In this document: piece after piece, positions 1 through 64,000 of the stretch
Layout of the letters: each line of letters opens with the position of its first letter
Numbering within the stretch: position 1 is the first letter of the stretch
Assembly (NCBI RefSeq): GCF_001375535.1
Contig: NZ_LN831197.1
Span: 3,691,064-3,755,063 of the forward strand
DNA from: Bacillus niameyensis
Lineage (GTDB): Bacteria; Bacillota; Bacilli; Bacillales; Bacillaceae_C
Length of the DNA stretch: 64,000 nucleotides
Direction: 5' to 3'
The notes under the pieces: model-generated
What the model was told of the DNA's origin: nothing
Database searches by the model: none
Seen by the model: only the letters and a program-made list of their open reading frames with translations
Position numbers and translations under genes: made by a program

Positions 1-325
1 CGCAGAATCGTGCCCATAATGAGTTGAACTTCTGTGAAACGGTAACGATTGACACTGAATCGTGCCCATAATGAGTTGAACTTCTGTGAAACGGTAACGA
101 TTGACACTGAATCGTGCCCGCAATGAGTTGAACTTCTGTGAAACGGTAACGATTGACACTGAATCGTGCCCGTAATGAGTTGAACTTCTGTGAAACGGTA
201 ACGAATGCCGCAGAATCGTGCCCATAATGAGTTGAACTTCTGTGAAGCGGTAACGAATGCCGCGGAATCGTGCCCGTAATGAGTTGAACTTCTGTGAAAT
301 GGTGACGATTGTCATTGAATCATAT
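1..325. repeat. 52-bp tandem repeat array (six units plus edges, continues left of window)
   Basis: The string AATCGTGCCC recurs at 6, 58, 110, 162, 214 and 266, and a decayed start of a seventh unit is at 318, so the period is exactly 52 bp. Each unit contains AATGAGTTGAACTTC and GTGAAACGGTAACG (one or two substitutions in some units). The last ten bases of the unit vary in blocks: ATTGACACTG in the first three, AATGCCGCAG or AATGCCGCGG in the next two, ATTGTCATTG in the last. There are no unique spacers, so it is not a CRISPR array. The forward strand is full of stops; the reverse strand has none in any frame, which in a short unit can be chance. Function unknown. Confidence 0.95.
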
Positions 326-657
326 CACAATTAGGAAAAAAACGGAACATACAAGGCATGAGACACTTTATCATGCCCTTGTTCGTGGAAAAAAGGAATC
401 AACGGCATTGGGACATGGACTTTTTCAGTGCTCTCCCCTAAAACCGCTCACCATTCGCCTTGATCGATGCTAAATCGAGAATGAATCCGCAACAGTCGGA
501 CCAAAAGGCTCACCTGATCAAAGGGTACCCCCTTCCTTGAGAACGCCTCCAAAAGCATACTCTATACGTAAAAATCCGAACTAACTCGTAATTTCGGGAT
601 AATTGTAAAAAAACACCTACCAAAAATTTAATTATTAAAAGATTTAAACTTTTACCC
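326..657. other. Non-coding stretch with no recognised feature
   Basis: Between the tandem array and the promoter of the ATP sulfurylase gene no open frame with a credible ribosome binding site is visible on either strand. The part from about 360 to 590 is less AT-rich than the bases after it and might be decayed mobile-element or gene sequence, but I recognise no protein family in its translations. Confidence 0.4.
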
Positions 658-686
658 TTGCATTTTTACCGAAAAAATAGTACATT
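658..686 (+). promoter_or_regulatory. Putative sigma-A promoter of sat
   Basis: TTGCAT (658-663) and TACATT (681-686) are separated by 17 bp in an AT-rich region about 80 bp ahead of the ATP sulfurylase start. Both hexamers are only moderate matches to consensus. Confidence 0.4.
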
Positions 687-766
687 CTGAATTATATGTA
701 TTTATAGAGAGCCTGTCTTAATAAAAATTAACAGCGTTTTCAGTAAAGTGAGAAGGGGAGGAAAGT

Positions 767-2500
767 ATGATGGATCATAATACAACGGTTATGGATCAAG
801 AAACATTTTCCCGTTACCCACAACAGCCTCATGGCGGAAAGCTTGTGAATCGGGTAGTTACTGGAAAAGAGCTGGAAGAGGAGCTGCAGAGAGCTAGGCA
901 GCTGCCGATGATTATGGTGGATTTGGAAGCGGTCATTACTCTGGAAATGATTGCGACAGGTGTATTGTCACCGAATGAAGGTTTTATGAATGAAGATGAC
1001 TATAAGTCTGTCCTTAGTAACGGACGTTTAAAAAATGGTGTTGTTTGGCCAGTTCCATTGAGTTTTGCTCCAATTGGTGATCGCAATAAGCAAGTCATCA
1101 CATCTCTTACTATTGGGGATGAGGTTACACTTGTTGATGAATCTAAAGATCCTGTAGCGATTATGAAAATTGAAGACTTATTTGATTATGATAAAAATTT
1201 CCGTGCTTCCCATTTATTTGGTACGACAGATCGTAATCATCCTGGTGTTGATGCGATTTTTCGGCGCATGGGGGATGTCGCTTTAGGCGGGCCTATTAAA
1301 CTATTAAAACGTGTTAATTGGGGGCCATTTGAAAAATTAAGAATGGAACCGAAAGATACTTGGAAACTATTTTATGAGGAAAAGAAATTCCGTTCTGTTG
1401 GTGGGTTTATTACAGGAGCCAATCCGTTGCACCGAGGTCATGAATATATTCATCGAAATGCGCTAGAAGAGGTAGACGGAATATTTGTTCAGCCTTTAGT
1501 TGAAATGGCTAAGCGCGAGTATACCCGTCATGAGTTTCGAGTCCTTGCGTATAAAAGTGTCTTTGATACATATTATCCGCGAGAACGGGCGATACTTGCT
1601 CCACTCCGGGTTACGTATATTTTTGCAGGGCCAAGGGAGACGGTGCTGCACGCTTTAATTATGAAAAACTATGGTTGTACTCATGCATTGATTGGACGGG
1701 ATCATGCTGGGATTGGCGATTATTATGATAAATATGCGAGTCATAGTATTTTCAAAGATTTTACCCCAGAAGAATTAGGGATTGATGTGAGGCTTTATTT
1801 CGAAGTATTTTATTGTACTCGTTGTGATACTTTAGCGACAATGCAATCATGTCCTCATGATGAACAATATCGCATCAATATTTCTGGCACAGGAATTCGT
1901 GAACTTTTACGTCATGGAGTTATGCCGCCGAAAGAAATTGTTCGACCTGAATCAGCGCGCATTGCTATCCAAGGAGTCCAGCCTAAAGGATTGGACGCGA
2001 ATCACGAGTCCATCTCTCCTATCGGGAAGACGATTAAAAGTATTTTTCCGTATTATCTAGAATACAAAAGTCTAGGCGGACAAAAAAGGGAGAAGCCTTT
2101 AACGGTCGAGGAGCTTACGATTCGTGATCTAGAGGCAGCTGTAAATGATGCCCGTGCAAACGCTCACCGAATTTATAAAGAAACATTTGAAGAATATAGC
2201 TATCTTGGAGATACGAATCGCAGCTTGCAGCCAGACTGGATTACAAAAGCACGTGAATCTGTAAAGACGCAACAAGAAATGGTTATTAAAGATTTGGAGG
2301 AAAAGGTGACCCAAGCTCCAGCCGAAGCATCCGATGAATTTATGTACCAGGATAAAGATGAGGCTGAAAAGGAACTTGCCGTTGCTAAACGAATTCTTGG
2401 AGATCTCCCGCCAGCCATTCATAAAGAGGATCTAGACTATCGTACATGGAATCCGCTTCCTTATCAACGTTATCGTGGCAGTGACGAGCCCGCGGAATAA
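767..2500 (+). CDS. sat: Sulfate adenylyltransferase (ATP sulfurylase) homologue, long form
   Basis: Family reaction: ATP plus sulfate to adenosine 5'-phosphosulfate and pyrophosphate, first step of sulfate activation. Seen: an N-terminal PUA-like part (about 20-180), the catalytic HxGH motif in NPLHRGHE (219-226), GRDHAG (310-315) and a Cys/His zinc-type motif (C350, C353, C362, H364) followed by SGTGIRELLRHG. At 577 residues it is about 190 longer than the usual Bacillus enzyme; residues from about 410 form a charged, probably helical extension. Odd: the sulfate-binding QTRN motif reads TGAN (216-219), so the usual Gln and Arg are absent. Start: ATG 767 or 770, both just after AGGGGAGG. No cysH, cysC or sulfate transporter gene lies nearby, so the pathway link rests on homology only. 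Confidence 0.85.
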   Translation: MMDHNTTVMDQETFSRYPQQPHGGKLVNRVVTGKELEEELQRARQLPMIMVDLEAVITLEMIATGVLSPNEGFMNEDDYKSVLSNGRLKNGVVWPVPLSFAPIGDRNKQVITSLTIGDEVTLVDESKDPVAIMKIEDLFDYDKNFRASHLFGTTDRNHPGVDAIFRRMGDVALGGPIKLLKRVNWGPFEKLRMEPKDTWKLFYEEKKFRSVGGFITGANPLHRGHEYIHRNALEEVDGIFVQPLVEMAKREYTRHEFRVLAYKSVFDTYYPRERAILAPLRVTYIFAGPRETVLHALIMKNYGCTHALIGRDHAGIGDYYDKYASHSIFKDFTPEELGIDVRLYFEVFYCTRCDTLATMQSCPHDEQYRINISGTGIRELLRHGVMPPKEIVRPESARIAIQGVQPKGLDANHESISPIGKTIKSIFPYYLEYKSLGGQKREKPLTVEELTIRDLEAAVNDARANAHRIYKETFEEYSYLGDTNRSLQPDWITKARESVKTQQEMVIKDLEEKVTQAPAEASDEFMYQDKDEAEKELAVAKRILGDLPPAIHKEDLDYRTWNPLPYQRYRGSDEPAE

Positions 2501-2501
2501 A

Positions 2502-2550
2502 GTGAAACTTCAATCAGTGGGGGTCCTACAGCCAGTTAATGCGGGATAAA
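2502..2550 (+). repeat. Fragment shared with two other intergenic sites
   Basis: The first 21 bases (GTGAAACTTC then AATCAGTGGGG) match, with two differences, the reverse complement of one arm and flank of the hairpin at 12277-12320. The last 25 bases, beginning CTACAGCCAGT and ending GGATAAA, match 40312-40336 at 21 of 25 positions. This suggests remnants of a dispersed intergenic element. Confidence 0.5.
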
Positions 2551-2553
2551 AAG

Positions 2554-2590
2554 AAGAGCTTAGAGGAACTTTCTATCTTCTAAGCTCTTT
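2554..2590. terminator. Probable bidirectional terminator between sat and the convergent small membrane protein
   Basis: Arms AAGAGCTTAGA (2554-2564) and TCTAAGCTCTT (2579-2589) form an 11-bp stem. On the minus strand the stem is followed by TTCTTTTTA; on the plus strand the T-run is short. Confidence 0.7.
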
Positions 2591-2848
2591 CCCATTGATA
2601 ATAATGATAATTTCGCTCATTTTATCTTGAAGATTCAAGTTTATGGCAGCTATGCGCTCATAAAAAATAAATATACTAATAAAGTAGATAAATCCGATCC
2701 CCATCACGGATAAACGTATTTTCAACAAAAGTAGTGGGGTGGCAAAACGGCTAAAAACTAATGTTAAAATAAAAATCCCCACTACAACTATAACCCCTGC
2801 CATGTATAACTTTAGCTCCCGCCATGACATTTCGTTGTGTGTGTTCAT
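2573..2848 (-). CDS. Small membrane protein of unknown function
   Basis: A 91-residue protein that I do not assign to a family. Two hydrophobic stretches (about residues 14-32 and 46-63), separated by a short basic loop, predict two membrane helices; the tail is short and charged. The start is supported by AAGGAGAG upstream of the ATG. It converges on sat, and its last codons overlap the shared terminator stem. The good ribosome binding site and proper terminator argue that it is a real gene rather than a chance frame. Confidence 0.6.
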   Translation of the reverse strand: MNTHNEMSWRELKLYMAGVIVVVGIFILTLVFSRFATPLLLLKIRLSVMGIGFIYFISIFIFYERIAAINLNLQDKMSEIIIIINGKELRR

Positions 2849-3094
2849 GATGCACTCTCCTTAAGTACCCAAGGAATTTTGTCGGTATTAGCGTATGAGA
2901 CTTTTATGAAAAATAGAACTATGTCGATTTGTCCTTTTTACATAAACAAGCATTTTTCAACTGAATTCTATAAAATTCTCGTGATTAAGTTAATATTGAA
3001 ACGGAAAGAGATTTTAAAAGATGAGCTGTTATAGGAGCAACATCTATAGCGAAAGAAGCGCAGATTCACTAATACTGATAAGGAGGCCAAAAAG

Positions 3095-4018
3095 ATGGCA
3101 CAGAATAAAATAACTATCATCGGCAGCATGAATATGGATATCGTTGTCGAGGCACCGCGGTTTCCTCTCGGTGGAGAGACGATTACGGGAAATAGAATTA
3201 GTTTTATCCCTGGGGGGAAGGGGGCTAATCAAGCTGTAGCAGCGGCACGTCTTGGAGCAGTGACGACGATGATTGGAGCAGTAGGGGAAGATTCCTTCGG
3301 GGAAACATTGCTCGATTATATGGAAAAAGATGATGTCAATGTCGAGAACGTTAAATTGGTGAAAAATGAATCTACAGGGACGGCCTCGATTACATTGGTT
3401 CCCAATGAAAATAATATTGTTGTCGTTCCTGGGGCGAACGGACAGCTGCTACCTGAAGATATTCGACAGTATGAGAATGTTATTGCGGATTCAGATATAA
3501 TTCTGCTCCAATTAGAAATTCCTTTAGCTACGATTGAAGAAGCCGTTGATATCGCTGATCGCTATCATAAAACGATCATTTTAAACCCAGCTCCAGCACA
3601 GAAATTGCCGAAATCTGTTTTGAACAAGATTCATTATATTACTCCGAATGAATCTGAGCTTGAAACTCTTACGGGGCTCGATCGTTCTCAACACTCTTTA
3701 GATGAAATGATGGATGTATTATTAGATTGGGGATGTCGCTATGTTGTGACAACTCTCGGTTCTGAAGGTGTTGCTTGGAAGGGGAAAGGGGAAAAGTTGG
3801 AGAAAGTTCCCTCTCATTCTGTTTCGGTAGTGGATACAACAGGTGCAGGTGATGCGTTTAATGCAGGACTAGCCTACTTTTTATGTACAGAACATAAGAT
3901 AGACGAAGCGATTATTTCGGCTAATCAAGTATCAGCCTTGGCCGTGACAAAATTTGGGGCTCAAGCTGGCATGCCTACTTTACAAGAAGTGCAGAAATTT
4001 TTTGGACAACAAAGATAG
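3095..4018 (+). CDS. rbsK: Ribokinase
   Basis: PfkB-family sugar kinase, 307 residues, the normal ribokinase length. It phosphorylates D-ribose to ribose 5-phosphate in the cytoplasm. Seen: N-terminal GSMNMD, the GGKGANQA substrate motif (40-47), NPAPA, TPNESE and the C-terminal anion-hole/catalytic motif DTTGAGDAFNAG near residue 248. The start has AAGGAGG with good spacing. The next gene, a nucleoside hydrolase, starts 28 bases on, so the pair fits a salvage unit in which ribose released from nucleosides is phosphorylated. No ribose transporter genes adjoin it. A related PfkB sugar as substrate cannot be excluded, but the motif set favours ribose. Confidence 0.9.
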   Translation: MAQNKITIIGSMNMDIVVEAPRFPLGGETITGNRISFIPGGKGANQAVAAARLGAVTTMIGAVGEDSFGETLLDYMEKDDVNVENVKLVKNESTGTASITLVPNENNIVVVPGANGQLLPEDIRQYENVIADSDIILLQLEIPLATIEEAVDIADRYHKTIILNPAPAQKLPKSVLNKIHYITPNESELETLTGLDRSQHSLDEMMDVLLDWGCRYVVTTLGSEGVAWKGKGEKLEKVPSHSVSVVDTTGAGDAFNAGLAYFLCTEHKIDEAIISANQVSALAVTKFGAQAGMPTLQEVQKFFGQQR

Positions 4019-4046
4019 ACATAAAGCGGAAAGAAGGATTAACCTT

Positions 4047-5033
4047 ATGGAATTAGACAAGAAGCGCGTTATTATTGATGTTGATACCGGAATCGATGAT
4101 GCGATCGCAATCTTATTTGCGCTTAAATCGCCCAATCTGAAGGTCGAAGGGATCACTACTGTATTTGGAAATGTAGGCGTTGAGCAAGCGACGGATAACA
4201 CATTACGAGTGATCCAGCTTGCGAAACCATCATACGAAGTCCCCGTAGCAAAAGGAGCAGCGAAACCTTTAAAAAGAAAACTTAGTAGTTTTTCTGATGT
4301 ACATGGATATAACGGACTTGGGAATATTGAACTTCCATTATCACGACAAATGCCTGTAGATGAAAATGCAGAGGATTTTATTTTGCGAAAGTCAAGAGAA
4401 CTGAAAAAGGATCTAATCATCGTCACATTAGGAAGGCTCACTAATATAGCTCACGCTTTGATAAAAGATCCAACTCTAGCAACAAGAGTTAAGCAGGTGT
4501 ACGTGATGGGCGGTGCTGTCCATACTACGGGAAATATTACGCCTGTTTCAGAGGCAAATATGTGGGGAGACCCCGAAGCAGCAGATATTGTTTTTTCATC
4601 GGGAATACCGATCACGATGGTTGGATTAAACGTGACGAGAAAAACGAAAATGACGAGTCAACATTTGGAGTTTCTCCAAAGACATTGTAAGCCTGAAAAT
4701 CGAGAAATTGTCTCGTTTATTCATAATGCTATGACATTTTATTTTGATTTTTACCATTCCAATTATTATCTAATGGAATCAGCTCCAGTGCATGATCCAT
4801 TGACGGTTTTAGTAGTGTTAGATCCTAGAATTGTTAAAACTCAACAAATGCCGATAAAAATCGAATGTGAAAGCGAAACTTGTCTCGGAATGACTGTCGC
4901 TGACTTGCGGCCTCATCCTGAAGTAGGTTCGCCGGTGAAAGTTTGTGTAGATGTCAATGCAGAGCTTGCTATCAATAAAATATTGGCAGTGTTTGAAGGG
5001 ATTCCTTTTAAAAATGGGCAAGTTACATTATAA
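4047..5033 (+). CDS. Inosine-uridine preferring nucleoside hydrolase
   Basis: Hydrolyses ribonucleosides to free base and ribose. The calcium-binding N-terminal signature is DVDTGIDDA (11-19), close to the family DTDxGxDDA. Further family segments are VMGGAV, NMWGDPEAADIVF and VHDPLTV. The length of 328 residues is typical. I chose ATG 4047, after AAGAAGGA at 4031-4038; an in-frame extension back into rbsK (to 3954) lacks a ribosome binding site and family similarity. It sits directly behind ribokinase, and the product ribose is the likely substrate of that enzyme. Nucleobase preference cannot be read from the sequence. Confidence 0.88.
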   Translation: MELDKKRVIIDVDTGIDDAIAILFALKSPNLKVEGITTVFGNVGVEQATDNTLRVIQLAKPSYEVPVAKGAAKPLKRKLSSFSDVHGYNGLGNIELPLSRQMPVDENAEDFILRKSRELKKDLIIVTLGRLTNIAHALIKDPTLATRVKQVYVMGGAVHTTGNITPVSEANMWGDPEAADIVFSSGIPITMVGLNVTRKTKMTSQHLEFLQRHCKPENREIVSFIHNAMTFYFDFYHSNYYLMESAPVHDPLTVLVVLDPRIVKTQQMPIKIECESETCLGMTVADLRPHPEVGSPVKVCVDVNAELAINKILAVFEGIPFKNGQVTL

Positions 5034-5050
5034 AATGTACTTGCCTTTTT
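5017..5050 (+). terminator. Rho-independent terminator of rbsK-nucleoside hydrolase
   Basis: GGCAAGTTACATT and AATGTACTTGCC pair with one bulge and are followed by TTTTT. The stem begins inside the last codons of the hydrolase gene. Confidence 0.8.
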
Positions 5051-5135
5051 AAATTTTTCTAAGCAAGTTCAATTTTGAAACCTTTTCTTTATTTCTTCGT
5101 ATAAATGTATAGCTGGTAATGAAAAGAGGGAGAAC

Positions 5136-6074
5136 ATGACTGATAATATTTTACAAGTGAAGAATTTAACTAAAAAAATCGGTTCGAAAACGATTGTCGA
5201 TAATGTAAGCTTCGCGGTCCAGAAAGGTGAGATTTTTGGATTGCTTGGGCCAAATGGAGCGGGTAAAACGACGATTATCCGGATGATTGTTGGGCTCATT
5301 AATCGTACGGGTGGAAAGGTAAGCATTAATGGACATGACCTTGACACTGATTTTAATGGTGCGTTAAACGAAGTCGGAGCGATAGTAGAAAACCCTGAAT
5401 TTTACGGCTATATGTCAGGGTATAAAAACTTGATCCATTATAAGCGAATGTCTAGAAATGAAATTTCGGATGAGAAGCTGAAGGAAACAATTGAATTGGT
5501 AAAACTAGATCATGCCATTCAACAAAAAGTTAAAACATATTCATTAGGGATGCGTCAAAGATTAGGTGTAGCACAAGCTATTTTACATAGTCCGTCATTA
5601 TTAATATTAGACGAGCCAACGAACGGTCTTGATCCATCAGGAATTCGTGAGTTCCGCGATCATCTTAGAATGCTTGCGAATAACGGGGTCTCTGTGTTAG
5701 TATCGTCGCATTTATTATCGGAAATGCAACTGATGTGTGATCGTTTCGCGATTATTGAAAAAGGTAAGTTAATCCATATCGAGTCGATGTCTGACACTAC
5801 TAATCTGGAAGAAACTTCGGCTAGAGAAGTTACCTTTACAGTAAATGATTGTGAAAAAGCGGTAAAAATAGTAGAGCAAAACATCACCGAATCAATTATA
5901 AAAAATAGCGAGAAACAATTTACAATTTCCATTGATTATCAGTCGATCGCGGCAATCAATAAGCTGCTTGTCCAATCAGATATTCAAGTTTTTGAAATAT
6001 CTAGTGTGAAAAAGACACTCGAGGATCGCTTTATGGAAATTACGAATTCCGCAAAAGAGGTGGTCAAGCAATGA
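5136..6074 (+). CDS. ABC transporter ATP-binding protein (BcrA/ABC-2 type)
   Basis: Nucleotide-binding subunit of a two-component ABC-2 exporter. Seen: Walker A GPNGAGKTT (38-46), ABC signature YSLGMRQRLG (about 135-144), Walker B LLILDEPTNGLDPSG (about 155-169) and the switch histidine in SSHLL. The roughly 90-residue C-terminal tail is the kind found in BcrA-like and lantibiotic-immunity ATPases. The start has AGAGGGAG eight bases or so upstream. Its stop overlaps the start of the permease gene (ATGA), which implies translational coupling. Substrate unknown; antimicrobial peptide resistance is a family-based guess, and no sensor kinase gene is adjacent. Confidence 0.9.
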   Translation: MTDNILQVKNLTKKIGSKTIVDNVSFAVQKGEIFGLLGPNGAGKTTIIRMIVGLINRTGGKVSINGHDLDTDFNGALNEVGAIVENPEFYGYMSGYKNLIHYKRMSRNEISDEKLKETIELVKLDHAIQQKVKTYSLGMRQRLGVAQAILHSPSLLILDEPTNGLDPSGIREFRDHLRMLANNGVSVLVSSHLLSEMQLMCDRFAIIEKGKLIHIESMSDTTNLEETSAREVTFTVNDCEKAVKIVEQNITESIIKNSEKQFTISIDYQSIAAINKLLVQSDIQVFEISSVKKTLEDRFMEITNSAKEVVKQ

Positions 6075-6892
6075 TTGGTTTAATACAAAATGAATTTATG
6101 AAAATATTTTCGAAAAAAAGTTCTTGGATTTATATGATTATTTTGTCCGTAGTTGTATTAGGCGGTGCAATTATTTACTACTTGCTTCAAAAGAATTTTC
6201 CAGATATGTTCAGTACAACTTCAACAAGCACATGGACTTTTATGAATTCAGTTGTCTATAGTTTAGGATCACTTGTCATCTTATTTAGTGTTATTATTTG
6301 CAGTGCGAATGTATCAGCAGAGTTTGGTAGCGGCACAATAAAACAGTTGCTTATTCGCCCACATTCCCGTTGGAAAATACTTTTATCTAAGTATGTTGCT
6401 GTGACATTGTATTCGCTTTTGCTAATGATTACTCTGTTCATCATTGGCTATATTATCGGCTTGATCTTTTTCGGAGTAGGCGATTTTGGGGCTAAAATAG
6501 AAGAGTTTGGTTTAAATGGAACTTTTGAAGCGTCTGTAGGAACTCAAGTTATTCAGAAATTTTTATTGCTGATTCCGGGTCTCCTCATTGTCAGTACTAT
6601 TTCATTTATGCTCTCAACATTGTTTAAAAGCCAAGCACTTGCTGTTGGAATTGGTATTTTTATATTATTTACCTCCAATTCAATAGGTGGAGTATTATTC
6701 TTTTTGATGGAAAAATTCACTTGGACTAAGTTTCTTATTTTTCCACATCTTGATTTATCCATTTATGCTTTACAGGACACGCTTGCACCTGGAGTAACTC
6801 TTGGATTTTCAAGTGTAATTTTACTTGCATATTATTTGATTTTTATGGCGATTACCTTTTTCTTCTTTCAGAAACGGGATATTTCGTTTTAA
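6071..6892 (+). CDS. ABC-2 type permease
   Basis: Membrane partner of the preceding ATPase, 273 residues with about six hydrophobic segments (near 18-38, 60-80, 105-130, 165-190, 198-220 and 245-265). It resembles the BcrB/ABC-2 permeases used for drug or antimicrobial-peptide export. The four-base ATGA overlap with the ATPase gene supports stoichiometric production of the pair. Nothing in the sequence identifies the exported substrate. Confidence 0.85.
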   Translation: MIGLIQNEFMKIFSKKSSWIYMIILSVVVLGGAIIYYLLQKNFPDMFSTTSTSTWTFMNSVVYSLGSLVILFSVIICSANVSAEFGSGTIKQLLIRPHSRWKILLSKYVAVTLYSLLLMITLFIIGYIIGLIFFGVGDFGAKIEEFGLNGTFEASVGTQVIQKFLLLIPGLLIVSTISFMLSTLFKSQALAVGIGIFILFTSNSIGGVLFFLMEKFTWTKFLIFPHLDLSIYALQDTLAPGVTLGFSSVILLAYYLIFMAITFFFFQKRDISF

Positions 6893-7015
6893 GTCTTATG
6901 TAAAATTAACGGAAGCGCCAGGAGCGGAAATCAACGGATTTCACCTGCAATTCCTTTTAAAAGTGAAAGAGACGCCGAGATGTGGAACTCTCGATTCCTT
7001 TTGTCGACAATCTGA

Positions 7016-7040
7016 ACCGTACAGTGTTAAACTGTACGGT
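7016..7040 (-). terminator. Hairpin after the peptidase E-like gene
   Basis: Perfect 10-bp arms ACCGTACAGT and ACTGTACGGT with loop GTTAA lie three bases beyond the stop codon of the minus-strand gene. No T-run follows, so it may protect RNA ends rather than terminate. Confidence 0.5.
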
Positions 7041-7043
7041 CAT

Positions 7044-7700
7044 TCAATTAATTTTTACAAGCACATCCCCTGCAATACTATAAACCCCATTTCCTTCTGT
7101 GGAATCTAGCTCTCCGTTTCGGAAATATACGCAAGTTTCTTCATCGATCCCGTAATTACTGAAGTCGCTAAATTGTTGGACGGCGTTTCTTAAATGCTCT
7201 TCATCCTTCCATTGTGAAAAATGTACGGCAACTAAAACATTGGGTAATAGACCTAGTCCTTTTCTATGCTGAAACTCCTTTTGCTCATTATCTTTAGGCG
7301 AAATAATACATTCTTTAGGGCTTATAAGGGCACCTGCTGAAAAACCAGCGATCGGAATTCCAGATACGTATTGTTCTTTTATGACGAGAGCAATGGGCGT
7401 TTCCACAATATAGTCTGCATATAAATTTGTATTCCCGCCACCAATGATGATACTAGAGCTTTTTTTAATACAATCGACTACCTGTTCTACAGGTGTTGAA
7501 GGTAGAGGTAAGTATAGGAAATCTTTAACACCTAAGCGTTCCAAAGCTCGCGTGTATTTGGGCATATATTGCTCCCAACCTTCTCGCTCGACAAATAAAA
7601 TGGAGACGGGTTTATTTCTTCCAGAAGCTTTTACGAATTGGTTTGCCATGTTTGCTGTAAAAGGAGGACTCCCGCCAAAAAGGAAAAGATGTTTTTCCAT
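7044..7700 (-). CDS. Peptidase E-like (S51 family) serine hydrolase
   Basis: Class I glutamine-amidotransferase-like fold of the S51 family (dipeptidase E and cyanophycinase relatives). Seen: GGGNT (87-91), the nucleophile elbow GFSAGA (119-124, Ser121) and a candidate catalytic His160 in VHFSQW. The length of 218 residues fits PepE-type cytoplasmic enzymes, and there is no signal peptide. PepE cleaves Asp-X dipeptides; this protein belongs to a divergent Bacillus group (YgaJ-like), so the substrate is uncertain. The start has AAGAAGGTGAG upstream. It is transcribed divergently from the MurG-like gene with 127 bp between them. Confidence 0.8.
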   Translation of the reverse strand: MEKHLFLFGGSPPFTANMANQFVKASGRNKPVSILFVEREGWEQYMPKYTRALERLGVKDFLYLPLPSTPVEQVVDCIKKSSSIIIGGGNTNLYADYIVETPIALVIKEQYVSGIPIAGFSAGALISPKECIISPKDNEQKEFQHRKGLGLLPNVLVAVHFSQWKDEEHLRNAVQQFSDFSNYGIDEETCVYFRNGELDSTEGNGVYSIAGDVLVKIN

Positions 7701-7794
7701 ATGCTCACCTTCTTATTTTGATAGTAATTATTGGATTCGCTACCGTTTGATAAAACCCTTTAAATATAAATAGCATTCTTCCTGTCCCTTCCCA

Positions 7795-7800
7795 TATAAT
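7795..7800 (+). promoter_or_regulatory. Possible -10 box ahead of the MurG-like gene
   Basis: A perfect TATAAT lies 27 bases before the start codon, but no good -35 box is found 16-18 bp upstream. Confidence 0.3.
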
Positions 7801-7827
7801 GGATACAATAAAATCGGAGGAGGCATT

Positions 7828-8904
7828 ATGGAGAAGAAGACGATTGTTTTAACGGGCGGTGGATCCGCAGGTCATGTTACACCGAATATGGCCATCATTC
7901 GTGAGCTTGATATAAAAATGTGGGATATCCATTATATTGGTTCTCATTCCGGGATAGAGAAGGAGTTAATGGAAAAAATTGATGTTCCCTATCACGGGAT
8001 CAGCAGCGGCAAGCTTCGCAGATATATGAGTAAGAAAAATGTGGGAGATATTTTTCGCGTAATAAAAGGATGTTTAGAAGCACGGAAAACGTTAAAGAAG
8101 ATTCGTCCGTCCCTCGTATTTTCTAAAGGTGGATTTGTTTCTGTACCTGTAATTGTTGCGGCAAGTACATTAAAAATTCCAACGCTGATCCATGAAAGTG
8201 ATATTACACCGGGGCTAGCCAATAAAATTTCCCAGAGGTTTGCAAGCAAAATTTTCACATCATTTGAAGAAGCAACTCACTATTTTCCTGCCCATAAAGC
8301 GCAACATATTGGCTCGCCAATTAGAAGAGAGATTTTAACTGGTTCCCTAGAAAAGGGGTTAAGATTTCTTGATTTTAATAAAAGGAAACCAGTATTAACA
8401 ATTATGGGAGGAAGTTTGGGAGCGAAAAGAATAAATGAAGTTGTAAGGAATTCTTTAAACGACTTAATAAAGGATTTTCAAATTGTCCATCTCTGTGGAA
8501 AAGGTCAAGTAGATTCTTCTCTGCAACAGATCCCGCAATATCGTCAGTTTGAATATGTTCATGACGAGCTAGCGGACATCCTGGCAGCAACGGATTTGGT
8601 GATCACAAGAGGGGGATCAAATGCGATATTCGAATTTTTATCGCTAAAAATACCAATGCTTATAATCCCGTTAAGTTTGCAGCAAAGCCGAGGGGACCAG
8701 ATTTTAAATGCAAAATCATTTGTGAAAAGCGGCTATGCCAACATGCTAGAGGAAGAGAACTTGACTGAAGAATCGCTACTTTTACAGTTAAACGAGTTGC
8801 AAAATAAACGTACTGAAATGAAAAAGAATATGAATACTACTATAAAAAATGACGCTTTGACCATTTTATTGAACGAAATTCGTCTATGGTCAAGAGGGGA
8901 GTAA
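7828..8904 (+). CDS. MurG-like UDP-GlcNAc glycosyltransferase (paralogue outside the cell-division cluster)
   Basis: Two-domain GT-B enzyme of the MurG family, which adds GlcNAc to lipid I to make lipid II at the inner membrane face. Seen: glycine-rich [11 protein letters not shown] (10-20), [34 protein letters not shown] and the donor-site segment [11 protein letters not shown]. The segments deviate from classical MurG wording (for example HESD in place of HEQN) as in the second MurG copies of some bacilli. No mur, mra or fts genes flank it, whereas the housekeeping murG normally lies in that cluster. ATG 7828 follows GGAGGAGG. The next gene starts four bases after its stop, so the two are cotranscribed. 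Confidence 0.75.
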
Positions 8905-8908
8905 GCAA

Positions 8909-9697
8909 ATGTTTAAATATAGTGTATCTCAATGGATTTACGGGAATGAAAATATAGAAGAGACATTGCAAAGACTCAGTAAATATCAATATGATGGAAT
9001 TGAGTTAAAGGGAGAGCCTGACTCTATAAATCTAGCAGAAACGAAAGAACTGCTAAAAAGATATGAACTAAGTTGCAGTTCAATTTGCGGGATTTATACA
9101 GCTGAAAGAGATTTGGCATCGGCTGATGAAACAGTTCGTAACGATGCGATTGAATATGTGAAGAAATGTGTTGATCTGGCAAAAGCTCTAGATGCCTCAA
9201 CTGTCATTGTTGTACCAACTACAGTTGGCAAACATGCTCCAAAAACGGAGGAGGCATGGAACTATGCTGTAACGAGTCTTCGCGTGGCAGGAGAATATGC
9301 CGAACAACATCAGATTACTATTGCGATCGAGGCGCTCAATCGTTATGAAACGTATTTAGTAACGAACTTAACAGAAGCGATGGCAATGGCTGAACAAGTA
9401 AATATTAGCAGTGTAAAAGTGATGGCAGATCTATTCCATATGAATTTGGAAGAAAGAAATATGCTCGAAGCTTTTTCTTTGATCGAAAAATCACTAGCCC
9501 ATGTTCATATTGCGGATAACACGCGAGAAGCAGCAGGTATAGGCCAAACTGATTTTGCTCCTGTCATTACCTATTTAAAAAATATGGAATATAACGGCTA
9601 TATCACAATGGAGTTTCTTCCTGGGCAGAATAAAGATGAATTTACGAAGCAATCGATTGATCATCTGAAAAAGATAGAAGCACGTATCTACTCATAG
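8909..9697 (+). CDS. Sugar phosphate isomerase/epimerase-type TIM barrel protein
   Basis: Xylose isomerase-like (AP endonuclease 2 fold) protein of 262 residues. Metal-binding positions expected for ketose 3-epimerase relatives are visible: E141 in IEALNRYE, D174 and H177 in ADLFHMN, H200 in HVHIAD and E235 in MEFLP. The cytoplasmic enzyme probably epimerises or isomerises a sugar or inositol derivative; the substrate is not evident. Its ribosome binding site (AGAGGGGAG) lies inside the end of the MurG-like gene, so the two are coupled. Confidence 0.75.
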   Translation: MFKYSVSQWIYGNENIEETLQRLSKYQYDGIELKGEPDSINLAETKELLKRYELSCSSICGIYTAERDLASADETVRNDAIEYVKKCVDLAKALDASTVIVVPTTVGKHAPKTEEAWNYAVTSLRVAGEYAEQHQITIAIEALNRYETYLVTNLTEAMAMAEQVNISSVKVMADLFHMNLEERNMLEAFSLIEKSLAHVHIADNTREAAGIGQTDFAPVITYLKNMEYNGYITMEFLPGQNKDEFTKQSIDHLKKIEARIYS

Positions 9698-9806
9698 GAT
9701 TACACCTAATGGTTGCGGTAAATGTTACGATTAAGGTTATACTTCTAGTAAAGTTGTTTTGTTTAGGCTATGATATTTCTTTAAAGAGTTTTTGCAAAGG
9801 ACGTGA

Positions 9807-10766
<960 letters not shown>

Positions 10767-10781
10767 AGTTATAACCAAAAG

Positions 10782-10809
10782 AAGGCATGCGAATTCGTAT
10801 GCCTTTTTT
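10782..10809 (+). terminator. Rho-independent terminator of ldh
   Basis: AAGGCAT, a self-complementary GAATTC centre and ATGCCTT form a hairpin followed by TTTTTT. Confidence 0.85.
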
Positions 10810-10838
10810 GGTGCCTGGCACGCCCCGAATTTTGTCGA
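10810..10838 (+). repeat. Dispersed palindromic repeat, copy 1
   Basis: GGTGCCTGGCAC followed by GCCCCGAATTTTGTCGAA directly abuts the ldh terminator. It is the reference form of the family found throughout the window. Confidence 0.85.
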
Positions 10839-10920
10839 AATTACATAATTGATGTCATTAAGGAAATAGTGAGTTTAGGTGCTTTTTTTGATGTCTAGAA
10901 TTTTTATCAATAGAATCGGA

Positions 10921-10950
10921 TTGAAAAAAGGGTTCGGTCCATACTAATAA
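10921..10950 (+). promoter_or_regulatory. Putative promoter of the sugar ABC operon
   Basis: TTGAAA (10921-10926) and TAATAA (10945-10950) with an 18-bp spacer lie just ahead of the lipoprotein gene. No clear operator palindrome for the neighbouring regulator is evident. Confidence 0.35.
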
Positions 10951-10975
10951 AAAATCTAAATGAGGAGTGGGAAAG

Positions 10976-12274
10976 ATGAAAACGAAAAAGCTTATCGCAA
11001 AAATGGCAGTTCTCTTGACGATATGCGGACTTTTATTTGCTGGCTGTTCTTCTGGAGGAAATGACGGAGGAGATAAAGGTACAGCTAAAAAAGACAAAGT
11101 GACAATCGATATTTTCCAGGGGAAAGTGGAGTTTAATCAACAATTTAAAGATCTTGCCAAAAAATATGAAGATGAAACCGGTGTGAAAATTAATATTACA
11201 AGCGTTGGTGGAGGAACAGATTATCTAGGCTCGTTGAAATCGCAGTTTTCTTCAGGAGATGAGCCAGATATTTTCAGTGTAGCAGGTCCATCTGACGCGG
11301 AACAAATGGATAAGTATTTATCTGATTTATCGGATACAAAAGCGGCTAAGGCGGCACTCGAAGGGACGCTTTCAGCTGTTACGAAAGACGGCAAAGTTAG
11401 AGGGCTGCCGTTTAACCAAGAAGGTTATGGCTTTATTTACAATAAAACAGTGTTTGAAAAAGCGGGAATTAATCCTGATGATATTGTCTCATACAATGAT
11501 TTGGAAAATGCCGTAAAGACACTTGATAGTAAGAAAGATGAACTTGGGATTAAGGCTGTTTTCGCATTGGCAGCGAAAGAGAAATGGGTGCTGGCTAACC
11601 ATTTGGCCAACGTCTACTTTGCACCAGAATTTGACCATGATGTACTAAAGGCATACGAGTCAGATACGATCAAATTTGATAGGGGATCTGAGCTTCAAAA
11701 AATGTTGGACTTGCAAAATAAATATTCAATTCAACCATCCTTAAGTTTGGATTATTCGCAACAAGTGGAAGAATACTTTTCACTTGAACAAGTTGCTATG
11801 ATCCAACAAGGGAACTGGGTATATCCAACTATAAGCGAAATGGATGCGGATTTTGCCGAAAAAAACATTGGAATTTTACCGATTCCGCTAGAGGGCTATG
11901 AAAGTCGTCTGCCAGTTGGGATTCCAAACTATTGGGCTGTCAACAAAAATAGTGATGAAAAGGTTGTAAAAGCTGCTAAAGATTTCTTGGATTGGTTGTA
12001 TACATCCGACACTGGAAAAGATGCTGTTCTGAACGATTTTAAATTTATTCCTGCCTATGAAGGATACGACACGTCAAAAATCGCCGATCCGTTATCAAGA
12101 TCGATCTATGAGTATGCATCAGATGGTAAAACAATTGGTTGGGTATTCCTTGGTTATCCCCCAGGGTGGAGTGATGAGTTAGGAGCTAATATGCAGAAAT
12201 ATCTTGACGGTAAAATGAGCTGGGATGATGTGGAGTCTGATTCCACGAAGAAATGGGAAGCAGATCGGAAGTAA
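10976..12274 (+). CDS. Sugar ABC transporter substrate-binding lipoprotein (family 1)
   Basis: Extracellular solute-binding protein anchored by lipid. The N-terminus has a basic start, a hydrophobic stretch and lipobox FAGC, then a Gly/Ser/Asp-rich linker, typical of a lipoprotein signal. The mature part matches family 1 binding proteins of the maltose/oligosaccharide group. I chose ATG 10976; the upstream in-frame GTG (10967) adjoins the ribosome binding site GAGGAG and would not be served by it. 432 residues. The two following permeases complete the membrane part; no ATPase gene is present, so a shared MsmX-type ATPase is likely used. Substrate unknown. Confidence 0.88.
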   Translation: MKTKKLIAKMAVLLTICGLLFAGCSSGGNDGGDKGTAKKDKVTIDIFQGKVEFNQQFKDLAKKYEDETGVKINITSVGGGTDYLGSLKSQFSSGDEPDIFSVAGPSDAEQMDKYLSDLSDTKAAKAALEGTLSAVTKDGKVRGLPFNQEGYGFIYNKTVFEKAGINPDDIVSYNDLENAVKTLDSKKDELGIKAVFALAAKEKWVLANHLANVYFAPEFDHDVLKAYESDTIKFDRGSELQKMLDLQNKYSIQPSLSLDYSQQVEEYFSLEQVAMIQQGNWVYPTISEMDADFAEKNIGILPIPLEGYESRLPVGIPNYWAVNKNSDEKVVKAAKDFLDWLYTSDTGKDAVLNDFKFIPAYEGYDTSKIADPLSRSIYEYASDGKTIGWVFLGYPPGWSDELGANMQKYLDGKMSWDDVESDSTKKWEADRK

Positions 12275-12276
12275 TA

Positions 12277-12311
12277 CTTAATCAGTGGGGATCACAACCC
12301 CACTGATTAAG
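12277..12311 (+). terminator. Strong intercistronic stem-loop between binding protein and permease genes
   Basis: Perfect 14-bp arms CTTAATCAGTGGGG and CCCCACTGATTAAG with a 7-base loop, followed by GTTTCACTTTTT. In this position it probably ends most transcripts or protects the 3' end, so that the binding protein is made in excess over the permeases. Confidence 0.75.
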
Positions 12312-12360
12312 GTTTCACTTTTTAAAAGTCATAAGGCAAAACCATTTCAGGGGGATTGTT

Positions 12361-13221
12361 ATGAGTAATCGAGATTTATCATTTTGGCTCTTTTTAACAC
12401 CAGCTTTATTGGGGTTAGGCCTAGTCGTGATTGTTCCGCTTTTAATGGGAATCTTTTATTCATTCACAGACTGGGATGGTCTGGATTTCACTCGTTTTTT
12501 AGGCTTGAAAAATTATTTTAGTGTGTTCCAAGATCAGAGCTTTTTAAACGCACTTTGGTTTACAATAAAATTTTCCATTGTATCCGTTATTCTACTTAAT
12601 ATTTTGGGACTTGGATTAGCCATTTTAGTTACCCGAAATTTTAGAAGCAGTAATTTACTGAGAACAGTATTTTTCATGCCTAACTTAATCGGCGGGCTCA
12701 TATTAGGATTTATTTGGCAGTTTATTTTTATAAGTGTTTTTTCTGATATAGGGAGAATTCTCGGTGCTGAGTCATTGATGGGGTGGTTGTCTACAGCGAA
12801 TACTGGGTTTTGGGGAATGATCATATTAACTGCTTGGCAGATGGCTGGATATATAATGATCATTTATATTGCTTATCTGGAAAGTATTCCTCAGGAATTG
12901 ATTGAAGCCGCAAAAATTGATGGAGCGAATAGCATTCAACGGTTTATGAATGTTACATTTCCGCTAGTTGCGCCAGCTTTTACAGTTAGTATGTTTTTAA
13001 CTTTATCAGGTTCGTTTAAAATTTATGATCAAAACTTGTCACTTACGAACGGTGGCCCATATGATTCGACACAAATGGTGGCAATGGACATAGTTAGGAC
13101 GGCATTTACAAGAAATGATATGGCTCTTGGACAAGCAAAGGCAGTTATTTTCTTTATTATTGTCGCTGCAATTGCTTTAACTCAAGTGTATTACAATAAA
13201 AAGCGGGAGGTTGATGTTTAA
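12361..13221 (+). CDS. Sugar ABC transporter permease, MalF/UgpA type
   Basis: Inner subunit of the carbohydrate importer, 286 residues with about six membrane helices. The cytoplasmic EAA loop that docks the ATPase is seen as EAAKIDGANSIQRFMNVTFP. The start follows AGGGGGA. The gene is 86 bp behind the lipoprotein gene, past the strong stem-loop, and its stop shares one base with the start of the next permease gene (TAATG). Confidence 0.9.
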   Translation: MSNRDLSFWLFLTPALLGLGLVVIVPLLMGIFYSFTDWDGLDFTRFLGLKNYFSVFQDQSFLNALWFTIKFSIVSVILLNILGLGLAILVTRNFRSSNLLRTVFFMPNLIGGLILGFIWQFIFISVFSDIGRILGAESLMGWLSTANTGFWGMIILTAWQMAGYIMIIYIAYLESIPQELIEAAKIDGANSIQRFMNVTFPLVAPAFTVSMFLTLSGSFKIYDQNLSLTNGGPYDSTQMVAMDIVRTAFTRNDMALGQAKAVIFFIIVAAIALTQVYYNKKREVDV

Positions 13222-14039
13222 TGCAAAGTAGTAAGCGCAATTTATTCATTCTGCAAATTATTGGCTTATTACTTGGGTTAATTTGGATCTCTCCTTTTTA
13301 TTTAATTGTTGTGAATGCCTTTAAAACGAAAAAGGAAATCTTTACAGATGTTCTAGGTTTTCCTGAAACATTAAATGCGGAAAACTTTTCCCGGGCGTTT
13401 GAAGAATTAGCCTTTATTAAATCGTTTATGAATTCAATGATCATAACTGTTGCAAGCATTTTGATTATCGTGATTTGTTCTTCGATGGCGGGGTATGTTT
13501 TAGCACGTAATAAAAGCAAATTAAGCTCAAGTTTGTTAATGGTATTTGTTGCTGCTATGCTTATTCCATTTCAGTCCGTCATGATCCCTTTAATTTCGCT
13601 ATTTGGCAGTGTCAATATGTTGAATCAAGCGGGATTAGTTTTTATGTATTTAGGTTTCGGTTGCAGCCTATCAATTTTTTTGTATCATGGAGCGATGACT
13701 GGTGTTTCGCTATCATTAGATGAAGCTGCCGTCATTGATGGGGCAAGTCGCTTTCAAATTTTCTACTACATTATTTTTCCGTTATTGAAGCCAATTTCAG
13801 TAACGGTTGGAATTCTAAATGTGATCTGGATTTGGAATGACTACTTATTACCGTCGCTTGTTCTTGGGGAATCTAGAGCGACGATTCCATTGAAAATGTT
13901 TTTCTTCTTTGGACAATATACAAAACAATGGCACTTAGCATTAGCAGGACTCACATTAGCCATCTTACCAGTAATTATTGGCTATTTCTTCGCCCAAAAG
14001 CAAATTATAAAAGGTGTAGCAGAAGGCGCTGTAAAATAA
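13221..14039 (+). CDS. Sugar ABC transporter permease, MalG/UgpE type
   Basis: Second permease of the importer, 272 residues and about six membrane helices, with the EAA loop DEAAVIDGASRFQIFYYIIF. It is translationally coupled to the first permease through the TAATG overlap. No gene follows on this strand: two copies of the dispersed repeat in inverted orientation and then the convergent regulator gene lie downstream. Confidence 0.9.
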   Translation: MQSSKRNLFILQIIGLLLGLIWISPFYLIVVNAFKTKKEIFTDVLGFPETLNAENFSRAFEELAFIKSFMNSMIITVASILIIVICSSMAGYVLARNKSKLSSSLLMVFVAAMLIPFQSVMIPLISLFGSVNMLNQAGLVFMYLGFGCSLSIFLYHGAMTGVSLSLDEAAVIDGASRFQIFYYIIFPLLKPISVTVGILNVIWIWNDYLLPSLVLGESRATIPLKMFFFFGQYTKQWHLALAGLTLAILPVIIGYFFAQKQIIKGVAEGAVK

Positions 14040-14052
14040 AGTGCAAAATAAA

Positions 14053-14157
14053 GTGCCAGGCACCACCCGGTTTTTGTCGAAAAGTACAATCCTCTGTAGT
14101 AATAGGATTTGCATCTGTTCGACAATATCCGACATTGTTCGGGTGGTGCCAGGCACT
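14053..14157. repeat. Inverted pair of dispersed repeats (copies 2 and 3)
   Basis: A plus-oriented copy (14053-14082: GTGCCAGGCAC, CACCCGG, TTTTTGTCGAA) and a minus-oriented copy (14118-14157, reading GTTCGGGTGGTGCCAGGCAC at its right end) face each other across about 35 bases. They could form one long hairpin at the convergent ends of the ABC operon and its neighbouring regulator gene and might act as its terminator. Confidence 0.85.
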
Positions 14158-14248
14158 AGTCTTAGGCACTAGTCTTAATATGGACATCAAAAAGCGGAAC
14201 CATCGCAACGTTTTGTTTATTTATAAAATCTCCCCAGTCAAAAAGAAA

Positions 14249-15328
14249 TCAATTTGGCCATCTCGATTTAAAACAAATATTTACAGGTAGAACAATTTGT
14301 TCAACAGTCTGTTTTGCTTTTTGTTGTAATAGCGTTTGTAATAGTTCGACAGACTTTTCCCCAATTTGAACAGAGTCTTGTTTAGCAGTATAAATGGGGT
14401 ATATATCTAGATCATGTTCTTGATCAAAAGAAGCAATTAAAAATTCCTCTGGTATTTGTTTACCTAGACTTTTTGCTGCTTTATAAGCAATTTCACCAGC
14501 ATAAGCATTCATAGCGAATATACCTGTTATATCTGGATTATCCTGAAGAAAACTGATTGCTCGTTCTAGTGGATTTTCATGAAGCAGTTCTGTGAACCAA
14601 ATAGAACGATCGATTGGAATGCCCGATTCATCAAGAGCTTTTTCATATCCTTTAATCCGATCCTCAACAGTAGCAGTTTCAAAGTTTGGGGCAGAAAATA
14701 ACCCTATTTTCAGATGATTTTTTGCTAATAAGATTTTTGTTAATTCATAAGCGCCTTGGACATTATCTGAGTATACAGCTGGTGTTTCGATCCCGCTTAA
14801 ATAGCGGTCGATTAGAACTAATGGAAATTGATCTAAAGTAAGACGAAGAATTTTTTCATTATAAACTTCATCATCCACAGGAAAAATAATTAATCCCTCT
14901 GCACCATCATTTAACAAAGCTTGAATGGCCTGTTTTTCTACATCGATATAATGGTGGGATTGTTGGATCATTAAGCTATATCCTGAGTTAGTGACAACGT
15001 TTTCAATGCTGGACAAGATTTGCGAGCAATAGCGGTCAGCTATTTCAGGCATAATTAATCCGATGATTGGCCGTTTGTTTTGTTGGGAATTTGACTGTCT
15101 TACATTTGGTTCCCCAACAAAGGTTCCTTTTCCTGGTATACGATAGACTTTACCATCTTCAACTAGTTGTAAAATAGCATTCTTAGAAGTAATTCTGCTT
15201 ACGTTGAACTTTTTTGCTAATTCGATTTCTGAAGGTAATTGATCATGAGCCTTGTAAATACCTGCATCAATTTCCTTCTCCAAATACTTTTTTATTTGCA
15301 AATACAAAGGTGAATTATTATTGATCAC
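14249..15328 (-). CDS. GntR-type HTH / LacI-type sensor hybrid transcriptional regulator (AraR-like architecture)
   Basis: Residues 1-75 form a GntR winged helix (SPLYLQIKKYLEKEI, LPSEIELAKKFNVSRIT, GKGTFVGEP). Residues from about 84 on form a LacI-type periplasmic-binding-like sensor (PIIGLIMPEIADRYCSQI). This architecture is known from AraR, a sugar-induced repressor. The start is GTG 15328 with AAAGGAGG seven bases before it; the nearby ATG is out of frame. It is convergent with the sugar ABC operon and probably controls it, with the transported sugar or its catabolite as effector; this is inference from position. Confidence 0.85.
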   Translation of the reverse strand: MINNNSPLYLQIKKYLEKEIDAGIYKAHDQLPSEIELAKKFNVSRITSKNAILQLVEDGKVYRIPGKGTFVGEPNVRQSNSQQNKRPIIGLIMPEIADRYCSQILSSIENVVTNSGYSLMIQQSHHYIDVEKQAIQALLNDGAEGLIIFPVDDEVYNEKILRLTLDQFPLVLIDRYLSGIETPAVYSDNVQGAYELTKILLAKNHLKIGLFSAPNFETATVEDRIKGYEKALDESGIPIDRSIWFTELLHENPLERAISFLQDNPDITGIFAMNAYAGEIAYKAAKSLGKQIPEEFLIASFDQEHDLDIYPIYTAKQDSVQIGEKSVELLQTLLQQKAKQTVEQIVLPVNICFKSRWPN

Positions 15329-15364
15329 ATATCGTCCTCCTTTAGATCCAGAGTATATCAGGAT

Positions 15365-15394
15365 ATATAATTGTAATGCTGGTTATAACTACAA
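15365..15394 (-). promoter_or_regulatory. Putative promoter of the GntR-LacI regulator
   Basis: On the minus strand TTGTAG and TTATAT are separated by 18 bp, placed about 40 bp ahead of the GTG start. Confidence 0.4.
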
Positions 15395-15476
15395 CATAAT
15401 ATTAGATGCACTTCTAGTCAAGAATGAGCGGTGGGAATTTTTCGACAACTTTCGACAAAGTCTTAAGTGAAAAATA

Positions 15477-15518
15477 AAACCACGCCAATCTTCATAAATT
15501 GGCATGGTTTTATTTTGT
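15477..15518 (-). terminator. Rho-independent terminator of the GGDEF-EAL gene
   Basis: Arms AAAACCACGCCAAT and ATTGGCATGGTTTT (one mismatch) with an 8-base loop have T-rich tails on both strands. It lies just beyond the stop of the minus-strand gene. Confidence 0.8.
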
Positions 15519-15550
15519 GTGGAAAGGGTTCTATTTTCTTAAAAATGTTT

Positions 15551-18079
15551 TTATATCCCCTTTCTATAATTAGTTCCTCCATCGATTTCTTGAGGGGGCA
15601 AATTGGGCAAAATGAGCAGCTTTTCAAATTCTTCATAAGGAAGCGGCTTGCTAAACAAGTATCCTTGGATTTGATCACATTCATATTTACGTAAAAAACT
15701 AAGTTGATCCCACGTTTCAACACCTTCTGCTACAACATTCATGTCTAAGTCATGAGCTAAAGAAATGATCGCTTTTGTAATTTGCGAATTTTCGCGTGAA
15801 GTGTGTTCCGTAATAAAGGATTTATCAATTTTGATTGTGTCTACTTTAAACTTTTTTAAAAAGAGAAGAGAGGAGTATCCAGTACCGAAATCATCGAGTG
15901 CAAGTTTTACACCTATCTTTTTCAGACGCTCAATATCAGCGGTAAAGGCCTCACCTTTTTCAATTAAAGCCGTTTCTGTAATTTCAAGTTCCAGCCATTT
16001 TGGATTTATTTTTGTTTCTTGTAAAGTCTGAATTATTTTTTCGACCCAATCTTCACGGGAAATATGTTTAGGCGAAATATTAAGGGATATTGTTTTTAAG
16101 GGTAAGCCTAGCTGCTCCCATTTTTTTATTTGCTCACATACCGTTCGTATCACCCAATCTGTTATCGGGAAGATCATCCCAGTTTCCTCTGCAAGGGGGA
16201 TAAACTCCATTGGAGAAATGGACTTCCACTCCGGGTGTTGCCAACGAATCAGAGCTTCAGCGCCGATTATTTTACACGTATGTGTTTCCACTTTTGGTTG
16301 ATAGTATAAAAACAGTTGGTTCTTCTGGATCGCTTTCCGTAAATCTCTTTCCAGATAATAAGTTTTAAATGATTCAATATCCATGGACGGATTATAAATT
16401 TTATAAGTGTTTTTCCCAGCAGCCTTTGCACGGTAAAGAGCGGCATCGGCCTTTTTTACAAGTGATTCGGGATTGTCCCCATCATCCGGGTAGATAGCGA
16501 TTCCGATACTAGCCGTAATTTGTAGCTCGTATCCCTCGATAAAATAAGGTTCTTCTAAAATTTGAATTAGTTCTTTCGCTATTTTAACAGGTTCTTCCAT
16601 GTTACTTACTTTTCGAATGAGAATGGAAAATTCGTCACCTCCCATTCTTGCAACGAGATTATCTCCAGTTACACATTGTTTTAAGCGATAAGCAAATTCA
16701 GTTAATAACCGATCTCCAATACTATGTCCTAACGAATCATTGATTTTTTTAAAACCGTCCATATCTAAATACATTATCGCAAAATTGCTTTTCGTTTTAT
16801 CCACATGGTCTTGTAGTTCTTGATCAAACATTCTTCGGTTCGGAAGGTGAGTTAAATAGTCATGATAGGCTAAATACTTAATTTTTTCAGCGGTGATTTT
16901 TTCTTCAGTAATATCGATAATAATTCCATCTAATCTCAGAAGATTACCTGTAGAATCTAGAGTAGGGATTGTTTTATCATGTACCCATCTCAAATCACCG
17001 GCCTTATTGGAGATCCGATATTGGATAGATGAAAATTCGCCATCAAGAAAACGTTCTTGAACTTTTTCATATGATTCAAAATCCTCTTCAACTATTAAAT
17101 CCTCCCATTCGATCCGATGATGAAGAAAATCGCCTGTACTAAAGCCTGTTAGTCGCTCAAACCCTGGAGAAATAAATAATAATTGATTAGTTTGCATATC
17201 TTTTGACCATAGATATGCATCAAGATGGCGAACGAAGTTTTTCCGTTGTTCATCTTTTAGTGCCCATTTATCTTGGATTAACTGTTGGTCTGTTATGTCA
17301 TGGGTAGTTCCAATTAATCGAATGGTTTTTTGATTTTCATTGATAATAATATCGGCATATTCACTGACAACTCTGACTGTTCCATCTGGGCGAACAATTC
17401 TATGTTTGACCTTCAAAGCAATTCCTTTTTCAATTGTTTCATTAAAGGCTTCCTGAAAAAGGGGCTGATCATCGGGATGGATAAATGGGAAAACCTTATC
17501 ATAAGTTGGGACTTTAAAAGTATGTTCATCAAGTCCAAATATTTCATACATCTTATCAGACCAATAAGCTGTATCTTCTTTTAAATCATATTCCCAAATA
17601 CCTATATTCGTAACTTTTTCTTCCGTTTGCAGGTTTAATGCTAGTGTATTTAAAGGTTCAAGGTGTTTTTGACTTTTCGAGCTATCATTCATTAATCCTA
17701 CTATCCCTATTATTCGTCCGTTTATGTAAATCGGATATAGAGTATTCTCCATTTCAACAACATCATTGTTATTTACAAAGTTATTAGATGTAAAGGATTG
17801 TGATTCTCCTTTTAAGGTTTTTTCATAGTAGTAATAAAAACTATTGAGCTGTGTTTTAAGTTTAGATTTTTTGATAATGCCACGTAGCGACTTCGGGGGA
17901 ATATCAAAAAGATTGTTAAAGGAAGCATTTGCGACCAAAATTTCCTCTTTTTCATTCAATATATATACGGGATCAGGGAAGTGATGAAATACATATTGAT
18001 ATATATTAAAGATCTCTTCTTGACTGTCCGAACGTTCCTTTTTCTTTCTAGCCAACCTTCTAAAAAAATTACCTACCAT
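15551..18079 (-). CDS. PAS-PAS-PAS-GGDEF-EAL cyclic di-GMP signalling protein
   Basis: 842 residues. PAS-type sensors span about 25-130, 155-265 and 280-395. The GGDEF domain (400-560) has an intact GGDEF motif (480-484). The EAL domain (570-830) has EAL at 608-610 plus LNISP, DDFGTGYSS (about 729-737), KIDKSFI and VVAEGVET. Both signature motifs are intact, so synthesis, hydrolysis or both are possible. The RxxD inhibitory site normally ahead of GGDEF is not present (VTGD there). No membrane segment, so a cytoplasmic redox or ligand sensor is likely. I chose ATG 18079 because AAAGGGGG precedes it; an upstream in-frame extension to 18172 lacks such a site. Confidence 0.9.
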   Translation of the reverse strand: MVGNFFRRLARKKKERSDSQEEIFNIYQYVFHHFPDPVYILNEKEEILVANASFNNLFDIPPKSLRGIIKKSKLKTQLNSFYYYYEKTLKGESQSFTSNNFVNNNDVVEMENTLYPIYINGRIIGIVGLMNDSSKSQKHLEPLNTLALNLQTEEKVTNIGIWEYDLKEDTAYWSDKMYEIFGLDEHTFKVPTYDKVFPFIHPDDQPLFQEAFNETIEKGIALKVKHRIVRPDGTVRVVSEYADIIINENQKTIRLIGTTHDITDQQLIQDKWALKDEQRKNFVRHLDAYLWSKDMQTNQLLFISPGFERLTGFSTGDFLHHRIEWEDLIVEEDFESYEKVQERFLDGEFSSIQYRISNKAGDLRWVHDKTIPTLDSTGNLLRLDGIIIDITEEKITAEKIKYLAYHDYLTHLPNRRMFDQELQDHVDKTKSNFAIMYLDMDGFKKINDSLGHSIGDRLLTEFAYRLKQCVTGDNLVARMGGDEFSILIRKVSNMEEPVKIAKELIQILEEPYFIEGYELQITASIGIAIYPDDGDNPESLVKKADAALYRAKAAGKNTYKIYNPSMDIESFKTYYLERDLRKAIQKNQLFLYYQPKVETHTCKIIGAEALIRWQHPEWKSISPMEFIPLAEETGMIFPITDWVIRTVCEQIKKWEQLGLPLKTISLNISPKHISREDWVEKIIQTLQETKINPKWLELEITETALIEKGEAFTADIERLKKIGVKLALDDFGTGYSSLLFLKKFKVDTIKIDKSFITEHTSRENSQITKAIISLAHDLDMNVVAEGVETWDQLSFLRKYECDQIQGYLFSKPLPYEEFEKLLILPNLPPQEIDGGTNYRKGI

Positions 18080-18251
18080 CAGATGGCCCCCTTTGTAACC
18101 AGTATGTGTCCAGAGGCGAGGAAAATAACATTCTTTTTTTCGACATTTGTGTAGCCATAATATACCGAGCATTAGCTAAATTCAATAAGATCTCTGATGG
18201 GAAGATATGGAAGTAAGGCCGCCATTCGACAAAGCCAGTATTGAGGAGGAC

Positions 18252-18280
18252 TTGACGGGTAAGTCAGAATAATTTAAATT
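18252..18280 (+). promoter_or_regulatory. Putative sigma-A promoter of the first LplA-like gene
   Basis: TTGACG (18252-18257) and TAAATT (18275-18280), 17-bp spacer. The same -10 and spacing occur ahead of the second LplA-like gene and of the oxidoreductase gene at 40626. Confidence 0.45.
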
Positions 18281-18420
18281 ATTGGGAAGGTTAACTCTAA
18301 TTTATGTAGGCGTATACTTTAATGAGAAATATATTGTGGACCGTGGAGGGGGATGCGATAAAAAAGTTTGAAGTTAGTTCTTTGCTCAAAAATAGAATGG
18401 ATGACGAAAGGGGTCAAACA

Positions 18421-20004
18421 GTGAGAAAGGTATTCCTTTTATTAGCTATTTCATTGTTAATTTTCCAAGTTGCTTGCAGCAAGGATACAGGAAGTAAACA
18501 AACTGAGGAAGAACAACTAGAAAATCTTAATGAGACAGGCATGCCCATTGTTAAAGAGCCGATAACGTTAAAAATGTTTACCGGGATGGGGGCAAAGACG
18601 CCGAGGAACTGGGATGACATATTGATTTGGAATACGTATGAAGATATGACTAATATTCAAGTTGAATGGGAGCAAGTAGAGCAACAAGCATTAGAGGAAA
18701 AAAGGAATCTCTCCTTAGTAGGGGGGAATCTTCCCGATGTGTATTATGCTGCTAACATGCCAACCTTAGATATTTTTAAATATGGTCAGCAAGGATCCTT
18801 TTTGAAGTTAAATGATTTGATTGATAAATATGCGCCGAATTTTAAAAAGCTCATGGAAGAGAACCCGGAAATTCGTAAAGCGATCACATTCCCAGATGGT
18901 AATATTTATTCTTTGCCGGTGATTCACGACCCAGAATTCACTTCCGTAAGGACGCATCCACTCCCATATTTTAATCAAGATGTACTTGATAAATATGAGT
19001 TGGAAATTCCGGAGACGACAGATGACTACTATCAATTTTTGAAAACTGTAAAAGAAAATGAGCCGGATCTCATTCCTTTCGGTGCACGAAATATTACCGC
19101 ATTGATCGGTTGGCTAAAAGGATCATTTAGTGTTTCCACAACAGGTCGAAGTTATATTGACAAAGATCCAGAAACAGATGATCTTCGATTCTACCCTATA
19201 ACGGATGGGTACAGAGAAATGTTGGAATATATTAATAAGTTATATTCGGAGAAGCTGATTGAACAGAATATCTTTACAATTGATGTCGCGCAATTTCTTG
19301 CAAATGGCGGAGAAGGATCCTATGCGAGCACTGTTTTCTATGCACCAGGAGAACTTTTCGGCAAGGAAGTAGGGGAAAAGTATGTTGGAGGATTACCGCT
19401 TGAGGGTCCTCATGGCGAAAGAAAATTTGCCCAATTAGCGAATCCTGTTGGACATATCGGAAAATTTATCATTACTAGTGAAAATCCCGATCCCGCTGCA
19501 ACAATGAGATGGGTTGATTATTTTTACAGTGATGAAGGGTCTAGATTATTCTATATGGGGCTAGAGAACGAGACATATGAAGAAGTAGATGGTAAATACA
19601 AATACGTAGATAAAATTGTAAATGATCCTGAAGGATTATCAAAAGATGAAGCCATTTTGAAATACCTTGGATGGGTCGGTATAGGGGCTCCAGGGATATT
19701 AAAGGAACAGTATTTTGATGGATCCGAAAGTGCAGATCAAGCATTAGAAGCAGCGAAAAAGGTTGAACCTTATTTAATTAATGAAGCATGGCCGCCGTTT
19801 ACGTATACAGAAGAAGAAGCGAAACGTCTAGATGCTTTGGCAGCTGATATTGAAAAATATGTCGTTGAAATGCAAGATAAGTTTATCGTGGGGGAAGCTG
19901 CTTTCTCTGAGTGGGATAGTTATGTTGACAGTATTCAAAAAATGGGATTAGACGAGTATATGGAAATTCAGAAAGCTGCATTTGATAGATACGTAGAAAA
20001 CTAA
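18421..20004 (+). CDS. LplA-type extracellular solute-binding lipoprotein, copy 1
   Basis: Binding protein of the long family 1 group that includes B. subtilis LplA and YtcQ, 527 residues. It starts at GTG 18421, served by AAAGGGG; the encoded signal (RKVFLLLAISLLIFQVACSK) ends in lipobox VAC. An ATG-initiated extension to 18322 would bury the signal peptide and is unlikely. The mature protein is very similar to the product of the next gene over nearly its whole length (for instance both share LPDVYYAANMPTLDIFKYGQ). No permease genes follow, unlike the lplABC arrangement, so partners must be encoded elsewhere. Ligand probably an oligosaccharide. Confidence 0.88.
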   Translation: MRKVFLLLAISLLIFQVACSKDTGSKQTEEEQLENLNETGMPIVKEPITLKMFTGMGAKTPRNWDDILIWNTYEDMTNIQVEWEQVEQQALEEKRNLSLVGGNLPDVYYAANMPTLDIFKYGQQGSFLKLNDLIDKYAPNFKKLMEENPEIRKAITFPDGNIYSLPVIHDPEFTSVRTHPLPYFNQDVLDKYELEIPETTDDYYQFLKTVKENEPDLIPFGARNITALIGWLKGSFSVSTTGRSYIDKDPETDDLRFYPITDGYREMLEYINKLYSEKLIEQNIFTIDVAQFLANGGEGSYASTVFYAPGELFGKEVGEKYVGGLPLEGPHGERKFAQLANPVGHIGKFIITSENPDPAATMRWVDYFYSDEGSRLFYMGLENETYEEVDGKYKYVDKIVNDPEGLSKDEAILKYLGWVGIGAPGILKEQYFDGSESADQALEAAKKVEPYLINEAWPPFTYTEEEAKRLDALAADIEKYVVEMQDKFIVGEAAFSEWDSYVDSIQKMGLDEYMEIQKAAFDRYVEN

Positions 20005-20022
20005 AATAAATAATAAAGGGCT

Positions 20023-20059
20023 AAAGCGAGTGGGTAATTTTCTTTTCTCACTTGCTTTT
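20023..20059 (+). terminator. Terminator after the first LplA-like gene
   Basis: AAAGCGAGTG and CACTTGCTTT pair (one G-T wobble) across a pyrimidine-rich loop and run into TTTTA. Confidence 0.6.
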
Positions 20060-20134
20060 ATAATAGTCGAAAATTCACTGCTAGACTCGTTTTCTAGCAA
20101 ATAACCGAGAAAAAGTAGTTTTTTTTACAAAGTA

Positions 20135-20163
20135 TTGACAGAAAAATTATAATGGTGTAAATT
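20135..20163 (+). promoter_or_regulatory. Putative sigma-A promoter of the second LplA-like gene
   Basis: Consensus TTGACA (20135-20140), 17 bp, TAAATT (20158-20163). A TATAAT (20148-20153) lies inside the spacer. This gives a leader of about 440 nt. Confidence 0.5.
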
Positions 20164-20259
20164 TGACGAAAGATGATTTTAAAAAAGTATAGTTAATAAT
20201 GAAATTTACTTTCACCCACATCCTATCAGAATTTAACTTTATAAAGATATTAAGCATGA

Positions 20260-20289
20260 TGTTATTAATTTAAAATAAGATTAATAACA
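20260..20289. repeat. Inverted repeat in the leader
   Basis: Perfect 10-bp arms TGTTATTAAT and ATTAATAACA separated by 10 bases. It could be an operator or an AT-rich RNA hairpin. Confidence 0.45.
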
Positions 20290-20335
20290 CGAGTACAATT
20301 TGTTTATTGTCTAGGAATTAAGCCTCATCGATTTG

Positions 20336-20350
20336 TTGCAAACGCATACA
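20336..20350 (+). promoter_or_regulatory. cre site (CcpA-binding), full consensus match
   Basis: TTGCAAACGCATACA fits the Bacillus consensus WTGNAANCGNWNNCW at every defined position. It lies between the proposed promoter and the second LplA-like gene, so carbon catabolite repression by roadblock is plausible. Confidence 0.65.
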
Positions 20351-20612
20351 TCAAAATCTCCTTTTGAAGTTTTACCGTCATTTTTAGAGTGCGTTGGCAA
20401 ACCTCTTGCGTAATAGAATGATTTCATTTTTTCAAGAATGGATAGATCAAGGGTTTCCCTTGTTTATCAATATTTATTACCTTAAAGGAGTGTGATAAAT
20501 AAAGAGAAATAATGAAGGTTGGAACTCATCTTTTTTTACAGAACCGTGAAAAGCAGCCATAGTTCGATGGTTGCTAATGCTGAACAAAATGTTGAGGGGG
20601 GTATCTTAAAAA

Positions 20613-22208
20613 ATGAGAAAACTATTGTACGTGTTTATGGCTTTAGCTTTAGTAGTACTTGCTGCATGTTCGAAGGATTCAGGCGGTGAGGCAGAAAAGG
20701 AAAAAGAAAAAGAAGAAGCCCAACAGAATCTAAACGAAACAGGGATGCCGATCGTAAAAGATCAGATTACATTGAAAATGTGGGCAGCAATGGGTAATAA
20801 CACGATGAAAAACTGGAATGACATTCTAGTCTGGAACACTTATGAAGAAATGACAAACGTTAAAGTCGAGTGGGAACAGGTCGAGCCAGATGCGGTTGAG
20901 GAGAAAAGAAACCTTTCCCTAGTCAGTGGAACACTTCCCGATGTTTATTATGCTGCGAACATGCCGACTCTAGATATCTTTAAATATGGGCAGCAAGGTT
21001 CGTTTGTAAAATTGAATGATTTAATTGATAAGTATGCTCCTAATTTAAAGAAATTAATGGATGAAAATCCAAGTATTCGTAAAGCGATTACATTCCCGGA
21101 TGGAAATATATATTCACTTCCAGTTATTCATGATCCTGAATTCACATCAGTAAGGACACATCCACTTATGTGGTATAACAAGGAACTATTGGATAAGTAT
21201 GGAATGGATGTTCCTTCTACAACAGAGGAATTTTACACATTCTTGAAAACGGTTCAAGAAAAAGATCCTGATATTACTCCATATGGATCTTACAATGGAA
21301 CACTGCATGTTAACTTCTTAAGAGGAGCATTTGGTGTAGGAAATACTGGACGCAGCTATATTGATAAAGATCCTGAGTCAGGTGAACTTCGTTTCTATCC
21401 AATAACAGATAATTATCGTGAGCTATTGGAATATGCAAACAAGCTGCATACAGAGAAGTTAGTTGAACAAAATATCTATACGATTGACTGGGCTCAATTC
21501 TTAAACAATGGTGCTGAAGATAAGTATGCAAGTATGGTATTCTATGCACCTGAAGAGCTGTTTGGTAAAGAGATTGGAGAAAAGTATGTAGGTGGTTTAC
21601 CGCTTAAAGGTCCACACGGTGATCAAAAATGGGCACAAGTGGCATTCCCTGTAGGTCATATTGGTAAATTTATTATTACAGATCAAAACAAAAATCCTGA
21701 AGCAACGATGAGATGGGTCGATCATTTCTACAGCGATGAAGGTTCAAGATTGTTCTACATGGGTGTAGAAAACGAAACTTATGAAGTTGTTGACGGCAAA
21801 TATAAGTATATGGATCACATCACTAACAGTACTGAAGGATTGACGAAAGAACAAGAAATCGTTAAGTACCTAGGGTGGATTGGAATCGGTGCTCCTGGTA
21901 TTCTAATGCAAGATTACTTCGATGGGTCTGAAGGATCTGATCAAGCTTTAGAAGCAGCAGCAAAAGTAGAACCATACCTTCTTGATGAAGTATGGCCGCC
22001 ATTCACTTATACAGAAGAAGAAAGTAAAGAGTTAACAGCGTTAGCTGCAGACATCGAAAAATATGTCACTGAAATGCAGGATAAATTCGTTGTTGGCGAA
22101 GAGTCTCTCTCTAACTGGGATAAGTTCGTAGACACCGTTAAGAAGCAGGGTCTTGATCGATACATGGAAATTCAAAATGATGCTTATCAAAGATATTTAG
22201 ATAACTAA
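20613..22208 (+). CDS. LplA-type extracellular solute-binding lipoprotein, copy 2
   Basis: 531-residue paralogue of the preceding lipoprotein. The signal peptide ends in lipobox LAAC followed by SKDSGG and a Glu/Lys-rich linker (EKEKEKEEA). Mature sequences of the two copies are conspicuously alike from NLNETGMPIVK to the C-terminus, so they arose by tandem duplication. This copy has its own promoter, a long leader with a cre site, a GAGGGGGG ribosome binding site about 12 bases before ATG, and a very strong terminator. No permease or ATPase genes are nearby. Probably binds an oligosaccharide and works with a transporter encoded elsewhere. Confidence 0.9.
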   Translation: MRKLLYVFMALALVVLAACSKDSGGEAEKEKEKEEAQQNLNETGMPIVKDQITLKMWAAMGNNTMKNWNDILVWNTYEEMTNVKVEWEQVEPDAVEEKRNLSLVSGTLPDVYYAANMPTLDIFKYGQQGSFVKLNDLIDKYAPNLKKLMDENPSIRKAITFPDGNIYSLPVIHDPEFTSVRTHPLMWYNKELLDKYGMDVPSTTEEFYTFLKTVQEKDPDITPYGSYNGTLHVNFLRGAFGVGNTGRSYIDKDPESGELRFYPITDNYRELLEYANKLHTEKLVEQNIYTIDWAQFLNNGAEDKYASMVFYAPEELFGKEIGEKYVGGLPLKGPHGDQKWAQVAFPVGHIGKFIITDQNKNPEATMRWVDHFYSDEGSRLFYMGVENETYEVVDGKYKYMDHITNSTEGLTKEQEIVKYLGWIGIGAPGILMQDYFDGSEGSDQALEAAAKVEPYLLDEVWPPFTYTEEESKELTALAADIEKYVTEMQDKFVVGEESLSNWDKFVDTVKKQGLDRYMEIQNDAYQRYLDN

Positions 22209-22227
22209 GTCTTATCGCATCTAATAT

Positions 22228-22273
22228 CGAAAGGTTGTATCTCGATTGATCGAGATACAACCTTTCGATTTTT
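22228..22273 (+). terminator. Very strong terminator after the second LplA-like gene
   Basis: A near-continuous 19-bp stem (CGAAAGGTTGTATCTCGAT and its exact complement) is followed by ATTTTTA. Confidence 0.9.
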
Positions 22274-22305
22274 ATAAAAGATGAAATTTTTCCGGATGAA
22301 CTGGC

Positions 22306-22617
22306 CTATTCCAGTTCATCTTTCGGCAGGATGATAATCGTTGCTTTGTGATCTGTTTCAGGCACTGTTGTCTGGATGATTTGGCACCTTGTTTTATAAA
22401 ATTCTTTCATTTCGTTTTTTAAATCAGAAAGGGCATTGCGGATCGCCTGTTTTGTATTTGCTCCGCTCCCACTCCCCGCTATGCTTTCTTCCTGATAATA
22501 GTAGTAGTTGGCAAATGCTTGAGTATGGCCTTCGTAGACGTAATAATCAACTTCAACCTTCATCCCATTTTGGAGGGTAATCCAAAATACTTTGCTTTCT
22601 CTAGGCAATTGATACAT
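22306..22617 (-). CDS. Hypothetical protein
   Basis: A 103-residue soluble protein that I cannot assign. It has a Tyr-rich stretch (FANYYYYQEE), then GSGSGANTKQ, an amphipathic helix and a beta-rich C-terminus ending in acidic residues. I chose the ATG at 22617, preceded by AAAGGGG; an upstream in-frame ATG at 22653 has no ribosome binding site. It lies alone on the minus strand, downstream of and convergent with the second LplA-like gene, so it gives no functional clue by context. Small Bacillus-specific accessory protein is the best description. Confidence 0.5.
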   Translation of the reverse strand: MYQLPRESKVFWITLQNGMKVEVDYYVYEGHTQAFANYYYYQEESIAGSGSGANTKQAIRNALSDLKNEMKEFYKTRCQIIQTTVPETDHKATIIILPKDELE

Positions 22618-23035
22618 ATCCCCAACCCCTTTCGTATATGTTGTCCCGTTCATTTTTTAAAATGGCATAATCACATTGTATTCTTCCTCACGCATAACTG
22701 CAAGCAGATTTAAGTAGCATCTCCATTTCTTCCGATAACGATCGGATATTGTTAAAAGCCGCTGTATAAAATACTTTTTAGAAGTAGTTACTAAAGTTAT
22801 ATCTGTATAGATTAATACATGCGTGTCTTTAGACTTATTAATCGCTAAGGTATATTAAAAATTATATCATACTAGGTATTTCGATATGTTGAAAATGGAC
22901 TATATCTGGTATTATGGAATAGACGACAATTTTTGACATTTTTATATAGATGAGTGTGGACAAATTTAAACGATGTGTATACTTATCAAGCTTAAGGCGA
23001 CAGTGGTACCTTAAGCTTTTGTCATTTTTTATAGA
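22618..23035. other. Intergenic region upstream of the five-gene operon
   Basis: No gene is seen. A TTGACA at 22933 has no fitting -10 box, and a TTGAAA/TATTAT pair near 22890 is too closely spaced, so I could not place the operon promoter. A terminator-like hairpin occupies its right end. Confidence 0.4.
22988..23020 (+). terminator. Terminator-like hairpin in the leader of the five-gene operon
   Basis: AAGCTTAAGG and CCTTAAGCTT are perfect 10-bp arms followed by TTGTCATTTTTT, about 15 bases ahead of the first gene. It is either a terminator insulating the operon or an attenuator controlling it. Confidence 0.6.
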
Positions 23036-25549
23036 TTGGAGGGGGTCCTTGTCAAAACGATAGAAACTCATTTACAGGAAGCCATCTATCTTGATAACAG
23101 AGGTTTTATAAAAGAGGCTAAACTCCAGTATGATCAAGTCATTGATCATTTACAGCAATTTGATGCGGAGTCTCTTACGCGAATAAGTTCTTTTTATCAT
23201 TCCCAACGTCAGTACGATGTTGTATTTAATGCTAGTAAAATAGGTATAGAGAAATTAGGAAACTTAAATATATTGGGACCTTTGTTTCTTACGGCGTGGG
23301 AGAGAATGAGCCAAGAACTCCACTACATAGAATGGTTGCTTGTACAGCCAGGGATTGACTATTTACTTTCTATAAAACTACGGATCGCGGAACATTTACT
23401 TAAGGCCGGTAAATTGGATAAAGCTTATATGATTTCTCTTGAAGTCGCAGAAAAAATAGAACATGAATTTCGAGAAAATCCAAGCCAATCCAGTCTTTAT
23501 ATTGATATATTGCTTCATTTAGTAGGTATAGAGTTTGAGTTGGGGAATTTGACTCAGGCAAGGTTTCATTTACGAAAACTGATCTTTCTGAAATGGGAGT
23601 ATTTGGAAAGAGGGCAAGATATTGCTTACTGGGCTATTCTTCTTGATGAAATGACACATCTCATCATGCGCCCCGATTGGAGTCATAACGATTGGAATTT
23701 GTCTGATGATGTTCAGCTTATCGCTCAATTTTATGAAGAACTTGCCGGAAAAGTTTTATCTAAAAATCTAGTCCAGCAGTTGCGATCCAAACCTTTTCAA
23801 GATCAAAGACTTGAGCAGAAGCGAAAGATTTACATACGGTTTATTAAGAAAATGGGTAAGCAGTCTGATTGGAATGAAGGTATAGAGGAAGCTTTTCAAG
23901 ATAATCCAAATGACTTACTTTTAACGCTTTTATATGCTGATTTTCTTAAGGAGGAGCGACCAACTGAGCGAGCTTCTTTTTGGAAAAGGGAATTCACGAA
24001 ACATGCCGATCGGCCTGAGGCAATTAAGGCTTATTGGAATACATCCGAAAAACATCGTGAACAGAAAAAGTTAGATGTGGATTTGGATGATTGTGAAATC
24101 ACCTTTTTAGGCGGCGGAGAAAAGATTGGCGGAACGTCGATCTTAATAAGTGTTAAAGGCCATCATATTCTGCTCGATGCGGGGATGCATTTGCATGAAG
24201 AGGTTTATCACCCTGATTATTCGCCCCTACTTGAAAGAGGAATTTCATTTGAAGATATAGATGCACTTCTTATCTCTCATGCCCACTTAGATCATACAGG
24301 AGCCATTCCATATATTTACAAGCAGCAGGCCGATATACCAATCTATGCTACTGAGGCGACTAGAAATCTAATGAAATTGCTGCTTATTGATTCTGTTCGA
24401 ATGGACAATGAAACACATCGTCTTGACTATAGTGAAGATGATGTCCACGCAGCATTACTTTCAATTCACAATGTTGATTTTTCCAAAACGTTCATTATCC
24501 CATCTGGTCATGATGAATGGAAGATTACCTATTTCCCTTCAGGACATATATTAGGTGCTGGTGCTATTCATATCGAAATGCAAGGGATTTCTATCTTGTT
24601 CACAGGAGATTATTCAGTTGACGAACAAAAAACCGTTTTAGGATTAGATCTTCCAGATGACCTATCTGTTGATATTTTAATAACGGAGTCTACTTATGGT
24701 TTTCTCCCAACTAACGCTAGTCTCGGAAGAGCAAGACAGGAAAAACTGTTTGTTGAGTCGATCAAACGCACGATGGATAAGAGGGGATCGATGTTAATTC
24801 CCGCATTTGCAGTCGGAAGAGCACAAGAAATTATTCTCATCTTAAAGGAAGCATTTAAAGAGGAAAGGTATTTACCTTTTAATCTTTTCATTGATGGACG
24901 AGTGACCGATGTCTGCCGGATCTATCAAAGATATGCGGAAAAAGGGCAATATATAAATCCAGCTTTCTATCAAAAAGAGGAAGAAGAACAGATCTTTTTT
25001 GGTGGAGGTGTGCAAGCTGCTCAAGAGATTTATTCGAACAGATTTAATAGTCCCTACACATTTAAAGATTTTATGGAAGACTATATTTCACCGGGAAACA
25101 ATTGTATCGTTGCAAGCTCCGGGATGTTAACAGACAACAGTGCCTCTGCCCGTTATGCGGCATCCCTTATTGAGGAAGAGAAAAATGCTATTTCCTTTAC
25201 AGGGTATATGGATGAGGAAAGTCCTGGACATAAAATTTTGCAGACGAGAAAAACTGGGGAAATTGAAACAACAAATGTCAATGGTGATGAGAAGGAAGTC
25301 CACGCTAGAATTGAGTCTTTTCGTTTATCTGCTCATGCAAGCCGTGAACAAATTTTAGGGCTAATTGTCACTCTACAGCCTAAACGAGTCTTCCTCATGC
25401 ATGGTGAACATACGAAAAAATATAAACCTACTCAAACAATTGTTGGCGGGGAGAAAATTTATCCTTCTATTATTGATTTGCTCGGGTTTTTAAACGATAA
25501 AATGACGATTACTGCCGCCTTTAATGGCCAAACCTATCATTTATATTAA
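23036..25549 (+). CDS. TPR-like / beta-CASP metallo-beta-lactamase fold protein (predicted ribonuclease)
   Basis: 837 residues. About 1-340 is an all-helical, TPR-like region. From 352 on is a metallo-beta-lactamase plus beta-CASP domain of the CPSF/RNase J superfamily: HAHLDH (415-420), H504, D525, E551 in ESTYG, IPAFAVGRAQE (589-599), SSGM (694-697), H767 in SAHAS and H789 in MHGEH. The zinc ligands and beta-CASP motifs are complete, so an RNA endo- or exonuclease is expected. Odd start: the frame opens at TTG 23036, yet the strong GGAGGGGG lies just after it and no standard in-frame start codon follows at the usual spacing. First gene of a five-gene operon (14 bp to the next gene). Confidence 0.85.
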   Translation: MEGVLVKTIETHLQEAIYLDNRGFIKEAKLQYDQVIDHLQQFDAESLTRISSFYHSQRQYDVVFNASKIGIEKLGNLNILGPLFLTAWERMSQELHYIEWLLVQPGIDYLLSIKLRIAEHLLKAGKLDKAYMISLEVAEKIEHEFRENPSQSSLYIDILLHLVGIEFELGNLTQARFHLRKLIFLKWEYLERGQDIAYWAILLDEMTHLIMRPDWSHNDWNLSDDVQLIAQFYEELAGKVLSKNLVQQLRSKPFQDQRLEQKRKIYIRFIKKMGKQSDWNEGIEEAFQDNPNDLLLTLLYADFLKEERPTERASFWKREFTKHADRPEAIKAYWNTSEKHREQKKLDVDLDDCEITFLGGGEKIGGTSILISVKGHHILLDAGMHLHEEVYHPDYSPLLERGISFEDIDALLISHAHLDHTGAIPYIYKQQADIPIYATEATRNLMKLLLIDSVRMDNETHRLDYSEDDVHAALLSIHNVDFSKTFIIPSGHDEWKITYFPSGHILGAGAIHIEMQGISILFTGDYSVDEQKTVLGLDLPDDLSVDILITESTYGFLPTNASLGRARQEKLFVESIKRTMDKRGSMLIPAFAVGRAQEIILILKEAFKEERYLPFNLFIDGRVTDVCRIYQRYAEKGQYINPAFYQKEEEEQIFFGGGVQAAQEIYSNRFNSPYTFKDFMEDYISPGNNCIVASSGMLTDNSASARYAASLIEEEKNAISFTGYMDEESPGHKILQTRKTGEIETTNVNGDEKEVHARIESFRLSAHASREQILGLIVTLQPKRVFLMHGEHTKKYKPTQTIVGGEKIYPSIIDLLGFLNDKMTITAAFNGQTYHLY

Positions 25550-25563
25550 GAGGAGATAGAACC

Positions 25564-27039
25564 ATGAATATTAAAACACAAGTATTAGAAGCTGTTTTAA
25601 AATCTTATGGAAAACCAGATAGAGAGTTATATGCTAGTATTCCAGAGATGCCGAAAGAGGAGCTGGAACAGCATCTAAAAGAGTTTAATCTGCTTGATGG
25701 GAGAGACCGCAATTCATTTTTCTGGCAATTACAGTCGGAAGCTGAGAAGCACGTCTATGAAAATATTACTTCCGATGATACGGAACGTTTAGCAGAACTA
25801 ATTACAGAAAGTTGGAATAAGGAAAAAGCGATTAAAATTGACTCGGCCTTGGCTATCAGCTTTTTGTATATTATTAATTTGAAATTTCCTAATTCTCGAA
25901 AAGCACTAGCCTATGTTTGTGAAGGAGATCTTCAAAGTTATAAAGCGTTCAACAGTAAGTCGCGTTTGTTTGCAGATTTATTGGTGCGTTATGTAGCGGC
26001 CATTACACCTAAGAACTTTATGAGAAAAGTCGACTTCATTGTACAGCAAGTATTATCCAGAATTTTTGATGATGTTCATAAAGGTGATGGAATGGCTGCA
26101 GTTGATCGAGCAGGATTTGCAAAGGGTCCAAAATTTATCCATATTCCAAAAATGAATGCCTATCAGCGGATAATTGGCTTAAAGAATCAGCCATTTGCTA
26201 ACGGGATCGCTACGATTTTACTAGATGTTTTAAAAGAAGATGAAGAATCTATTGACATAAGAGAATTGCGAAAAAGATCGGCAAAGTTTTTATCCGCACA
26301 GGAAGAAAAGATCGAGGATGAAGACTTTGAATTGAATGATCTGATGGATGACCATGTTCCAGAGGCTGACTTATTCGAAGATATCACGACTGAAGAGCCT
26401 AGTCTTAAAGAAGTTAACAGTGAAGAAGATGCTCCAACGGCTGAAGAAAATGAAATTTTTGAAGAGGAAGCAGTATTACCGCATGCTGAAATTCGAACTT
26501 CTTTGCAACAAGCGCTAAAAGCAGTTGAAACGGCAATGGAAAAAGTAAATGAATGGCCGGAACAAACCACATTAGCAGCTGACAATACTGATCGTAGACT
26601 TGTCATTGCCGAAGAGGAAATTGAACGTTTAAAAGTCGCTTTAGATCAAGAAAAAGAAAGAGTACACGAAGCAGAGGAAAAAGCTTATATGAAAATTTTC
26701 CAAGCAATTGGCGGAGAAGCGAATAATTATCTTTTATCTGATCTGTTTGAAGAAAGTCTAGGTAACACACCAGAGAATCAGAATATTAGTATGGGCAGAC
26801 TCATTAACTTATTTTCTAGTTTAAGCCTAGCCATTGGTTTAGAAGAATACTCAGGCGGCCATGAACTCGGTGATCAATTTACTCTGCAAAAAGATGAACT
26901 GATTAGAAATTATCATATTGATGGTCCGATCGAAAGTAAATCAGAGAATATTCATGTGCGACTACTAAAATACGGCTGGAAGATTAATGGGAATTTACTC
27001 GTGCAACCATTGGTAACTGAAGTGAAGGAGGAAAATTAA
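25564..27039 (+). CDS. Unknown protein of the beta-CASP/Hsp70 operon
   Basis: 491 residues, no family recognised. About 1-245 is helical and compact. About 245-310 is strongly acidic (DEDFELNDLMDDH, TTEEPS, NEIFEEEA), like a flexible linker. About 325-395 predicts a coiled coil with the run RLVIAEEEIERLKVALDQEK. A last small domain (about 400-491) may be helical to mixed. No signal or membrane segment. Good ribosome binding site (AGAGGAG). The Hsp70 gene starts one base after its stop, so their synthesis is tightly linked and a direct partnership is plausible. Confidence 0.75.
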   Translation: MNIKTQVLEAVLKSYGKPDRELYASIPEMPKEELEQHLKEFNLLDGRDRNSFFWQLQSEAEKHVYENITSDDTERLAELITESWNKEKAIKIDSALAISFLYIINLKFPNSRKALAYVCEGDLQSYKAFNSKSRLFADLLVRYVAAITPKNFMRKVDFIVQQVLSRIFDDVHKGDGMAAVDRAGFAKGPKFIHIPKMNAYQRIIGLKNQPFANGIATILLDVLKEDEESIDIRELRKRSAKFLSAQEEKIEDEDFELNDLMDDHVPEADLFEDITTEEPSLKEVNSEEDAPTAEENEIFEEEAVLPHAEIRTSLQQALKAVETAMEKVNEWPEQTTLAADNTDRRLVIAEEEIERLKVALDQEKERVHEAEEKAYMKIFQAIGGEANNYLLSDLFEESLGNTPENQNISMGRLINLFSSLSLAIGLEEYSGGHELGDQFTLQKDELIRNYHIDGPIESKSENIHVRLLKYGWKINGNLLVQPLVTEVKEEN

Positions 27040-27040
27040 A

Positions 27041-28828
27041 ATGGTTCAAAGATATATTGGAATTGATTTAGGAACAACGAACTCAACAGTGAGTGTTGCC
27101 AATTTAACGATTCGTGGGGATGTCGAAGCCCAAGCTTTACAAGTAGCTCAAGTAGATGAATCTGGAAATTCCTTAGTTCAAGATGCTTCGCTTCCGTCTG
27201 TCCTCTATGTAGATGATCAAGGTCAGCCATTTGTCGGCAGATTTGCGAAAAGAATGAATGGCGTTTTTCCGCAACGCGTTATTAAAGAGGCAAAACGTCA
27301 TATCGGTGATGATGTTAGCTGGCCAATCGATGAAGAAAGAATTCGCCCTGAAATTGTTTCTTCTTACGTATTGAAAATATTAAAGGCCCAAGCAGAAGAA
27401 TATTATGCTGGCGAAAAAATCGATAGTGTCGTCATTACGATTCCAGCTAATTTCAATTTCCAGCAACAACAAGCAACGAAACTAGCTGGAGTTTTGAGCG
27501 GATTTGATAAAGAAAAAATTCATATGATCCCAGAACCGACTGCTGCGTTAATCGATTTTTTAAATGAGGAGAAAAGGCTTGCTGCCACTGCTCGGAGATT
27601 GGATTTAGCGCAAGGTAAGAAAAATTTAATGGTGTTTGACCTTGGGGGCGGTACTTGTGACGTTTCCATTCTTCAAGTTAATGAATCACAAAATGGCGGC
27701 ATTGATATTCAAGAACTCTCAATTTCGCAATATACCGAACTTGGTGGGATTGATTTCGATAAAAAAGTCGTCAATGAACTTCTCAAGAAATTATTAAAGA
27801 ATATGGGGCTAAGCTTTCCACAATTAAAAGCGAAGTATGAGAAAAAGGATATTTTGCGCTTGCTTGAAAATCTTCATGATTTAGCGGAAAACGCCAAGAA
27901 AAGTTTCAGTACTAGAATTGAAACCCAACTTAGAACGCAGCAGATTGATTACTACGAAAACAAGGATAAATTTGATAGCTTAACATATCGGCAAATGTTA
28001 TCACCTCAGCTTCCTCAAGAAATGGTGATGACCCTTTCGATTACGAAGAAAGAGTTCGATACGATTATAAAAGGTTTGTTATATAGAGAAGGCAGCCAGC
28101 AAGGCAAAAATATTGAAGAACCGATTTTAGGTGCGTTGGAACAAGCAAAAATTGGGCCGATGTCTGTTCAAGATATTGATGCAGTTTTCTTAGTTGGCGG
28201 GATGACGTATTATCATACAATTCAAGAGCGAATCTACGAGATTTTCGGGAGAAGAATTAAACCGATTAAATCAATTAATCCAATGTTTGCCGTAAGCCGT
28301 GGTGCAGCTATTTATCATCATCAAATAAATCAAATCAATTTTAAAACGAGCGATCAATTACCAGCGAACGTTGACCCAGAAATGAGTGGTCGTGAAGTTG
28401 TCTTTACGAATACGGTTCCGAACAATGTCTACATTAATGTCGTTGGCGGTGATCCAGTTGCACTGCTTGAAAAAGGGACAAAACTACCATTTGAACGCAT
28501 TATTGAAGATCGGTTTGTAGTAACAGGTCAGAGCGATTTTAGTACGGTTAATGCGATGCAGCTTGACTTGTTTACAGCTGTATCACCTAAATCGATTCAT
28601 ACGAAAAGTCTAAAATCAGCTACGATTAATTTTAGAAATCCTGTACCAGTTCATTCGAAATTGGTGTTGAAAGTCGAATGTAATGAAGAACGTGAGGTTA
28701 ATGTTAAAGCTTGGCTGGAAGAAGATGAAACCGAAGTAATTGATGTAAATATCGGTGCACATGAATTTACTGAACAAGAGATTGAATCACTAAAAGCAAA
28801 ACAAGAAAATCTTAATCGCATTAAGTAG
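27041..28828 (+). CDS. Hsp70/DnaK-like ATPase with shortened C-terminus
   Basis: 595 residues. The actin-like nucleotide-binding domain (1-430) has phosphate 1 GIDLGTTNS (7-15), K70 in GRFAKRM, EPTAA (165-169), phosphate 2 FDLGGGTCDVS (199-209) and adenosine motif LVGGMT (384-389), so ATP hydrolysis should be intact. Residues about 440-560 resemble a beta-sandwich substrate domain. The roughly 100-residue helical lid and EEVD-like tail of DnaK are missing. It is not the housekeeping dnaK: no grpE or dnaJ is adjacent. Position inside an operon with a beta-CASP nuclease and helical scaffolds suggests a dedicated regulatory ATPase or assembly chaperone. Confidence 0.88.
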   Translation: MVQRYIGIDLGTTNSTVSVANLTIRGDVEAQALQVAQVDESGNSLVQDASLPSVLYVDDQGQPFVGRFAKRMNGVFPQRVIKEAKRHIGDDVSWPIDEERIRPEIVSSYVLKILKAQAEEYYAGEKIDSVVITIPANFNFQQQQATKLAGVLSGFDKEKIHMIPEPTAALIDFLNEEKRLAATARRLDLAQGKKNLMVFDLGGGTCDVSILQVNESQNGGIDIQELSISQYTELGGIDFDKKVVNELLKKLLKNMGLSFPQLKAKYEKKDILRLLENLHDLAENAKKSFSTRIETQLRTQQIDYYENKDKFDSLTYRQMLSPQLPQEMVMTLSITKKEFDTIIKGLLYREGSQQGKNIEEPILGALEQAKIGPMSVQDIDAVFLVGGMTYYHTIQERIYEIFGRRIKPIKSINPMFAVSRGAAIYHHQINQINFKTSDQLPANVDPEMSGREVVFTNTVPNNVYINVVGGDPVALLEKGTKLPFERIIEDRFVVTGQSDFSTVNAMQLDLFTAVSPKSIHTKSLKSATINFRNPVPVHSKLVLKVECNEEREVNVKAWLEEDETEVIDVNIGAHEFTEQEIESLKAKQENLNRIK

Positions 28829-28838
28829 GAGGGATTCC

Positions 28839-30536
28839 ATGTCTTTACAAGATCGTTTATCATCTGATTTATTTAATAAGTTAAATGAAATGAAAATGAA
28901 TTTACCGAAAGAGAGTTTCAGTTTAGAAGAGTCAGTAAAGGAAGAGGACGAGATTCGCCAAGAATTGCTTAAACAAGCGGCACTTGAAGAGCAATCTGAT
29001 GAAATTGATGATGATTTTCTCACTTCTTTGTCAGGCCCGTCACAGGAGAGCGGTAATGAAACATTGGTCGAGGTCGAATACCTCGGCCGTGTGGGTCTAG
29101 TCGATATTTCCTTTGAAAACTTAGATCAAGAATTAACTGAACAAGAATATCTCGTTATTTTGGATTCATTAAACATAATGTCAACAAGCTCGGATTCATC
29201 GAGCCGAAAAAATGCAGCGAAAAAGATAGAGGAATATGGTGAACGAGCCATTACAGTTATTTTTCGAGAATGCAGACAGTTTGATTTAGCTTCACAAGAA
29301 AGTAAGAATGAACTCCTTCATTTGCTAAGTCGCTTGACGATCAGAAGCTATAAAGGGAGGAAGCTTGTTAAAGCTATTGTCGAAAGAGCGAATAGTAAAC
29401 AGCACATTAGTTTAGCGATTCAGTGTGCGGGGGCGGTTCGTGAACGTGAAGCGGTCTCAAGCATTTTAACTCATATGCGCAATCCCGATTATTTTGGCCA
29501 TGGTTTGGATGCGTTGTTAAAAATTCGTGATAAAAATTCGGTCGAACCGCTTATTCAACTAATGAATAATCTAGATGTCAATCGTACAGAAATGATTGAG
29601 CAAGGGATCCAACAAGCACGCCGTTTTGCTGACTTTGGTCCAGATGCAATCAAACCGATTTTCCATGCTTATATGAATTGTGAAAAGAAACCGATTCGCC
29701 CGATTTTTACAATTGCTCTTAGGTCTTTCCAAGAAGAAGCGGTCCCTTTTTTAGCGGAAGTTCTTGCTAAAGAAACGGACTATGACCAACTTGTTCCAGT
29801 CTGTTTAAATCTCGGAGGAATGCGAACAGCGGTATCAACACAAGTTCTCGTTGATGCATTGGACAAGTATCCTGAGAAGAAACAAGCTCTTATTTTAGGA
29901 ATTAGCCATACGAATGACGAATCACTTGTCCCATTAATCGTGCAAGAACTTAACAAAACATCTGATGCGATTATTCAAAAAGAATGTCTAACAGCGATTG
30001 GTTATTTAAGTGGAAGAGATGCTAATTTATTCCCCGTTATCAAGCCTTATTTACATGATCGCAAAAACAATTTGTATTTAGATGCACTAAACTGCATGGT
30101 GCGTTTAGGTGATCAAGATTCATTTGCAAAATTTGTTGATCTTTTAATGAATGGTGAAGAACGGGAGCAATACATTTTGCAAAAGCATTTATCGAGAATG
30201 CCGTTCCCGCTATTGGAGAAAATGGCAGAAAAGATTCTCGTTATTCCAGATGATAAAGCGATCTTACTCGTATCAGCTCTCCAACGTTCTAATCTGTTAC
30301 CAACAGGAGTAGGGCGGACTTTACTAAAGAAACTTGAACAAAATCCAATGACTGCACTGAGGATTGAAATCTATCGCTTGATCGGGAAGCATGTAGGCAA
30401 GAAGTCAGCGATCGTGTCTCAAGATGTGCTTTATAAGGCGAGAAGAGAGGAAACAAGCCCAATGGTCATTCGTGAATTGGATCAAATTATTAAGTTCATG
30501 AGAAAGAACGTAGGTGTTTTACAAGATACAAAATAA
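28839..30536 (+). CDS. HEAT-like repeat protein of the beta-CASP/Hsp70 operon
   Basis: 565 residues. The first 90 residues are acidic and charged (VKEEDEIRQEL, DEIDDDF). The rest is a series of paired helices of roughly 35-40 residues with the HEAT/Armadillo rhythm, for example AVSSILTHMRNPD, SVEPLIQLMNNLD, DESLVPLIVQELN and NLFPVIKPYL. Such solenoids act as protein- or nucleic acid-binding scaffolds. No enzymatic motif and no membrane segment. Ribosome binding site TAGGAGGG; 10 bp behind the Hsp70 gene. Confidence 0.7.
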   Translation: MSLQDRLSSDLFNKLNEMKMNLPKESFSLEESVKEEDEIRQELLKQAALEEQSDEIDDDFLTSLSGPSQESGNETLVEVEYLGRVGLVDISFENLDQELTEQEYLVILDSLNIMSTSSDSSSRKNAAKKIEEYGERAITVIFRECRQFDLASQESKNELLHLLSRLTIRSYKGRKLVKAIVERANSKQHISLAIQCAGAVREREAVSSILTHMRNPDYFGHGLDALLKIRDKNSVEPLIQLMNNLDVNRTEMIEQGIQQARRFADFGPDAIKPIFHAYMNCEKKPIRPIFTIALRSFQEEAVPFLAEVLAKETDYDQLVPVCLNLGGMRTAVSTQVLVDALDKYPEKKQALILGISHTNDESLVPLIVQELNKTSDAIIQKECLTAIGYLSGRDANLFPVIKPYLHDRKNNLYLDALNCMVRLGDQDSFAKFVDLLMNGEEREQYILQKHLSRMPFPLLEKMAEKILVIPDDKAILLVSALQRSNLLPTGVGRTLLKKLEQNPMTALRIEIYRLIGKHVGKKSAIVSQDVLYKARREETSPMVIRELDQIIKFMRKNVGVLQDTK

Positions 30537-30562
30537 TCCTAATTTAGGAAGGAGCTTGTCCG

Positions 30563-31960
30563 ATGGCTGCTAAGCAAAAAGGAAAGTCACGAAAAAAAGT
30601 TAAAAGATTCCCTTACATTGAAGTGAATGGTGTCCAGAATCAATATCTGGATGCCGCTTTATTACAATGTTTCGGAGAAGAAACGATTTATAATACAGTT
30701 AATAATGAATTTAAAATTTTGAAAAAGGCTGGTATTACTACACAAGATGTTATGCGGAAAAAGTATAATCATCAAGAGCTGACCCAATTATTATCCCCTC
30801 ACCTTTTGGAAAACTATGATTATTATAACTTTTTAGTAAACCAATGGGATGAGTTGCAAGAGCATAATTTGCGTCAATTATTCCCAGAAGATTTTTCAAA
30901 GTTATCCAGTGAGAAATGGGATCAAGCGATTCGAGGGGAATTAGATAAAGGAGAACTGCGTGTCTATCTTGTCATTAATATTTTGCGATTTTATAAAAAT
31001 GGCGAACTGAAAGAATTGCTTTTACCGATTTTGCAAGAAGAGAAGTATGTAATTGAATTTTTTAATGAGACGGGAATCAGAATGGAATTGGAAGGATTGG
31101 AGATTAATTGGAGAGATGTGACAGAACAAGAAGACAAACAAGAAGAGGAAATAGTCCATGCTTTAGAAATGGAGGATTTTAAAATGCCGAAAGAGGTATT
31201 AGAACACCCTGAAGAAGCATTAAAATATGCGTCGAAAATAATTGCAAGCGTTTCGCAGCAACTCGCAAGTAGAGAGAAATCAGAGGATTTCAAACTACTT
31301 TTTGAAAATGAAGTGGAAGAAAAGAAACGTTGGAAAGAAAAGGCGGAGCTATTGCAACGCGACTTAAAATCAAAAGATGCACAACATCAGGATTTAGTTA
31401 AGAAAAACAAGGTATTAACGAAGAATCATGCTAGTCTTACAGCTAAGCTTGACCAGGCGCAAAAGGATAGTGGTCGCTTAGGTCAGACGTTAGGAGAACT
31501 GCGGAAAGAAAAGGAAGAAATAGAATTTCAAAAGAACCATTTCGAGCGTCGGATTCAATCACTTGAAAAAGAAAGAGAGAATGTCGCGAGAAAGGTTGAA
31601 GAAGAAGTAAAAAGAGAGTTCGCTCTAAAAAATTTAAATATGAAGGAAGATTTTGAACGTCAACTGGATCTGTTAGAAAGACAGCTAGAAGAAATGGTAG
31701 AACAGTTGAAGTATGTGCAAGACGAAAATGAGCAATTTACGCTTGATAAAGAGACAATGGTAAATGAGCTTGACAGAACAAAACGTGATTTGACAGTTGT
31801 CGAACAAGAACGCAACGAACTTTTCGAACAACTGCAAAGCAGTGCGGCTATCCAAGAAGTGGCTGCTAATACAAACGATGACCATGATCTCCTTTTTGAC
31901 TTTAACGAGGGAGAACTCGAAGAATACGTAGACTTCGACAACAAACCAACAAGAAATTAA
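30563..31960 (+). CDS. Long coiled-coil protein of the beta-CASP/Hsp70 operon
   Basis: 465 residues. The N-terminus is very basic (KQKGKSRKKVKR), compatible with nucleic acid binding. Residues 15-235 are helical and of unknown fold. Residues about 240-430 are an almost uninterrupted heptad coiled coil rich in Glu, Lys and Gln, so the protein is probably an extended oligomer. The tail is acidic (DDHDLLFDFNEGELEEY). Last gene of the operon, with a GGAAGGAG ribosome binding site. It is followed by dispersed repeats around a hairpin. Confidence 0.7.
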   Translation: MAAKQKGKSRKKVKRFPYIEVNGVQNQYLDAALLQCFGEETIYNTVNNEFKILKKAGITTQDVMRKKYNHQELTQLLSPHLLENYDYYNFLVNQWDELQEHNLRQLFPEDFSKLSSEKWDQAIRGELDKGELRVYLVINILRFYKNGELKELLLPILQEEKYVIEFFNETGIRMELEGLEINWRDVTEQEDKQEEEIVHALEMEDFKMPKEVLEHPEEALKYASKIIASVSQQLASREKSEDFKLLFENEVEEKKRWKEKAELLQRDLKSKDAQHQDLVKKNKVLTKNHASLTAKLDQAQKDSGRLGQTLGELRKEKEEIEFQKNHFERRIQSLEKERENVARKVEEEVKREFALKNLNMKEDFERQLDLLERQLEEMVEQLKYVQDENEQFTLDKETMVNELDRTKRDLTVVEQERNELFEQLQSSAAIQEVAANTNDDHDLLFDFNEGELEEYVDFDNKPTRN

Positions 31961-31962
31961 GC

Positions 31963-31993
31963 GGTGCCTGGCACGCCCCGAATTATGTCGAAT
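31963..31993 (+). repeat. Dispersed palindromic repeat, copy 4
   Basis: GGTGCCTGGCAC, then GCCCCGAATTATGTCGAA (one change from the reference), begins two bases after the stop codon of the operon's last gene. Confidence 0.85.
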
Positions 31994-32000
31994 AAATTTC

Positions 32001-32039
32001 AAAGCCCTCCATGGAAAGAACCATTCCGTAGAGGGCTTT
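32001..32039 (+). terminator. Hairpin ending the five-gene operon
   Basis: AAAGCCCTC and GAGGGCTTT form a 9-bp stem around a long loop that can itself pair (GGAA with TTCC). Only three Ts follow. It is sandwiched between two direct copies of the dispersed repeat. Confidence 0.55.
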
Positions 32040-32069
32040 GGTGCCTGTCACACCCCGAAATTTGTCGAA
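32040..32069 (+). repeat. Dispersed palindromic repeat, copy 5
   Basis: Variant core GGTGCCTGTCACACC followed by CCGAAATTTGTCGAA, in direct orientation to copy 4. Confidence 0.8.
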
Positions 32070-32188
32070 TCCGGGTGTTTACTAAATGGTAATGTTAGGA
32101 ATACTACGAAATTACTATAAAAGAGATTGAAATGCAGGTCGTTCATTTCGTATAATAAAGGATGTGTTGTAAGAGAGTGTAACTTTTT

Positions 32189-32216
32189 TTGTCAAAATAC
32201 GTCTAATAAGTATGGT
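32189..32216 (+). promoter_or_regulatory. Putative promoter of the LCP gene
   Basis: TTGTCA (32189-32194) and TATGGT (32211-32216) with a 16-bp spacer, about 55 bp before the start codon. Confidence 0.35.
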
Positions 32217-32273
32217 AATAGCAAGTATAAGGTATTTTTCAACTTGAAAAATATGAGAAGGGGAATATTAAAA

Positions 32274-33200
32274 ATGCAAAGACAAAAGCCGAAGAAAAAG
32301 CGGACAGGTTTAAAAATATTTTTAACAATTTTGGCTGTACTAGTTGTAGGGATCTTCGCTTACGGTTATTCAATTTATCATAATGTTAATAAAGCGGCAA
32401 ATACAGTTCATAAGCCGATCGACCGTACACCGGAAGTAAAACGGCCTACTGAATTAGCCCTTCATAAAAAAGAACCGTTTTCCGTTTTAATGCTTGGTGT
32501 AGATGAGCGCCCTGGCGATAAGGGACGTTCTGATACGATGATCGTCATCACTGTAAACCCTGAGAAAAATTCAATGGAAATGCTAAGTATTCCTCGTGAC
32601 ACTCGTGTACCAATTGTAGGTAAAGGTATTGATGATAAAATCAACCATGCCTATGCTTTTGGCGGTGTAGAGATGTCGATGAATACTGTAGAAAAATATT
32701 TAGACATTCCGATCGATTATTACATTAAGATGAATATGGATGGCTTCAAAGATATCGTTGATGCAGTTGGTGGAGTCACAGTGAATAATGATCTTGACTT
32801 TTCACAGGGCGGGCATCATTACCCTGTAGGAAATATTGAGTTAGATGGAGACGCAGCGCTAAGTTATGCTCGTATGCGTAAAAATGATGCTCGTGGAGAC
32901 TTTGGTCGCCAAATGCGCCAACGTCAAGTTATTGAAGGTGTCATGGAAAGAGGGGCAAATATTTCTGCTCTTTGGAAATATGATGATGTCCTCAAAGCAT
33001 TGAGTAATAACGTTGAAACGAACCTTACTATGTCAGATATGATGGATATCCAGAAACATTATGCAAGTGCTCGCCACAATATTGAACAAATGGAAATCAA
33101 AGGTAGCGGTTCGACAATCGGCGGAGTTTGGTATTACATTGTTCCAGAGGAAGAACGTGCTAGCATTTCTGCTCATCTAAAAGAACATTTGAACCTATAA
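32274..33200 (+). CDS. LytR-CpsA-Psr (LCP) family cell-wall protein
   Basis: LCP enzymes transfer anionic polymers (teichoic acids, capsule) from lipid carriers to peptidoglycan on the outer membrane face. 308 residues: a basic cytoplasmic tail (RQKPKKKR), one membrane anchor (about 10-30) and the extracellular LCP domain with SVLMLGVDER, GRSDTMIV, SIPRDT, KINHAYAFGG and DAVGGV. The arginines expected to bind the polyprenyl diphosphate are present. I chose ATG 32274, preceded by AGAAGGGGA; an open extension back to 32127 has no ribosome binding site. Monocistronic, with a strong terminator. It probably attaches teichoic acid, but paralogues are common in bacilli. Confidence 0.9.
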   Translation: MQRQKPKKKRTGLKIFLTILAVLVVGIFAYGYSIYHNVNKAANTVHKPIDRTPEVKRPTELALHKKEPFSVLMLGVDERPGDKGRSDTMIVITVNPEKNSMEMLSIPRDTRVPIVGKGIDDKINHAYAFGGVEMSMNTVEKYLDIPIDYYIKMNMDGFKDIVDAVGGVTVNNDLDFSQGGHHYPVGNIELDGDAALSYARMRKNDARGDFGRQMRQRQVIEGVMERGANISALWKYDDVLKALSNNVETNLTMSDMMDIQKHYASARHNIEQMEIKGSGSTIGGVWYYIVPEEERASISAHLKEHLNL

Positions 33201-33209
33201 TAATCAGTT

Positions 33210-33240
33210 AAAAGCCTGGAACGTGATGTTCCAGGCTTTT
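33210..33240 (+). terminator. Rho-independent terminator of the LCP gene
   Basis: Perfect 13-bp arms AAAAGCCTGGAAC and GTTCCAGGCTTTT with loop GTGAT. Confidence 0.85.
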
Positions 33241-33256
33241 GTGTGCTCTTCTTTTT

Positions 33257-33476
33257 GTGCCTGTCACCTCCCGAATTTTGTCGAACCGATTAACTTGTTT
33301 TGTAAGTCGAAAAATAATCTGTAAAGGTTGAAAAAATATTTGGTAAGTTAAAAGATTAATGAAAAGGTCGCGAGATTTTATAAAAATTCAATAGATTAAG
33401 CGATACAGTTAGGAGATTCTTGAGGAATATCGACATGTATATAATTCGACAATTTTCGGGGGGCGTGCCAGGCACC
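33257..33476. repeat. Inverted pair of dispersed repeats enclosing about 160 bp (copies 6 and 7)
   Basis: Plus-oriented copy 33257-33285 (GTGCCTGTCACCTCC then CGAATTTTGTCGAA) and minus-oriented copy 33445-33476 (TTCGACAATTTTCGGG then GGGCGTGCCAGGCACC). The enclosed AT-rich sequence has no gene. The 220-bp unit with terminal inverted repeats resembles a MITE or a paired REP-type element. It fills most of the gap upstream of the GH2 gene. Confidence 0.8.
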
Positions 33477-33577
33477 TTTTTGGGTGCAATTTTTTCTATT
33501 TTCATTACAATAGAGGTAGAGATCTTTCTTAGTTAATTAAATAAAGTCCAAATGAAATAGGATGGCGGTGTAATGCA

Positions 33578-36500
33578 TTGAAATTTACAGAGAATTGGCG
33601 TTTTCAAAGAGAAGTAGATGGAAGCTTGAGTGATGCTCATCATCCCGAGTTTGACGATTCCTCTTGGCGAGTATTGAATTTACCGCATGATTGGAGTATT
33701 GAATTAGATTTTAATCCGGAATCACTTGCGACACATGAAGGTGGATTTTTAGACGGGGGAATTGGCTGGTATCGGAAGAGGTTTACAGTACCGGAGGAAA
33801 TGAAGGGAAAGCGCATATCGATTGATTTTGATGGCGTCTATATGAACAGTACGACTTATTTGAATGGCGAGTTGCTAGGAACTTATCCATTCGGGTACAA
33901 TGCTTTTTCTTATGATCTAACAGATAAGCTGAGAATGGATGGAGAAAATGTAATCGCAGTCAAGGTGAACAACACTCAGCCGAGTAGTCGTTGGTATTCT
34001 GGGAGCGGGATTTATCGAAATGTCTATCTTTCAGCAAAAAATCCGATCCACGTTGCAAGATATGGTACATTCGTGACGACCCCTAATTTGGAAAGGGCTT
34101 TCGAGGATGGAAAAGCATATGTTCATATCGCAACAAAGGTGAATAATACCTCAAATGACTTATCGGAAATCAGGGTGCGATCGATCATTGTTAATGAAGA
34201 TGAAGAACAGGTAGGAACGGTGATTTCCGAGCCAAAAACAGTTAAACCAGGTAGTCTCTCCATTATTGAACAATCAACTAGTATGACCAACCCTATACTT
34301 TGGGATCTCGATCATCCTTACAGGTATAAGCTAGTTTCTGAAGTGCTTGTTGATGAGAGAGTTGTAGATACATATGAAACTAGATTTGGAGTTCGTTATT
34401 TTCAGTTTGATGCGAATGAAGGATTTTCCCTTAATGGCTGTTATATGAAGTTACATGGTGTTTGTATGCACCATGACTTAGGAGCATTAGGTGCTGCAAC
34501 GAATAAGCGAGCAGTCGAGCGACAAATGCAAATTATGAAAGAGATGGGTGTGAACGCAATTCGCGTTACTCATAATCCAGCTTCACCAGAGTTGCTTGAA
34601 GTTTGTAATGAGCTGGGACTTTTAGTGATTGAAGAAGCATTTGACTGCTGGGCTTTGTCAAAAAAGACGTATGATTACGGTCGGTTTTTTTCCGAATGGG
34701 CTGAGCATGATACGAAGGAAATGGTTGATCGCGGTAAAAATGAACCTTGTATTATTATGTGGTCGATTGGAAATGAAATCTACGATACGACGAGTTCGGA
34801 TGGAGTGGAGATTGCTAGAAATTTAGTGCGCTGGGTGAAGGAAATTGATATAACGCGCCCGACGACAATCGGTGAAGATAAGACGCGCGGTGATAAGGTC
34901 AATGTGACGGAGATCAATCCATATATAGAAGAAATTTTTAATCTAGTAGATATTGTTGGTTTTAACTATAGTGAGAATAATTATGCGGGCTATCATGAGC
35001 TTCATCCAGAGTGGAAGCTTTATGGAGCAGAAACATCATCTGCTACAAGATCTCGCGGTGTTTACACACATCCATACGATTATAATCTGAGTACACAATA
35101 TGATGATCTGCAGCAGTCTTCCTATGATAATGACTATGTTGCATGGGGAAGAACAGCGGAAGATGCTTGGAAGTTTGACCGTGATTTAAGGCATCTCGCT
35201 GGGCAGTTTATTTGGACAGGCTTTGATTATATTGGAGAACCGACGCCTTATTACAATACGTATCCGGCAAAAAGCTCTTATTTTGGAGCGGTCGATACTG
35301 CAGGATTCCCTAAGGATATTTTTTATTATTATCAGAGCCAATGGAAAAAAGCGCCGATGGTCCATTTGCTGCCACATTGGAATTGGAGTGTAGGAGAAAC
35401 GGTTCGCGTTTTAGCTTATACGAATGCCCATCAAGTCGAATTATTTTTGAACGGAAAGTCATTAGGAGTACGGAGTTATGAAGCGAAGGAAACTTCATGG
35501 GGAGCGCCTTATAAGGAGACGATGGATGGTAAAACGTATTTGGAATGGGCTGTTCCTTTTGAAGCTGGAACATTAGAAGCTGTTGCAAAAGATGAAAATG
35601 GAGCAGTTGTGGCCCGGGATCAAGTTGTGACGGCTGGTGAACCGTATGCAGTAAAATTAACAGCTGATCGCCGTGTTATATGTGCTGATTGTACAGATTT
35701 AGCGTTTATTACAGTCGATATTATCGATGAAGCAGGGAATATCGTACCAACTGCAGACCATCTTGTTCAGTTCAGTATTTCAGGCAATGGAGAGCTTGTC
35801 GGTGTTGATAATGGTAATGCCGCCAGTATTGAAAGATTTAAAGATAATAAGCGTAAAGCCTTTAATGGCAAAGCTTTAGCGATTGTTCAGTCTACGAAAA
35901 ATTCTGGTGAGCTTATTTTGAATGCCACTTCAGAAGGATTGGTTGGCCATTCAATTCAAGTATTCACTGTTTCACCTTGTGATCAAAAGGCGACTGTAGC
36001 AGTTGGGGTTGAGTCAGTAGGACCTTCGCAAGTACGAGTTTATTATAGTGATGCAACGGTAGAAACAAGGGAAGTCGTTTGGAATGATCGTTCAAAAGGG
36101 AGAATTATTCCGGATGGTGTGAAGATTTATAAGGGGGCAGATAATTGTCTTCATCTTGTGCAAAACAACACTTTGGTATCAGCAGAACTGGCAGTTGAAA
36201 ATACATCGATAACAGAAGACGATATCATTGCTTTGACAGTAAAAGGTAAACTTGAAAATAACGAGGTCATCGATTTAACTAGTGAAGAATTACAATATCA
36301 TATGACATGTGACAGGATAAAAATAAGCGGGAATACGTTATACGCGTTTGCTGAAGGGGAGGCTCAAGTTTCGGCAACCGTGATCTATAAAGGTATGGCT
36401 ATTACAACACCGGAAATTACTTTTACGATCGCTAAAAATCGTGCAGAAAAGTTTATCGAGAAATTGGCTCCAATTAATATTGTGACAGATGAAGGAAAAT

Positions 36501-37660
36501 TGCCAGTTTTACCAAAAACAGTAATTGCCCATTATAATACGGGATTACCGAGAGATGTGATCGTGGAATGGGATAACGTTGATTATACGCTTTATCAGAA
36601 GCCAGGAGTATTCATCGTTAAGGGTAAAATCAAAGAAACGGCATTTCAAGCGGAGGCAAAGGTGAGTGTAAGAGGGGTTGTCGCTATTGAAGGTGCGGCG
36701 ATGGCCGTTTTGAAAAATCAAATACCGAGTTTACCAGAAACTGTAACCGCCTTTTTTAATGACGGAACAGAGAAACAGGTGAATGTGACTTGGGAAGCTG
36801 TTCCACGGGAAAAACTTGCATCTATTGGGACTTTTCAAATAGCTGGAACTGTCGAGGAACATAACTTTAAGGTGAACGCTCATGTTCGAGTAACCGAGAA
36901 AATAGGTGGTCAACATAATATCGGCAGAGCAAAAAATGGTTATGATTATCCAAAAGCGGAAGCGTCCTTTACCAATTCTGCTTCAGGGTCAATGGATCGG
37001 ATTGAAGCCATCCATGATGATGTGATTTCTTATGATTCAGAACCGCATAATCGCTGGACTAATTGGCAGAGAGAGACACGTCCTCGCGACTGGGTTTCGA
37101 TTACATTCGGAGATTATGAACCAGAAGAGCATTATATAGATACGATTGAGATTCATTGGTTTGAGGATGAAGGAACTTCCTATCCAGCAGCTTTTGAGAT
37201 TCAATACCAGTCTGGCGGGGAGTGGGTGAGTGTAACGAATTTACTAGGAAATCCGCCAGAACCTAGATTGAGACAGGCAAACGTGTATACTTTCGATATG
37301 GTGAAAACAACGGCTATTCGGGTGGATATGATTGCTCAAAGTGGAAAGGGCCTCGCTATTACCGAGCTAAGAGTATTTTCTAAGTGGCCAGATGCATACA
37401 AGGAGCCGAAAGTTAAGGATATTCAAATAGGCAGTGATAGCATTATAGATCGGTTCAAACAAGTAGGCGATATTTTCGAATATAGTGTTGAAATGGAGAA
37501 TATAAACGAGTTGCCAACCGTATTGGCTACAGGCGAAAATAACACCGGCATTACAATCATTCCGGCTGAAACGATACCAGGAACAAGTAAAATAATCGCA
37601 AAATCTGAAGATGGTAAGAAAACCACTCTTTATCAGCTACATTTTACAGTGAAAAAGTAA
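33578..37660 (+). CDS. Large multi-domain GH2 glycosidase, probably beta-galactosidase
   Basis: 1360 residues. Order: GH2 sugar-binding domain (1-150), GH2 Ig-like domain (about 165-270), TIM barrel (280-590) with acid/base E400 in IGNE and nucleophile E485 in YGAETSS, a DUF4982-like sandwich (about 600-680), an Ig/invasin-like domain (690-800), bacterial Ig-like group 4 domains (about 970-1130), a discoidin-type sugar-binding module (about 1150-1275) and a short beta-rich tail. It hydrolyses beta-galactosides or related glycosides. No signal peptide, membrane anchor or LPxTG motif is visible, unlike secreted relatives with the same accessory domains. The frame starts at TTG 33578 with only a weak GGCGGTG ribosome binding site, so the N-terminus is tentative. 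Confidence 0.85.
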   Translation: MKFTENWRFQREVDGSLSDAHHPEFDDSSWRVLNLPHDWSIELDFNPESLATHEGGFLDGGIGWYRKRFTVPEEMKGKRISIDFDGVYMNSTTYLNGELLGTYPFGYNAFSYDLTDKLRMDGENVIAVKVNNTQPSSRWYSGSGIYRNVYLSAKNPIHVARYGTFVTTPNLERAFEDGKAYVHIATKVNNTSNDLSEIRVRSIIVNEDEEQVGTVISEPKTVKPGSLSIIEQSTSMTNPILWDLDHPYRYKLVSEVLVDERVVDTYETRFGVRYFQFDANEGFSLNGCYMKLHGVCMHHDLGALGAATNKRAVERQMQIMKEMGVNAIRVTHNPASPELLEVCNELGLLVIEEAFDCWALSKKTYDYGRFFSEWAEHDTKEMVDRGKNEPCIIMWSIGNEIYDTTSSDGVEIARNLVRWVKEIDITRPTTIGEDKTRGDKVNVTEINPYIEEIFNLVDIVGFNYSENNYAGYHELHPEWKLYGAETSSATRSRGVYTHPYDYNLSTQYDDLQQSSYDNDYVAWGRTAEDAWKFDRDLRHLAGQFIWTGFDYIGEPTPYYNTYPAKSSYFGAVDTAGFPKDIFYYYQSQWKKAPMVHLLPHWNWSVGETVRVLAYTNAHQVELFLNGKSLGVRSYEAKETSWGAPYKETMDGKTYLEWAVPFEAGTLEAVAKDENGAVVARDQVVTAGEPYAVKLTADRRVICADCTDLAFITVDIIDEAGNIVPTADHLVQFSISGNGELVGVDNGNAASIERFKDNKRKAFNGKALAIVQSTKNSGELILNATSEGLVGHSIQVFTVSPCDQKATVAVGVESVGPSQVRVYYSDATVETREVVWNDRSKGRIIPDGVKIYKGADNCLHLVQNNTLVSAELAVENTSITEDDIIALTVKGKLENNEVIDLTSEELQYHMTCDRIKISGNTLYAFAEGEAQVSATVIYKGMAITTPEITFTIAKNRAEKFIEKLAPINIVTDEGKLPVLPKTVIAHYNTGLPRDVIVEWDNVDYTLYQKPGVFIVKGKIKETAFQAEAKVSVRGVVAIEGAAMAVLKNQIPSLPETVTAFFNDGTEKQVNVTWEAVPREKLASIGTFQIAGTVEEHNFKVNAHVRVTEKIGGQHNIGRAKNGYDYPKAEASFTNSASGSMDRIEAIHDDVISYDSEPHNRWTNWQRETRPRDWVSITFGDYEPEEHYIDTIEIHWFEDEGTSYPAAFEIQYQSGGEWVSVTNLLGNPPEPRLRQANVYTFDMVKTTAIRVDMIAQSGKGLAITELRVFSKWPDAYKEPKVKDIQIGSDSIIDRFKQVGDIFEYSVEMENINELPTVLATGENNTGITIIPAETIPGTSKIIAKSEDGKKTTLYQLHFTVKK

Positions 37661-38087
37661 TTGAAAGTAAAACTTCTGTTAAAATTGGTTTTTGATTCGC
37701 ACTCCAGTCGCTAGATTTCCGCGAGTGGTTGTATTCAGAACGGTATTGCGACAGACGTTTATACCTAAGGGACCTTCTCTGCCTTGTATTAAGGAGCACC
37801 TAAAAATCCTTTTAGACAGTGAGCATTTTAAATACTAAATTAGAAACAAAAATACGACTTTAAAATTCAGGAAAGTGAATTTAAAGTCGTATTTTTAATG
37901 GTGTTACAAGGTTTCGAAACTTCATTTTGAATCATTTAAAACATTGGTTGTCCGTATGATTCCCGTTTTAGAGTTCGAACAAGAATTTGCCCTCTTGTTA
38001 GGGCTAAGGGAGGTTTTAACCCAGATTATTAGTTCATTGTGATACAATACTAATAATTCATAATTTTCTAGGAGGGATGCATGCCTA
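37661..38087. other. Intergenic region between the GH2 and enolase-superfamily genes
   Basis: It holds a large terminator hairpin (37848-37896). Around 37700-37800 is slightly richer GC sequence with no recognisable feature. A minus-strand frame (37922-38173) overlaps the next gene and lacks a ribosome binding site. ATG 38077 with GGAGGG before it opens only a three-codon frame whose TAA overlaps the real start. Confidence 0.5.
37848..37896. terminator. Large bidirectional-looking terminator hairpin
   Basis: AAAAATACGACTTT and AAAGTCGTATTTTT pair over 14 bp, extended by AAATTC/GAATTT with a small bulge, and flanked by A- and T-runs. Confidence 0.8.
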
Positions 38088-39257
38088 ATGAATATTTCCA
38101 GTATCGATGTGTATCCAGTAACATTACCTATGAAACAAAACTTCTCCACTTCACGAGGGCAAGTTGGAAACAAGAATGCAGGTGCGCCCCATGTCTATGT
38201 TCGAATTCGGACTGATGAAGGTTTGTGTGGATGGGGAGAGGCCCGTCCAAGTCCAAGGTGGAGTTACGAGACGTTGGAATCTGTCGTTAGTGCAATTCGA
38301 AATTATTTCGACGAAGCTATAGAGGGCGTTTCCATTTTTAATTTGGAAAAGATTCACACCCTGATGGATCAGCAAATTGCATCGGGCTTAACTAGGGGCC
38401 AGCCGATAGCAAAGGCTGCTATTGACATGGCCGTCATGGACTTAATCGGTAAAGCTACTAAACAGCCACTATCTCAAGTTTGGTTTTCAGAACAAAAGGA
38501 CAAAATTGCGCTCTCCTATTTGATTAGTGTGAAAACAGTAGAGGAAGCGATAGAAAAGGCCGAAGAGGCGAAGGTAGCGGGCTATACTGGGATTGATCTT
38601 AAAATTGGCTTCGATCCGAAACGTGATATTGAAATCGTCCGTAACGTAAAAAAGGTTCATCCCGATGCGTTTTTACGAGTGGATGCAAATCAAGGCTATT
38701 CTTTGAAAGAGGCAATGCAAGTTTCAAAGAAATTAGAGGAGATTGGCGTCGATGTACTTGAACAACCGCTTGCTGCCAGTGATTTACTAGGCCATGCCGA
38801 GCTTCGGAAATATACGGAAATTCCGATTGCACTCGATGAAAGCGTATGGACTCCAGCAGATGTAGCGCGCGCAATAGAGTTCCGGGCATGTGATGCAATC
38901 GTCATTAAAGTTACAAAAATGGGCGGGCTTTCCAATGCTAAAAATTGTGGAGAAATAGCAAAAGCAGCCGGTTTCGACTTATTGGGCGGGGGACTTACCG
39001 AATCATCATTAGGTCTTTACGCAAGCAGTCATCTTTTTCACTCGCTAAACATTACGACACCGGTAGATCTGAATGGACCAATGTTTTTGCAAGATGATCC
39101 GTCTAAAATAAAGGCTAATGTAGAAAATGGGCAAGTAAAGTTACCTTTTGGAAATGGAATTGGCTGGGAAGTCGATCTGGAAAAACTTGGGTCGTTACAC
39201 ACAGCCCATAATAAGCCAAGGACGATAACCACAAAGGTTTTTCGAGAGGGGTACTGA
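38088..39257 (+). CDS. Enolase-superfamily enzyme (mandelate racemase / muconate lactonizing / dipeptide epimerase group)
   Basis: 389 residues: capping domain (1-130) and (beta/alpha)7-barrel. Metal ligands are D199 (RVDAN), E225 (LEQPL) and D250 (ALDES); bases are K172 in DLKIG and K274 in IVIK. The KxK motif is DxK here (D170, K172), so the first lysine is missing. Such enzymes abstract a proton alpha to a carboxylate; candidates are cycloisomerase, racemase, sugar acid dehydratase or dipeptide epimerase. The ATG at 38088 overlaps the TAA of a three-codon frame (ATG 38077) behind GGAGGG. It lies near carbohydrate genes but no operon partner reveals the substrate. Confidence 0.85.
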   Translation: MNISSIDVYPVTLPMKQNFSTSRGQVGNKNAGAPHVYVRIRTDEGLCGWGEARPSPRWSYETLESVVSAIRNYFDEAIEGVSIFNLEKIHTLMDQQIASGLTRGQPIAKAAIDMAVMDLIGKATKQPLSQVWFSEQKDKIALSYLISVKTVEEAIEKAEEAKVAGYTGIDLKIGFDPKRDIEIVRNVKKVHPDAFLRVDANQGYSLKEAMQVSKKLEEIGVDVLEQPLAASDLLGHAELRKYTEIPIALDESVWTPADVARAIEFRACDAIVIKVTKMGGLSNAKNCGEIAKAAGFDLLGGGLTESSLGLYASSHLFHSLNITTPVDLNGPMFLQDDPSKIKANVENGQVKLPFGNGIGWEVDLEKLGSLHTAHNKPRTITTKVFREGY

Positions 39258-39275
39258 AAGCTACAGCCATAAAAA

Positions 39276-39308
39276 CTGGGTATGGAACCGATCAAATTCC
39301 ATACCCAG
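39276..39308 (-). terminator. Terminator of the zinc-ribbon membrane protein gene
   Basis: Perfect 12-bp arms CTGGGTATGGAA and TTCCATACCCAG with a 9-base loop. On the minus strand TTTTT follows, so it serves the minus gene; it may also stop the convergent plus transcript. Confidence 0.8.
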
Positions 39309-39315
39309 ATTATAT

Positions 39316-40194
39316 TTAAAATAACTGATTAAAAATACTGCCTGCGGTTGTATCCATGATGATTCCTGAAACAATCGAAAATAGTGTCACACTTAACACC
39401 ATATACAGCAAAAAGGCATAAAAAGGATCAATAAGCTTCGATTCTTTTGCCAAATACTTGCCCATTAGATAAAGTGGCACGACCGAAAGGGCAATGACAA
39501 GGGCGATTGTTAATAACATAGTACCGATAAATTGTGATTTAAGTAAAACTAATAGAAACGATAAAATGATTAAAATTAATGCAGGATTAAATAAGGCGCC
39601 ATAATGGCTAATTATATCTTTATACGAAATATTAGGCCCGAAAAATTTACTAATGATAAATAATGAAAATGTTACAATGGCAATCGAAAGTAATGAAAAT
39701 ATAAAGATACTAATGAAACCTGTAATAAAATAGCCAGCAACTTCTTTTATAAACAAGAATCCCATATCTCCAAACCCGCCACGAATGAAACTTCTAACTA
39801 ATAAAATCGGGGTCCATGAGACGAACAGTACAAAAATTCCGATAGAGATAAGGGCGTTCACCCATTCTGAGTTTTGCATTTCAAAGATTTTGGTTGGATG
39901 CTTAAGAAAGTGAAGAAAATAATTCCAATATTGCTTGGACTTTTCTTTTACTTTTTCAACGTGGTCATCTGTTCCCACTGTTTGGGCTTTGGCAGTCGCG
40001 GTCTCGGCTTGAGCAGACTGAACTTCCTGAACTGCAGGACTTAAATGAGAATCATTAGATGACGATGAATTTTCTTTCTGATCTTCATTTGGGATTTCTA
40101 CTTCTGAATTTGCCTCATCTTGGTCAAAAGCCGATCCACACTTATCGCATAGATTTCCAGCGTTTTGTTCATGACCACAATTTGGACATAACAT
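39316..40194 (-). CDS. Zinc-ribbon multi-pass membrane protein
   Basis: 292 residues. The N-terminus is a zinc ribbon (CPNCGHEQ...CDKCG), followed by an acidic and Ser/Ala/Gln-rich linker (about 25-85). The C-terminal part has about five hydrophobic helices (near 120-140, 165-190, 200-225, 230-250 and 265-290), resembling Yip1-like membrane domains. I chose ATG 40194, preceded by GAGGTGGAAG, which puts the zinc ribbon at the very N-terminus; an extension to 40299 has no ribosome binding site. Related bacillus proteins are uncharacterised. It stands alone on the minus strand. Confidence 0.75.
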   Translation of the reverse strand: MLCPNCGHEQNAGNLCDKCGSAFDQDEANSEVEIPNEDQKENSSSSNDSHLSPAVQEVQSAQAETATAKAQTVGTDDHVEKVKEKSKQYWNYFLHFLKHPTKIFEMQNSEWVNALISIGIFVLFVSWTPILLVRSFIRGGFGDMGFLFIKEVAGYFITGFISIFIFSLLSIAIVTFSLFIISKFFGPNISYKDIISHYGALFNPALILIILSFLLVLLKSQFIGTMLLTIALVIALSVVPLYLMGKYLAKESKLIDPFYAFLLYMVLSVTLFSIVSGIIMDTTAGSIFNQLF

Positions 40195-40311
40195 ATAATC
40201 TTCCACCTCTATGTATATAATTTGATAGATTTCGCCATTATATGAATCTACTAAGCTCTCTATAATGACAAAAGGACTACTAAAAAAATGAAATTTCACA
40301 CAATGAAAATT

Positions 40312-40336
40312 CTACAGCCAGTCTATGTAGGATAAA
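40312..40336 (+). repeat. Second copy of the intergenic fragment seen after sat
   Basis: CTACAGCCAGT through GGATAAA matches 2526-2550 at 21 of 25 positions. Confidence 0.45.
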
Positions 40337-40366
40337 TCCAATACCAATATTATCATGTGTACTACG

Positions 40367-40391
40367 TACTGTCATCCCGAATTTTGTCGAA
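40367..40391 (+). repeat. Degenerate copy of the dispersed palindromic repeat
   Basis: The right half CCCGAATTTTGTCGAA is exact (40376-40391), but the left GTGCCTGGCAC core is decayed to TACTGTCAT. Confidence 0.6.
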
Positions 40392-40563
40392 TGATGTCAG
40401 GTTGGTTCTATAGTAAAATTGGCATGTTTGTCAGGAGTACCCTTTTTTATCCTCAGCTAATCTTGAATGGTTTACAAAATACTGGAAAAGACCATGGTTA
40501 CAGGCGAATTTTGAATGCGTAACTCACTGTTTTTTTTCATATATTTCAGTGTGTGCCAAGCAC

Positions 40564-40592
40564 TTGACTATTTGTGTGGAAACGTTTAAATT
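40564..40592 (+). promoter_or_regulatory. Promoter of the oxidoreductase gene with overlapping cre-like site
   Basis: TTGACT (40564-40569), 17 bp, TAAATT (40587-40592). A cre-like sequence at 40576-40590 (GTGGAAACGTTTAAA, 13 of 15 consensus positions) covers the spacer and part of the -10, so CcpA binding would block RNA polymerase. Confidence 0.55.
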
Positions 40593-40625
40593 TAAGACGA
40601 AGTTTAAAAAGGGAGATGAGATTGG

Positions 40626-41711
40626 ATGTCAGAGAAGTTAAAGGTTGCGATCGTTGGTTGCGGCGGTATTGCTAATGGCAAGCATATGCCAAGTTTATCC
40701 AAACTCGAGCAAGTAGAATTAGTAGCTTTCTGTGATATTGTTGTAGAAAGAGCAGAAAGAGCAGCTGCAAAGTTTGGTGTAGAAGGCGCGAAAGTTTACG
40801 AAGATTATACTGAACTATTAAAAGATGGTTCTATCGATGTTGTGCATGTTTGTACCCCAAATAGTTCTCATGCGGAAATTTCGATTGCAGCTTTGGAAGC
40901 TGATAAGCATGTTATGTGTGAAAAGCCGATGGCTAAAACATCGGAAGAAGCTCGCCAAATGGTAGAAACGGCCAAGAGAACAGGTAAAAAATTAACGATT
41001 GGCTATAATAACCGTTTCCGACCTGACAGCCTTCATTTACATAATATTTGTGAACGTGGTGACTTGGGCGAAGTTTATTTTGCGAAAGCTCATGCGATTC
41101 GTCGCCGTGCGGTTCCGACTTGGGGCGTATTTTTAGACGAAGAAAAACAAGGTGGCGGACCTTTAATTGATATCGGTACCCACGCACTAGATTTAACATT
41201 ATGGATGATGGACAACTACAAGCCGAAAGCTGTACTTGGAACATCCTATCATAAATTGGGTCACAAGGAAAATTCTGCAAACGCGTTTGGTCCATGGGAT
41301 CCTAAAGAGTTTACAGTAGAAGATTCTGCATTTGGTTTCATCACGATGGAAAATGGAGCTACGATTGTTCTTGAATCTAGTTGGGCTCTTAATACATTAG
41401 AAGTAGATGAAGCTAAGGTTTCTTTAAGTGGTACGGAAGCAGGAGCTGATATGAAAGGCGGCCTTCGTATTAACGGTGAGGAATTCGGCAGACTTTATAC
41501 GAAAGAAGTCGACTTAAAAACTGGCGGTGTCGCTTTCTTTAGTGGCGGCAGTGGCGAAAGTGATTCAGATATTGAAGCGCGTCAATGGATTAACAGCATT
41601 ATTAACGATACAGAGCCGCTTGTAAAACCAGAACAGGCTTTTGTTGTAACGCAAATCCTTGAAGCGATTTATGAATCAGCGAAAACAGGTAAAGCAGTAT
41701 ACTTTGACTAA
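40626..41711 (+). CDS. Gfo/Idh/MocA family oxidoreductase
   Basis: 361 residues: N-terminal Rossmann domain with VGCGGIANGKH (10-20) and the hallmark EKPMAKT near residue 99, then the alpha/beta substrate domain with GGGPLIDIGTHALDLTLWMM, which contains the usual catalytic Asp and His. These cytoplasmic NAD(P)-dependent enzymes oxidise inositols, glucose or other sugars and sugar derivatives; the exact substrate cannot be read. A good GGGAGATG ribosome binding site. Monocistronic, and likely catabolite-repressed from the cre-like site in its promoter. Confidence 0.9.
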   Translation: MSEKLKVAIVGCGGIANGKHMPSLSKLEQVELVAFCDIVVERAERAAAKFGVEGAKVYEDYTELLKDGSIDVVHVCTPNSSHAEISIAALEADKHVMCEKPMAKTSEEARQMVETAKRTGKKLTIGYNNRFRPDSLHLHNICERGDLGEVYFAKAHAIRRRAVPTWGVFLDEEKQGGGPLIDIGTHALDLTLWMMDNYKPKAVLGTSYHKLGHKENSANAFGPWDPKEFTVEDSAFGFITMENGATIVLESSWALNTLEVDEAKVSLSGTEAGADMKGGLRINGEEFGRLYTKEVDLKTGGVAFFSGGSGESDSDIEARQWINSIINDTEPLVKPEQAFVVTQILEAIYESAKTGKAVYFD

Positions 41712-41731
41712 AAGTCTTTTGAAAAATTCCG

Positions 41732-41759
41732 ATCCCGCATGCTGGGTCGGGATTTTTTT
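41732..41759 (+). terminator. Terminator of the oxidoreductase gene
   Basis: ATCCCG and CGGGAT flank a loop that can pair further, followed by seven Ts. Confidence 0.8.
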
Positions 41760-41812
41760 CTTATGGATATCTCTAAAAGATTCGCCAAAAGATTTGACCA
41801 TCTTGCGAATGA

Positions 41813-41840
41813 TTGATGAACCGTAATATGGTAGTATTAA
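41813..41840 (+). promoter_or_regulatory. Putative promoter of pgcA
   Basis: TTGATG (41813-41818) and TATTAA (41835-41840), 16-bp spacer, upstream of a dispersed repeat. Confidence 0.35.
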
Positions 41841-41872
41841 AGTGTTTGGAACATTAAAGAAGTAAATCTTAA

Positions 41873-41903
41873 TTCGACAAAATTCGGGGCGTGCCAGGCA
41901 CCG
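41873..41903 (-). repeat. Dispersed palindromic repeat, copy 8, in the pgcA leader
   Basis: Minus orientation: TTCGACAAAATTCGGGGC then GTGCCAGGCACC. It ends about ten bases before the pgcA ribosome binding site, so it would lie in the 5' untranslated RNA and could form a hairpin there. Confidence 0.8.
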
Positions 41904-41926
41904 CCTCTCTTTAAGGAGGATTTTAT

Positions 41927-43666
41927 ATGTCTTGGAAAGATAAGCTAGAGAATTGGATCGGCTTCGCTGAATTGGATGCTGACTTACGTGAACAGTTAAC
42001 TTTGATGCAGGCGGATGAGAAGGCACTCGAAGATAGTTTTTATAAGGAATTGGAGTTCGGTACTGGGGGAATGCGCGGTGAATTAGGGCCTGGGACAAAT
42101 CGTATGAACGTGTATACCGTCCGCAAAGCTGCAGAAGGGTTAGCCCAATACATAGAAGAACAAGGTCAGCAAGCTAAAATTCGCGGTGTCGTTATTGCTT
42201 ATGATTCGCGTCATATGTCACCGGAGTTTGCCCTGGAAGTGGCTAAAACAGTTGGAAAGCATGGGATTCAAGCATATCTTTTCGATGAGTTGCATCCAAC
42301 TCCATTATTGTCTTTCGCTGTCCGTTATTTACATGCGTTTGCCGGTGTTATGATTACCGCGAGCCATAATCCTCCTGAATATAATGGGTTGAAAGTATAT
42401 GGAGAAGATGGTGGTCAACTTCCACCAGGACCTGCGGATGAATTAATTGGCTATGTTAGAAATGCTGGCAATGAGCTAGAAATTGAAGTAGCAGATAGCG
42501 AAGAACTTATTCGTAATGGATTGCTTACTTATATCGGCGCAAAAGTTGATCAAGCCTATATTCAAGCAATGAAGTCGATTCATTTAAATGAAGAAGCAGT
42601 TGAAAAGGCTGGGAAAGAACTAAAAATTGTTTTTACTCCCCTTCACGGAACAGCCAACCATTCCGTTCGAGCCGGCCTTCGTGCCTTTGGCTTTGAGAAT
42701 GTAACAGTCGTCAAGGAACAGGAATTGCCTGACCCGAATTTTTCGACTGTAAAGTCTCCGAATCCAGAAGAACATGCTGCTTTTGAAATTGCGATTCGTT
42801 ATGGTAAGGAAATAGACGCTGATATTTTACTTGGAACTGATCCAGATGCAGATAGACTTGGCGTAGCGGTAAAAAATCATGATGGGGAATATGTTGTCCT
42901 TACTGGAAATCAAGTAGGTGCATTAATGACCCATTATATTTTAAAACAAAAGCAAAGTAACGGCACATTACCTAAAAACGGAATTGTAATTAAGACAATC
43001 GTAACTTCTGAAATTGGAAGAGCGATTGCGGAAAGTTTTGGAATGGCCTCTCTTGATACACTTACAGGATTTAAATTTATTGGAGAGAAAATTAAAGAAT
43101 TTGAATCAACAAATGCACATCAGTTTTTATTCGGATATGAGGAAAGCTACGGTTATTTAATCGGCGATTTTGTTCGAGATAAAGATGCGGTTCAAACGGC
43201 GGTTTTTGCTGCAGAAGTGGCTGCTTACTATAAAATGCAAGGAAAATCCCTTTATGATGGATTAATGGACATCTTTGAGGAATATGGTTTTTACCGAGAA
43301 TCATTGCAATCCCTCACGTTAAAAGGAAAAGAGGGTGCTGAGCAAATTGTGGGAATTTTAGAATCGTTCCGTAACGCTCCTCCTAAAGTTATTGGCGATG
43401 TTGATGTTGCGATTATTGAGGATTATGAACTAAGTGAAAGCTTGGATGTAAAAACTAGTACAAAAGCCGCAATAGAGTTGCCAAAATCCAATGTGTTGAA
43501 ATTTAAACTAGCTGATGGTTCTTGGTTCTGCCTCCGTCCATCAGGTACAGAACCAAAAATTAAATTTTACTTTGCTGTAAAAGGTGAAACATTGGAGGGT
43601 AGTACTGAAAAGCTTCAACTATTGGAAACAGAAGTTATGAAGAAAATAGAAGAGCTTATTAATTAA
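41927..43666 (+). CDS. pgcA: Phosphoglucomutase / phosphomannomutase (alpha-D-phosphohexomutase)
   Basis: 579 residues, the size of B. subtilis PgcA. It interconverts glucose 1-phosphate and glucose 6-phosphate through a phosphoserine. Seen: the active-site serine loop [14 protein letters not shown], the magnesium loop [10 protein letters not shown], the sugar-specificity loop [12 protein letters not shown] and the phosphate-binding loop [19 protein letters not shown] ribosome binding site. Within the window it links the Leloir pathway (glucose 1-phosphate from GalT) to glycolysis and supplies UDP-glucose synthesis. Confidence 0.93.
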
Positions 43667-43673
43667 TGGTTTT

Positions 43674-43708
43674 GGCCCATTCCTGAAGAAATCGGGGATG
43701 GGCTTTTT
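43674..43708 (+). terminator. Terminator of pgcA
   Basis: GCCCATTCC and GGGGATGGGC form an imperfect stem followed by TTTTTA. Confidence 0.75.
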
Positions 43709-43873
43709 ATGAGGAATCTTAGGTATAAAATCATAGCATCTGTACTTTTAGCATAAAAAAGCGGGATATTTGATGGGGATTTAAACATCACTCTTTTGCA
43801 GGATGGAAATATTCTGAACTTTAGATATGATGAAAGTATTGTCTATCGTCACGATGTTAAAGGAGGGAATGCA

Positions 43874-44284
43874 ATGAGCCAGACAGATCCAATGGATCCT
43901 CAAAACGAGAATAATGAAGAAAGTAATAAACCAGTTGAGACAAATCTAGAGGGAAATAAAAATAATAAAACCTCAACAGGGCTAGAGGAAAATGTTGCAA
44001 GCTTAATAGCTTATCTCGCTGGTTTTGTTTCAGGGATTATTTTTCTTATCCTCGAAAAGGAAAATAAAGTCGTTCGCTTTCATGCGTTACAGTCCATAGC
44101 TTTGACGGTTTCTTATCTTATTCTTGATTTTGTCTTTAATTACGTTCCGTTAATTGGTTGGTTATTTAACTTGCTATTATATCCAGCAGGATTAGTACTT
44201 TGGATTCTCTGCATGGTGAAAGCGTATCAAGGGCAGAAATTCAAGATTCCTGTATTGGGAGATCTTGCCGATCAATATAAATAA
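43874..44284 (+). CDS. Small membrane protein, DUF4870/Tic20-like
   Basis: 136 residues. The N-terminal 45 are polar and rich in Asn, Glu and Lys; then come three hydrophobic helices, with VRFHALQS between the first two, a wording typical of DUF4870 proteins, and a C-terminal KAYQGQKFKIPVLGDLADQY motif. Function unknown. I chose ATG 43874, preceded by AAAGGAGGG; the upstream in-frame extension to 43796 lacks one. It is flanked by terminators on both sides, so it is monocistronic. Confidence 0.8.
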   Translation: MSQTDPMDPQNENNEESNKPVETNLEGNKNNKTSTGLEENVASLIAYLAGFVSGIIFLILEKENKVVRFHALQSIALTVSYLILDFVFNYVPLIGWLFNLLLYPAGLVLWILCMVKAYQGQKFKIPVLGDLADQYK

Positions 44285-44293
44285 GGAATTATG

Positions 44294-44326
44294 ACCCACT
44301 CCTACATTTGGAGGGGTTTTTTTGTT
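44294..44326 (+). terminator. Terminator of the DUF4870 gene
   Basis: ACCCACTCC and GGAGGGGT form a short stem followed by a T-run. Confidence 0.7.
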
Positions 44327-44470
44327 TTTTTCTATAAAGCGAAATCGATCATATCCACCACTATTTTCCAATTGTTTAGAAAATATCTCTCGAATTTGTT
44401 ATTTCAAATTGACTGTTTCCGAAAGGAAGACTATGATGAAAGATGTAGAACTCAGGAAAGGCGGATGGAT

Positions 44471-45529
44471 ATGAAGGTAACAAAAAGTGTATTTGGCTAT
44501 ATAGAAGATACACCCGTATACTCATATACCATTACAAACGTAAATGGAGTCGAAGTGACTTGCATCGATTATGGTTGTACGATTACTAGAATGGTAACAC
44601 CAGATCAAAAAGGCCGTTTGGAAAATATTGTTCTCGGATTTGATAATCTAGAAGACTATCTCCAACACTCCCCCTATTTTGGCTGTATAGTAGGACGTGT
44701 TGCAGGTAGAATTGGTGGTGCGACCTTTGATCTGGAAGGAAAAACCTATTCTCTCGCAAAAAATGAAGGTGAGAATCATTTACATGGCGGGGAAAAAGGG
44801 TTTAGTCACATGATTTGGAATTCTTCCTACGAAGAAGATATAAATCGAGCGAGTGTTATTTTTACACATTTTAGTTCTGATGGGGAAGAAGGATATCCAG
44901 GAAACTTAGCAATGAAAGTGACCTATACATTGACAAATGATAATGAATTTATGATTCATTATTATGGAAAATCAGATGAAACGACTCTATTAAATGTTAC
45001 CAATCATTCTTACTTCAATTTAAGCGGTGATTTGAAACGTACCGTACTCGATCATACGCTAACGATGAAGAGTGATCAATTCGTTGAATTAAATGAGAGT
45101 TTACTACCAACTGGTACGATTTTGGATGTAGAAGATACTGCTTTTGACTTCCGGAATGGACAAGCGATTAAAGCTGGTGTGGAATCGAATCACCCACAAA
45201 ATCGACTTGTTGGCGGAGGGTACGACCATCCTTTCATTTTATCGGCAAACCATTGTGAGGAAATTTATCTAGCCGATCCGGAAAGCGGAAGGACATTGAC
45301 AGTTGAAACTGATGAGAAAAGCGTTGTTGTCTACACAGCCAACCAACTTTCTGATGAAAAGGAAATATATGGTGTACCAGCACGCAAACATTTAGGGATT
45401 TGCCTTGAAACTCAAGGTGTTCCAGATGCCATTCATCATCCTAATTTCCCGGCTTGGATTTTAGAGAAAAATAAACCTTTCTCATCCGTAACAAAATATT
45501 ACTTAGGAATTACAAGTGAACAAAAATAG
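44471..45529 (+). CDS. galM: Aldose 1-epimerase (galactose mutarotase)
   Basis: 352 residues. Converts beta- to alpha-D-galactose (or glucose), feeding galactokinase. Seen: NHLHGGEKGF with the first conserved His, catalytic base region TNHSYFNLSGD, GGYDHPF and catalytic Glu in CLETQGVPDAIHHPNFP. I chose ATG 44471, nine bases after AGGAAAGG; ATG 44465 is too close to that site, and the open frame back to 44291 runs through the previous terminator. It is separate from the galKET cluster but functionally linked. Confidence 0.9.
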   Translation: MKVTKSVFGYIEDTPVYSYTITNVNGVEVTCIDYGCTITRMVTPDQKGRLENIVLGFDNLEDYLQHSPYFGCIVGRVAGRIGGATFDLEGKTYSLAKNEGENHLHGGEKGFSHMIWNSSYEEDINRASVIFTHFSSDGEEGYPGNLAMKVTYTLTNDNEFMIHYYGKSDETTLLNVTNHSYFNLSGDLKRTVLDHTLTMKSDQFVELNESLLPTGTILDVEDTAFDFRNGQAIKAGVESNHPQNRLVGGGYDHPFILSANHCEEIYLADPESGRTLTVETDEKSVVVYTANQLSDEKEIYGVPARKHLGICLETQGVPDAIHHPNFPAWILEKNKPFSSVTKYYLGITSEQK

Positions 45530-45553
45530 AGATTTTGGAAACTTATGTATATT

Positions 45554-45578
45554 GAAACCGCATGATCGGTTTCTTTTT
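45554..45578 (+). terminator. Terminator of galM
   Basis: GAAACCG and CGGTTTC with a 6-base loop, followed by TTTTT. Confidence 0.75.
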
Positions 45579-45684
45579 AAACTGTTATGTTTACGCTTAC
45601 ATATATATTTATAGTTTATGCCTTTTTTCATATTTGTAAAGTATGAGTTTTACCAATCCTGTAAGAAAAAGGAGGCTGCCAAAA

Positions 45685-46659
45685 ATGCAGTTTACTATGA
45701 TAAAAGAAATGGCAGACAACGTAAAGAAAAACATTCAAGAAGTGATCATTGGTAAGGATGAGACGATTGATTTGCTTTTAGTAGCACTTATTTCTTCTGG
45801 ACATGTTCTCCTTGAAGATGTTCCAGGAACAGGGAAAACGTTAATGGCTAAATCAATGGCACAATCTTTATCTTGTTCATTTAAGCGAATTCAATTTACA
45901 CCGGATCTACTTCCATCGGATGTGACAGGGATTCATTTTTACAATCAAAAAATGGGTGAATTTGAATTTCGTTCAGGTCCAATTTTTGCCAATATCGTAC
46001 TTGCTGATGAAATCAACCGTGCTACACCGAGAACACAATCTAGTTTACTAGAATGTATGGAAGAGAAACAGACAACGATTGATGGCGAAACTCATTTCTT
46101 GGAACTGCCTTTTATGGTTATCGCGACACAAAACCCGCTAGAGAGCCAAGGGACATTTCCACTGCCAGAAGCCCAGTTGGATCGCTTTTTGCTAAAAGTT
46201 AATTTGGGATATCCTTCAAAAGAAGAAGGAATTGCTATTTTAAAGCGATTTAAAGAACGAAATCCAATTGATGAAATTCAGCCTGTAGCAGGTCGTAATT
46301 TAATATTAGAAGCACAAAAGCTTTACTCGAAGGTTTATGTGAGTGATGACATGCTACGCTACATAATGGATGTCGTTGAAATGACAAGATCCCATGAACA
46401 TGTAGAATTGGGAGTAAGTCCACGTGGAAGTCAAGCTTTGCTTAGAGCAGTTCAAGTATATGCTGTATTACAAGGCAGAGAGTATGTCATTCCCGATGAT
46501 GTAAAAGCATTGGCAAAACCTGTACTAGGGCACCGAATGGTTTTAACTCAAATGAAGCGAGTTGGAGAGAATCAGGCAGATGCTGTTCTTGAAGATATTC
46601 TTACCAAGGTTCCTGTCCCAAGTGAGGATTTCAAAAACAAGGGTATGACGGTAAAATGA
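45685..46659 (+). CDS. MoxR-family AAA+ ATPase
   Basis: 324 residues. Seen: Walker A EDVPGTGKT (44-52), Walker B VLADEINR, sensor 1 IATQNP and EAQLDRF, all typical of MoxR chaperone-like ATPases. They couple to von Willebrand or DUF58 proteins to assemble or activate complexes. I chose ATG 45685 after AAAGGAGG; an extension to 45643 precedes that site. The stop overlaps the next start (ATGA), so the three-gene MoxR/DUF58/DUF4129 cassette is translationally coupled. The client is unknown. Confidence 0.9.
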   Translation: MQFTMIKEMADNVKKNIQEVIIGKDETIDLLLVALISSGHVLLEDVPGTGKTLMAKSMAQSLSCSFKRIQFTPDLLPSDVTGIHFYNQKMGEFEFRSGPIFANIVLADEINRATPRTQSSLLECMEEKQTTIDGETHFLELPFMVIATQNPLESQGTFPLPEAQLDRFLLKVNLGYPSKEEGIAILKRFKERNPIDEIQPVAGRNLILEAQKLYSKVYVSDDMLRYIMDVVEMTRSHEHVELGVSPRGSQALLRAVQVYAVLQGREYVIPDDVKALAKPVLGHRMVLTQMKRVGENQADAVLEDILTKVPVPSEDFKNKGMTVK

Positions 46660-47753
46660 ATATAGCATGGTTTATTTTCGTTACGATTGTTATCGTCCTT
46701 CTACAAATTTATATTTATGGAAAGTGGGGACTTGCGCGAGTTCAATATAAAAGATCTTTCAGTAAGCAAGTTGCGTTCGTCGGTGAACAGATTGAAATGG
46801 TAGATGAAATTTCTAATAGAAAGTTGTTGCCTGTACCATGGTTGCGGCTTGAATCAAAAATTAGTGCACACCTGCAATTTCAACGTAATTCCGAAAATAA
46901 TCATGAAATGAATGCGGATGGTGAGTTTCATCGAACACTTTTCAGTTTAATGCCCTATCAAAAAGTACGTAGAAGACAAACACTAACTTGTACGAAAAGA
47001 GGGCATTATCGGTTCGAAACTGTCTCGCTCACAACTGGTGATGTCTTTGGTGTTGGGGACATATTTCAAAGTGTTCCCGCGAAGGCGGAAATAACTGTTT
47101 ATCCTACCTTAGTGTCGATGGATAGCATTCCATTGCCAGCCCATAGTTGGTTAGGAGATCTTATCGTCCGCAGGTGGATTATGGAAGATCCGTTTTTGAC
47201 GGCGGGCGTTCGCGATTATGCGAGTGGCGATCCTCTTAATACGATTCATTGGAAAGCGACCGCTCGAACGAATCGTTTACAAGTGAATAAAAAGGATTTT
47301 TCAGCGGATCATCATTTAATGATTTATTTAAATTTCAATCAAACTGAGGATATGTGGCGGCCGATTATAGATGAAGAGTTAATGGAGCGGGCGATTTCCT
47401 ATGCAGCCTCCATTGCTCAATATGCACTTACTAATGGGATTAGCACAGGGTTTGGCTGCAATGGCTATTTTGATGAATCGAATAAAAAGTCGATTAGAAT
47501 CGAGCCGGAAAATGGGAAACAGCAGCTTAATTATTTATTAGAAACGATGGCTAAATTGAAAATTGGAACGAGTACTTACTTTGATTTTTTCTTAAAAGAA
47601 GAAGTAGAACGAAACATGGAAGGGATGGACATTCTGATTATTACCGAAATGGTAACGGAAAAAATGCATGAGATGATTAAACAATTGGAAGATGGCGGTA
47701 ACTCCGTTGAAATTCTTGAATTGGAACCTGAAAAGCTTCGGCAAGCCAATTAG
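46656..47753 (+). CDS. DUF58 domain protein (MoxR partner)
   Basis: 365 residues: one N-terminal membrane helix (about 3-24), a beta-rich middle section and the DUF58 core with RDYASGDPLNTIHWKATART, the family hallmark, then a von Willebrand-A-like region with MIYLNF. Four-base overlap with the MoxR gene. In related cassettes (B. subtilis YeaC-YeaD-YebA) this protein is the membrane-attached partner of the ATPase. Confidence 0.88.
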   Translation: MNIAWFIFVTIVIVLLQIYIYGKWGLARVQYKRSFSKQVAFVGEQIEMVDEISNRKLLPVPWLRLESKISAHLQFQRNSENNHEMNADGEFHRTLFSLMPYQKVRRRQTLTCTKRGHYRFETVSLTTGDVFGVGDIFQSVPAKAEITVYPTLVSMDSIPLPAHSWLGDLIVRRWIMEDPFLTAGVRDYASGDPLNTIHWKATARTNRLQVNKKDFSADHHLMIYLNFNQTEDMWRPIIDEELMERAISYAASIAQYALTNGISTGFGCNGYFDESNKKSIRIEPENGKQQLNYLLETMAKLKIGTSTYFDFFLKEEVERNMEGMDILIITEMVTEKMHEMIKQLEDGGNSVEILELEPEKLRQAN

Positions 47754-47767
47754 GATGTGATTGAGCT

Positions 47768-49054
47768 ATGATTTTATTAAAAAAGCTAAAAGACGCTTTA
47801 TATCAAGGTGTATTTGAATTTCTACTCATATTCCCGATTATTTTAATGGGAGGAATTTTGCTTGTTGGCGGAGAACGATTATGGTACTGGATTGCTCTCC
47901 TTTTTGGATTGTTTTTACTAGGTGTTTTAATACGGAGTGGCTTCCCAAATCAGAAATGGTGGTTCGCCTCAATACTATCGCTAGTATTAGGGGTTATTCC
48001 GGTTTTCCTATTTGATTTATTTTGGGCAATGCTTATCCCTTTAGCATTTGTACAAGTGGTTTTTCTGTTTAGAGGAATGATGTTCGGTGGCGGAGCGCAG
48101 CCTTTACCGATTATGTTTATGTGGTTCGGTGGATTTGCGATCTATTTTATTAGTTATTTTTTAATTCGTTATATAGAAATCTTTAATCCTTATTTTTCGC
48201 TGTTTTCCATTTGTGCTTTTATTTCAGTTGGAGTGACACTTCTTCTTTCTAATCATGAAACATTGAAAAACTCAACACTCTCCAAAGACCGGAAACCAAT
48301 GATTAGCCGTGCTATGAAAAACCAAAATCGTGTCTATTTACTGATAACCTTTATAGTAATCGTCCTTTTTTCTAATATCGGAAAAATTCGAGAATGGTTA
48401 TGGAATGGATTTAAAGCCATCGTTCAATGGATTCTTGGCGACTCTTCTACCGGGGAAATTGAACCTATTCCAGAAGAGGCTCCACCTTCGTCTGGGATGT
48501 TACCAGGTTTTCCGGATGATGAGAAATCTGCTTTTGCAGAAATCTTTTACATGATCCTGACCTACATAGCCTATGTATTTGTCGCAGGCCTCGTTGTTCT
48601 GCTTTTATCGTTAATGGTCAAAAGGGTAAGACAAAAGGTCGCGGAAGTCGTTCGGAGGTTCATTCTGTATATAAAAGAACTTTTATCTCGAGCATTGAAA
48701 AATGAGGAGACTCATGAATATGTCGATGAGAAGGAAAGTCTTTTTGACTGGAAAGAGTGGAGGCAAGAGCAACAGGAAAAGGCAAAAAATATGATGAGAA
48801 ATATGTTTAAACGTGAACCGCGCTGGGATTCATTATCGAATCAGGAGAAGGTTAGGTATGTATACCGTAAGCTGTTGGAACGCGAAAGTTTAGAGGGGGC
48901 ACAAGCAATGACACCACGTGAAATTCTCGCGGAACTAGATCTATCGGATGAAGCGCTATTACGTCTGCTGCGGGATGCTTATGAAGGAGTCCGCTATGGG
49001 GAGCTGGAAATGGATGAGCGAACAATTAAGGAGCTGCGTGCAATTTTAAAATAA
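47768..49054 (+). CDS. Membrane protein with C-terminal DUF4129 domain
   Basis: 428 residues. About six hydrophobic segments occupy 15-165, another is near 190 and another near 260-280. The C-terminal cytoplasmic tail contains a charged region and a DUF4129-type segment (VRYVYRKLLERE, MTPREILAEL, YEGVRYGELEM). Comparable third genes of MoxR/DUF58 cassettes carry a transglutaminase-like domain between the membrane part and DUF4129 (YebA-like, over 700 residues); that domain is absent here. Close spacing (14 bp) puts it in the MoxR operon. Confidence 0.8.
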   Translation: MILLKKLKDALYQGVFEFLLIFPIILMGGILLVGGERLWYWIALLFGLFLLGVLIRSGFPNQKWWFASILSLVLGVIPVFLFDLFWAMLIPLAFVQVVFLFRGMMFGGGAQPLPIMFMWFGGFAIYFISYFLIRYIEIFNPYFSLFSICAFISVGVTLLLSNHETLKNSTLSKDRKPMISRAMKNQNRVYLLITFIVIVLFSNIGKIREWLWNGFKAIVQWILGDSSTGEIEPIPEEAPPSSGMLPGFPDDEKSAFAEIFYMILTYIAYVFVAGLVVLLLSLMVKRVRQKVAEVVRRFILYIKELLSRALKNEETHEYVDEKESLFDWKEWRQEQQEKAKNMMRNMFKREPRWDSLSNQEKVRYVYRKLLERESLEGAQAMTPREILAELDLSDEALLRLLRDAYEGVRYGELEMDERTIKELRAILK

Positions 49055-49081
49055 TATCGGAAAATTAAAGGAGGAAGAGAA

Positions 49082-49696
49082 ATGGATAAGCATTCACGTA
49101 TTCTATTAATTGGAGACAGCATAACCGACAGTCACCGAGGGGAAGATCCAGAAGGACTCGGATTCGGTTATGTGCGGCTTATTCACGATTATGTATTGAC
49201 AACATATCCAGAAAAGGAACTAGAGATCATTAATAGGGGGATTAGCGGCAATCGAGTCATAGATTTGGAAGTAAGATGGGAAGAAGATGTTCTAGCATTA
49301 AACCCCGATTATGTATCGATTTCGATTGGAATTAATGATGTGTGGCGACAGCTTGATCGACCGAATATCGATCAAGTTTATCCAGAGCAGTTTGAACGAG
49401 TACTTAATGAATTGTGTGAAAAAACGAATGCTCGCCTAATTTTAATGGAGCCGACCATTATTGAAGAAAATCCAACATCTGAAGGTAATCAAAAACTACG
49501 TGAGTATGTGGAAATTGTTCGGAAGCTTGCGAATAAATATGGTGCTGTATTAGTGCCTACTCATGAGGATTTCCAACAATACTTACGCTCCGGAAATACG
49601 CAGAAACTAACGACCGATGGGGTTCACATGAATTCGGCCGGAAATATGTTAATGGCACGATCTTGGTTAAAAGCCTGTAAAGATACAATTGAATAA
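49082..49696 (+). CDS. SGNH/GDSL-type hydrolase
   Basis: 204 residues with all four SGNH blocks: GDSITDS (Ser13), GISGNRV (Gly), SIGINDVW (Asn) and TDGVHMNSAG (Asp and His of the triad). No signal peptide, so it is cytoplasmic. Members cleave esters of sugars, lipids or acetylated carbohydrates; in this sugar-rich setting a carbohydrate esterase is a reasonable guess. It follows the DUF4129 gene by 27 bp with a ribosome binding site (AAAGGAGGAAG) and may belong to the same operon; a terminator follows. Confidence 0.85.
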   Translation: MDKHSRILLIGDSITDSHRGEDPEGLGFGYVRLIHDYVLTTYPEKELEIINRGISGNRVIDLEVRWEEDVLALNPDYVSISIGINDVWRQLDRPNIDQVYPEQFERVLNELCEKTNARLILMEPTIIEENPTSEGNQKLREYVEIVRKLANKYGAVLVPTHEDFQQYLRSGNTQKLTTDGVHMNSAGNMLMARSWLKACKDTIE

Positions 49697-49708
49697 TAGT
49701 TTTATATT

Positions 49709-49740
49709 AGCCAGTCCGAAAAATAGGACTGGCTGTCATT
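49709..49740 (+). terminator. Terminator of the MoxR-SGNH operon
   Basis: Perfect 9-bp arms AGCCAGTCC and GGACTGGCT with an 8-base loop; the T-run is weak (GTCATT). Confidence 0.6.
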
Positions 49741-49792
49741 ATGGAAAATATCCTCTAAAAATAAAATTGAATGCAAAAGGATGCGTCATGTC

Positions 49793-50959
49793 ATGAAAAG
49801 TCATCGTCCGCTAATTCCATTTATTCTTTATCTGTTTGTGATTGGGGCAATCAACAGCTTTATCGTTAGTTATTTTCCGTTATACTTTCAGAATAAAGGT
49901 TTAACAACTTCGGAAATTGGCAGATTTCTAGCTATAGGAACATTCTTCGGATTATTAGGACAACCTATTTGGGGATTTATAAGTGATAAATATAAAACGG
50001 TTAAAAAAGTTTTGATTACCGTTATTATTGGGAGTTTGCTTGGTATGGTTTGGATCTTTCAAACATCTAGTCTTGTTTGGATCTTTGTGGCAGGTTCATT
50101 CTTTTATCTATTTTATAACACGCTTTTTCCGCTTTCAGAAAATTTATCGAAACGGATGGCTGATCAAGAAGGGATTTCTTTTGGCGTGCTTCGTTCATGG
50201 CCAGCAATTGGATTTGCAGTACTGACGCTTGGGAGCGGCTTTTTCTTCGCTAAAATGGGGATTGGCTATCTTTGGTTACCTATGATACTGCTTGGCATGA
50301 TAGCACTCATTTTAGCGTTCCGCTTAAAGGATGCAAAGACAGGTACTAAAAAAGTGGACTATCGGGATATGGGCAAGTTTTTCAAGAATCCAACTTTACT
50401 CTTATTCTTTTTAGTTTTATCTTTTATATCTTTAGCCCATCGGATGAATGATAGTTTCGTAAGCTTGCATCTTCTTGAAATTGGCGGCAACGAGATGCTT
50501 GTCGGTTGGTTATGGTTTATTGCTGTATTAAGTGAAGCTGTTGCCTTTTTTACAAGCGCGTGGTGGTTTCGCCGTCCCGAAAGGCCGATTCACTATATCA
50601 TTATAGCGGGCTTCCTTTATCTGATTCGCTGGTTTTTAATCGCCTTTATTGATGATCCTATCTTATTGCTAGCCGTTCAAGTTTTTCACGGCTTCTGCTA
50701 TGCGATTTTCTTTATGGGGGCAATTGAATATTTATATAAATTGCTTCCAAAGGAGCTGCAAGCGACAGGGCATATGGTCTTTGTCCTTATTGTTTTTGGA
50801 ATAACAGGCATTATTGGCTCATATGCGGGCGGCTATATTTTTGACGCTTTTGGAGGACCTACTTTATACTTTATTATGACGATTCTTACATTAATTGGTA
50901 TTATCGGTCTGTTGCTTTTTAACGGATTGGGAAAAGAAAAGGTGAAGGTAGTGGAATAA
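49793..50959 (+). CDS. Major facilitator superfamily transporter (LacY-like group)
   Basis: 388 residues with about 12 membrane helices and the MFS loop 2-3 motif QPIWGFISDKYKTVKK. The wording resembles B. subtilis YwbF and the MFS_1-like (nucleoside/proton and lactose permease type) group. I chose the ATG at 49793 because AAAAGGA lies about 11 bases before it; ATG 49781 directly abuts that site. It shares one base with the VanZ gene start (TAATG), and manA follows. The substrate is probably a sugar or nucleoside and is not determinable. Confidence 0.82.
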   Translation: MKSHRPLIPFILYLFVIGAINSFIVSYFPLYFQNKGLTTSEIGRFLAIGTFFGLLGQPIWGFISDKYKTVKKVLITVIIGSLLGMVWIFQTSSLVWIFVAGSFFYLFYNTLFPLSENLSKRMADQEGISFGVLRSWPAIGFAVLTLGSGFFFAKMGIGYLWLPMILLGMIALILAFRLKDAKTGTKKVDYRDMGKFFKNPTLLLFFLVLSFISLAHRMNDSFVSLHLLEIGGNEMLVGWLWFIAVLSEAVAFFTSAWWFRRPERPIHYIIIAGFLYLIRWFLIAFIDDPILLLAVQVFHGFCYAIFFMGAIEYLYKLLPKELQATGHMVFVLIVFGITGIIGSYAGGYIFDAFGGPTLYFIMTILTLIGIIGLLLFNGLGKEKVKVVE

Positions 50960-51378
50960 TGAGGAAAAAATACCTTTGGTTCATAGTTGCAATCCTCTAT
51001 TGTGTTGCTATCTTTGTTACAACAGCTTCCCCGTCATCAACTGGAGGAAGCACACAGTTTTTGATTGAAAAGCTTTTGCGACTTTCAGAAAATCAAGCGC
51101 AAGTCTTAAATGTCCTTTTTCGAAAAACAGTTCATTTGACAGCATTTGGCTTTCTAGCGTTTTTATTCTACAATAGTTTTGAGAAGAGCAGGTTTTTCAA
51201 GGCATGGATCCTAACAACGATTTATGCAGCTATAGATGAATGGCACCAAGCCTTTATTCCTGAGCGGACAGGCTCGATCATCGATGTTGGGATTGATTCG
51301 ATCGGAGCTTTACTAACTTTAGGATTCATCTATGTATTTATCAAATATCGACAGGTGAAGCAATTAAAGAAAGGATGA
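50959..51378 (+). CDS. VanZ-family membrane protein
   Basis: 139 residues with four predicted membrane helices. Family hallmarks are RKTVHLTAFGFLAFL, YAAIDEWHQAF and RTGSIIDVGIDSIGALL. VanZ proteins are linked to teicoplanin resistance, but most chromosomal members have unknown roles. It is translationally coupled to the MFS gene before it (TAATG) and overlaps the region of the manA ribosome binding site. Confidence 0.88.
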   Translation: MRKKYLWFIVAILYCVAIFVTTASPSSTGGSTQFLIEKLLRLSENQAQVLNVLFRKTVHLTAFGFLAFLFYNSFEKSRFFKAWILTTIYAAIDEWHQAFIPERTGSIIDVGIDSIGALLTLGFIYVFIKYRQVKQLKKG

Positions 51379-51383
51379 ACATC

Positions 51384-52328
51384 ATGACAGAACCTTTATT
51401 TTTAAAACCAGTCTTTCAGGAAAGAATTTGGGGTGGAACAGCACTAAAAGATAAGTTTGGTTATGAGATTCCGAACGACCATACTGGTGAATGTTGGGCG
51501 ATTTCGGCACACCCGAATGGTCCATCCGTTGTAGAAAACGGGGAATTTGCCGGCAAAACGTTAATTGAATTGTGGACAGAACAGCCGGAATTATTCGGCA
51601 ATCATCCTACTAAAGTGTTCCCGCTGTTAACGAAGATATTAGATGCTAATGCAGATCTTTCTGTACAAGTTCATCCGGATGATGAGTATGCCAATCTTCA
51701 TGAAAATGGAGAGCTTGGAAAGACGGAATGCTGGTATATTATTGACTGTAAAGAGGGCGCTGAGCTAATTTACGGGCATACGGCCAACACGAAAGAACAA
51801 TTCGAGAAAATGATTGAAGATGACGAATGGAAGCAATTATTACGTACCGTGAAAATTAAGCCAGGTGACTTCTTCTACGTACCAAGCGGAACGATTCATG
51901 CGCTTGGCGAAGGAACGCTTGTACTTGAAACACAACAAAGCTCGGATACGACATACCGTCTTTATGACTATGGTCGTCTACAAGATGGTAAGCCGCGGGA
52001 GCTTCATATCGAACAATCAGTTGCAGTGGCAACAATTCCGCACAAAGATGCTGATACAACTCCTGAAGTGAAGACGATTCCGGGTGCGGAAATCACTAAA
52101 TTTGTCGAAGCTGAATATTTTACTGTTTATAAATGGGAACTTAATGGACAAGCAGAATTCCAACAAGACAGCCCGTTCCTCCTAGTTAGTGTTATAGATG
52201 GTGACGCCACGATGAACGTAGGGTCGGAATCTTACCCAATCAAAAAAGGCGATCATTTCATTCTTCCTGCAAGTACAGGAGCATTTACATTGGATGGAAA
52301 TGCGCAGATGATTGTGTCCCATGTGTAA
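51384..52328 (+). CDS. manA: Mannose-6-phosphate isomerase, class I
   Basis: 314 residues, the short Bacillus type. Interconverts mannose 6-phosphate and fructose 6-phosphate. Zinc-site wording: SVQVHPDDEYA (Gln and His), KTECWYII (Glu) and SGTIHALGEGTLVLE (His), on a cupin scaffold. I chose ATG 51384, eight bases after AAAGGA; ATG 51375 would overlap that site. It follows the VanZ gene directly, and a strong terminator ends the operon. It is a plausible sink for mannose released by the GH38 enzyme encoded further on. Confidence 0.92.
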   Translation: MTEPLFLKPVFQERIWGGTALKDKFGYEIPNDHTGECWAISAHPNGPSVVENGEFAGKTLIELWTEQPELFGNHPTKVFPLLTKILDANADLSVQVHPDDEYANLHENGELGKTECWYIIDCKEGAELIYGHTANTKEQFEKMIEDDEWKQLLRTVKIKPGDFFYVPSGTIHALGEGTLVLETQQSSDTTYRLYDYGRLQDGKPRELHIEQSVAVATIPHKDADTTPEVKTIPGAEITKFVEAEYFTVYKWELNGQAEFQQDSPFLLVSVIDGDATMNVGSESYPIKKGDHFILPASTGAFTLDGNAQMIVSHV

Positions 52329-52342
52329 GTTTTATTGAATGG

Positions 52343-52384
52343 AAAGACGCTCAAAATTGAATAACGTTGAGCGTCTTTTACATT
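52343..52384. terminator. Bidirectional terminator between manA and the anti-sigma gene
   Basis: Perfect 12-bp arms AAAGACGCTCAA and TTGAGCGTCTTT with a 12-base loop. It sits between convergent genes with TTTACATTTTT on the plus side. Confidence 0.8.
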
Positions 52385-52397
52385 TTTAAATGGATTA

Positions 52398-53351
52398 TTA
52401 TTCTTGCACACTCACCTTAAGAGGTTCTAATTCAATAAATTTCCCGTCCATTCGATACCCAGGATAGATGATTAAATATTTATTACTGTCGTTAATCCCT
52501 GTCTGAAATACTGCAGAGTCCGAGCCATGATGCAGATGGGTATGATCTGATAGTTCCTTCCCTTTATGATCCAATATCCGTAAAGTAAGTAAATCCTCCG
52601 GGATATTTGTTGTATAATCTACTCGCATATTGGATGTACCCGATACGATAGATTCCACTGTAAAGGAGTAGTTTTCATCCTCAGTTTTACTATTTTCAAA
52701 GGTGAATGTTTTTAAAGGAAGCTGGGTTACGGGTACTTCAAATGACCAACTACCTTCAACACCTCCCATATTCGTAAACGTAATTGGGAGGGTATAATCC
52801 GTCGGAAGCTGTTTGTCTGGATATTCTATCTCAATGAAGGATACAAAATGATCATCTACTTTTTGTAGATCCCCGATACTGCCGCTCCATCCCTGATCGT
52901 TAAATAGATAGAAATCATAATCGATGACCATATCATTCTTTATTTTACTAATTTCTCCTTCTTCTTCAGCTTTAAAGCTAATCCCCATATATAAACCATC
53001 ATAATAGGCACTTGTTAACGTAATTTGAACCCCATTATCTGAAACCGTTTCGTTCAGTGGTGTTAATAAATTCTTCTCTTCTAAATCTTTACCTATAGAC
53101 ATCTGGAAAGATTCATAAATGAGTCCAATAACTGGAACATTGGCTAATACTTTTGTCATCGGCGCAAATAGAAAACCTGAGATCAAAAGTAGGGAAGCCG
53201 CCATTGAAGCCATGGGCACCAACATCTTTGCTTTCCTTTTACGATTCTTACTTTTTTTCCCTTTTTCAATCCCGTTATTAATCCTTAAAAATAATTCATC
53301 CTCAGGGACGTCAATATTTTCTGTTATTACATTAAACGATACTTTGTCCAT
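52398..53351 (-). CDS. DUF4179 membrane protein, probable anti-sigma factor
   Basis: 317 residues: a cytoplasmic N-terminus of about 40 residues ending in a very basic patch (KKSKNRKRKAK), one membrane helix (about 46-65) and an extracellular beta-rich domain. This layout and the wording after the helix (NVPVIGLIYESF) match DUF4179 proteins, which accompany ECF sigma factors. Its start lies 20 bases inside the sigma gene, with a GGAAGGAG ribosome binding site there, so the two are coupled. The likely role is to hold the sigma factor inactive until an envelope signal arrives. Confidence 0.8.
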   Translation of the reverse strand: MDKVSFNVITENIDVPEDELFLRINNGIEKGKKSKNRKRKAKMLVPMASMAASLLLISGFLFAPMTKVLANVPVIGLIYESFQMSIGKDLEEKNLLTPLNETVSDNGVQITLTSAYYDGLYMGISFKAEEEGEISKIKNDMVIDYDFYLFNDQGWSGSIGDLQKVDDHFVSFIEIEYPDKQLPTDYTLPITFTNMGGVEGSWSFEVPVTQLPLKTFTFENSKTEDENYSFTVESIVSGTSNMRVDYTTNIPEDLLTLRILDHKGKELSDHTHLHHGSDSAVFQTGINDSNKYLIIYPGYRMDGKFIELEPLKVSVQE

Positions 53352-53868
53352 AATGATAGTCTCCTTCCAATAGCTTTTTTAACTCCATCTTGGCACGCCG
53401 GAGATACGATTTTACTGTTCCTTCAGGCTTATCCATCATGGTGGCAATCATCTGAATCGGTAAATCGTGATAGTAAAATAAAATAATCGCCGTTTTCTGA
53501 TTTTCTTGTAAGTTATTAAGGGCTTCGGCAAGATCTAAGCTTTGATGAATCTCGATGACTTTTTCGTCCTGTAAATTAGGTAAGGATTCATAGTCAACAG
53601 TTATTAGCTTTTTATTCTTCTCTAGCACCCGATAAGCAGTTCGGATCAAAATTTTTATAAGCCACGTACTAAAATATTCAGGACTTTTTAAGTTATGGAT
53701 TGATTTAAACGCTTTATAAACAGTTTCTTGCACAACATCTAAAGCATCTTCTTTGTTGCCTACATATAAAAACGCTGTTCTGTACAATTTACTACTCTCT
53801 TGTTTGATCAATAGTTCAAAAGCCGTTTCATCACCTTTAATGGCTTTTTTAACAATATTATGCTCCAT
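53332..53868 (-). CDS. ECF-type RNA polymerase sigma factor
   Basis: 178 residues with region 2 (FELLIKQESSKLYRTAFLYVGNKEDALDVVQETVYKAF pattern, positions about 17-55) and region 4 (about 115-165: NNLQENQKTAIILFYYHD, EGTVKSYLRRA helix-turn-helix). No region 1 or 3, hence extracytoplasmic-function class. Start ATG with AAAGGGGG about nine bases upstream. First gene of the pair with the DUF4179 protein. No perfect ECF promoter (AAC near -35) could be fixed upstream, so autoregulation is only likely by analogy. Confidence 0.9.
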   Translation of the reverse strand: MEHNIVKKAIKGDETAFELLIKQESSKLYRTAFLYVGNKEDALDVVQETVYKAFKSIHNLKSPEYFSTWLIKILIRTAYRVLEKNKKLITVDYESLPNLQDEKVIEIHQSLDLAEALNNLQENQKTAIILFYYHDLPIQMIATMMDKPEGTVKSYLRRAKMELKKLLEGDYHYGQSIV

Positions 53869-54277
53869 TCTGATTTCCCCCTTTCATACTATTAGAGCCC
53901 AATCATTCTAGAAAAGTTTAATTATATTAAAAATATATTTTCGTCTATTATTTTTCGCTTTGTCAGCAAAGGATAGGCTAGTCCTTTTCAGCGGAGTGCG
54001 GAAAAGTAAATAAGTGAATGTAAGCTTTTTGCAAAACAATTTATAGATAGGGAATTCTTTATTATTCGTAATCTAAAATTCTGATCTTATTATTTTATAT
54101 ACATCTTATCGCAAGTTTTTCAAATTTATTTGGATATGTAAGAAACACCCAAGTGTTAAGGAAAGTCTTTATATTCACCGAAGAAATGGTATGAGGATCA
54201 TTACATGTAACATGAGGAAATAAAAATGAGTTGTCAGAAACTAACTAAGTAGTGCAACCGTGCTCTTTTTCCAAATT
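53869..54277. other. Intergenic region between sigma factor and peptidase genes
   Basis: AT-rich, no gene or RNA recognised. The sigma-gene promoter must lie near its left end. A frame-sized gene is excluded by frequent stops on both strands. Confidence 0.5.
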
Positions 54278-54313
54278 AAAAAATCCGGGGAAACGTGAAA
54301 ATTTCCCCGGAAA
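54278..54313 (-). terminator. Terminator of the LysM-M14 peptidase gene
   Basis: Perfect 10-bp arms TCCGGGGAAA and TTTCCCCGGA; on the minus strand TTTTTT follows. Confidence 0.85.
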
Positions 54314-54348
54314 TATAGCGAATGGTGCTTTGGGATTGTCGAATGTAT

Positions 54349-55530
54349 TCACATTAAAGCTCTTACTAAGGCTGGTTTCATATGAGCGTAAATTTCGTCA
54401 AACTGGGTAATGGGGAGCGGATTTTGCCCTAAGCCTAATTCAAAGGTAAATCCTGGCCTTCGGAAATCTTGGATGAACCAATCTTTATAGCCAGCATAAC
54501 TATCGACATAGCGAATCGCTTCATATCCACTTAGTCTAGCAAAGTCATTGGCAAGTACCTCTGATTCTGGAGGCTCTAGTCCTTCAAATCCCCAATAAAT
54601 TTCCTGTCCTTGCGTGTGCAAGGCAAGCAATCGTGCAAAGCTTTCATTTCTGACTAAATTTGCCATGGCGATTGTTTCAGGTTCTGAGAGTGGACGAGTA
54701 CCCGGAAAGTCTCGTGGTCCAGGCTCTTGAGGCTTCCTATCTCTTTCAATTTCCCATTTTGCTGGGAATTGCTTATTTAAATCAACACCGCGAATATTAG
54801 CTTTCCATCCAGAGAAGTCCGTACTTCCCCGATTTAATGCGATTACTTCAGCCTCTCTCCCAGCCGGCGGTCCATTTAATACAAGGCTGACACCGTCAGG
54901 ATTAACCATTGGAATGGCGGATAGCTGATTTTGTGTATATAAAGAGAGGGCAGGGACCCCGCTAATATTTTGACCGTTCGTTAAAGCAAGTAAATATTCA
55001 TTTAAAAATTTCATTAAAACAGGTGTAGTAATCCATTCGTTCGCATGGAAAGCGGCGTTCATTTGTACTTTACGATTGCCGTTTCCAACGCGAGCATCAT
55101 ATAAAGGTAGATCCATTACGCTGTTACCGGCAGATTGTAATGAAATAAAGGGATAAATCTCTTGTAACGTTCGTAAATCATTTCTCATTCGAACAAAATC
55201 ATAATGAGAAGGGTCTCCAACGACAAAGGATGTTACTCGTAATGGTAAACGAATCGTCATGCCGACTTGCAATGCGTTTGGATTCATATTTTGGTTTAAA
55301 AGCAATAAAGTATCGATATTTAGATTCCGCGATTGGGCAATATTCCACAGCGTATCACCGCGTCGAATGGTATAGCGGTCTTCTGTAAAGCCAGGAATTT
55401 TAATTGTTTGACCAATATGGAGACCATTGGGGTTGACTCCTCTATTCGAGTCAATAATGAGTAGTAATGGTACAAAAAATAATTGGCTATAGAGCCAAAG
55501 TGAATCACCTGATCGGACTTTTACCTCCAT
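54349..55530 (-). CDS. LysM - M14 zinc carboxypeptidase (gamma-D-glutamyl-meso-diaminopimelate peptidase type)
   Basis: 393 residues: LysM 1 (1-46), LysM 2 (about 52-97) and a peptidase M14 domain (105-390). Zinc ligands H162 and E165 (FHANE) and H305 (LALHTQG); catalytic E364 (FTFELG). The arrangement matches B. subtilis YqgT and the endopeptidase I class that splits gamma-D-Glu-mDAP bonds in peptide stems of peptidoglycan. No signal peptide is visible, as in those relatives, so it may act in sporulation (mother-cell side) or on recycled muropeptides. ATG preceded by GGAGGGAA. Confidence 0.9.
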   Translation of the reverse strand: MEVKVRSGDSLWLYSQLFFVPLLLIIDSNRGVNPNGLHIGQTIKIPGFTEDRYTIRRGDTLWNIAQSRNLNIDTLLLLNQNMNPNALQVGMTIRLPLRVTSFVVGDPSHYDFVRMRNDLRTLQEIYPFISLQSAGNSVMDLPLYDARVGNGNRKVQMNAAFHANEWITTPVLMKFLNEYLLALTNGQNISGVPALSLYTQNQLSAIPMVNPDGVSLVLNGPPAGREAEVIALNRGSTDFSGWKANIRGVDLNKQFPAKWEIERDRKPQEPGPRDFPGTRPLSEPETIAMANLVRNESFARLLALHTQGQEIYWGFEGLEPPESEVLANDFARLSGYEAIRYVDSYAGYKDWFIQDFRRPGFTFELGLGQNPLPITQFDEIYAHMKPALVRALM

Positions 55531-55622
55531 GCTATTCCCTCCAAACAGTTTCTCCTTTATATGTATGAAAAGGGAGGGCGGATGATGATATGAAAAGAAG
55601 GATGCGATTCTTTAGGGGGGCA

Positions 55623-55678
55623 TGGCAATAACCCTGAATCTATGAAAGGTACTTTCCTTTCAACAGGTTCAAGGTTAT
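55623..55678 (-). terminator. Hairpin downstream of the ROK gene
   Basis: CAATAACC and GGTTATTG, with further imperfect pairing inside (TGAA with TTCA), just after the stop of the minus-strand ROK gene. No T-run follows. Confidence 0.5.
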
Positions 55679-55690
55679 TGACCGAGCCAT

Positions 55691-56887
55691 TTACATCTCT
55701 TTAACAGGAAAATCCCCTTCGAAAATTTCACCTAACACAAGAGCTGCTGCTCCGCGAGCTGTCCCGAAAGCGCCTTGTTCAGAACAATAAATTTCTGTTT
55801 CCTTTGCTTGTTTCGTTAGGCCTCTTTCGGCAATGGTCTCTCTTATTTTCGGCATGATGAATCGACTTGCACCGGAGACACCGCCACCAATGATAATTTT
55901 CGTTGGGTTAAGCAAATGAATGAGATTCGTTAAGCCAATTCCAATATATTGACCTGTTATTTCTAAAACTTGCTTGGCCACTTCATCGCCTTGCAATGCA
56001 GCATTATATACTGCTTGGCCATCGAGCGGTTTTTTTCCTAACATCGTTTTCGCACCCGCTTCTAAGTATGAAAGGGCTGTTCTTCCGATAGCTGGACCAG
56101 AAATCAAAGTTTCCCAGCAGCCGTGATTGCCACACGAACATAACCTCCCATTTAAATCCACTGTCATATGGCCAATTTCACCAGCAAGGTCATGATCTCC
56201 ATAAAATAACCTGCCGTTTAAAACAATGCCAGCCCCGACTCCGTGGCCGATATTAATAGTAACCATGTTATCGACGTTCTTCCCATTTTCAAACCAATAT
56301 TCTCCAAAGGCCATTGCACGGACATCGTTGTCAATGATCACATGGAGATCCAATTCTGCTTCCAAAAATTCTTTAATAGGTGTGTCGCGTAAGTTTAGTC
56401 CGGGGGCGAATAAGCTTACCCCGCTTTCTACATCAACGACACCATGCATCCCAACGCCAATTCCAATAATTTCCTTATCCTCATGAGTATGAGCTAGTGA
56501 GGTAATCGTTTGTTTTATAAGTTTAAGTAATGAATCTTTGGTTATAGCTAAAGGAATGGGAGTTTCTTTTTCACCAAGAACGGTTCCCGATAAATTTACA
56601 AGAACAGCTCGAATTGATTTTGTACCAACATCAAGCCCAATAATATGGAATCTAGTATTGTTAATAACTAATAATGTTGGTTTGCGTCCGCCAATGGATT
56701 CACCTTGTTCACTTTCGATAACTAGTCCTGAAACAATTAATTCACTAACAAGATTACTGACGGTAGGCGGGGTTAATTTAGTTTCTTTGGCGATCGTTGC
56801 CCTGGAAATCGGCCCATCTGTTCGAACTTTATTTAAAATAATCGATCGATTAAGCGACTTCATCCATTGAAAGCTTCCTTTTTTCAT
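55691..56887 (-). CDS. ROK-family transcriptional repressor, likely regulator of the gal genes
   Basis: 398 residues: MarR-like winged helix (about 12-70, with ISRATIAKETKLTPPTVSNLV), then a ROK sugar-kinase fold with GLDVGTKSIRAVLVNL, DNDVRAMAFGEYW, GHGVGAGI and the zinc signature CSCGNHGCWE. Closest in layout to XylR and NagC. It is divergent from galK with a 250-bp shared control region. Regulation of galK-galE-galT by a ROK protein is therefore likely, with galactose or a derivative as inducer; this is inference from position. Confidence 0.88.
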   Translation of the reverse strand: MKKGSFQWMKSLNRSIILNKVRTDGPISRATIAKETKLTPPTVSNLVSELIVSGLVIESEQGESIGGRKPTLLVINNTRFHIIGLDVGTKSIRAVLVNLSGTVLGEKETPIPLAITKDSLLKLIKQTITSLAHTHEDKEIIGIGVGMHGVVDVESGVSLFAPGLNLRDTPIKEFLEAELDLHVIIDNDVRAMAFGEYWFENGKNVDNMVTINIGHGVGAGIVLNGRLFYGDHDLAGEIGHMTVDLNGRLCSCGNHGCWETLISGPAIGRTALSYLEAGAKTMLGKKPLDGQAVYNAALQGDEVAKQVLEITGQYIGIGLTNLIHLLNPTKIIIGGGVSGASRFIMPKIRETIAERGLTKQAKETEIYCSEQGAFGTARGAAALVLGEIFEGDFPVKEM

Positions 56888-57140
56888 GTATTAAATCACT
56901 TCCTTGTAAAAAGTATAAATTTGATTAACTAGACCACTCATATAGCTAGGAAAAAAAGTGTTGTTTTAGCTAGGGTCTTTTCACCTATCTAATATATTTA
57001 GCAAAAGTGTATTTATTCCCTGCTTAACCTTCCTTTTTGATAAAATAATGTTGCAAATGTGCTAATATTATAATAACATATGAAGTAAGTTAAATTAATT
57101 AATTAAGTTTTTTTTTACTAATAAAAAGTAGGTGAGGATA
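56888..57140. promoter_or_regulatory. Divergent control region of ROK gene and galK
   Basis: An extended -10 (TGC then TAATAT, 57063-57068) has TTGATA 20 bp upstream and is a candidate galK promoter. AGCTAGG occurs twice as a direct repeat about 27 bp apart (near 56943 and 56970). The self-complementary TTAATTAATTAA around 57092-57106 is a possible operator. None is proven to bind the ROK protein. Confidence 0.35.
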
Positions 57141-58313
57141 ATGGAAAATCTGCAAAAGTTGATTAATCAGTTTAAAGAAATATTCGGAAGTGATGATGGT
57201 ATTCGGGCTTTTTTTGCACCAGGACGTGTCAATTTGATTGGAGAGCATACAGATTATAATGGCGGGCATGTTTTTCCCTGTGCACTTGATGTTGGGACAA
57301 CGGCTATAGCTAAGAAGAGAAATGATCGTAAGCTACGTTTTTACTCAATGAATTTTTCCGAAAAAGGCGTAATTGAAGTAGATTTAGATGGAATTGAATA
57401 TAAAAAGAGTGATGATTGGGCTAATTATCCAAAAGGTGTTATAGATGTTTTTCAAAAAGCTAATTACAAAATGGACTCGGGACTAGATGTTTTATATTTT
57501 GGAGATATCCCAAATGGAGCTGGATTATCTTCTTCTGCTTCCATAGAGTTAGCAACAGGGGTTATGCTTAATCATCTTTTTGAATTTAATATCGAACAGA
57601 TTGAGATTGTAAAATTGGCTCAGAAAGCTGAAAATGAGTTTATTGGTGTAAAATGTGGTATTATGGACCAGTTTGCTTCTGGTATGGGGAAGAAGGATCA
57701 TGCGGTACTGCTTGATTGCCAAACACTAGAGTATACATATACTCCTTTTCAATTAGAGGATTACGCACTGGTCATTGCTAATACAAATAAAAGCCGAGGT
57801 CTTGCAGATTCTAAATATAATGAGCGCCGGGCAGAATGTGAGCGAGCATTAGAACAACTTCAAAAAGAACTCGATATTGATTCCCTAGGTGATTTAATCG
57901 TTGATGACATCGAAAAATATAAGTATTTGATTGAAAATGAAACTGACCGCAAGCGCGCTAAACATGCGGTATCCGAAAACTCACGCACATTGACAGCTGT
58001 AGACATGTTGAATAAAGGGGATTTGGATGCATTTGGAAGATTGATGAGCGCTTCTCACCTTTCTTTGAGAGACGATTACGAAGTAACAGGGAAGGAACTT
58101 GATGCGTTAGTCGAAGCAGCATGGGCAGAAGAAGCTCTCGGCGCACGTATGACGGGAGCTGGGTTTGGCGGTTGTACAGTAAACCTTGTTAAAAAGGACC
58201 GGCTTGATAGTTTTATTGAAAGCGTTGGGAAACGATACGAAGCAGCAACGGGCCTTAAAGCCGATTTCTACGTAGTCAAAATCGGTGACGGCGCCAGAGA
58301 AATACAGTTATAA
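57141..58313 (+). CDS. galK: Galactokinase
   Basis: GHMP kinase, 390 residues. Phosphorylates alpha-D-galactose to galactose 1-phosphate. Seen: galactokinase signature GRVNLIGEHTDYNGG (28-42), the ATP loop PNGAGLSSSASIE (about 119-131), CGIMDQFAS with catalytic Asp and C-terminal GARMTGAGFGGC. ATG 57141 follows AGGTGAGG; the in-frame GTG at 57132 lies inside that site. First gene of galK-galE-galT; a dispersed repeat block separates it from galE. Confidence 0.95.
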   Translation: MENLQKLINQFKEIFGSDDGIRAFFAPGRVNLIGEHTDYNGGHVFPCALDVGTTAIAKKRNDRKLRFYSMNFSEKGVIEVDLDGIEYKKSDDWANYPKGVIDVFQKANYKMDSGLDVLYFGDIPNGAGLSSSASIELATGVMLNHLFEFNIEQIEIVKLAQKAENEFIGVKCGIMDQFASGMGKKDHAVLLDCQTLEYTYTPFQLEDYALVIANTNKSRGLADSKYNERRAECERALEQLQKELDIDSLGDLIVDDIEKYKYLIENETDRKRAKHAVSENSRTLTAVDMLNKGDLDAFGRLMSASHLSLRDDYEVTGKELDALVEAAWAEEALGARMTGAGFGGCTVNLVKKDRLDSFIESVGKRYEAATGLKADFYVVKIGDGAREIQL

Positions 58314-58380
58314 GGTGCCTGTCACCACCCGAATTTTGTCGAATTCGGGTGGTGACAGGCACGCCCCGGAAATTGTCGAA
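58314..58380. repeat. Perfect inverted repeat plus third half, dispersed-repeat family (copies 9-11), between galK and galE
   Basis: A 21-bp arm beginning GTGCCTGTCACCACCCGAA (58315-58335), a 6-base loop TTGTCG and its exact complement (58342-58362) form a perfect hairpin. The right arm also serves as the core of a further plus-oriented copy running on through GCCCCGGAAATTGTCGAA to 58380. It begins right after the galK stop and ends about five bases before the galE ribosome binding site. Confidence 0.9.
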
Positions 58381-58400
58381 TGATGAAGGAGGAGAAGAGG

Positions 58401-59390
58401 ATGGCGATTTTAATATGTGGCGGTGCAGGGTATATTGGTAGTCATGCGGTGGCTGAGGTACTAGCACGTGGTGAAGAAGTTGTTGTTGTCGATAATTTGC
58501 AGAAGGGACATGCAGCAGCACTTTCAAAAGGTGCGAAATTTTATGATGGGGATATTCGTGATGAACATTTTCTCGATCAAGTTTTTACAGAAAATGAGAT
58601 TGATGCTGTCATGCACTTTGCAGCTAATTCGCTTGTTGGGGAAAGTGTACAAATTCCGCTAGATTATTATGATAATAACGTAGGTGGGGCAATTTCTCTT
58701 TTACAAGCTATGAAGAAACATGGTGTTGATAAGATTGTCTTTTCTTCCACAGCTGCAACTTACGGAGAACCTAAGGAAATCCCAATTCTTGAAACGGCGG
58801 TAACAGACCCAACAAATCCATATGGTGAGACGAAATTAGCTATTGAAAAAATGCTGAAATGGACGGAAGCTGCTCATGGGATTCATTATGTAGTCCTTCG
58901 TTATTTCAATGTTGCAGGGGCTCATCCAAACGGAATCATTGGTGAGGACCATGATCCTGAGACACACCTTATCCCAATCATTTTAGAAGTGGCGCTTGGT
59001 AAGCGGGAGCATATTTCAATTTTTGGCGAAGATTACGACACACCAGATGGAACATGTATCCGCGATTATATTCACGTAATGGATCTTGTTGATGCCCATA
59101 TTTTAGCGATTAAAAAATTGCGAGAAACTGGAGAGAGCGGGACATATAATCTTGGGAACGGAAGCGGCTTTAGTGTTAAAGAGGTTATAGATGTGGCTAG
59201 AAAGGTAACTGGCAAAGAAATCCCAGCTGTTGTTGCTCCAAGACGTGCAGGAGATCCAGCTCAGCTTGTAGCTTCTTCTGAAAAAGCAAAACGTGAACTT
59301 GGTTGGAATCCGCAAAATAATTCATTAGAATCGATGATCGAAAGTGCATGGGCTTGGTTTCAAAAATATCCTAACGGCTATGCAAAATAA
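58401..59390 (+). CDS. galE: UDP-glucose 4-epimerase
   Basis: Extended short-chain dehydrogenase, 329 residues. Interconverts UDP-galactose and UDP-glucose with bound NAD. Seen: GGAGYIGSH (7-15), catalytic Tyr141 and Lys145 in PYGETK, FSSTAATYG and the C-terminal substrate segment RRAGDPAQLVAS. I chose ATG 58401, just after GGAGGAG; the frame extension to 58380 begins in the repeat. galT follows after 36 bp. Confidence 0.95.
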   Translation: MAILICGGAGYIGSHAVAEVLARGEEVVVVDNLQKGHAAALSKGAKFYDGDIRDEHFLDQVFTENEIDAVMHFAANSLVGESVQIPLDYYDNNVGGAISLLQAMKKHGVDKIVFSSTAATYGEPKEIPILETAVTDPTNPYGETKLAIEKMLKWTEAAHGIHYVVLRYFNVAGAHPNGIIGEDHDPETHLIPIILEVALGKREHISIFGEDYDTPDGTCIRDYIHVMDLVDAHILAIKKLRETGESGTYNLGNGSGFSVKEVIDVARKVTGKEIPAVVAPRRAGDPAQLVASSEKAKRELGWNPQNNSLESMIESAWAWFQKYPNGYAK

Positions 59391-59426
59391 TGTGTCTCTT
59401 GAAATAAATGTAAAGGAGGCAGGCTG

Positions 59427-60950
59427 ATGAATATATACACCGCAATAGAAAACCTAATCGATTACGGACTTCATAAAAAGTTAATCGAGAAGTGGGATGT
59501 GGATTTTGTCCGCAATCAATTACTACATATGTTAGATTTAGATGACTTTGAACCGACTGCGGTTAAATATTCAAAAGATGAAACACCAGTAAAGATTCTC
59601 GAAGAAATTTTAGATTGGGCAGCAGAAAATGGCAAGCTAGAACATAATACTATTACGTATCGCGACTTACTTGATATGGAAATAATGGGTGCACTAGTAG
59701 CAAGACCATCTACTGTTATCCAACAATTTTATGAGGTTTATCATTCAGTTGGTCCCCAAGCTGCGACCGAATACTTTTACGAGTTATCTAAGCACTCCTA
59801 TTACATTCGGACAGATCGAGTTGCGAAAAATGAACATTGGCTTTCTCCGACGCCGTACGGTGATTTGGAAATAACGATTAATCTATCAAAACCGGAAAAA
59901 GATCCGGTAGCGATTGCCGCGGAGAAAAATAAGCAGGCTATTTCTTATCCAAAATGCTTACTCTGTAAAGAAAATGTCGGCTACTCTGGTAGGGTGGATC
60001 ATCCAGCACGGCAAAATCATCGAATTATTCCGGTTGAACTGGAAGGTGCACAGTGGTATCTGCAATTCTCTCCTTACGTTTACTATAACGAACATGCAAT
60101 TATTTTATCAGGCGAGCATGAGCCTATGAAAATATCAATAGCTGGCTTCAATCGATTGCTGGCGTTTGTGGAACAATTTCCTCATTATTTCGTAGGGTCG
60201 AATGCAGATCTCCCGATTGTGGGAGGGTCAATCTTAAGTCACGATCATTTTCAAGGCGGTCACCATCATTTTCCAATGGCTAAGGCTAAGATCGAAAAAA
60301 CCTTCACCTTCCAAAACTTTGAAGAGGTAGAAGTCGGAATCGTTCATTGGCCGATGTCGGTTATTCGTCTCCGAGGGAAAGATCGAGGACAAATTGCAGA
60401 ACTCGCCCATTACATTACTGAATGCTGGAGAGCGTACAGCGATCCAGAAGTGGAAGTGTATGCCGAAACAAATGGAGAACCTCATAATACGGTAACGCCA
60501 ATCGTACGTCGTTCTGGTGACCTTTATGAGTTTGATATCGTTTTAAGAAATAATCGAACGAATGAACAACATCCGCTCGGAATTTTTCATCCTCATAATG
60601 AGGTTCATCATATTAAAAAGGAAAATATCGGATTGATCGAAGTAATGGGGCTCGCCGTTTTACCTGGTCGTCTTAAAGAAGAACTGCAGCAAGTTGCTGT
60701 TCTTTTACTAGAGACGGAATACAAAAATTTACTAGCAGCCGATGAACAAACTAGCAAACATGCTAAATGGGCTTGTCAAGTGAAGGAGCGCCATCCGGAA
60801 ATGGATGAAAAAAATGTGGGCGACATTCTTCGACAGGAAGTCGGAATCGTTTTCTCCACAGTTCTAGAACACGCTGGGGTTTTCAAACGAACGTCTGAAG
60901 GGCAGGCGGCTTTTGCAAAATTTATGAACCAAATCAAAGTAAAAAGCTAA
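59427..60950 (+). CDS. galT: UDP-glucose--hexose-1-phosphate uridylyltransferase, class II (Firmicutes type)
   Basis: 507 residues. Exchanges UMP between UDP-glucose and galactose 1-phosphate. It is the longer Firmicutes class rather than the roughly 350-residue E. coli type. Seen: RTDRVAKNEHW, SHDHFQGGHHHFPMAKA (His-rich catalytic segment) and FHPHNEVHHIKKENIGLIEVMGLAVLPGRL. AAAGGAGG ribosome binding site. Last gene of galKET, ended by a terminator that overlaps the stop codon. Confidence 0.95.
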   Translation: MNIYTAIENLIDYGLHKKLIEKWDVDFVRNQLLHMLDLDDFEPTAVKYSKDETPVKILEEILDWAAENGKLEHNTITYRDLLDMEIMGALVARPSTVIQQFYEVYHSVGPQAATEYFYELSKHSYYIRTDRVAKNEHWLSPTPYGDLEITINLSKPEKDPVAIAAEKNKQAISYPKCLLCKENVGYSGRVDHPARQNHRIIPVELEGAQWYLQFSPYVYYNEHAIILSGEHEPMKISIAGFNRLLAFVEQFPHYFVGSNADLPIVGGSILSHDHFQGGHHHFPMAKAKIEKTFTFQNFEEVEVGIVHWPMSVIRLRGKDRGQIAELAHYITECWRAYSDPEVEVYAETNGEPHNTVTPIVRRSGDLYEFDIVLRNNRTNEQHPLGIFHPHNEVHHIKKENIGLIEVMGLAVLPGRLKEELQQVAVLLLETEYKNLLAADEQTSKHAKWACQVKERHPEMDEKNVGDILRQEVGIVFSTVLEHAGVFKRTSEGQAAFAKFMNQIKVKS

Positions 60951-60974
60951 AAGTCAGCAAAAGCTGGCTTTTTG
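60949..60974 (+). terminator. Terminator of the gal operon
   Basis: AAAAGTCAGC and GCTGGCTTTT with loop AAAA, running into TTTTT; it starts at the galT stop codon. Confidence 0.85.
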
Positions 60975-61087
60975 TGTGTATTAAGTCCTTTTTTTTTACA
61001 AATACCTGTTGATTGGTATATGTTGGATTAGGCGATTTGGACTATTCAAAGAAATGCTGTAAAAACTTAAGTATCGATGGATATTAA

Positions 61088-61116
61088 TTGACATTATCTT
61101 AATAGAATTCTAATGT
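61088..61116 (+). promoter_or_regulatory. Sigma-A promoter of the mannosidase gene
   Basis: Consensus TTGACA (61088-61093), 17-bp spacer, TAATGT (61111-61116). Confidence 0.6.
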
Positions 61117-61163
61117 ATAGGTGTATGAAAAGGATTTTAAAAATCGACAAAAAATTCATCAGG

Positions 61164-61178
61164 TGACAGCGTTTGCTA
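61164..61178 (-). promoter_or_regulatory. cre-like site ahead of the mannosidase gene
   Basis: On the minus strand TAGCAAACGCTGTCA differs from the cre consensus at one position only (A for T at position 2). It lies about 50 bp after the -10 box, a roadblock position. Confidence 0.5.
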
Positions 61179-61241
61179 GTCAAGTCAAGGCTGAATCCTG
61201 CTTTATCAAAAATGATTGATCAAGAAAGGATCGTGAACAAC

Positions 61242-63953
61242 GTGGCAAAAACAACAGCACACATCATTTCTCACTCTCACTGGGATCGGGAATGGTATCT
61301 ACCTTTTGAAAAGCATCGTTATTATTTAGTGAAACTTATGGATGCTCTACTAGAAAAATTAGAAAACGACCCTGACTATAAAAGTTTCCATCTTGATGGA
61401 CAAACGATCGCGTTGGATGACTATTTAGAAGTTAAACCGGAAAAACGTGACCTTGTAAAAAAATATATTGAAGAAAAACGAATCATCATCGGTCCTTGGT
61501 ATATATTGCAAGATGCTTTCCTTACAAGTGCAGAAGCGAATGTTCGTAATCTAGTAATTGGAATGAATGAATCAGGAAAATATGGCCCGTATTCTAAACT
61601 AGGCTATTTCCCAGATACGTTCGGAATCTATGGACAAGCTCCACAAATGCTGAAGCAAGCTGGAATTGATACTGCAGCCTTTGGTCGTGGTGTAAAACCA
61701 ACTGGATTTAACAATACAGTAAGTGATTCGGAAAACTTCGAATCCCCATATTCTGAGCTAGAATGGCAATCTCCAGATGGATCAAGTGTCCTTGGTATTT
61801 TATTTGCCAATTGGTACTCCAACGGGAATGAAGTTCCAAGCACTGAAGAAGAAGCGAAGAAATTCTGGGAGCAAAAATTAGCGGATGCACAAAAATATGC
61901 TTCTACACCGCATCTTCTTTATATGAATGGCTGTGACCACCAACCATTGCAAAAAGACTTGCCTGAAGCAATTAAGCTTGCAAATGAGCTTTATCCAGAT
62001 ATCGAATTCAAACATTCTAATTTTGAAGAATATATGGAAGAAGTTAAAAATAACTTACCAGAAAAGCTTCAAACAGTTAAAGGTGAACTTCGCAACCAAC
62101 GTACAGATGGCTGGTCAACACTCGTAAACACAGCGTCTGCTCGTATTTATTTGAAACAAATGAACCATTCTGGTCAAACGAAATTGGAAAGACTGGCAGA
62201 ACCGCTTGCTACTTTCGCATACATGAATGGTGAAGAATATCCAGAAGACTACTTGCGTTTTGCTTGGAAACAACTAATGCAAAACCATCCACATGACAGT
62301 ATTTGTGGTTGCTCCGTTGATGAAGTCCATGATGAAATGGTGACTCGCTTCAAGAAGGTCGACCAAATGGCAGATATGATCATCGAAGAGCAAGCTTTGA
62401 AACTGACAGAAAAAATTGATACAACAGCACCTGCAGGATTTGATCATGCACTTCCGTTGATTGTTATGAATACAGCAGGAATTAAACGCCATACTACCAT
62501 TGAAAAAGTCGTTGATTTTGAACGTGTTTATTTTGGTGAAATGCCATTGCAAAAAATTCACGGTCATCTTCGTGACAAAGCTTTACCAGAGCTTACACTT
62601 GTTAATGCGAAAGGTGAAGAAATTCCAGCAGTAATTGAAGATCTTGGTTCAGAATTTGGCTATGATCTCCCAGATGATAAGTTTAGACAGCCATTTTACG
62701 CGAAAAAAGTGAAAGTTGTCTTCTCGACAGATGAACTACCTGAATTCGGCTATCAAACTTATTTCTTAGTAGAAAAAGCACCTTCCAATCAAGGTGAAAT
62801 GGTCGCTAAAGATGATCACACATTGGAAAACGAGCATATCCGTGTTGCGATCCATGAAGATGGTACGTATGACGTCCTTCATAAAGTATCTGGTAAAGAG
62901 TATAAAAATGTTGGTGCATATGAGGATACAAGTGATATCGGTAATGAATATATGTTCAAAAAGGCTACAGATGAACAAGCCTACACAACAAAAGGATTAC
63001 AAGCGGATATTCAAGTTGTTGAAAATAACGCAGCAAGAGGTGTAATCGAAATTACACATCGTTTTGAAATTCCGGCTGCTGCTCACGAAGAATTGGAAGA
63101 TTTGAAAGATCGTCTCGTTTGGCATTCAGTTCGTGAAGCTCGTCGTTCCGAAGAAATGACAACTCTTGTGATGAAAACAAGATTAACGCTTGATCAACAT
63201 TCCAAAGGCTTGGCAGTAAAATTGGATCTAGATAACACTGCGAAAGACCATCGCCTCCGTGTTGTTTATCCAACAGGATTCGAAACGAGTCATCATTTAG
63301 CTGAAAGTGCCTTTGAAATTGCAGAAAGACCAAATAAACCAGAAATCGAATGGCAAAACCCAAGCTTTGACCACCATCAACAATCATTTGCTTCCTTGTC
63401 TGATGGCAAATATGGTTTAACTGTTGCGACAAAAGGTTTACAAGAGTATGAAGTTGTAGAAAAAGATACAACTCTTGAAGTTACAGTACTTCGTGCTACA
63501 TCCGAGCTTGGTGACTGGGGTTACTTCCCAACACCTGGAGCACAGTGTCTAGGTGAGCAAACGGCTGAATGGTTTGTCATTCCTCACGCGGGTGATGCAA
63601 TCGAAGCAAAAGCATACGAAGAAGCGTATGACTTCCAAGTTCCAACTGTATGTGTTCAAACAAATGAACATACTGGTGAACTTGCGTCTGATGGTACTTT
63701 CATGAACTGGGAAAGTAATGGCCTTGTCTTCACAACCTTGAAAAAAGGGGAAACAAGTGACGATATTTTCATGAGAGTGTATAATCCATCTGGAGAAGAA
63801 AGAAGTTTGACTATCGAGAATCCACTTGCAAAAGCATATTACTCAAGTAATATCATTGAAGAAAAAATGGATTCTGTCGGTTCGGCTTACGAAGAAATGC
63901 CAGTTGGAAACTATAAAATTGTAACTGTGGGTATGGAAGGAGTTAAGAAATAA
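61242..63953 (+). CDS. GH38 alpha-mannosidase
   Basis: 903 residues from the chosen start. Retaining, metal-dependent alpha-mannosidase acting on short mannosides or mannosyl-glycerate type substrates, cytoplasmic (no signal peptide). Seen: HSHWDREW (11-18, zinc His and Asp), nucleophile D125 in GYFPDTFG, QNHPHDSICGCS with further zinc ligands, and C-terminal beta-sandwich domains. Start: GTG 61242, 11 bases after AGAAAGGA, immediately precedes the conserved AKTTAHIISHS; GTG 61233 is too close to that site, and ATG 61212 and TTG 61173 have none. The next gene overlaps its stop (TAATG). Confidence 0.88.
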   Translation: MAKTTAHIISHSHWDREWYLPFEKHRYYLVKLMDALLEKLENDPDYKSFHLDGQTIALDDYLEVKPEKRDLVKKYIEEKRIIIGPWYILQDAFLTSAEANVRNLVIGMNESGKYGPYSKLGYFPDTFGIYGQAPQMLKQAGIDTAAFGRGVKPTGFNNTVSDSENFESPYSELEWQSPDGSSVLGILFANWYSNGNEVPSTEEEAKKFWEQKLADAQKYASTPHLLYMNGCDHQPLQKDLPEAIKLANELYPDIEFKHSNFEEYMEEVKNNLPEKLQTVKGELRNQRTDGWSTLVNTASARIYLKQMNHSGQTKLERLAEPLATFAYMNGEEYPEDYLRFAWKQLMQNHPHDSICGCSVDEVHDEMVTRFKKVDQMADMIIEEQALKLTEKIDTTAPAGFDHALPLIVMNTAGIKRHTTIEKVVDFERVYFGEMPLQKIHGHLRDKALPELTLVNAKGEEIPAVIEDLGSEFGYDLPDDKFRQPFYAKKVKVVFSTDELPEFGYQTYFLVEKAPSNQGEMVAKDDHTLENEHIRVAIHEDGTYDVLHKVSGKEYKNVGAYEDTSDIGNEYMFKKATDEQAYTTKGLQADIQVVENNAARGVIEITHRFEIPAAAHEELEDLKDRLVWHSVREARRSEEMTTLVMKTRLTLDQHSKGLAVKLDLDNTAKDHRLRVVYPTGFETSHHLAESAFEIAERPNKPEIEWQNPSFDHHQQSFASLSDGKYGLTVATKGLQEYEVVEKDTTLEVTVLRATSELGDWGYFPTPGAQCLGEQTAEWFVIPHAGDAIEAKAYEEAYDFQVPTVCVQTNEHTGELASDGTFMNWESNGLVFTTLKKGETSDDIFMRVYNPSGEERSLTIENPLAKAYYSSNIIEEKMDSVGSAYEEMPVGNYKIVTVGMEGVKK

Positions 63954-64000
63954 TGACAAATATTCCTCAATCACTACAAGCGATTATTGACGAAGTGAAA
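63953..64000 (+). CDS. Start of next gene in the mannosidase operon (partial, cut by window end)
   Basis: ATG 63953 overlaps the mannosidase stop (TAATG) and has GGAAGGAG upstream. Only MTNIPQSLQAIIDEVK is visible. In other Firmicutes GH38 genes are often followed by a GH125 exo-mannosidase; 16 residues are too few to say so here. Confidence 0.7.
   Translation, partial: MTNIPQSLQAIIDEVK

What the first reader, a model, noticed from the sequence alone, without database searches (positions are those of the whole stretch)
23036..31960. Five-gene beta-CASP nuclease / Hsp70 / HEAT / coiled-coil operon: candidate undescribed system
Seen: five genes with gaps of 14, 1, 10 and 26 bp. They encode a helical-repeat protein fused to a complete metallo-beta-lactamase/beta-CASP domain, an acidic coiled-coil protein of unknown family, an Hsp70 with intact ATP motifs but no lid domain, a HEAT-like solenoid and a long coiled coil with a basic N-terminus. 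Known: beta-CASP proteins process RNA; Hsp70s are switch ATPases. Inference: an ATP-gated RNA-processing or RNA-decay complex, perhaps for stress or phage response, with the HEAT and coiled-coil proteins as scaffold. I know no named system with this composition.
Basis: partly seen in the sequence, partly recalled or inferred. Interest (0 to 1): 0.85.

Follow-up and report, generated by a model that had tools for sequence, protein, structure and literature searches.

The report
Chaperone-coupled RNA-cutting enzyme operon
Five neighbouring bacterial genes encode a likely RNA-cutting enzyme together with what looks like its own private chaperone motor (an Hsp70 and a GrpE-like partner) and two scaffold-like proteins; the set moves between bacteria as a unit and may be an undescribed defence machine.

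Summary
In detail: five genes lie at 23036-31960 with gaps of 14, 1, 10 and 26 bp. They form a rare, mobile module: I found it in the same order at 13 distinct loci (genes 1-4 at 13, gene 5 at 12), two on plasmid records. Gene 2 occurs in 1 of 16 genomes of the genus; two relatives keep both flanks without the operon. So a CPSF73/INTS11-like beta-CASP ribonuclease is paired with a lidless, ATPase-motif-complete Hsp70, its probable exchange factor, a HEAT solenoid and a coiled coil. Thermotogota cousins sit in a type III-B CRISPR locus or beside a NERD-UvrD gene; some Bacilli copies lie beside transposase or candidate defence genes. Best reading: a chaperone-cycle-gated RNase, probably anti-invader (0.5). 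No named system matched in PADLOC 2023 or in ten searches of open papers. Structure prediction was never available; function and target are untested.

The parts
22226..22269 (+). Terminator-like hairpin after the upstream solute-binding lipoprotein gene; sets the operon apart from it
   Evidence: 20-pair stem followed by TTTTT; a consensus match, not proof of function
22215..32261 (.). Segment without a counterpart in relatives: similarity to G009 stops at 22214 and resumes at 32262; to G014 it stops at 22177 and resumes at 32270
   Evidence: blastn; gene order in L206, L207
22988..23018 (+). Leader hairpin just upstream of gene 1, followed by a T-rich stretch; not seen at this place in the aligned leaders of six relatives
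   Evidence: -14.7 kcal/mol, z -2.0, 11 of 200 shuffles as good; leader alignment
23036..25549 (+). Gene 1: about 340-aa N-terminal region, probably helical repeats, + CPSF73/INTS11-like MBL/beta-CASP/RMMBL nuclease; start codon uncertain
   Evidence: Pfam (for the N-terminal region only TPR/RPN7 at E 0.06, and no PDB match); PDB best INTS11 4e-70; ten catalytic residues invariant at 10 of 10 loci aligned
25564..27039 (+). Gene 2: N-terminal region, acidic linker, coiled coil, GrpE-like C-terminal domain (about residues 376-491)
   Evidence: hhalign vs 41 GrpE sequences, Prob 62, E 7.4e-5; controls; charge
27041..28828 (+). Gene 3: Hsp70 with nucleotide-binding and substrate-binding beta domains, no lid
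   Evidence: Pfam 3.7e-49; motifs; alignment to DnaK
28839..30536 (+). Gene 4: acidic N-terminus + HEAT-repeat solenoid
   Evidence: HEAT_2 7.7e-11; PDB alphaRep/HEAT proteins; charge
30563..31960 (+). Gene 5: basic N-terminal tail, conserved region, long coiled coil, C-terminal tail with N-x-P
   Evidence: no Pfam family

Best explanation
A mobile five-gene module in which a metal-dependent CPSF73/INTS11-like beta-CASP ribonuclease (gene 1) is controlled by its own Hsp70 ATPase cycle. Shown by sequence: complete nuclease active site, complete Hsp70 ATPase motifs, no lid, a GrpE-like domain in gene 2 (moderate profile evidence), a HEAT protein, a coiled coil with a conserved tail, co-inheritance, and a patchy, mobile distribution. 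Inferred: gene 2 is the exchange factor of gene 3; genes 4 and 5 hold the parts together; in the resting state the Hsp70 clamps a tail or subunit of the complex and keeps the nuclease idle or unassembled; an invader signal (aberrant RNA, or misfolded or foreign protein drawing the Hsp70 away) together with GrpE-driven ADP/ATP exchange frees or assembles the nuclease, which cuts RNA and stops the invader, possibly with the cell.
For: Same order at 13 distinct loci, genes 1-4 in 13 and gene 5 in 12. Pairwise distances of the five genes correlate at Pearson 0.92-0.98 over 10 loci, part of which is simple common descent. Ten catalytic residues and five Hsp70 motif regions kept at 10 of 10 loci, with conservative changes in a few motif positions, e.g. 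L107. GrpE: gene 2 C-terminus score 33.0, with the Thermotogota cousins 36.8; best of 100 shuffled decoys 15.7 and 14.0; other operon proteins 15.5-26.1; the cousin's middle protein reaches 25.9 bits against Pfam's cut-off of 25.8 when pieces in the frame are added, 23.7 alone. Cousin triads encode MBL protein, GrpE-like protein and Hsp70 in the same order, one between Cmr genes and a CRISPR array of 18 repeat copies, one directly after a NERD-UvrD gene. Neighbours at operon loci: transposase genes (L106, L012), an integrase (L002), PDC-S68 (L025), PDC-M72B (L011), C3a187 and LmuB-like proteins (L106). Relatives without the operon at the same site; gene 2 in 1 of 34 genomes of the family, 1 of 16 of the genus.
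Against: No experiment. GrpE homology is moderate: none of 11 gene 2 proteins scanned hits Pfam GrpE, a first comparison with Bacillales GrpE only was not significant, and single-sequence HMMER does not separate GrpE from noise. Structure prediction was never available. Defence-like neighbours were found at a minority of loci and not around the window. NERD-UvrD lies beside the module in only 2 of the 5 genomes, of 13 searched, that carry it. The L165 cousin has a 271-aa MBL protein, too short for a beta-CASP domain, so a full nuclease is not needed in every version. Beta-CASP enzymes can also act on DNA (PMC10910872, passage). No J-protein was recognised among the five genes.
Confidence: 0.5

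Rival explanations
1. Stress or housekeeping RNA-quality module: the Hsp70/GrpE pair recruits or remodels a beta-CASP RNase on ribosomes or aggregates during stress; not defence.
For: Hsp70s are stress proteins and beta-CASP proteins process and decay RNA (general knowledge); the window copy lies among sugar-uptake, signalling and LytR genes with no mobile gene among the ten neighbours scanned.
Against: Rare and patchy, own genome counted: 4 of 397 genomes in the order, 5 strong of 398 in the class, 1 of 16 in the genus; plasmid copies; the same site without it in G014 and G009; the window's genome has its own grpE and the four operon genomes examined have a second Hsp70.
Confidence: 0.2
2. 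RNA-targeting restriction machine of the CoCoNuT way of working: Hsp70 plus HEAT act as the RNA- or ribosome-recognition part and bring the RNase to foreign transcripts; ATP turnover is secondary.
For: CoCoNuT type III systems combine Hsp70 NBD/SBD, HEAT-like repeats, coiled coils and nucleases, and the authors suggest that the Hsp70 binds RNA (PMC11090510, passages and section 9 part 2).
Against: None of the five operon genes is an McrB GTPase or McrC homologue; CoCoNuT CnuD Walker A-like motifs are described as degenerate, here the Hsp70 motifs are kept at 10 of 10 loci; GrpE is not mentioned in that paper's main text.
Confidence: 0.15
3. Accessory of mobile elements (CRISPR ancillary or transposon/plasmid maintenance) rather than a self-standing system.
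For: Cousin in a type III-B locus; IS21-like genes next to the L106 copy and Mu/Tn7-like genes next to the L012 copy; two plasmid records.
Against: No single element type recurs: transposase genes were identified beside 2 of 13 loci and an integrase beside a third, the other flanks being only partly scanned; no relative found in viral contigs with three profiles.
Confidence: 0.1
4. Gene 2 C-terminus is not GrpE-related but a separate small domain; the operon then lacks a recognised exchange factor.
For: Profile match is moderate (Prob 62-79); single-sequence searches miss it; Bacillales-only comparison P 0.079.
Against: Decoy and within-operon controls far lower; the aligned part is GrpE's C-terminal region (columns 129-189 of 216), while Pfam matches the coiled-coil/helical part in the L093 cousin; the gene lies directly before the Hsp70 gene.
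Confidence: 0.15

Closest known systems
CoCoNuT type III systems (CnuD: Hsp70 + HEAT-like repeats; PMC11090510, abstract, passages, section 9 part 2)
   Same: Hsp70 NBD/SBD with HEAT-like helices, coiled coils and nucleases in one predicted anti-invader operon
   Different: CoCoNuTs contain McrB/McrC homologues, absent from this operon; their nucleases are HEPN, Vsr or PLD rather than beta-CASP (MBL fold appears once, as a neighbour in a figure legend); Hsp70 Walker A-like motifs degenerate there, kept here; no GrpE in the main text
Type VII CRISPR-Cas effector Cas14 (PMC10910872, PMC12669027, passages)
   Same: A defence use of a beta-CASP RNase; gene 1 hits the Cas14 model (208.6 bits, far below its cut-off of 800) and Cas14 chains in the PDB
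   Different: No Cas5/Cas7 in the operon; gene 1 ends with the nuclease, so it has no Cas10-like C-terminal domain; chaperone pair instead
CPSF73 / INTS11 / archaeal aCPSF1 (FttA)
   Same: Same MBL-beta-CASP core with a complete active site; best solved relatives; CPSF and Integrator also hold the nuclease on HEAT scaffolds (recalled)
   Different: Bacterial and mobile; 260.6 against the aCPSF1 equivalog cut-off of 580.2; no Hsp70/GrpE known to me in the eukaryotic or archaeal complexes (recalled)
GAP1-N2 GTPase-centred conflict systems with HSP70 + GrpE (PMC7159879, passages)
   Same: HSP70-GrpE pair in a predicted conflict operon
   Different: Centred on a GTPase, with FNIII/DnaJ proteins; 'beta-lactamase' does not occur in that paper's main text
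DnaK-GrpE housekeeping chaperone
   Same: Hsp70 with (probable) exchange factor
   Different: No lid, no J-protein recognised, tied to a nuclease, additional to the genome's own grpE and, in four operon genomes, to another Hsp70

Membership tests
Beta-CASP RNase (CPSF73-like) | MBL motifs 1-4 and beta-CASP motifs A-C (motif names recalled) | tested here: met
   D381, H415, H417, D419, H420, H504, D525, E551, H767, H789 invariant at 10 of 10 loci aligned; Pfam Beta-Casp and RMMBL above cut-off
Beta-CASP RNase (CPSF73-like) | Cleavage of RNA | not testable with these tools
   no experiment
aCPSF1 (TIGR03675) | Score over the equivalog cut-off | tested here: not met
   260.6 vs 580.2 bits
Hsp70 | Pfam HSP70 above cut-off with the ATPase motifs | tested here: met
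   167.9 vs 20.6 bits; five motif regions kept at 10 of 10 loci
DnaK proper | Equivalog score and C-terminal lid | tested here: not met
   183 vs 648 bits; protein ends about where the lid would begin
GrpE | Pfam PF01025 cut-off | tested here: not met
   0 of 11 gene 2 proteins scanned has a GrpE hit; the L093 cousin's protein scores 25.9 vs 25.8 with neighbours in the frame, 23.7 alone; the L165 cousin's has no GrpE hit
GrpE | Profile-profile similarity above controls | tested here: met
   33.0 vs decoy maximum 15.7; other operon proteins at most 26.1
GrpE | Dimeric GrpE fold and nucleotide exchange on its Hsp70 | not testable with these tools
CoCoNuT | McrB-like GTPase with McrC homologue | tested here: not met
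   none among the five operon genes nor among the flanking genes scanned (not all flanks)
Type VII CRISPR | Cas14 equivalog score; Cas5/Cas7 | tested here: not met
   208.6 vs 800 bits; none of the operon genes matches Cas5 or Cas7
Any PADLOC-DB 2.0.0 system | Strong match of core genes | tested here: not met
   best E-value of the five window proteins 5.4e-5
Anti-phage defence system | Protection against phage or plasmid | not testable with these tools
   only context evidence

The most novel reading that the evidence does not exclude
A bacterial counterpart, in design, of the eukaryotic CPSF/Integrator cleavage modules: a CPSF73/INTS11-like nuclease carried on a HEAT scaffold, but run by a private Hsp70-GrpE cycle that senses invader-made proteins or transcripts and releases cleavage of foreign RNA. 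To my knowledge it would be the first immune system whose trigger is the nucleotide cycle of its own Hsp70.
Probability: 0.25. Interest if true: 0.9.

Novelty: categorically new. Interest (0 to 1): 0.72.

Why it matters
If true, a chaperone cycle, normally a housekeeping folding motor, is the sensor and switch of a nuclease system. That would give a testable answer to how a cell could sense infection through proteostasis (compare DnaJ-dependent sensing by bNACHT25, PMC12169576, abstract seen) and would place CPSF73-like nucleases in mobile bacterial immunity beyond type VII CRISPR.

Tried and rejected
Rejected: (1) chance gene neighbours: same order at 13 loci. (2) A core gene set of the genus: gene 2 in 1 of 16 genomes. 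(3) A CoCoNuT: no McrBC gene in the operon. (4) Type VII CRISPR: far below cut-off, no cas gene in the operon. (5) A phage-borne operon: no relative found in viral contigs with gene 1, 2 or 4 profiles (these scans depend on short conserved patterns), and gene 4 has no phage match; Hsp70 matches in phage records (37 records) are under 60% identical and the rows I saw were at most 31.8%. (6) Micrarchaeal aCPSF1-DnaK neighbourhoods (L061, L062, L066, L071): opposite strands and DnaK scores of about E 1e-50, so not counted. (7) That the C-terminal extension of the cousin Hsp70s is gene 4 fused on: not supported (hhalign E 0.04; no HEAT in Pfam). (8) The window's leader hairpin as a shared control element: not at this place in the relatives' leaders.

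Led nowhere: genome-contig scan with gene 2 alone; PDB search with gene 2 and gene 5 profiles, only coiled-coil-type or chance matches; Clostridia 0 of 291, Cyanobacteria 0 of 194, the phylum of the genome that holds L033 0 of 188, with the Hsp70 profile at E <= 1e-66, without a positive control inside those groups. Of the 6 weak HEAT-only hits I read the surroundings of 2 (L109, L110: no operon) and not of the other 4. Of the 25 Thermotogota genomes that rang I read the surroundings of 2; the other 23 were set aside as ordinary DnaK by score (198-209 bits against 251 and 295) and frame length. Of five relatives fetched for the insertion site two keep both flanks; in the other three LytR was not in the stretch fetched.

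Rows dropped: L105 (same place as L027) from counts; L002, L003 and L108 (split genes, or no gene 5); L133 and L183 not in the GrpE alignment. L067 gave no ORF hit.
Full report
Observation. Pfam gives metallo-beta-lactamase, Beta-Casp and RMMBL domains in gene 1, HSP70 in gene 3 and HEAT_2 in gene 4; genes 2 and 5 have no family above cut-off. A terminator-like hairpin follows the upstream lipoprotein gene (22226-22269), so the operon probably starts afresh. The start of gene 1 is unsure: the ribosome-binding-like GGAGGGGG begins inside the TTG at 23036, while the six relatives aligned have ATG, GTG or TTG a few codons on.

A real module. Searching plasmids with gene 1 led to all five genes on Priestia megaterium pNCT2_2 (genes 1 and 5 split) and on a plasmid deposited as Klebsiella grimontii pNY3A (genes 3 and 5 split); with gene 2, these two are the only matches among 72,556 plasmid records. 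Own genome counted, gene 2 as a profile rang in 4 of 397 genomes of the order and gene 4 strongly in 5 of 398 of the class, with 6 more weak HEAT-only hits. Of the best 80 gene 1 relatives kept by a scan of named genomes, four have the operon: Bacillus sp. S/N-304-OC-R1, Bacillus sp. REN3, Exiguobacterium chiriqhucha and Neobacillus niacini. Counting each place once there are 13 loci, 12 in Bacilli (class judged from the named members) and one in the record labelled Klebsiella: genes 1-4 in order at 13 of 13, gene 5 at 12 of 13 (L108 lacks a recognisable one). The 13 gene 1 proteins lie on one side of a 100/100 branch in a tree of 88 beta-CASP proteins. Over the 10 loci with five unbroken genes, pairwise distances of the five genes correlate at Pearson 0.92-0.98; part of this is simple common descent.

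Mobility. Gene 2 is found in 1 of 34 genomes of the family and 1 of the 16 of the genus, the window's own. Of five relatives fetched, G014 and G009 keep both the flanking lipoprotein and LytR genes; between them lie, among ORFs of 90 aa or more, one DinB_2 gene (G014) or a chemotaxis receptor and two small ORFs (G009). DNA similarity breaks at 22177-22214 and resumes at 32262-32270. Insertion of about 10 kb here is simpler than repeated loss, given the genus tally. No flanking direct repeat was found. Elsewhere the operon lies beside IS21-like genes and a NERD-UvrD gene (L106), Mu/Tn7-like genes (L012), an integrase (L002), or PDC-S68 and PDC-M72B proteins (L025, L011). Of 10 flanking proteins from 7 loci given to PADLOC, 3 had matches below 1e-20; the further operon-locus neighbours tested were five, of which one (L106, LmuB-like) had such a match. 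I chose these proteins by position and did not scan every neighbour. Around the window itself the ten neighbours scanned are sugar-metabolism, signalling, LytR and unknown genes.

Parts. Gene 1: best solved relatives are INTS11 (4e-70), CPSF73, aCPSF1/FttA, and further down Cas14 of type VII CRISPR. All ten catalytic residues are invariant at 10 of 10 loci. Its N-terminal ~340 residues have only weak repeat hits (E 0.06) and no PDB match. Gene 3: DnaK-like through the substrate-binding beta domain, ending about where the lid would begin; five ATP-motif regions kept at 10 of 10 loci. It is the most conserved protein of the set (79-80% identity to the window in the five near copies) and gene 5 the least. 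Gene 4: HEAT solenoid. Gene 5: basic N-terminus, a conserved region, a coiled coil and a C-terminal tail with N-x-P at 10 of 10 loci.

The GrpE-like domain. The C-terminal ~115 residues of gene 2 (13 sequences given) against 41 GrpE sequences from several phyla gave hhalign probability 62, E 7.4e-5, score 33.0; 100 column-shuffled GrpE profiles reached at most 15.7. Adding the cousins' proteins gave probability 79, E 1.7e-5, score 36.8, decoys at most 14.0. The other operon proteins scored 15.5-26.1, and the rest of gene 2 at most 17.5. Against: 0 of 11 gene 2 proteins scanned hit Pfam GrpE, an earlier comparison with Bacillales GrpE only was not significant (P 0.079), and single-sequence HMMER does not lift GrpE above noise. 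I put this homology at about 0.85.

Distant cousins. In Thermotogota 25 of 103 genomes rang with the Hsp70 profile at E <= 1e-58; two stand out by score (295 and 251 bits, the rest 198-209) and length, and in both a triad encodes an MBL protein, a GrpE-like protein and an Hsp70 with a ~330-residue C-terminal extension. In L093 (Thermotogae bacterium ADurb.Bin062) it follows Cmr1 and Cas10/Cmr2 genes and precedes an array of 18 repeat copies. Its middle protein scores 25.9 bits against Pfam's GrpE cut-off of 25.8 when the pieces in the frame are added and 23.7 alone; the L165 one has no Pfam GrpE hit. Together the two middle proteins match gene 2 over 136 columns (hhalign E 4e-4, probability 34) and GrpE at E 1.9e-4. 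In L165 the triad directly follows a NERD-UvrD gene (PADLOC C3a187, 202 bits), and its MBL protein has only 271 residues, too short for a beta-CASP domain. The extension is not shown to be HEAT. NERD-UvrD occurs in 5 of 13 operon or cousin genomes searched and is adjacent in 2.

How it most likely works. Shown by sequence: active-site-complete nuclease, ATPase-motif-complete Hsp70, GrpE-like domain, scaffold-like proteins, patchy mobile distribution. Inferred: the Hsp70/GrpE cycle gates access to or assembly of the nuclease, and an invader tips the cycle. A lidless Hsp70 should bind its client loosely and exchange fast, which suits a switch more than a folding machine (recalled knowledge of Hsp70). 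The conserved tail of gene 5 and the acidic start of gene 4 are candidate clients. I give 0.97 to a real module, 0.85 to GrpE, 0.85 to an active nuclease, 0.6 to defence and 0.45 to gating by the Hsp70 cycle.

Comparison with the known. CoCoNuT type III systems share Hsp70, HEAT-like helices, coiled coils and nucleases, but contain McrBC homologues and have degenerate Hsp70 Walker A-like motifs (PMC11090510: abstract, passages, section 9 part 2). GAP1-N2 systems pair HSP70 with GrpE but centre on a GTPase (PMC7159879, passages). Type VII CRISPR uses a beta-CASP effector (PMC10910872 and PMC12669027, passages); Hsp70, DnaK, GrpE and 'chaperone' do not occur in the main text of either. DnaJ-dependent sensing by bNACHT25 shows that a chaperone can feed an immune sensor (PMC12169576, outline and abstract). 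Ten full-text searches (listings seen) showed no paper that I recognised as describing this operon; subscription papers and bioRxiv are not in that library, and PADLOC-DB is of 2023. Hence 'categorically new' as to composition, with perhaps a one-in-five chance that it is named somewhere I could not see.

Noticed in passing
window 8357-8530 (-): Rfam S414 (a Staphylococcus sRNA family) matches just over its gathering score, 47.7 vs 45 bits, in what seems a non-staphylococcal genome; may be chance.
   Followed up: no
window 31963, 32041-32070, 41872-41901 (-), 58315-58344 and others; also L207: A dispersed intergenic repeat (GTGCCTG..CAC..CCCGAA..TTGTCGAAT) recurs in the window and in a relative; two copies lie directly after gene 5.
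   Followed up: partly
L002 (CP079755.1): Plasmid deposited as Klebsiella grimontii pNY3A is 30-38% G+C in the stretch read and carries a Bacilli-like operon with genes 3 and 5 split; the host label looks doubtful.
   Followed up: partly
L025:19082-21094, L026:19386-21398: A 670-aa protein follows the operon at two loci (65-66% identical); the L025 copy has dsRNA-binding and RNase III-like domains; possible sixth partner.
   Followed up: partly
L061, L062, L066, L071: In four Micrarchaeota loci aCPSF1 lies 1.4-3 kb from an opposite-strand DnaK-like gene.
   Followed up: no
L132, L133, L134 (G018, G017, G019): Second, divergent GrpE genes over Pfam's cut-off in three genus members; the surroundings were not studied.
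   Followed up: no
L109 (G582), 17774-19901 and 9865-10353: A separate GrpE-like plus Hsp70 gene pair lies about 7 kb from a short HEAT protein, without genes 1, 2 or 5; a helicase at its edge is 88% identical to one upstream of the operon in L002.
   Followed up: no
L029-L050 and others: Clostridia and other bacteria carry a beta-CASP protein, mostly of about 810-890 aa, with the nuclease near the N-terminus and a long C-terminal extension, without Hsp70 neighbours in the flanks held.
   Followed up: no
window 18322-22208 and own genome: The sugar-binding lipoprotein next to the operon has 12 matches at E <= 1e-100 in its own genome, itself included, a large family.
   Followed up: no
L010:1640-2536 (-): A colicin-DNase/WHH-type nuclease gene directly follows the operon.
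   Followed up: no
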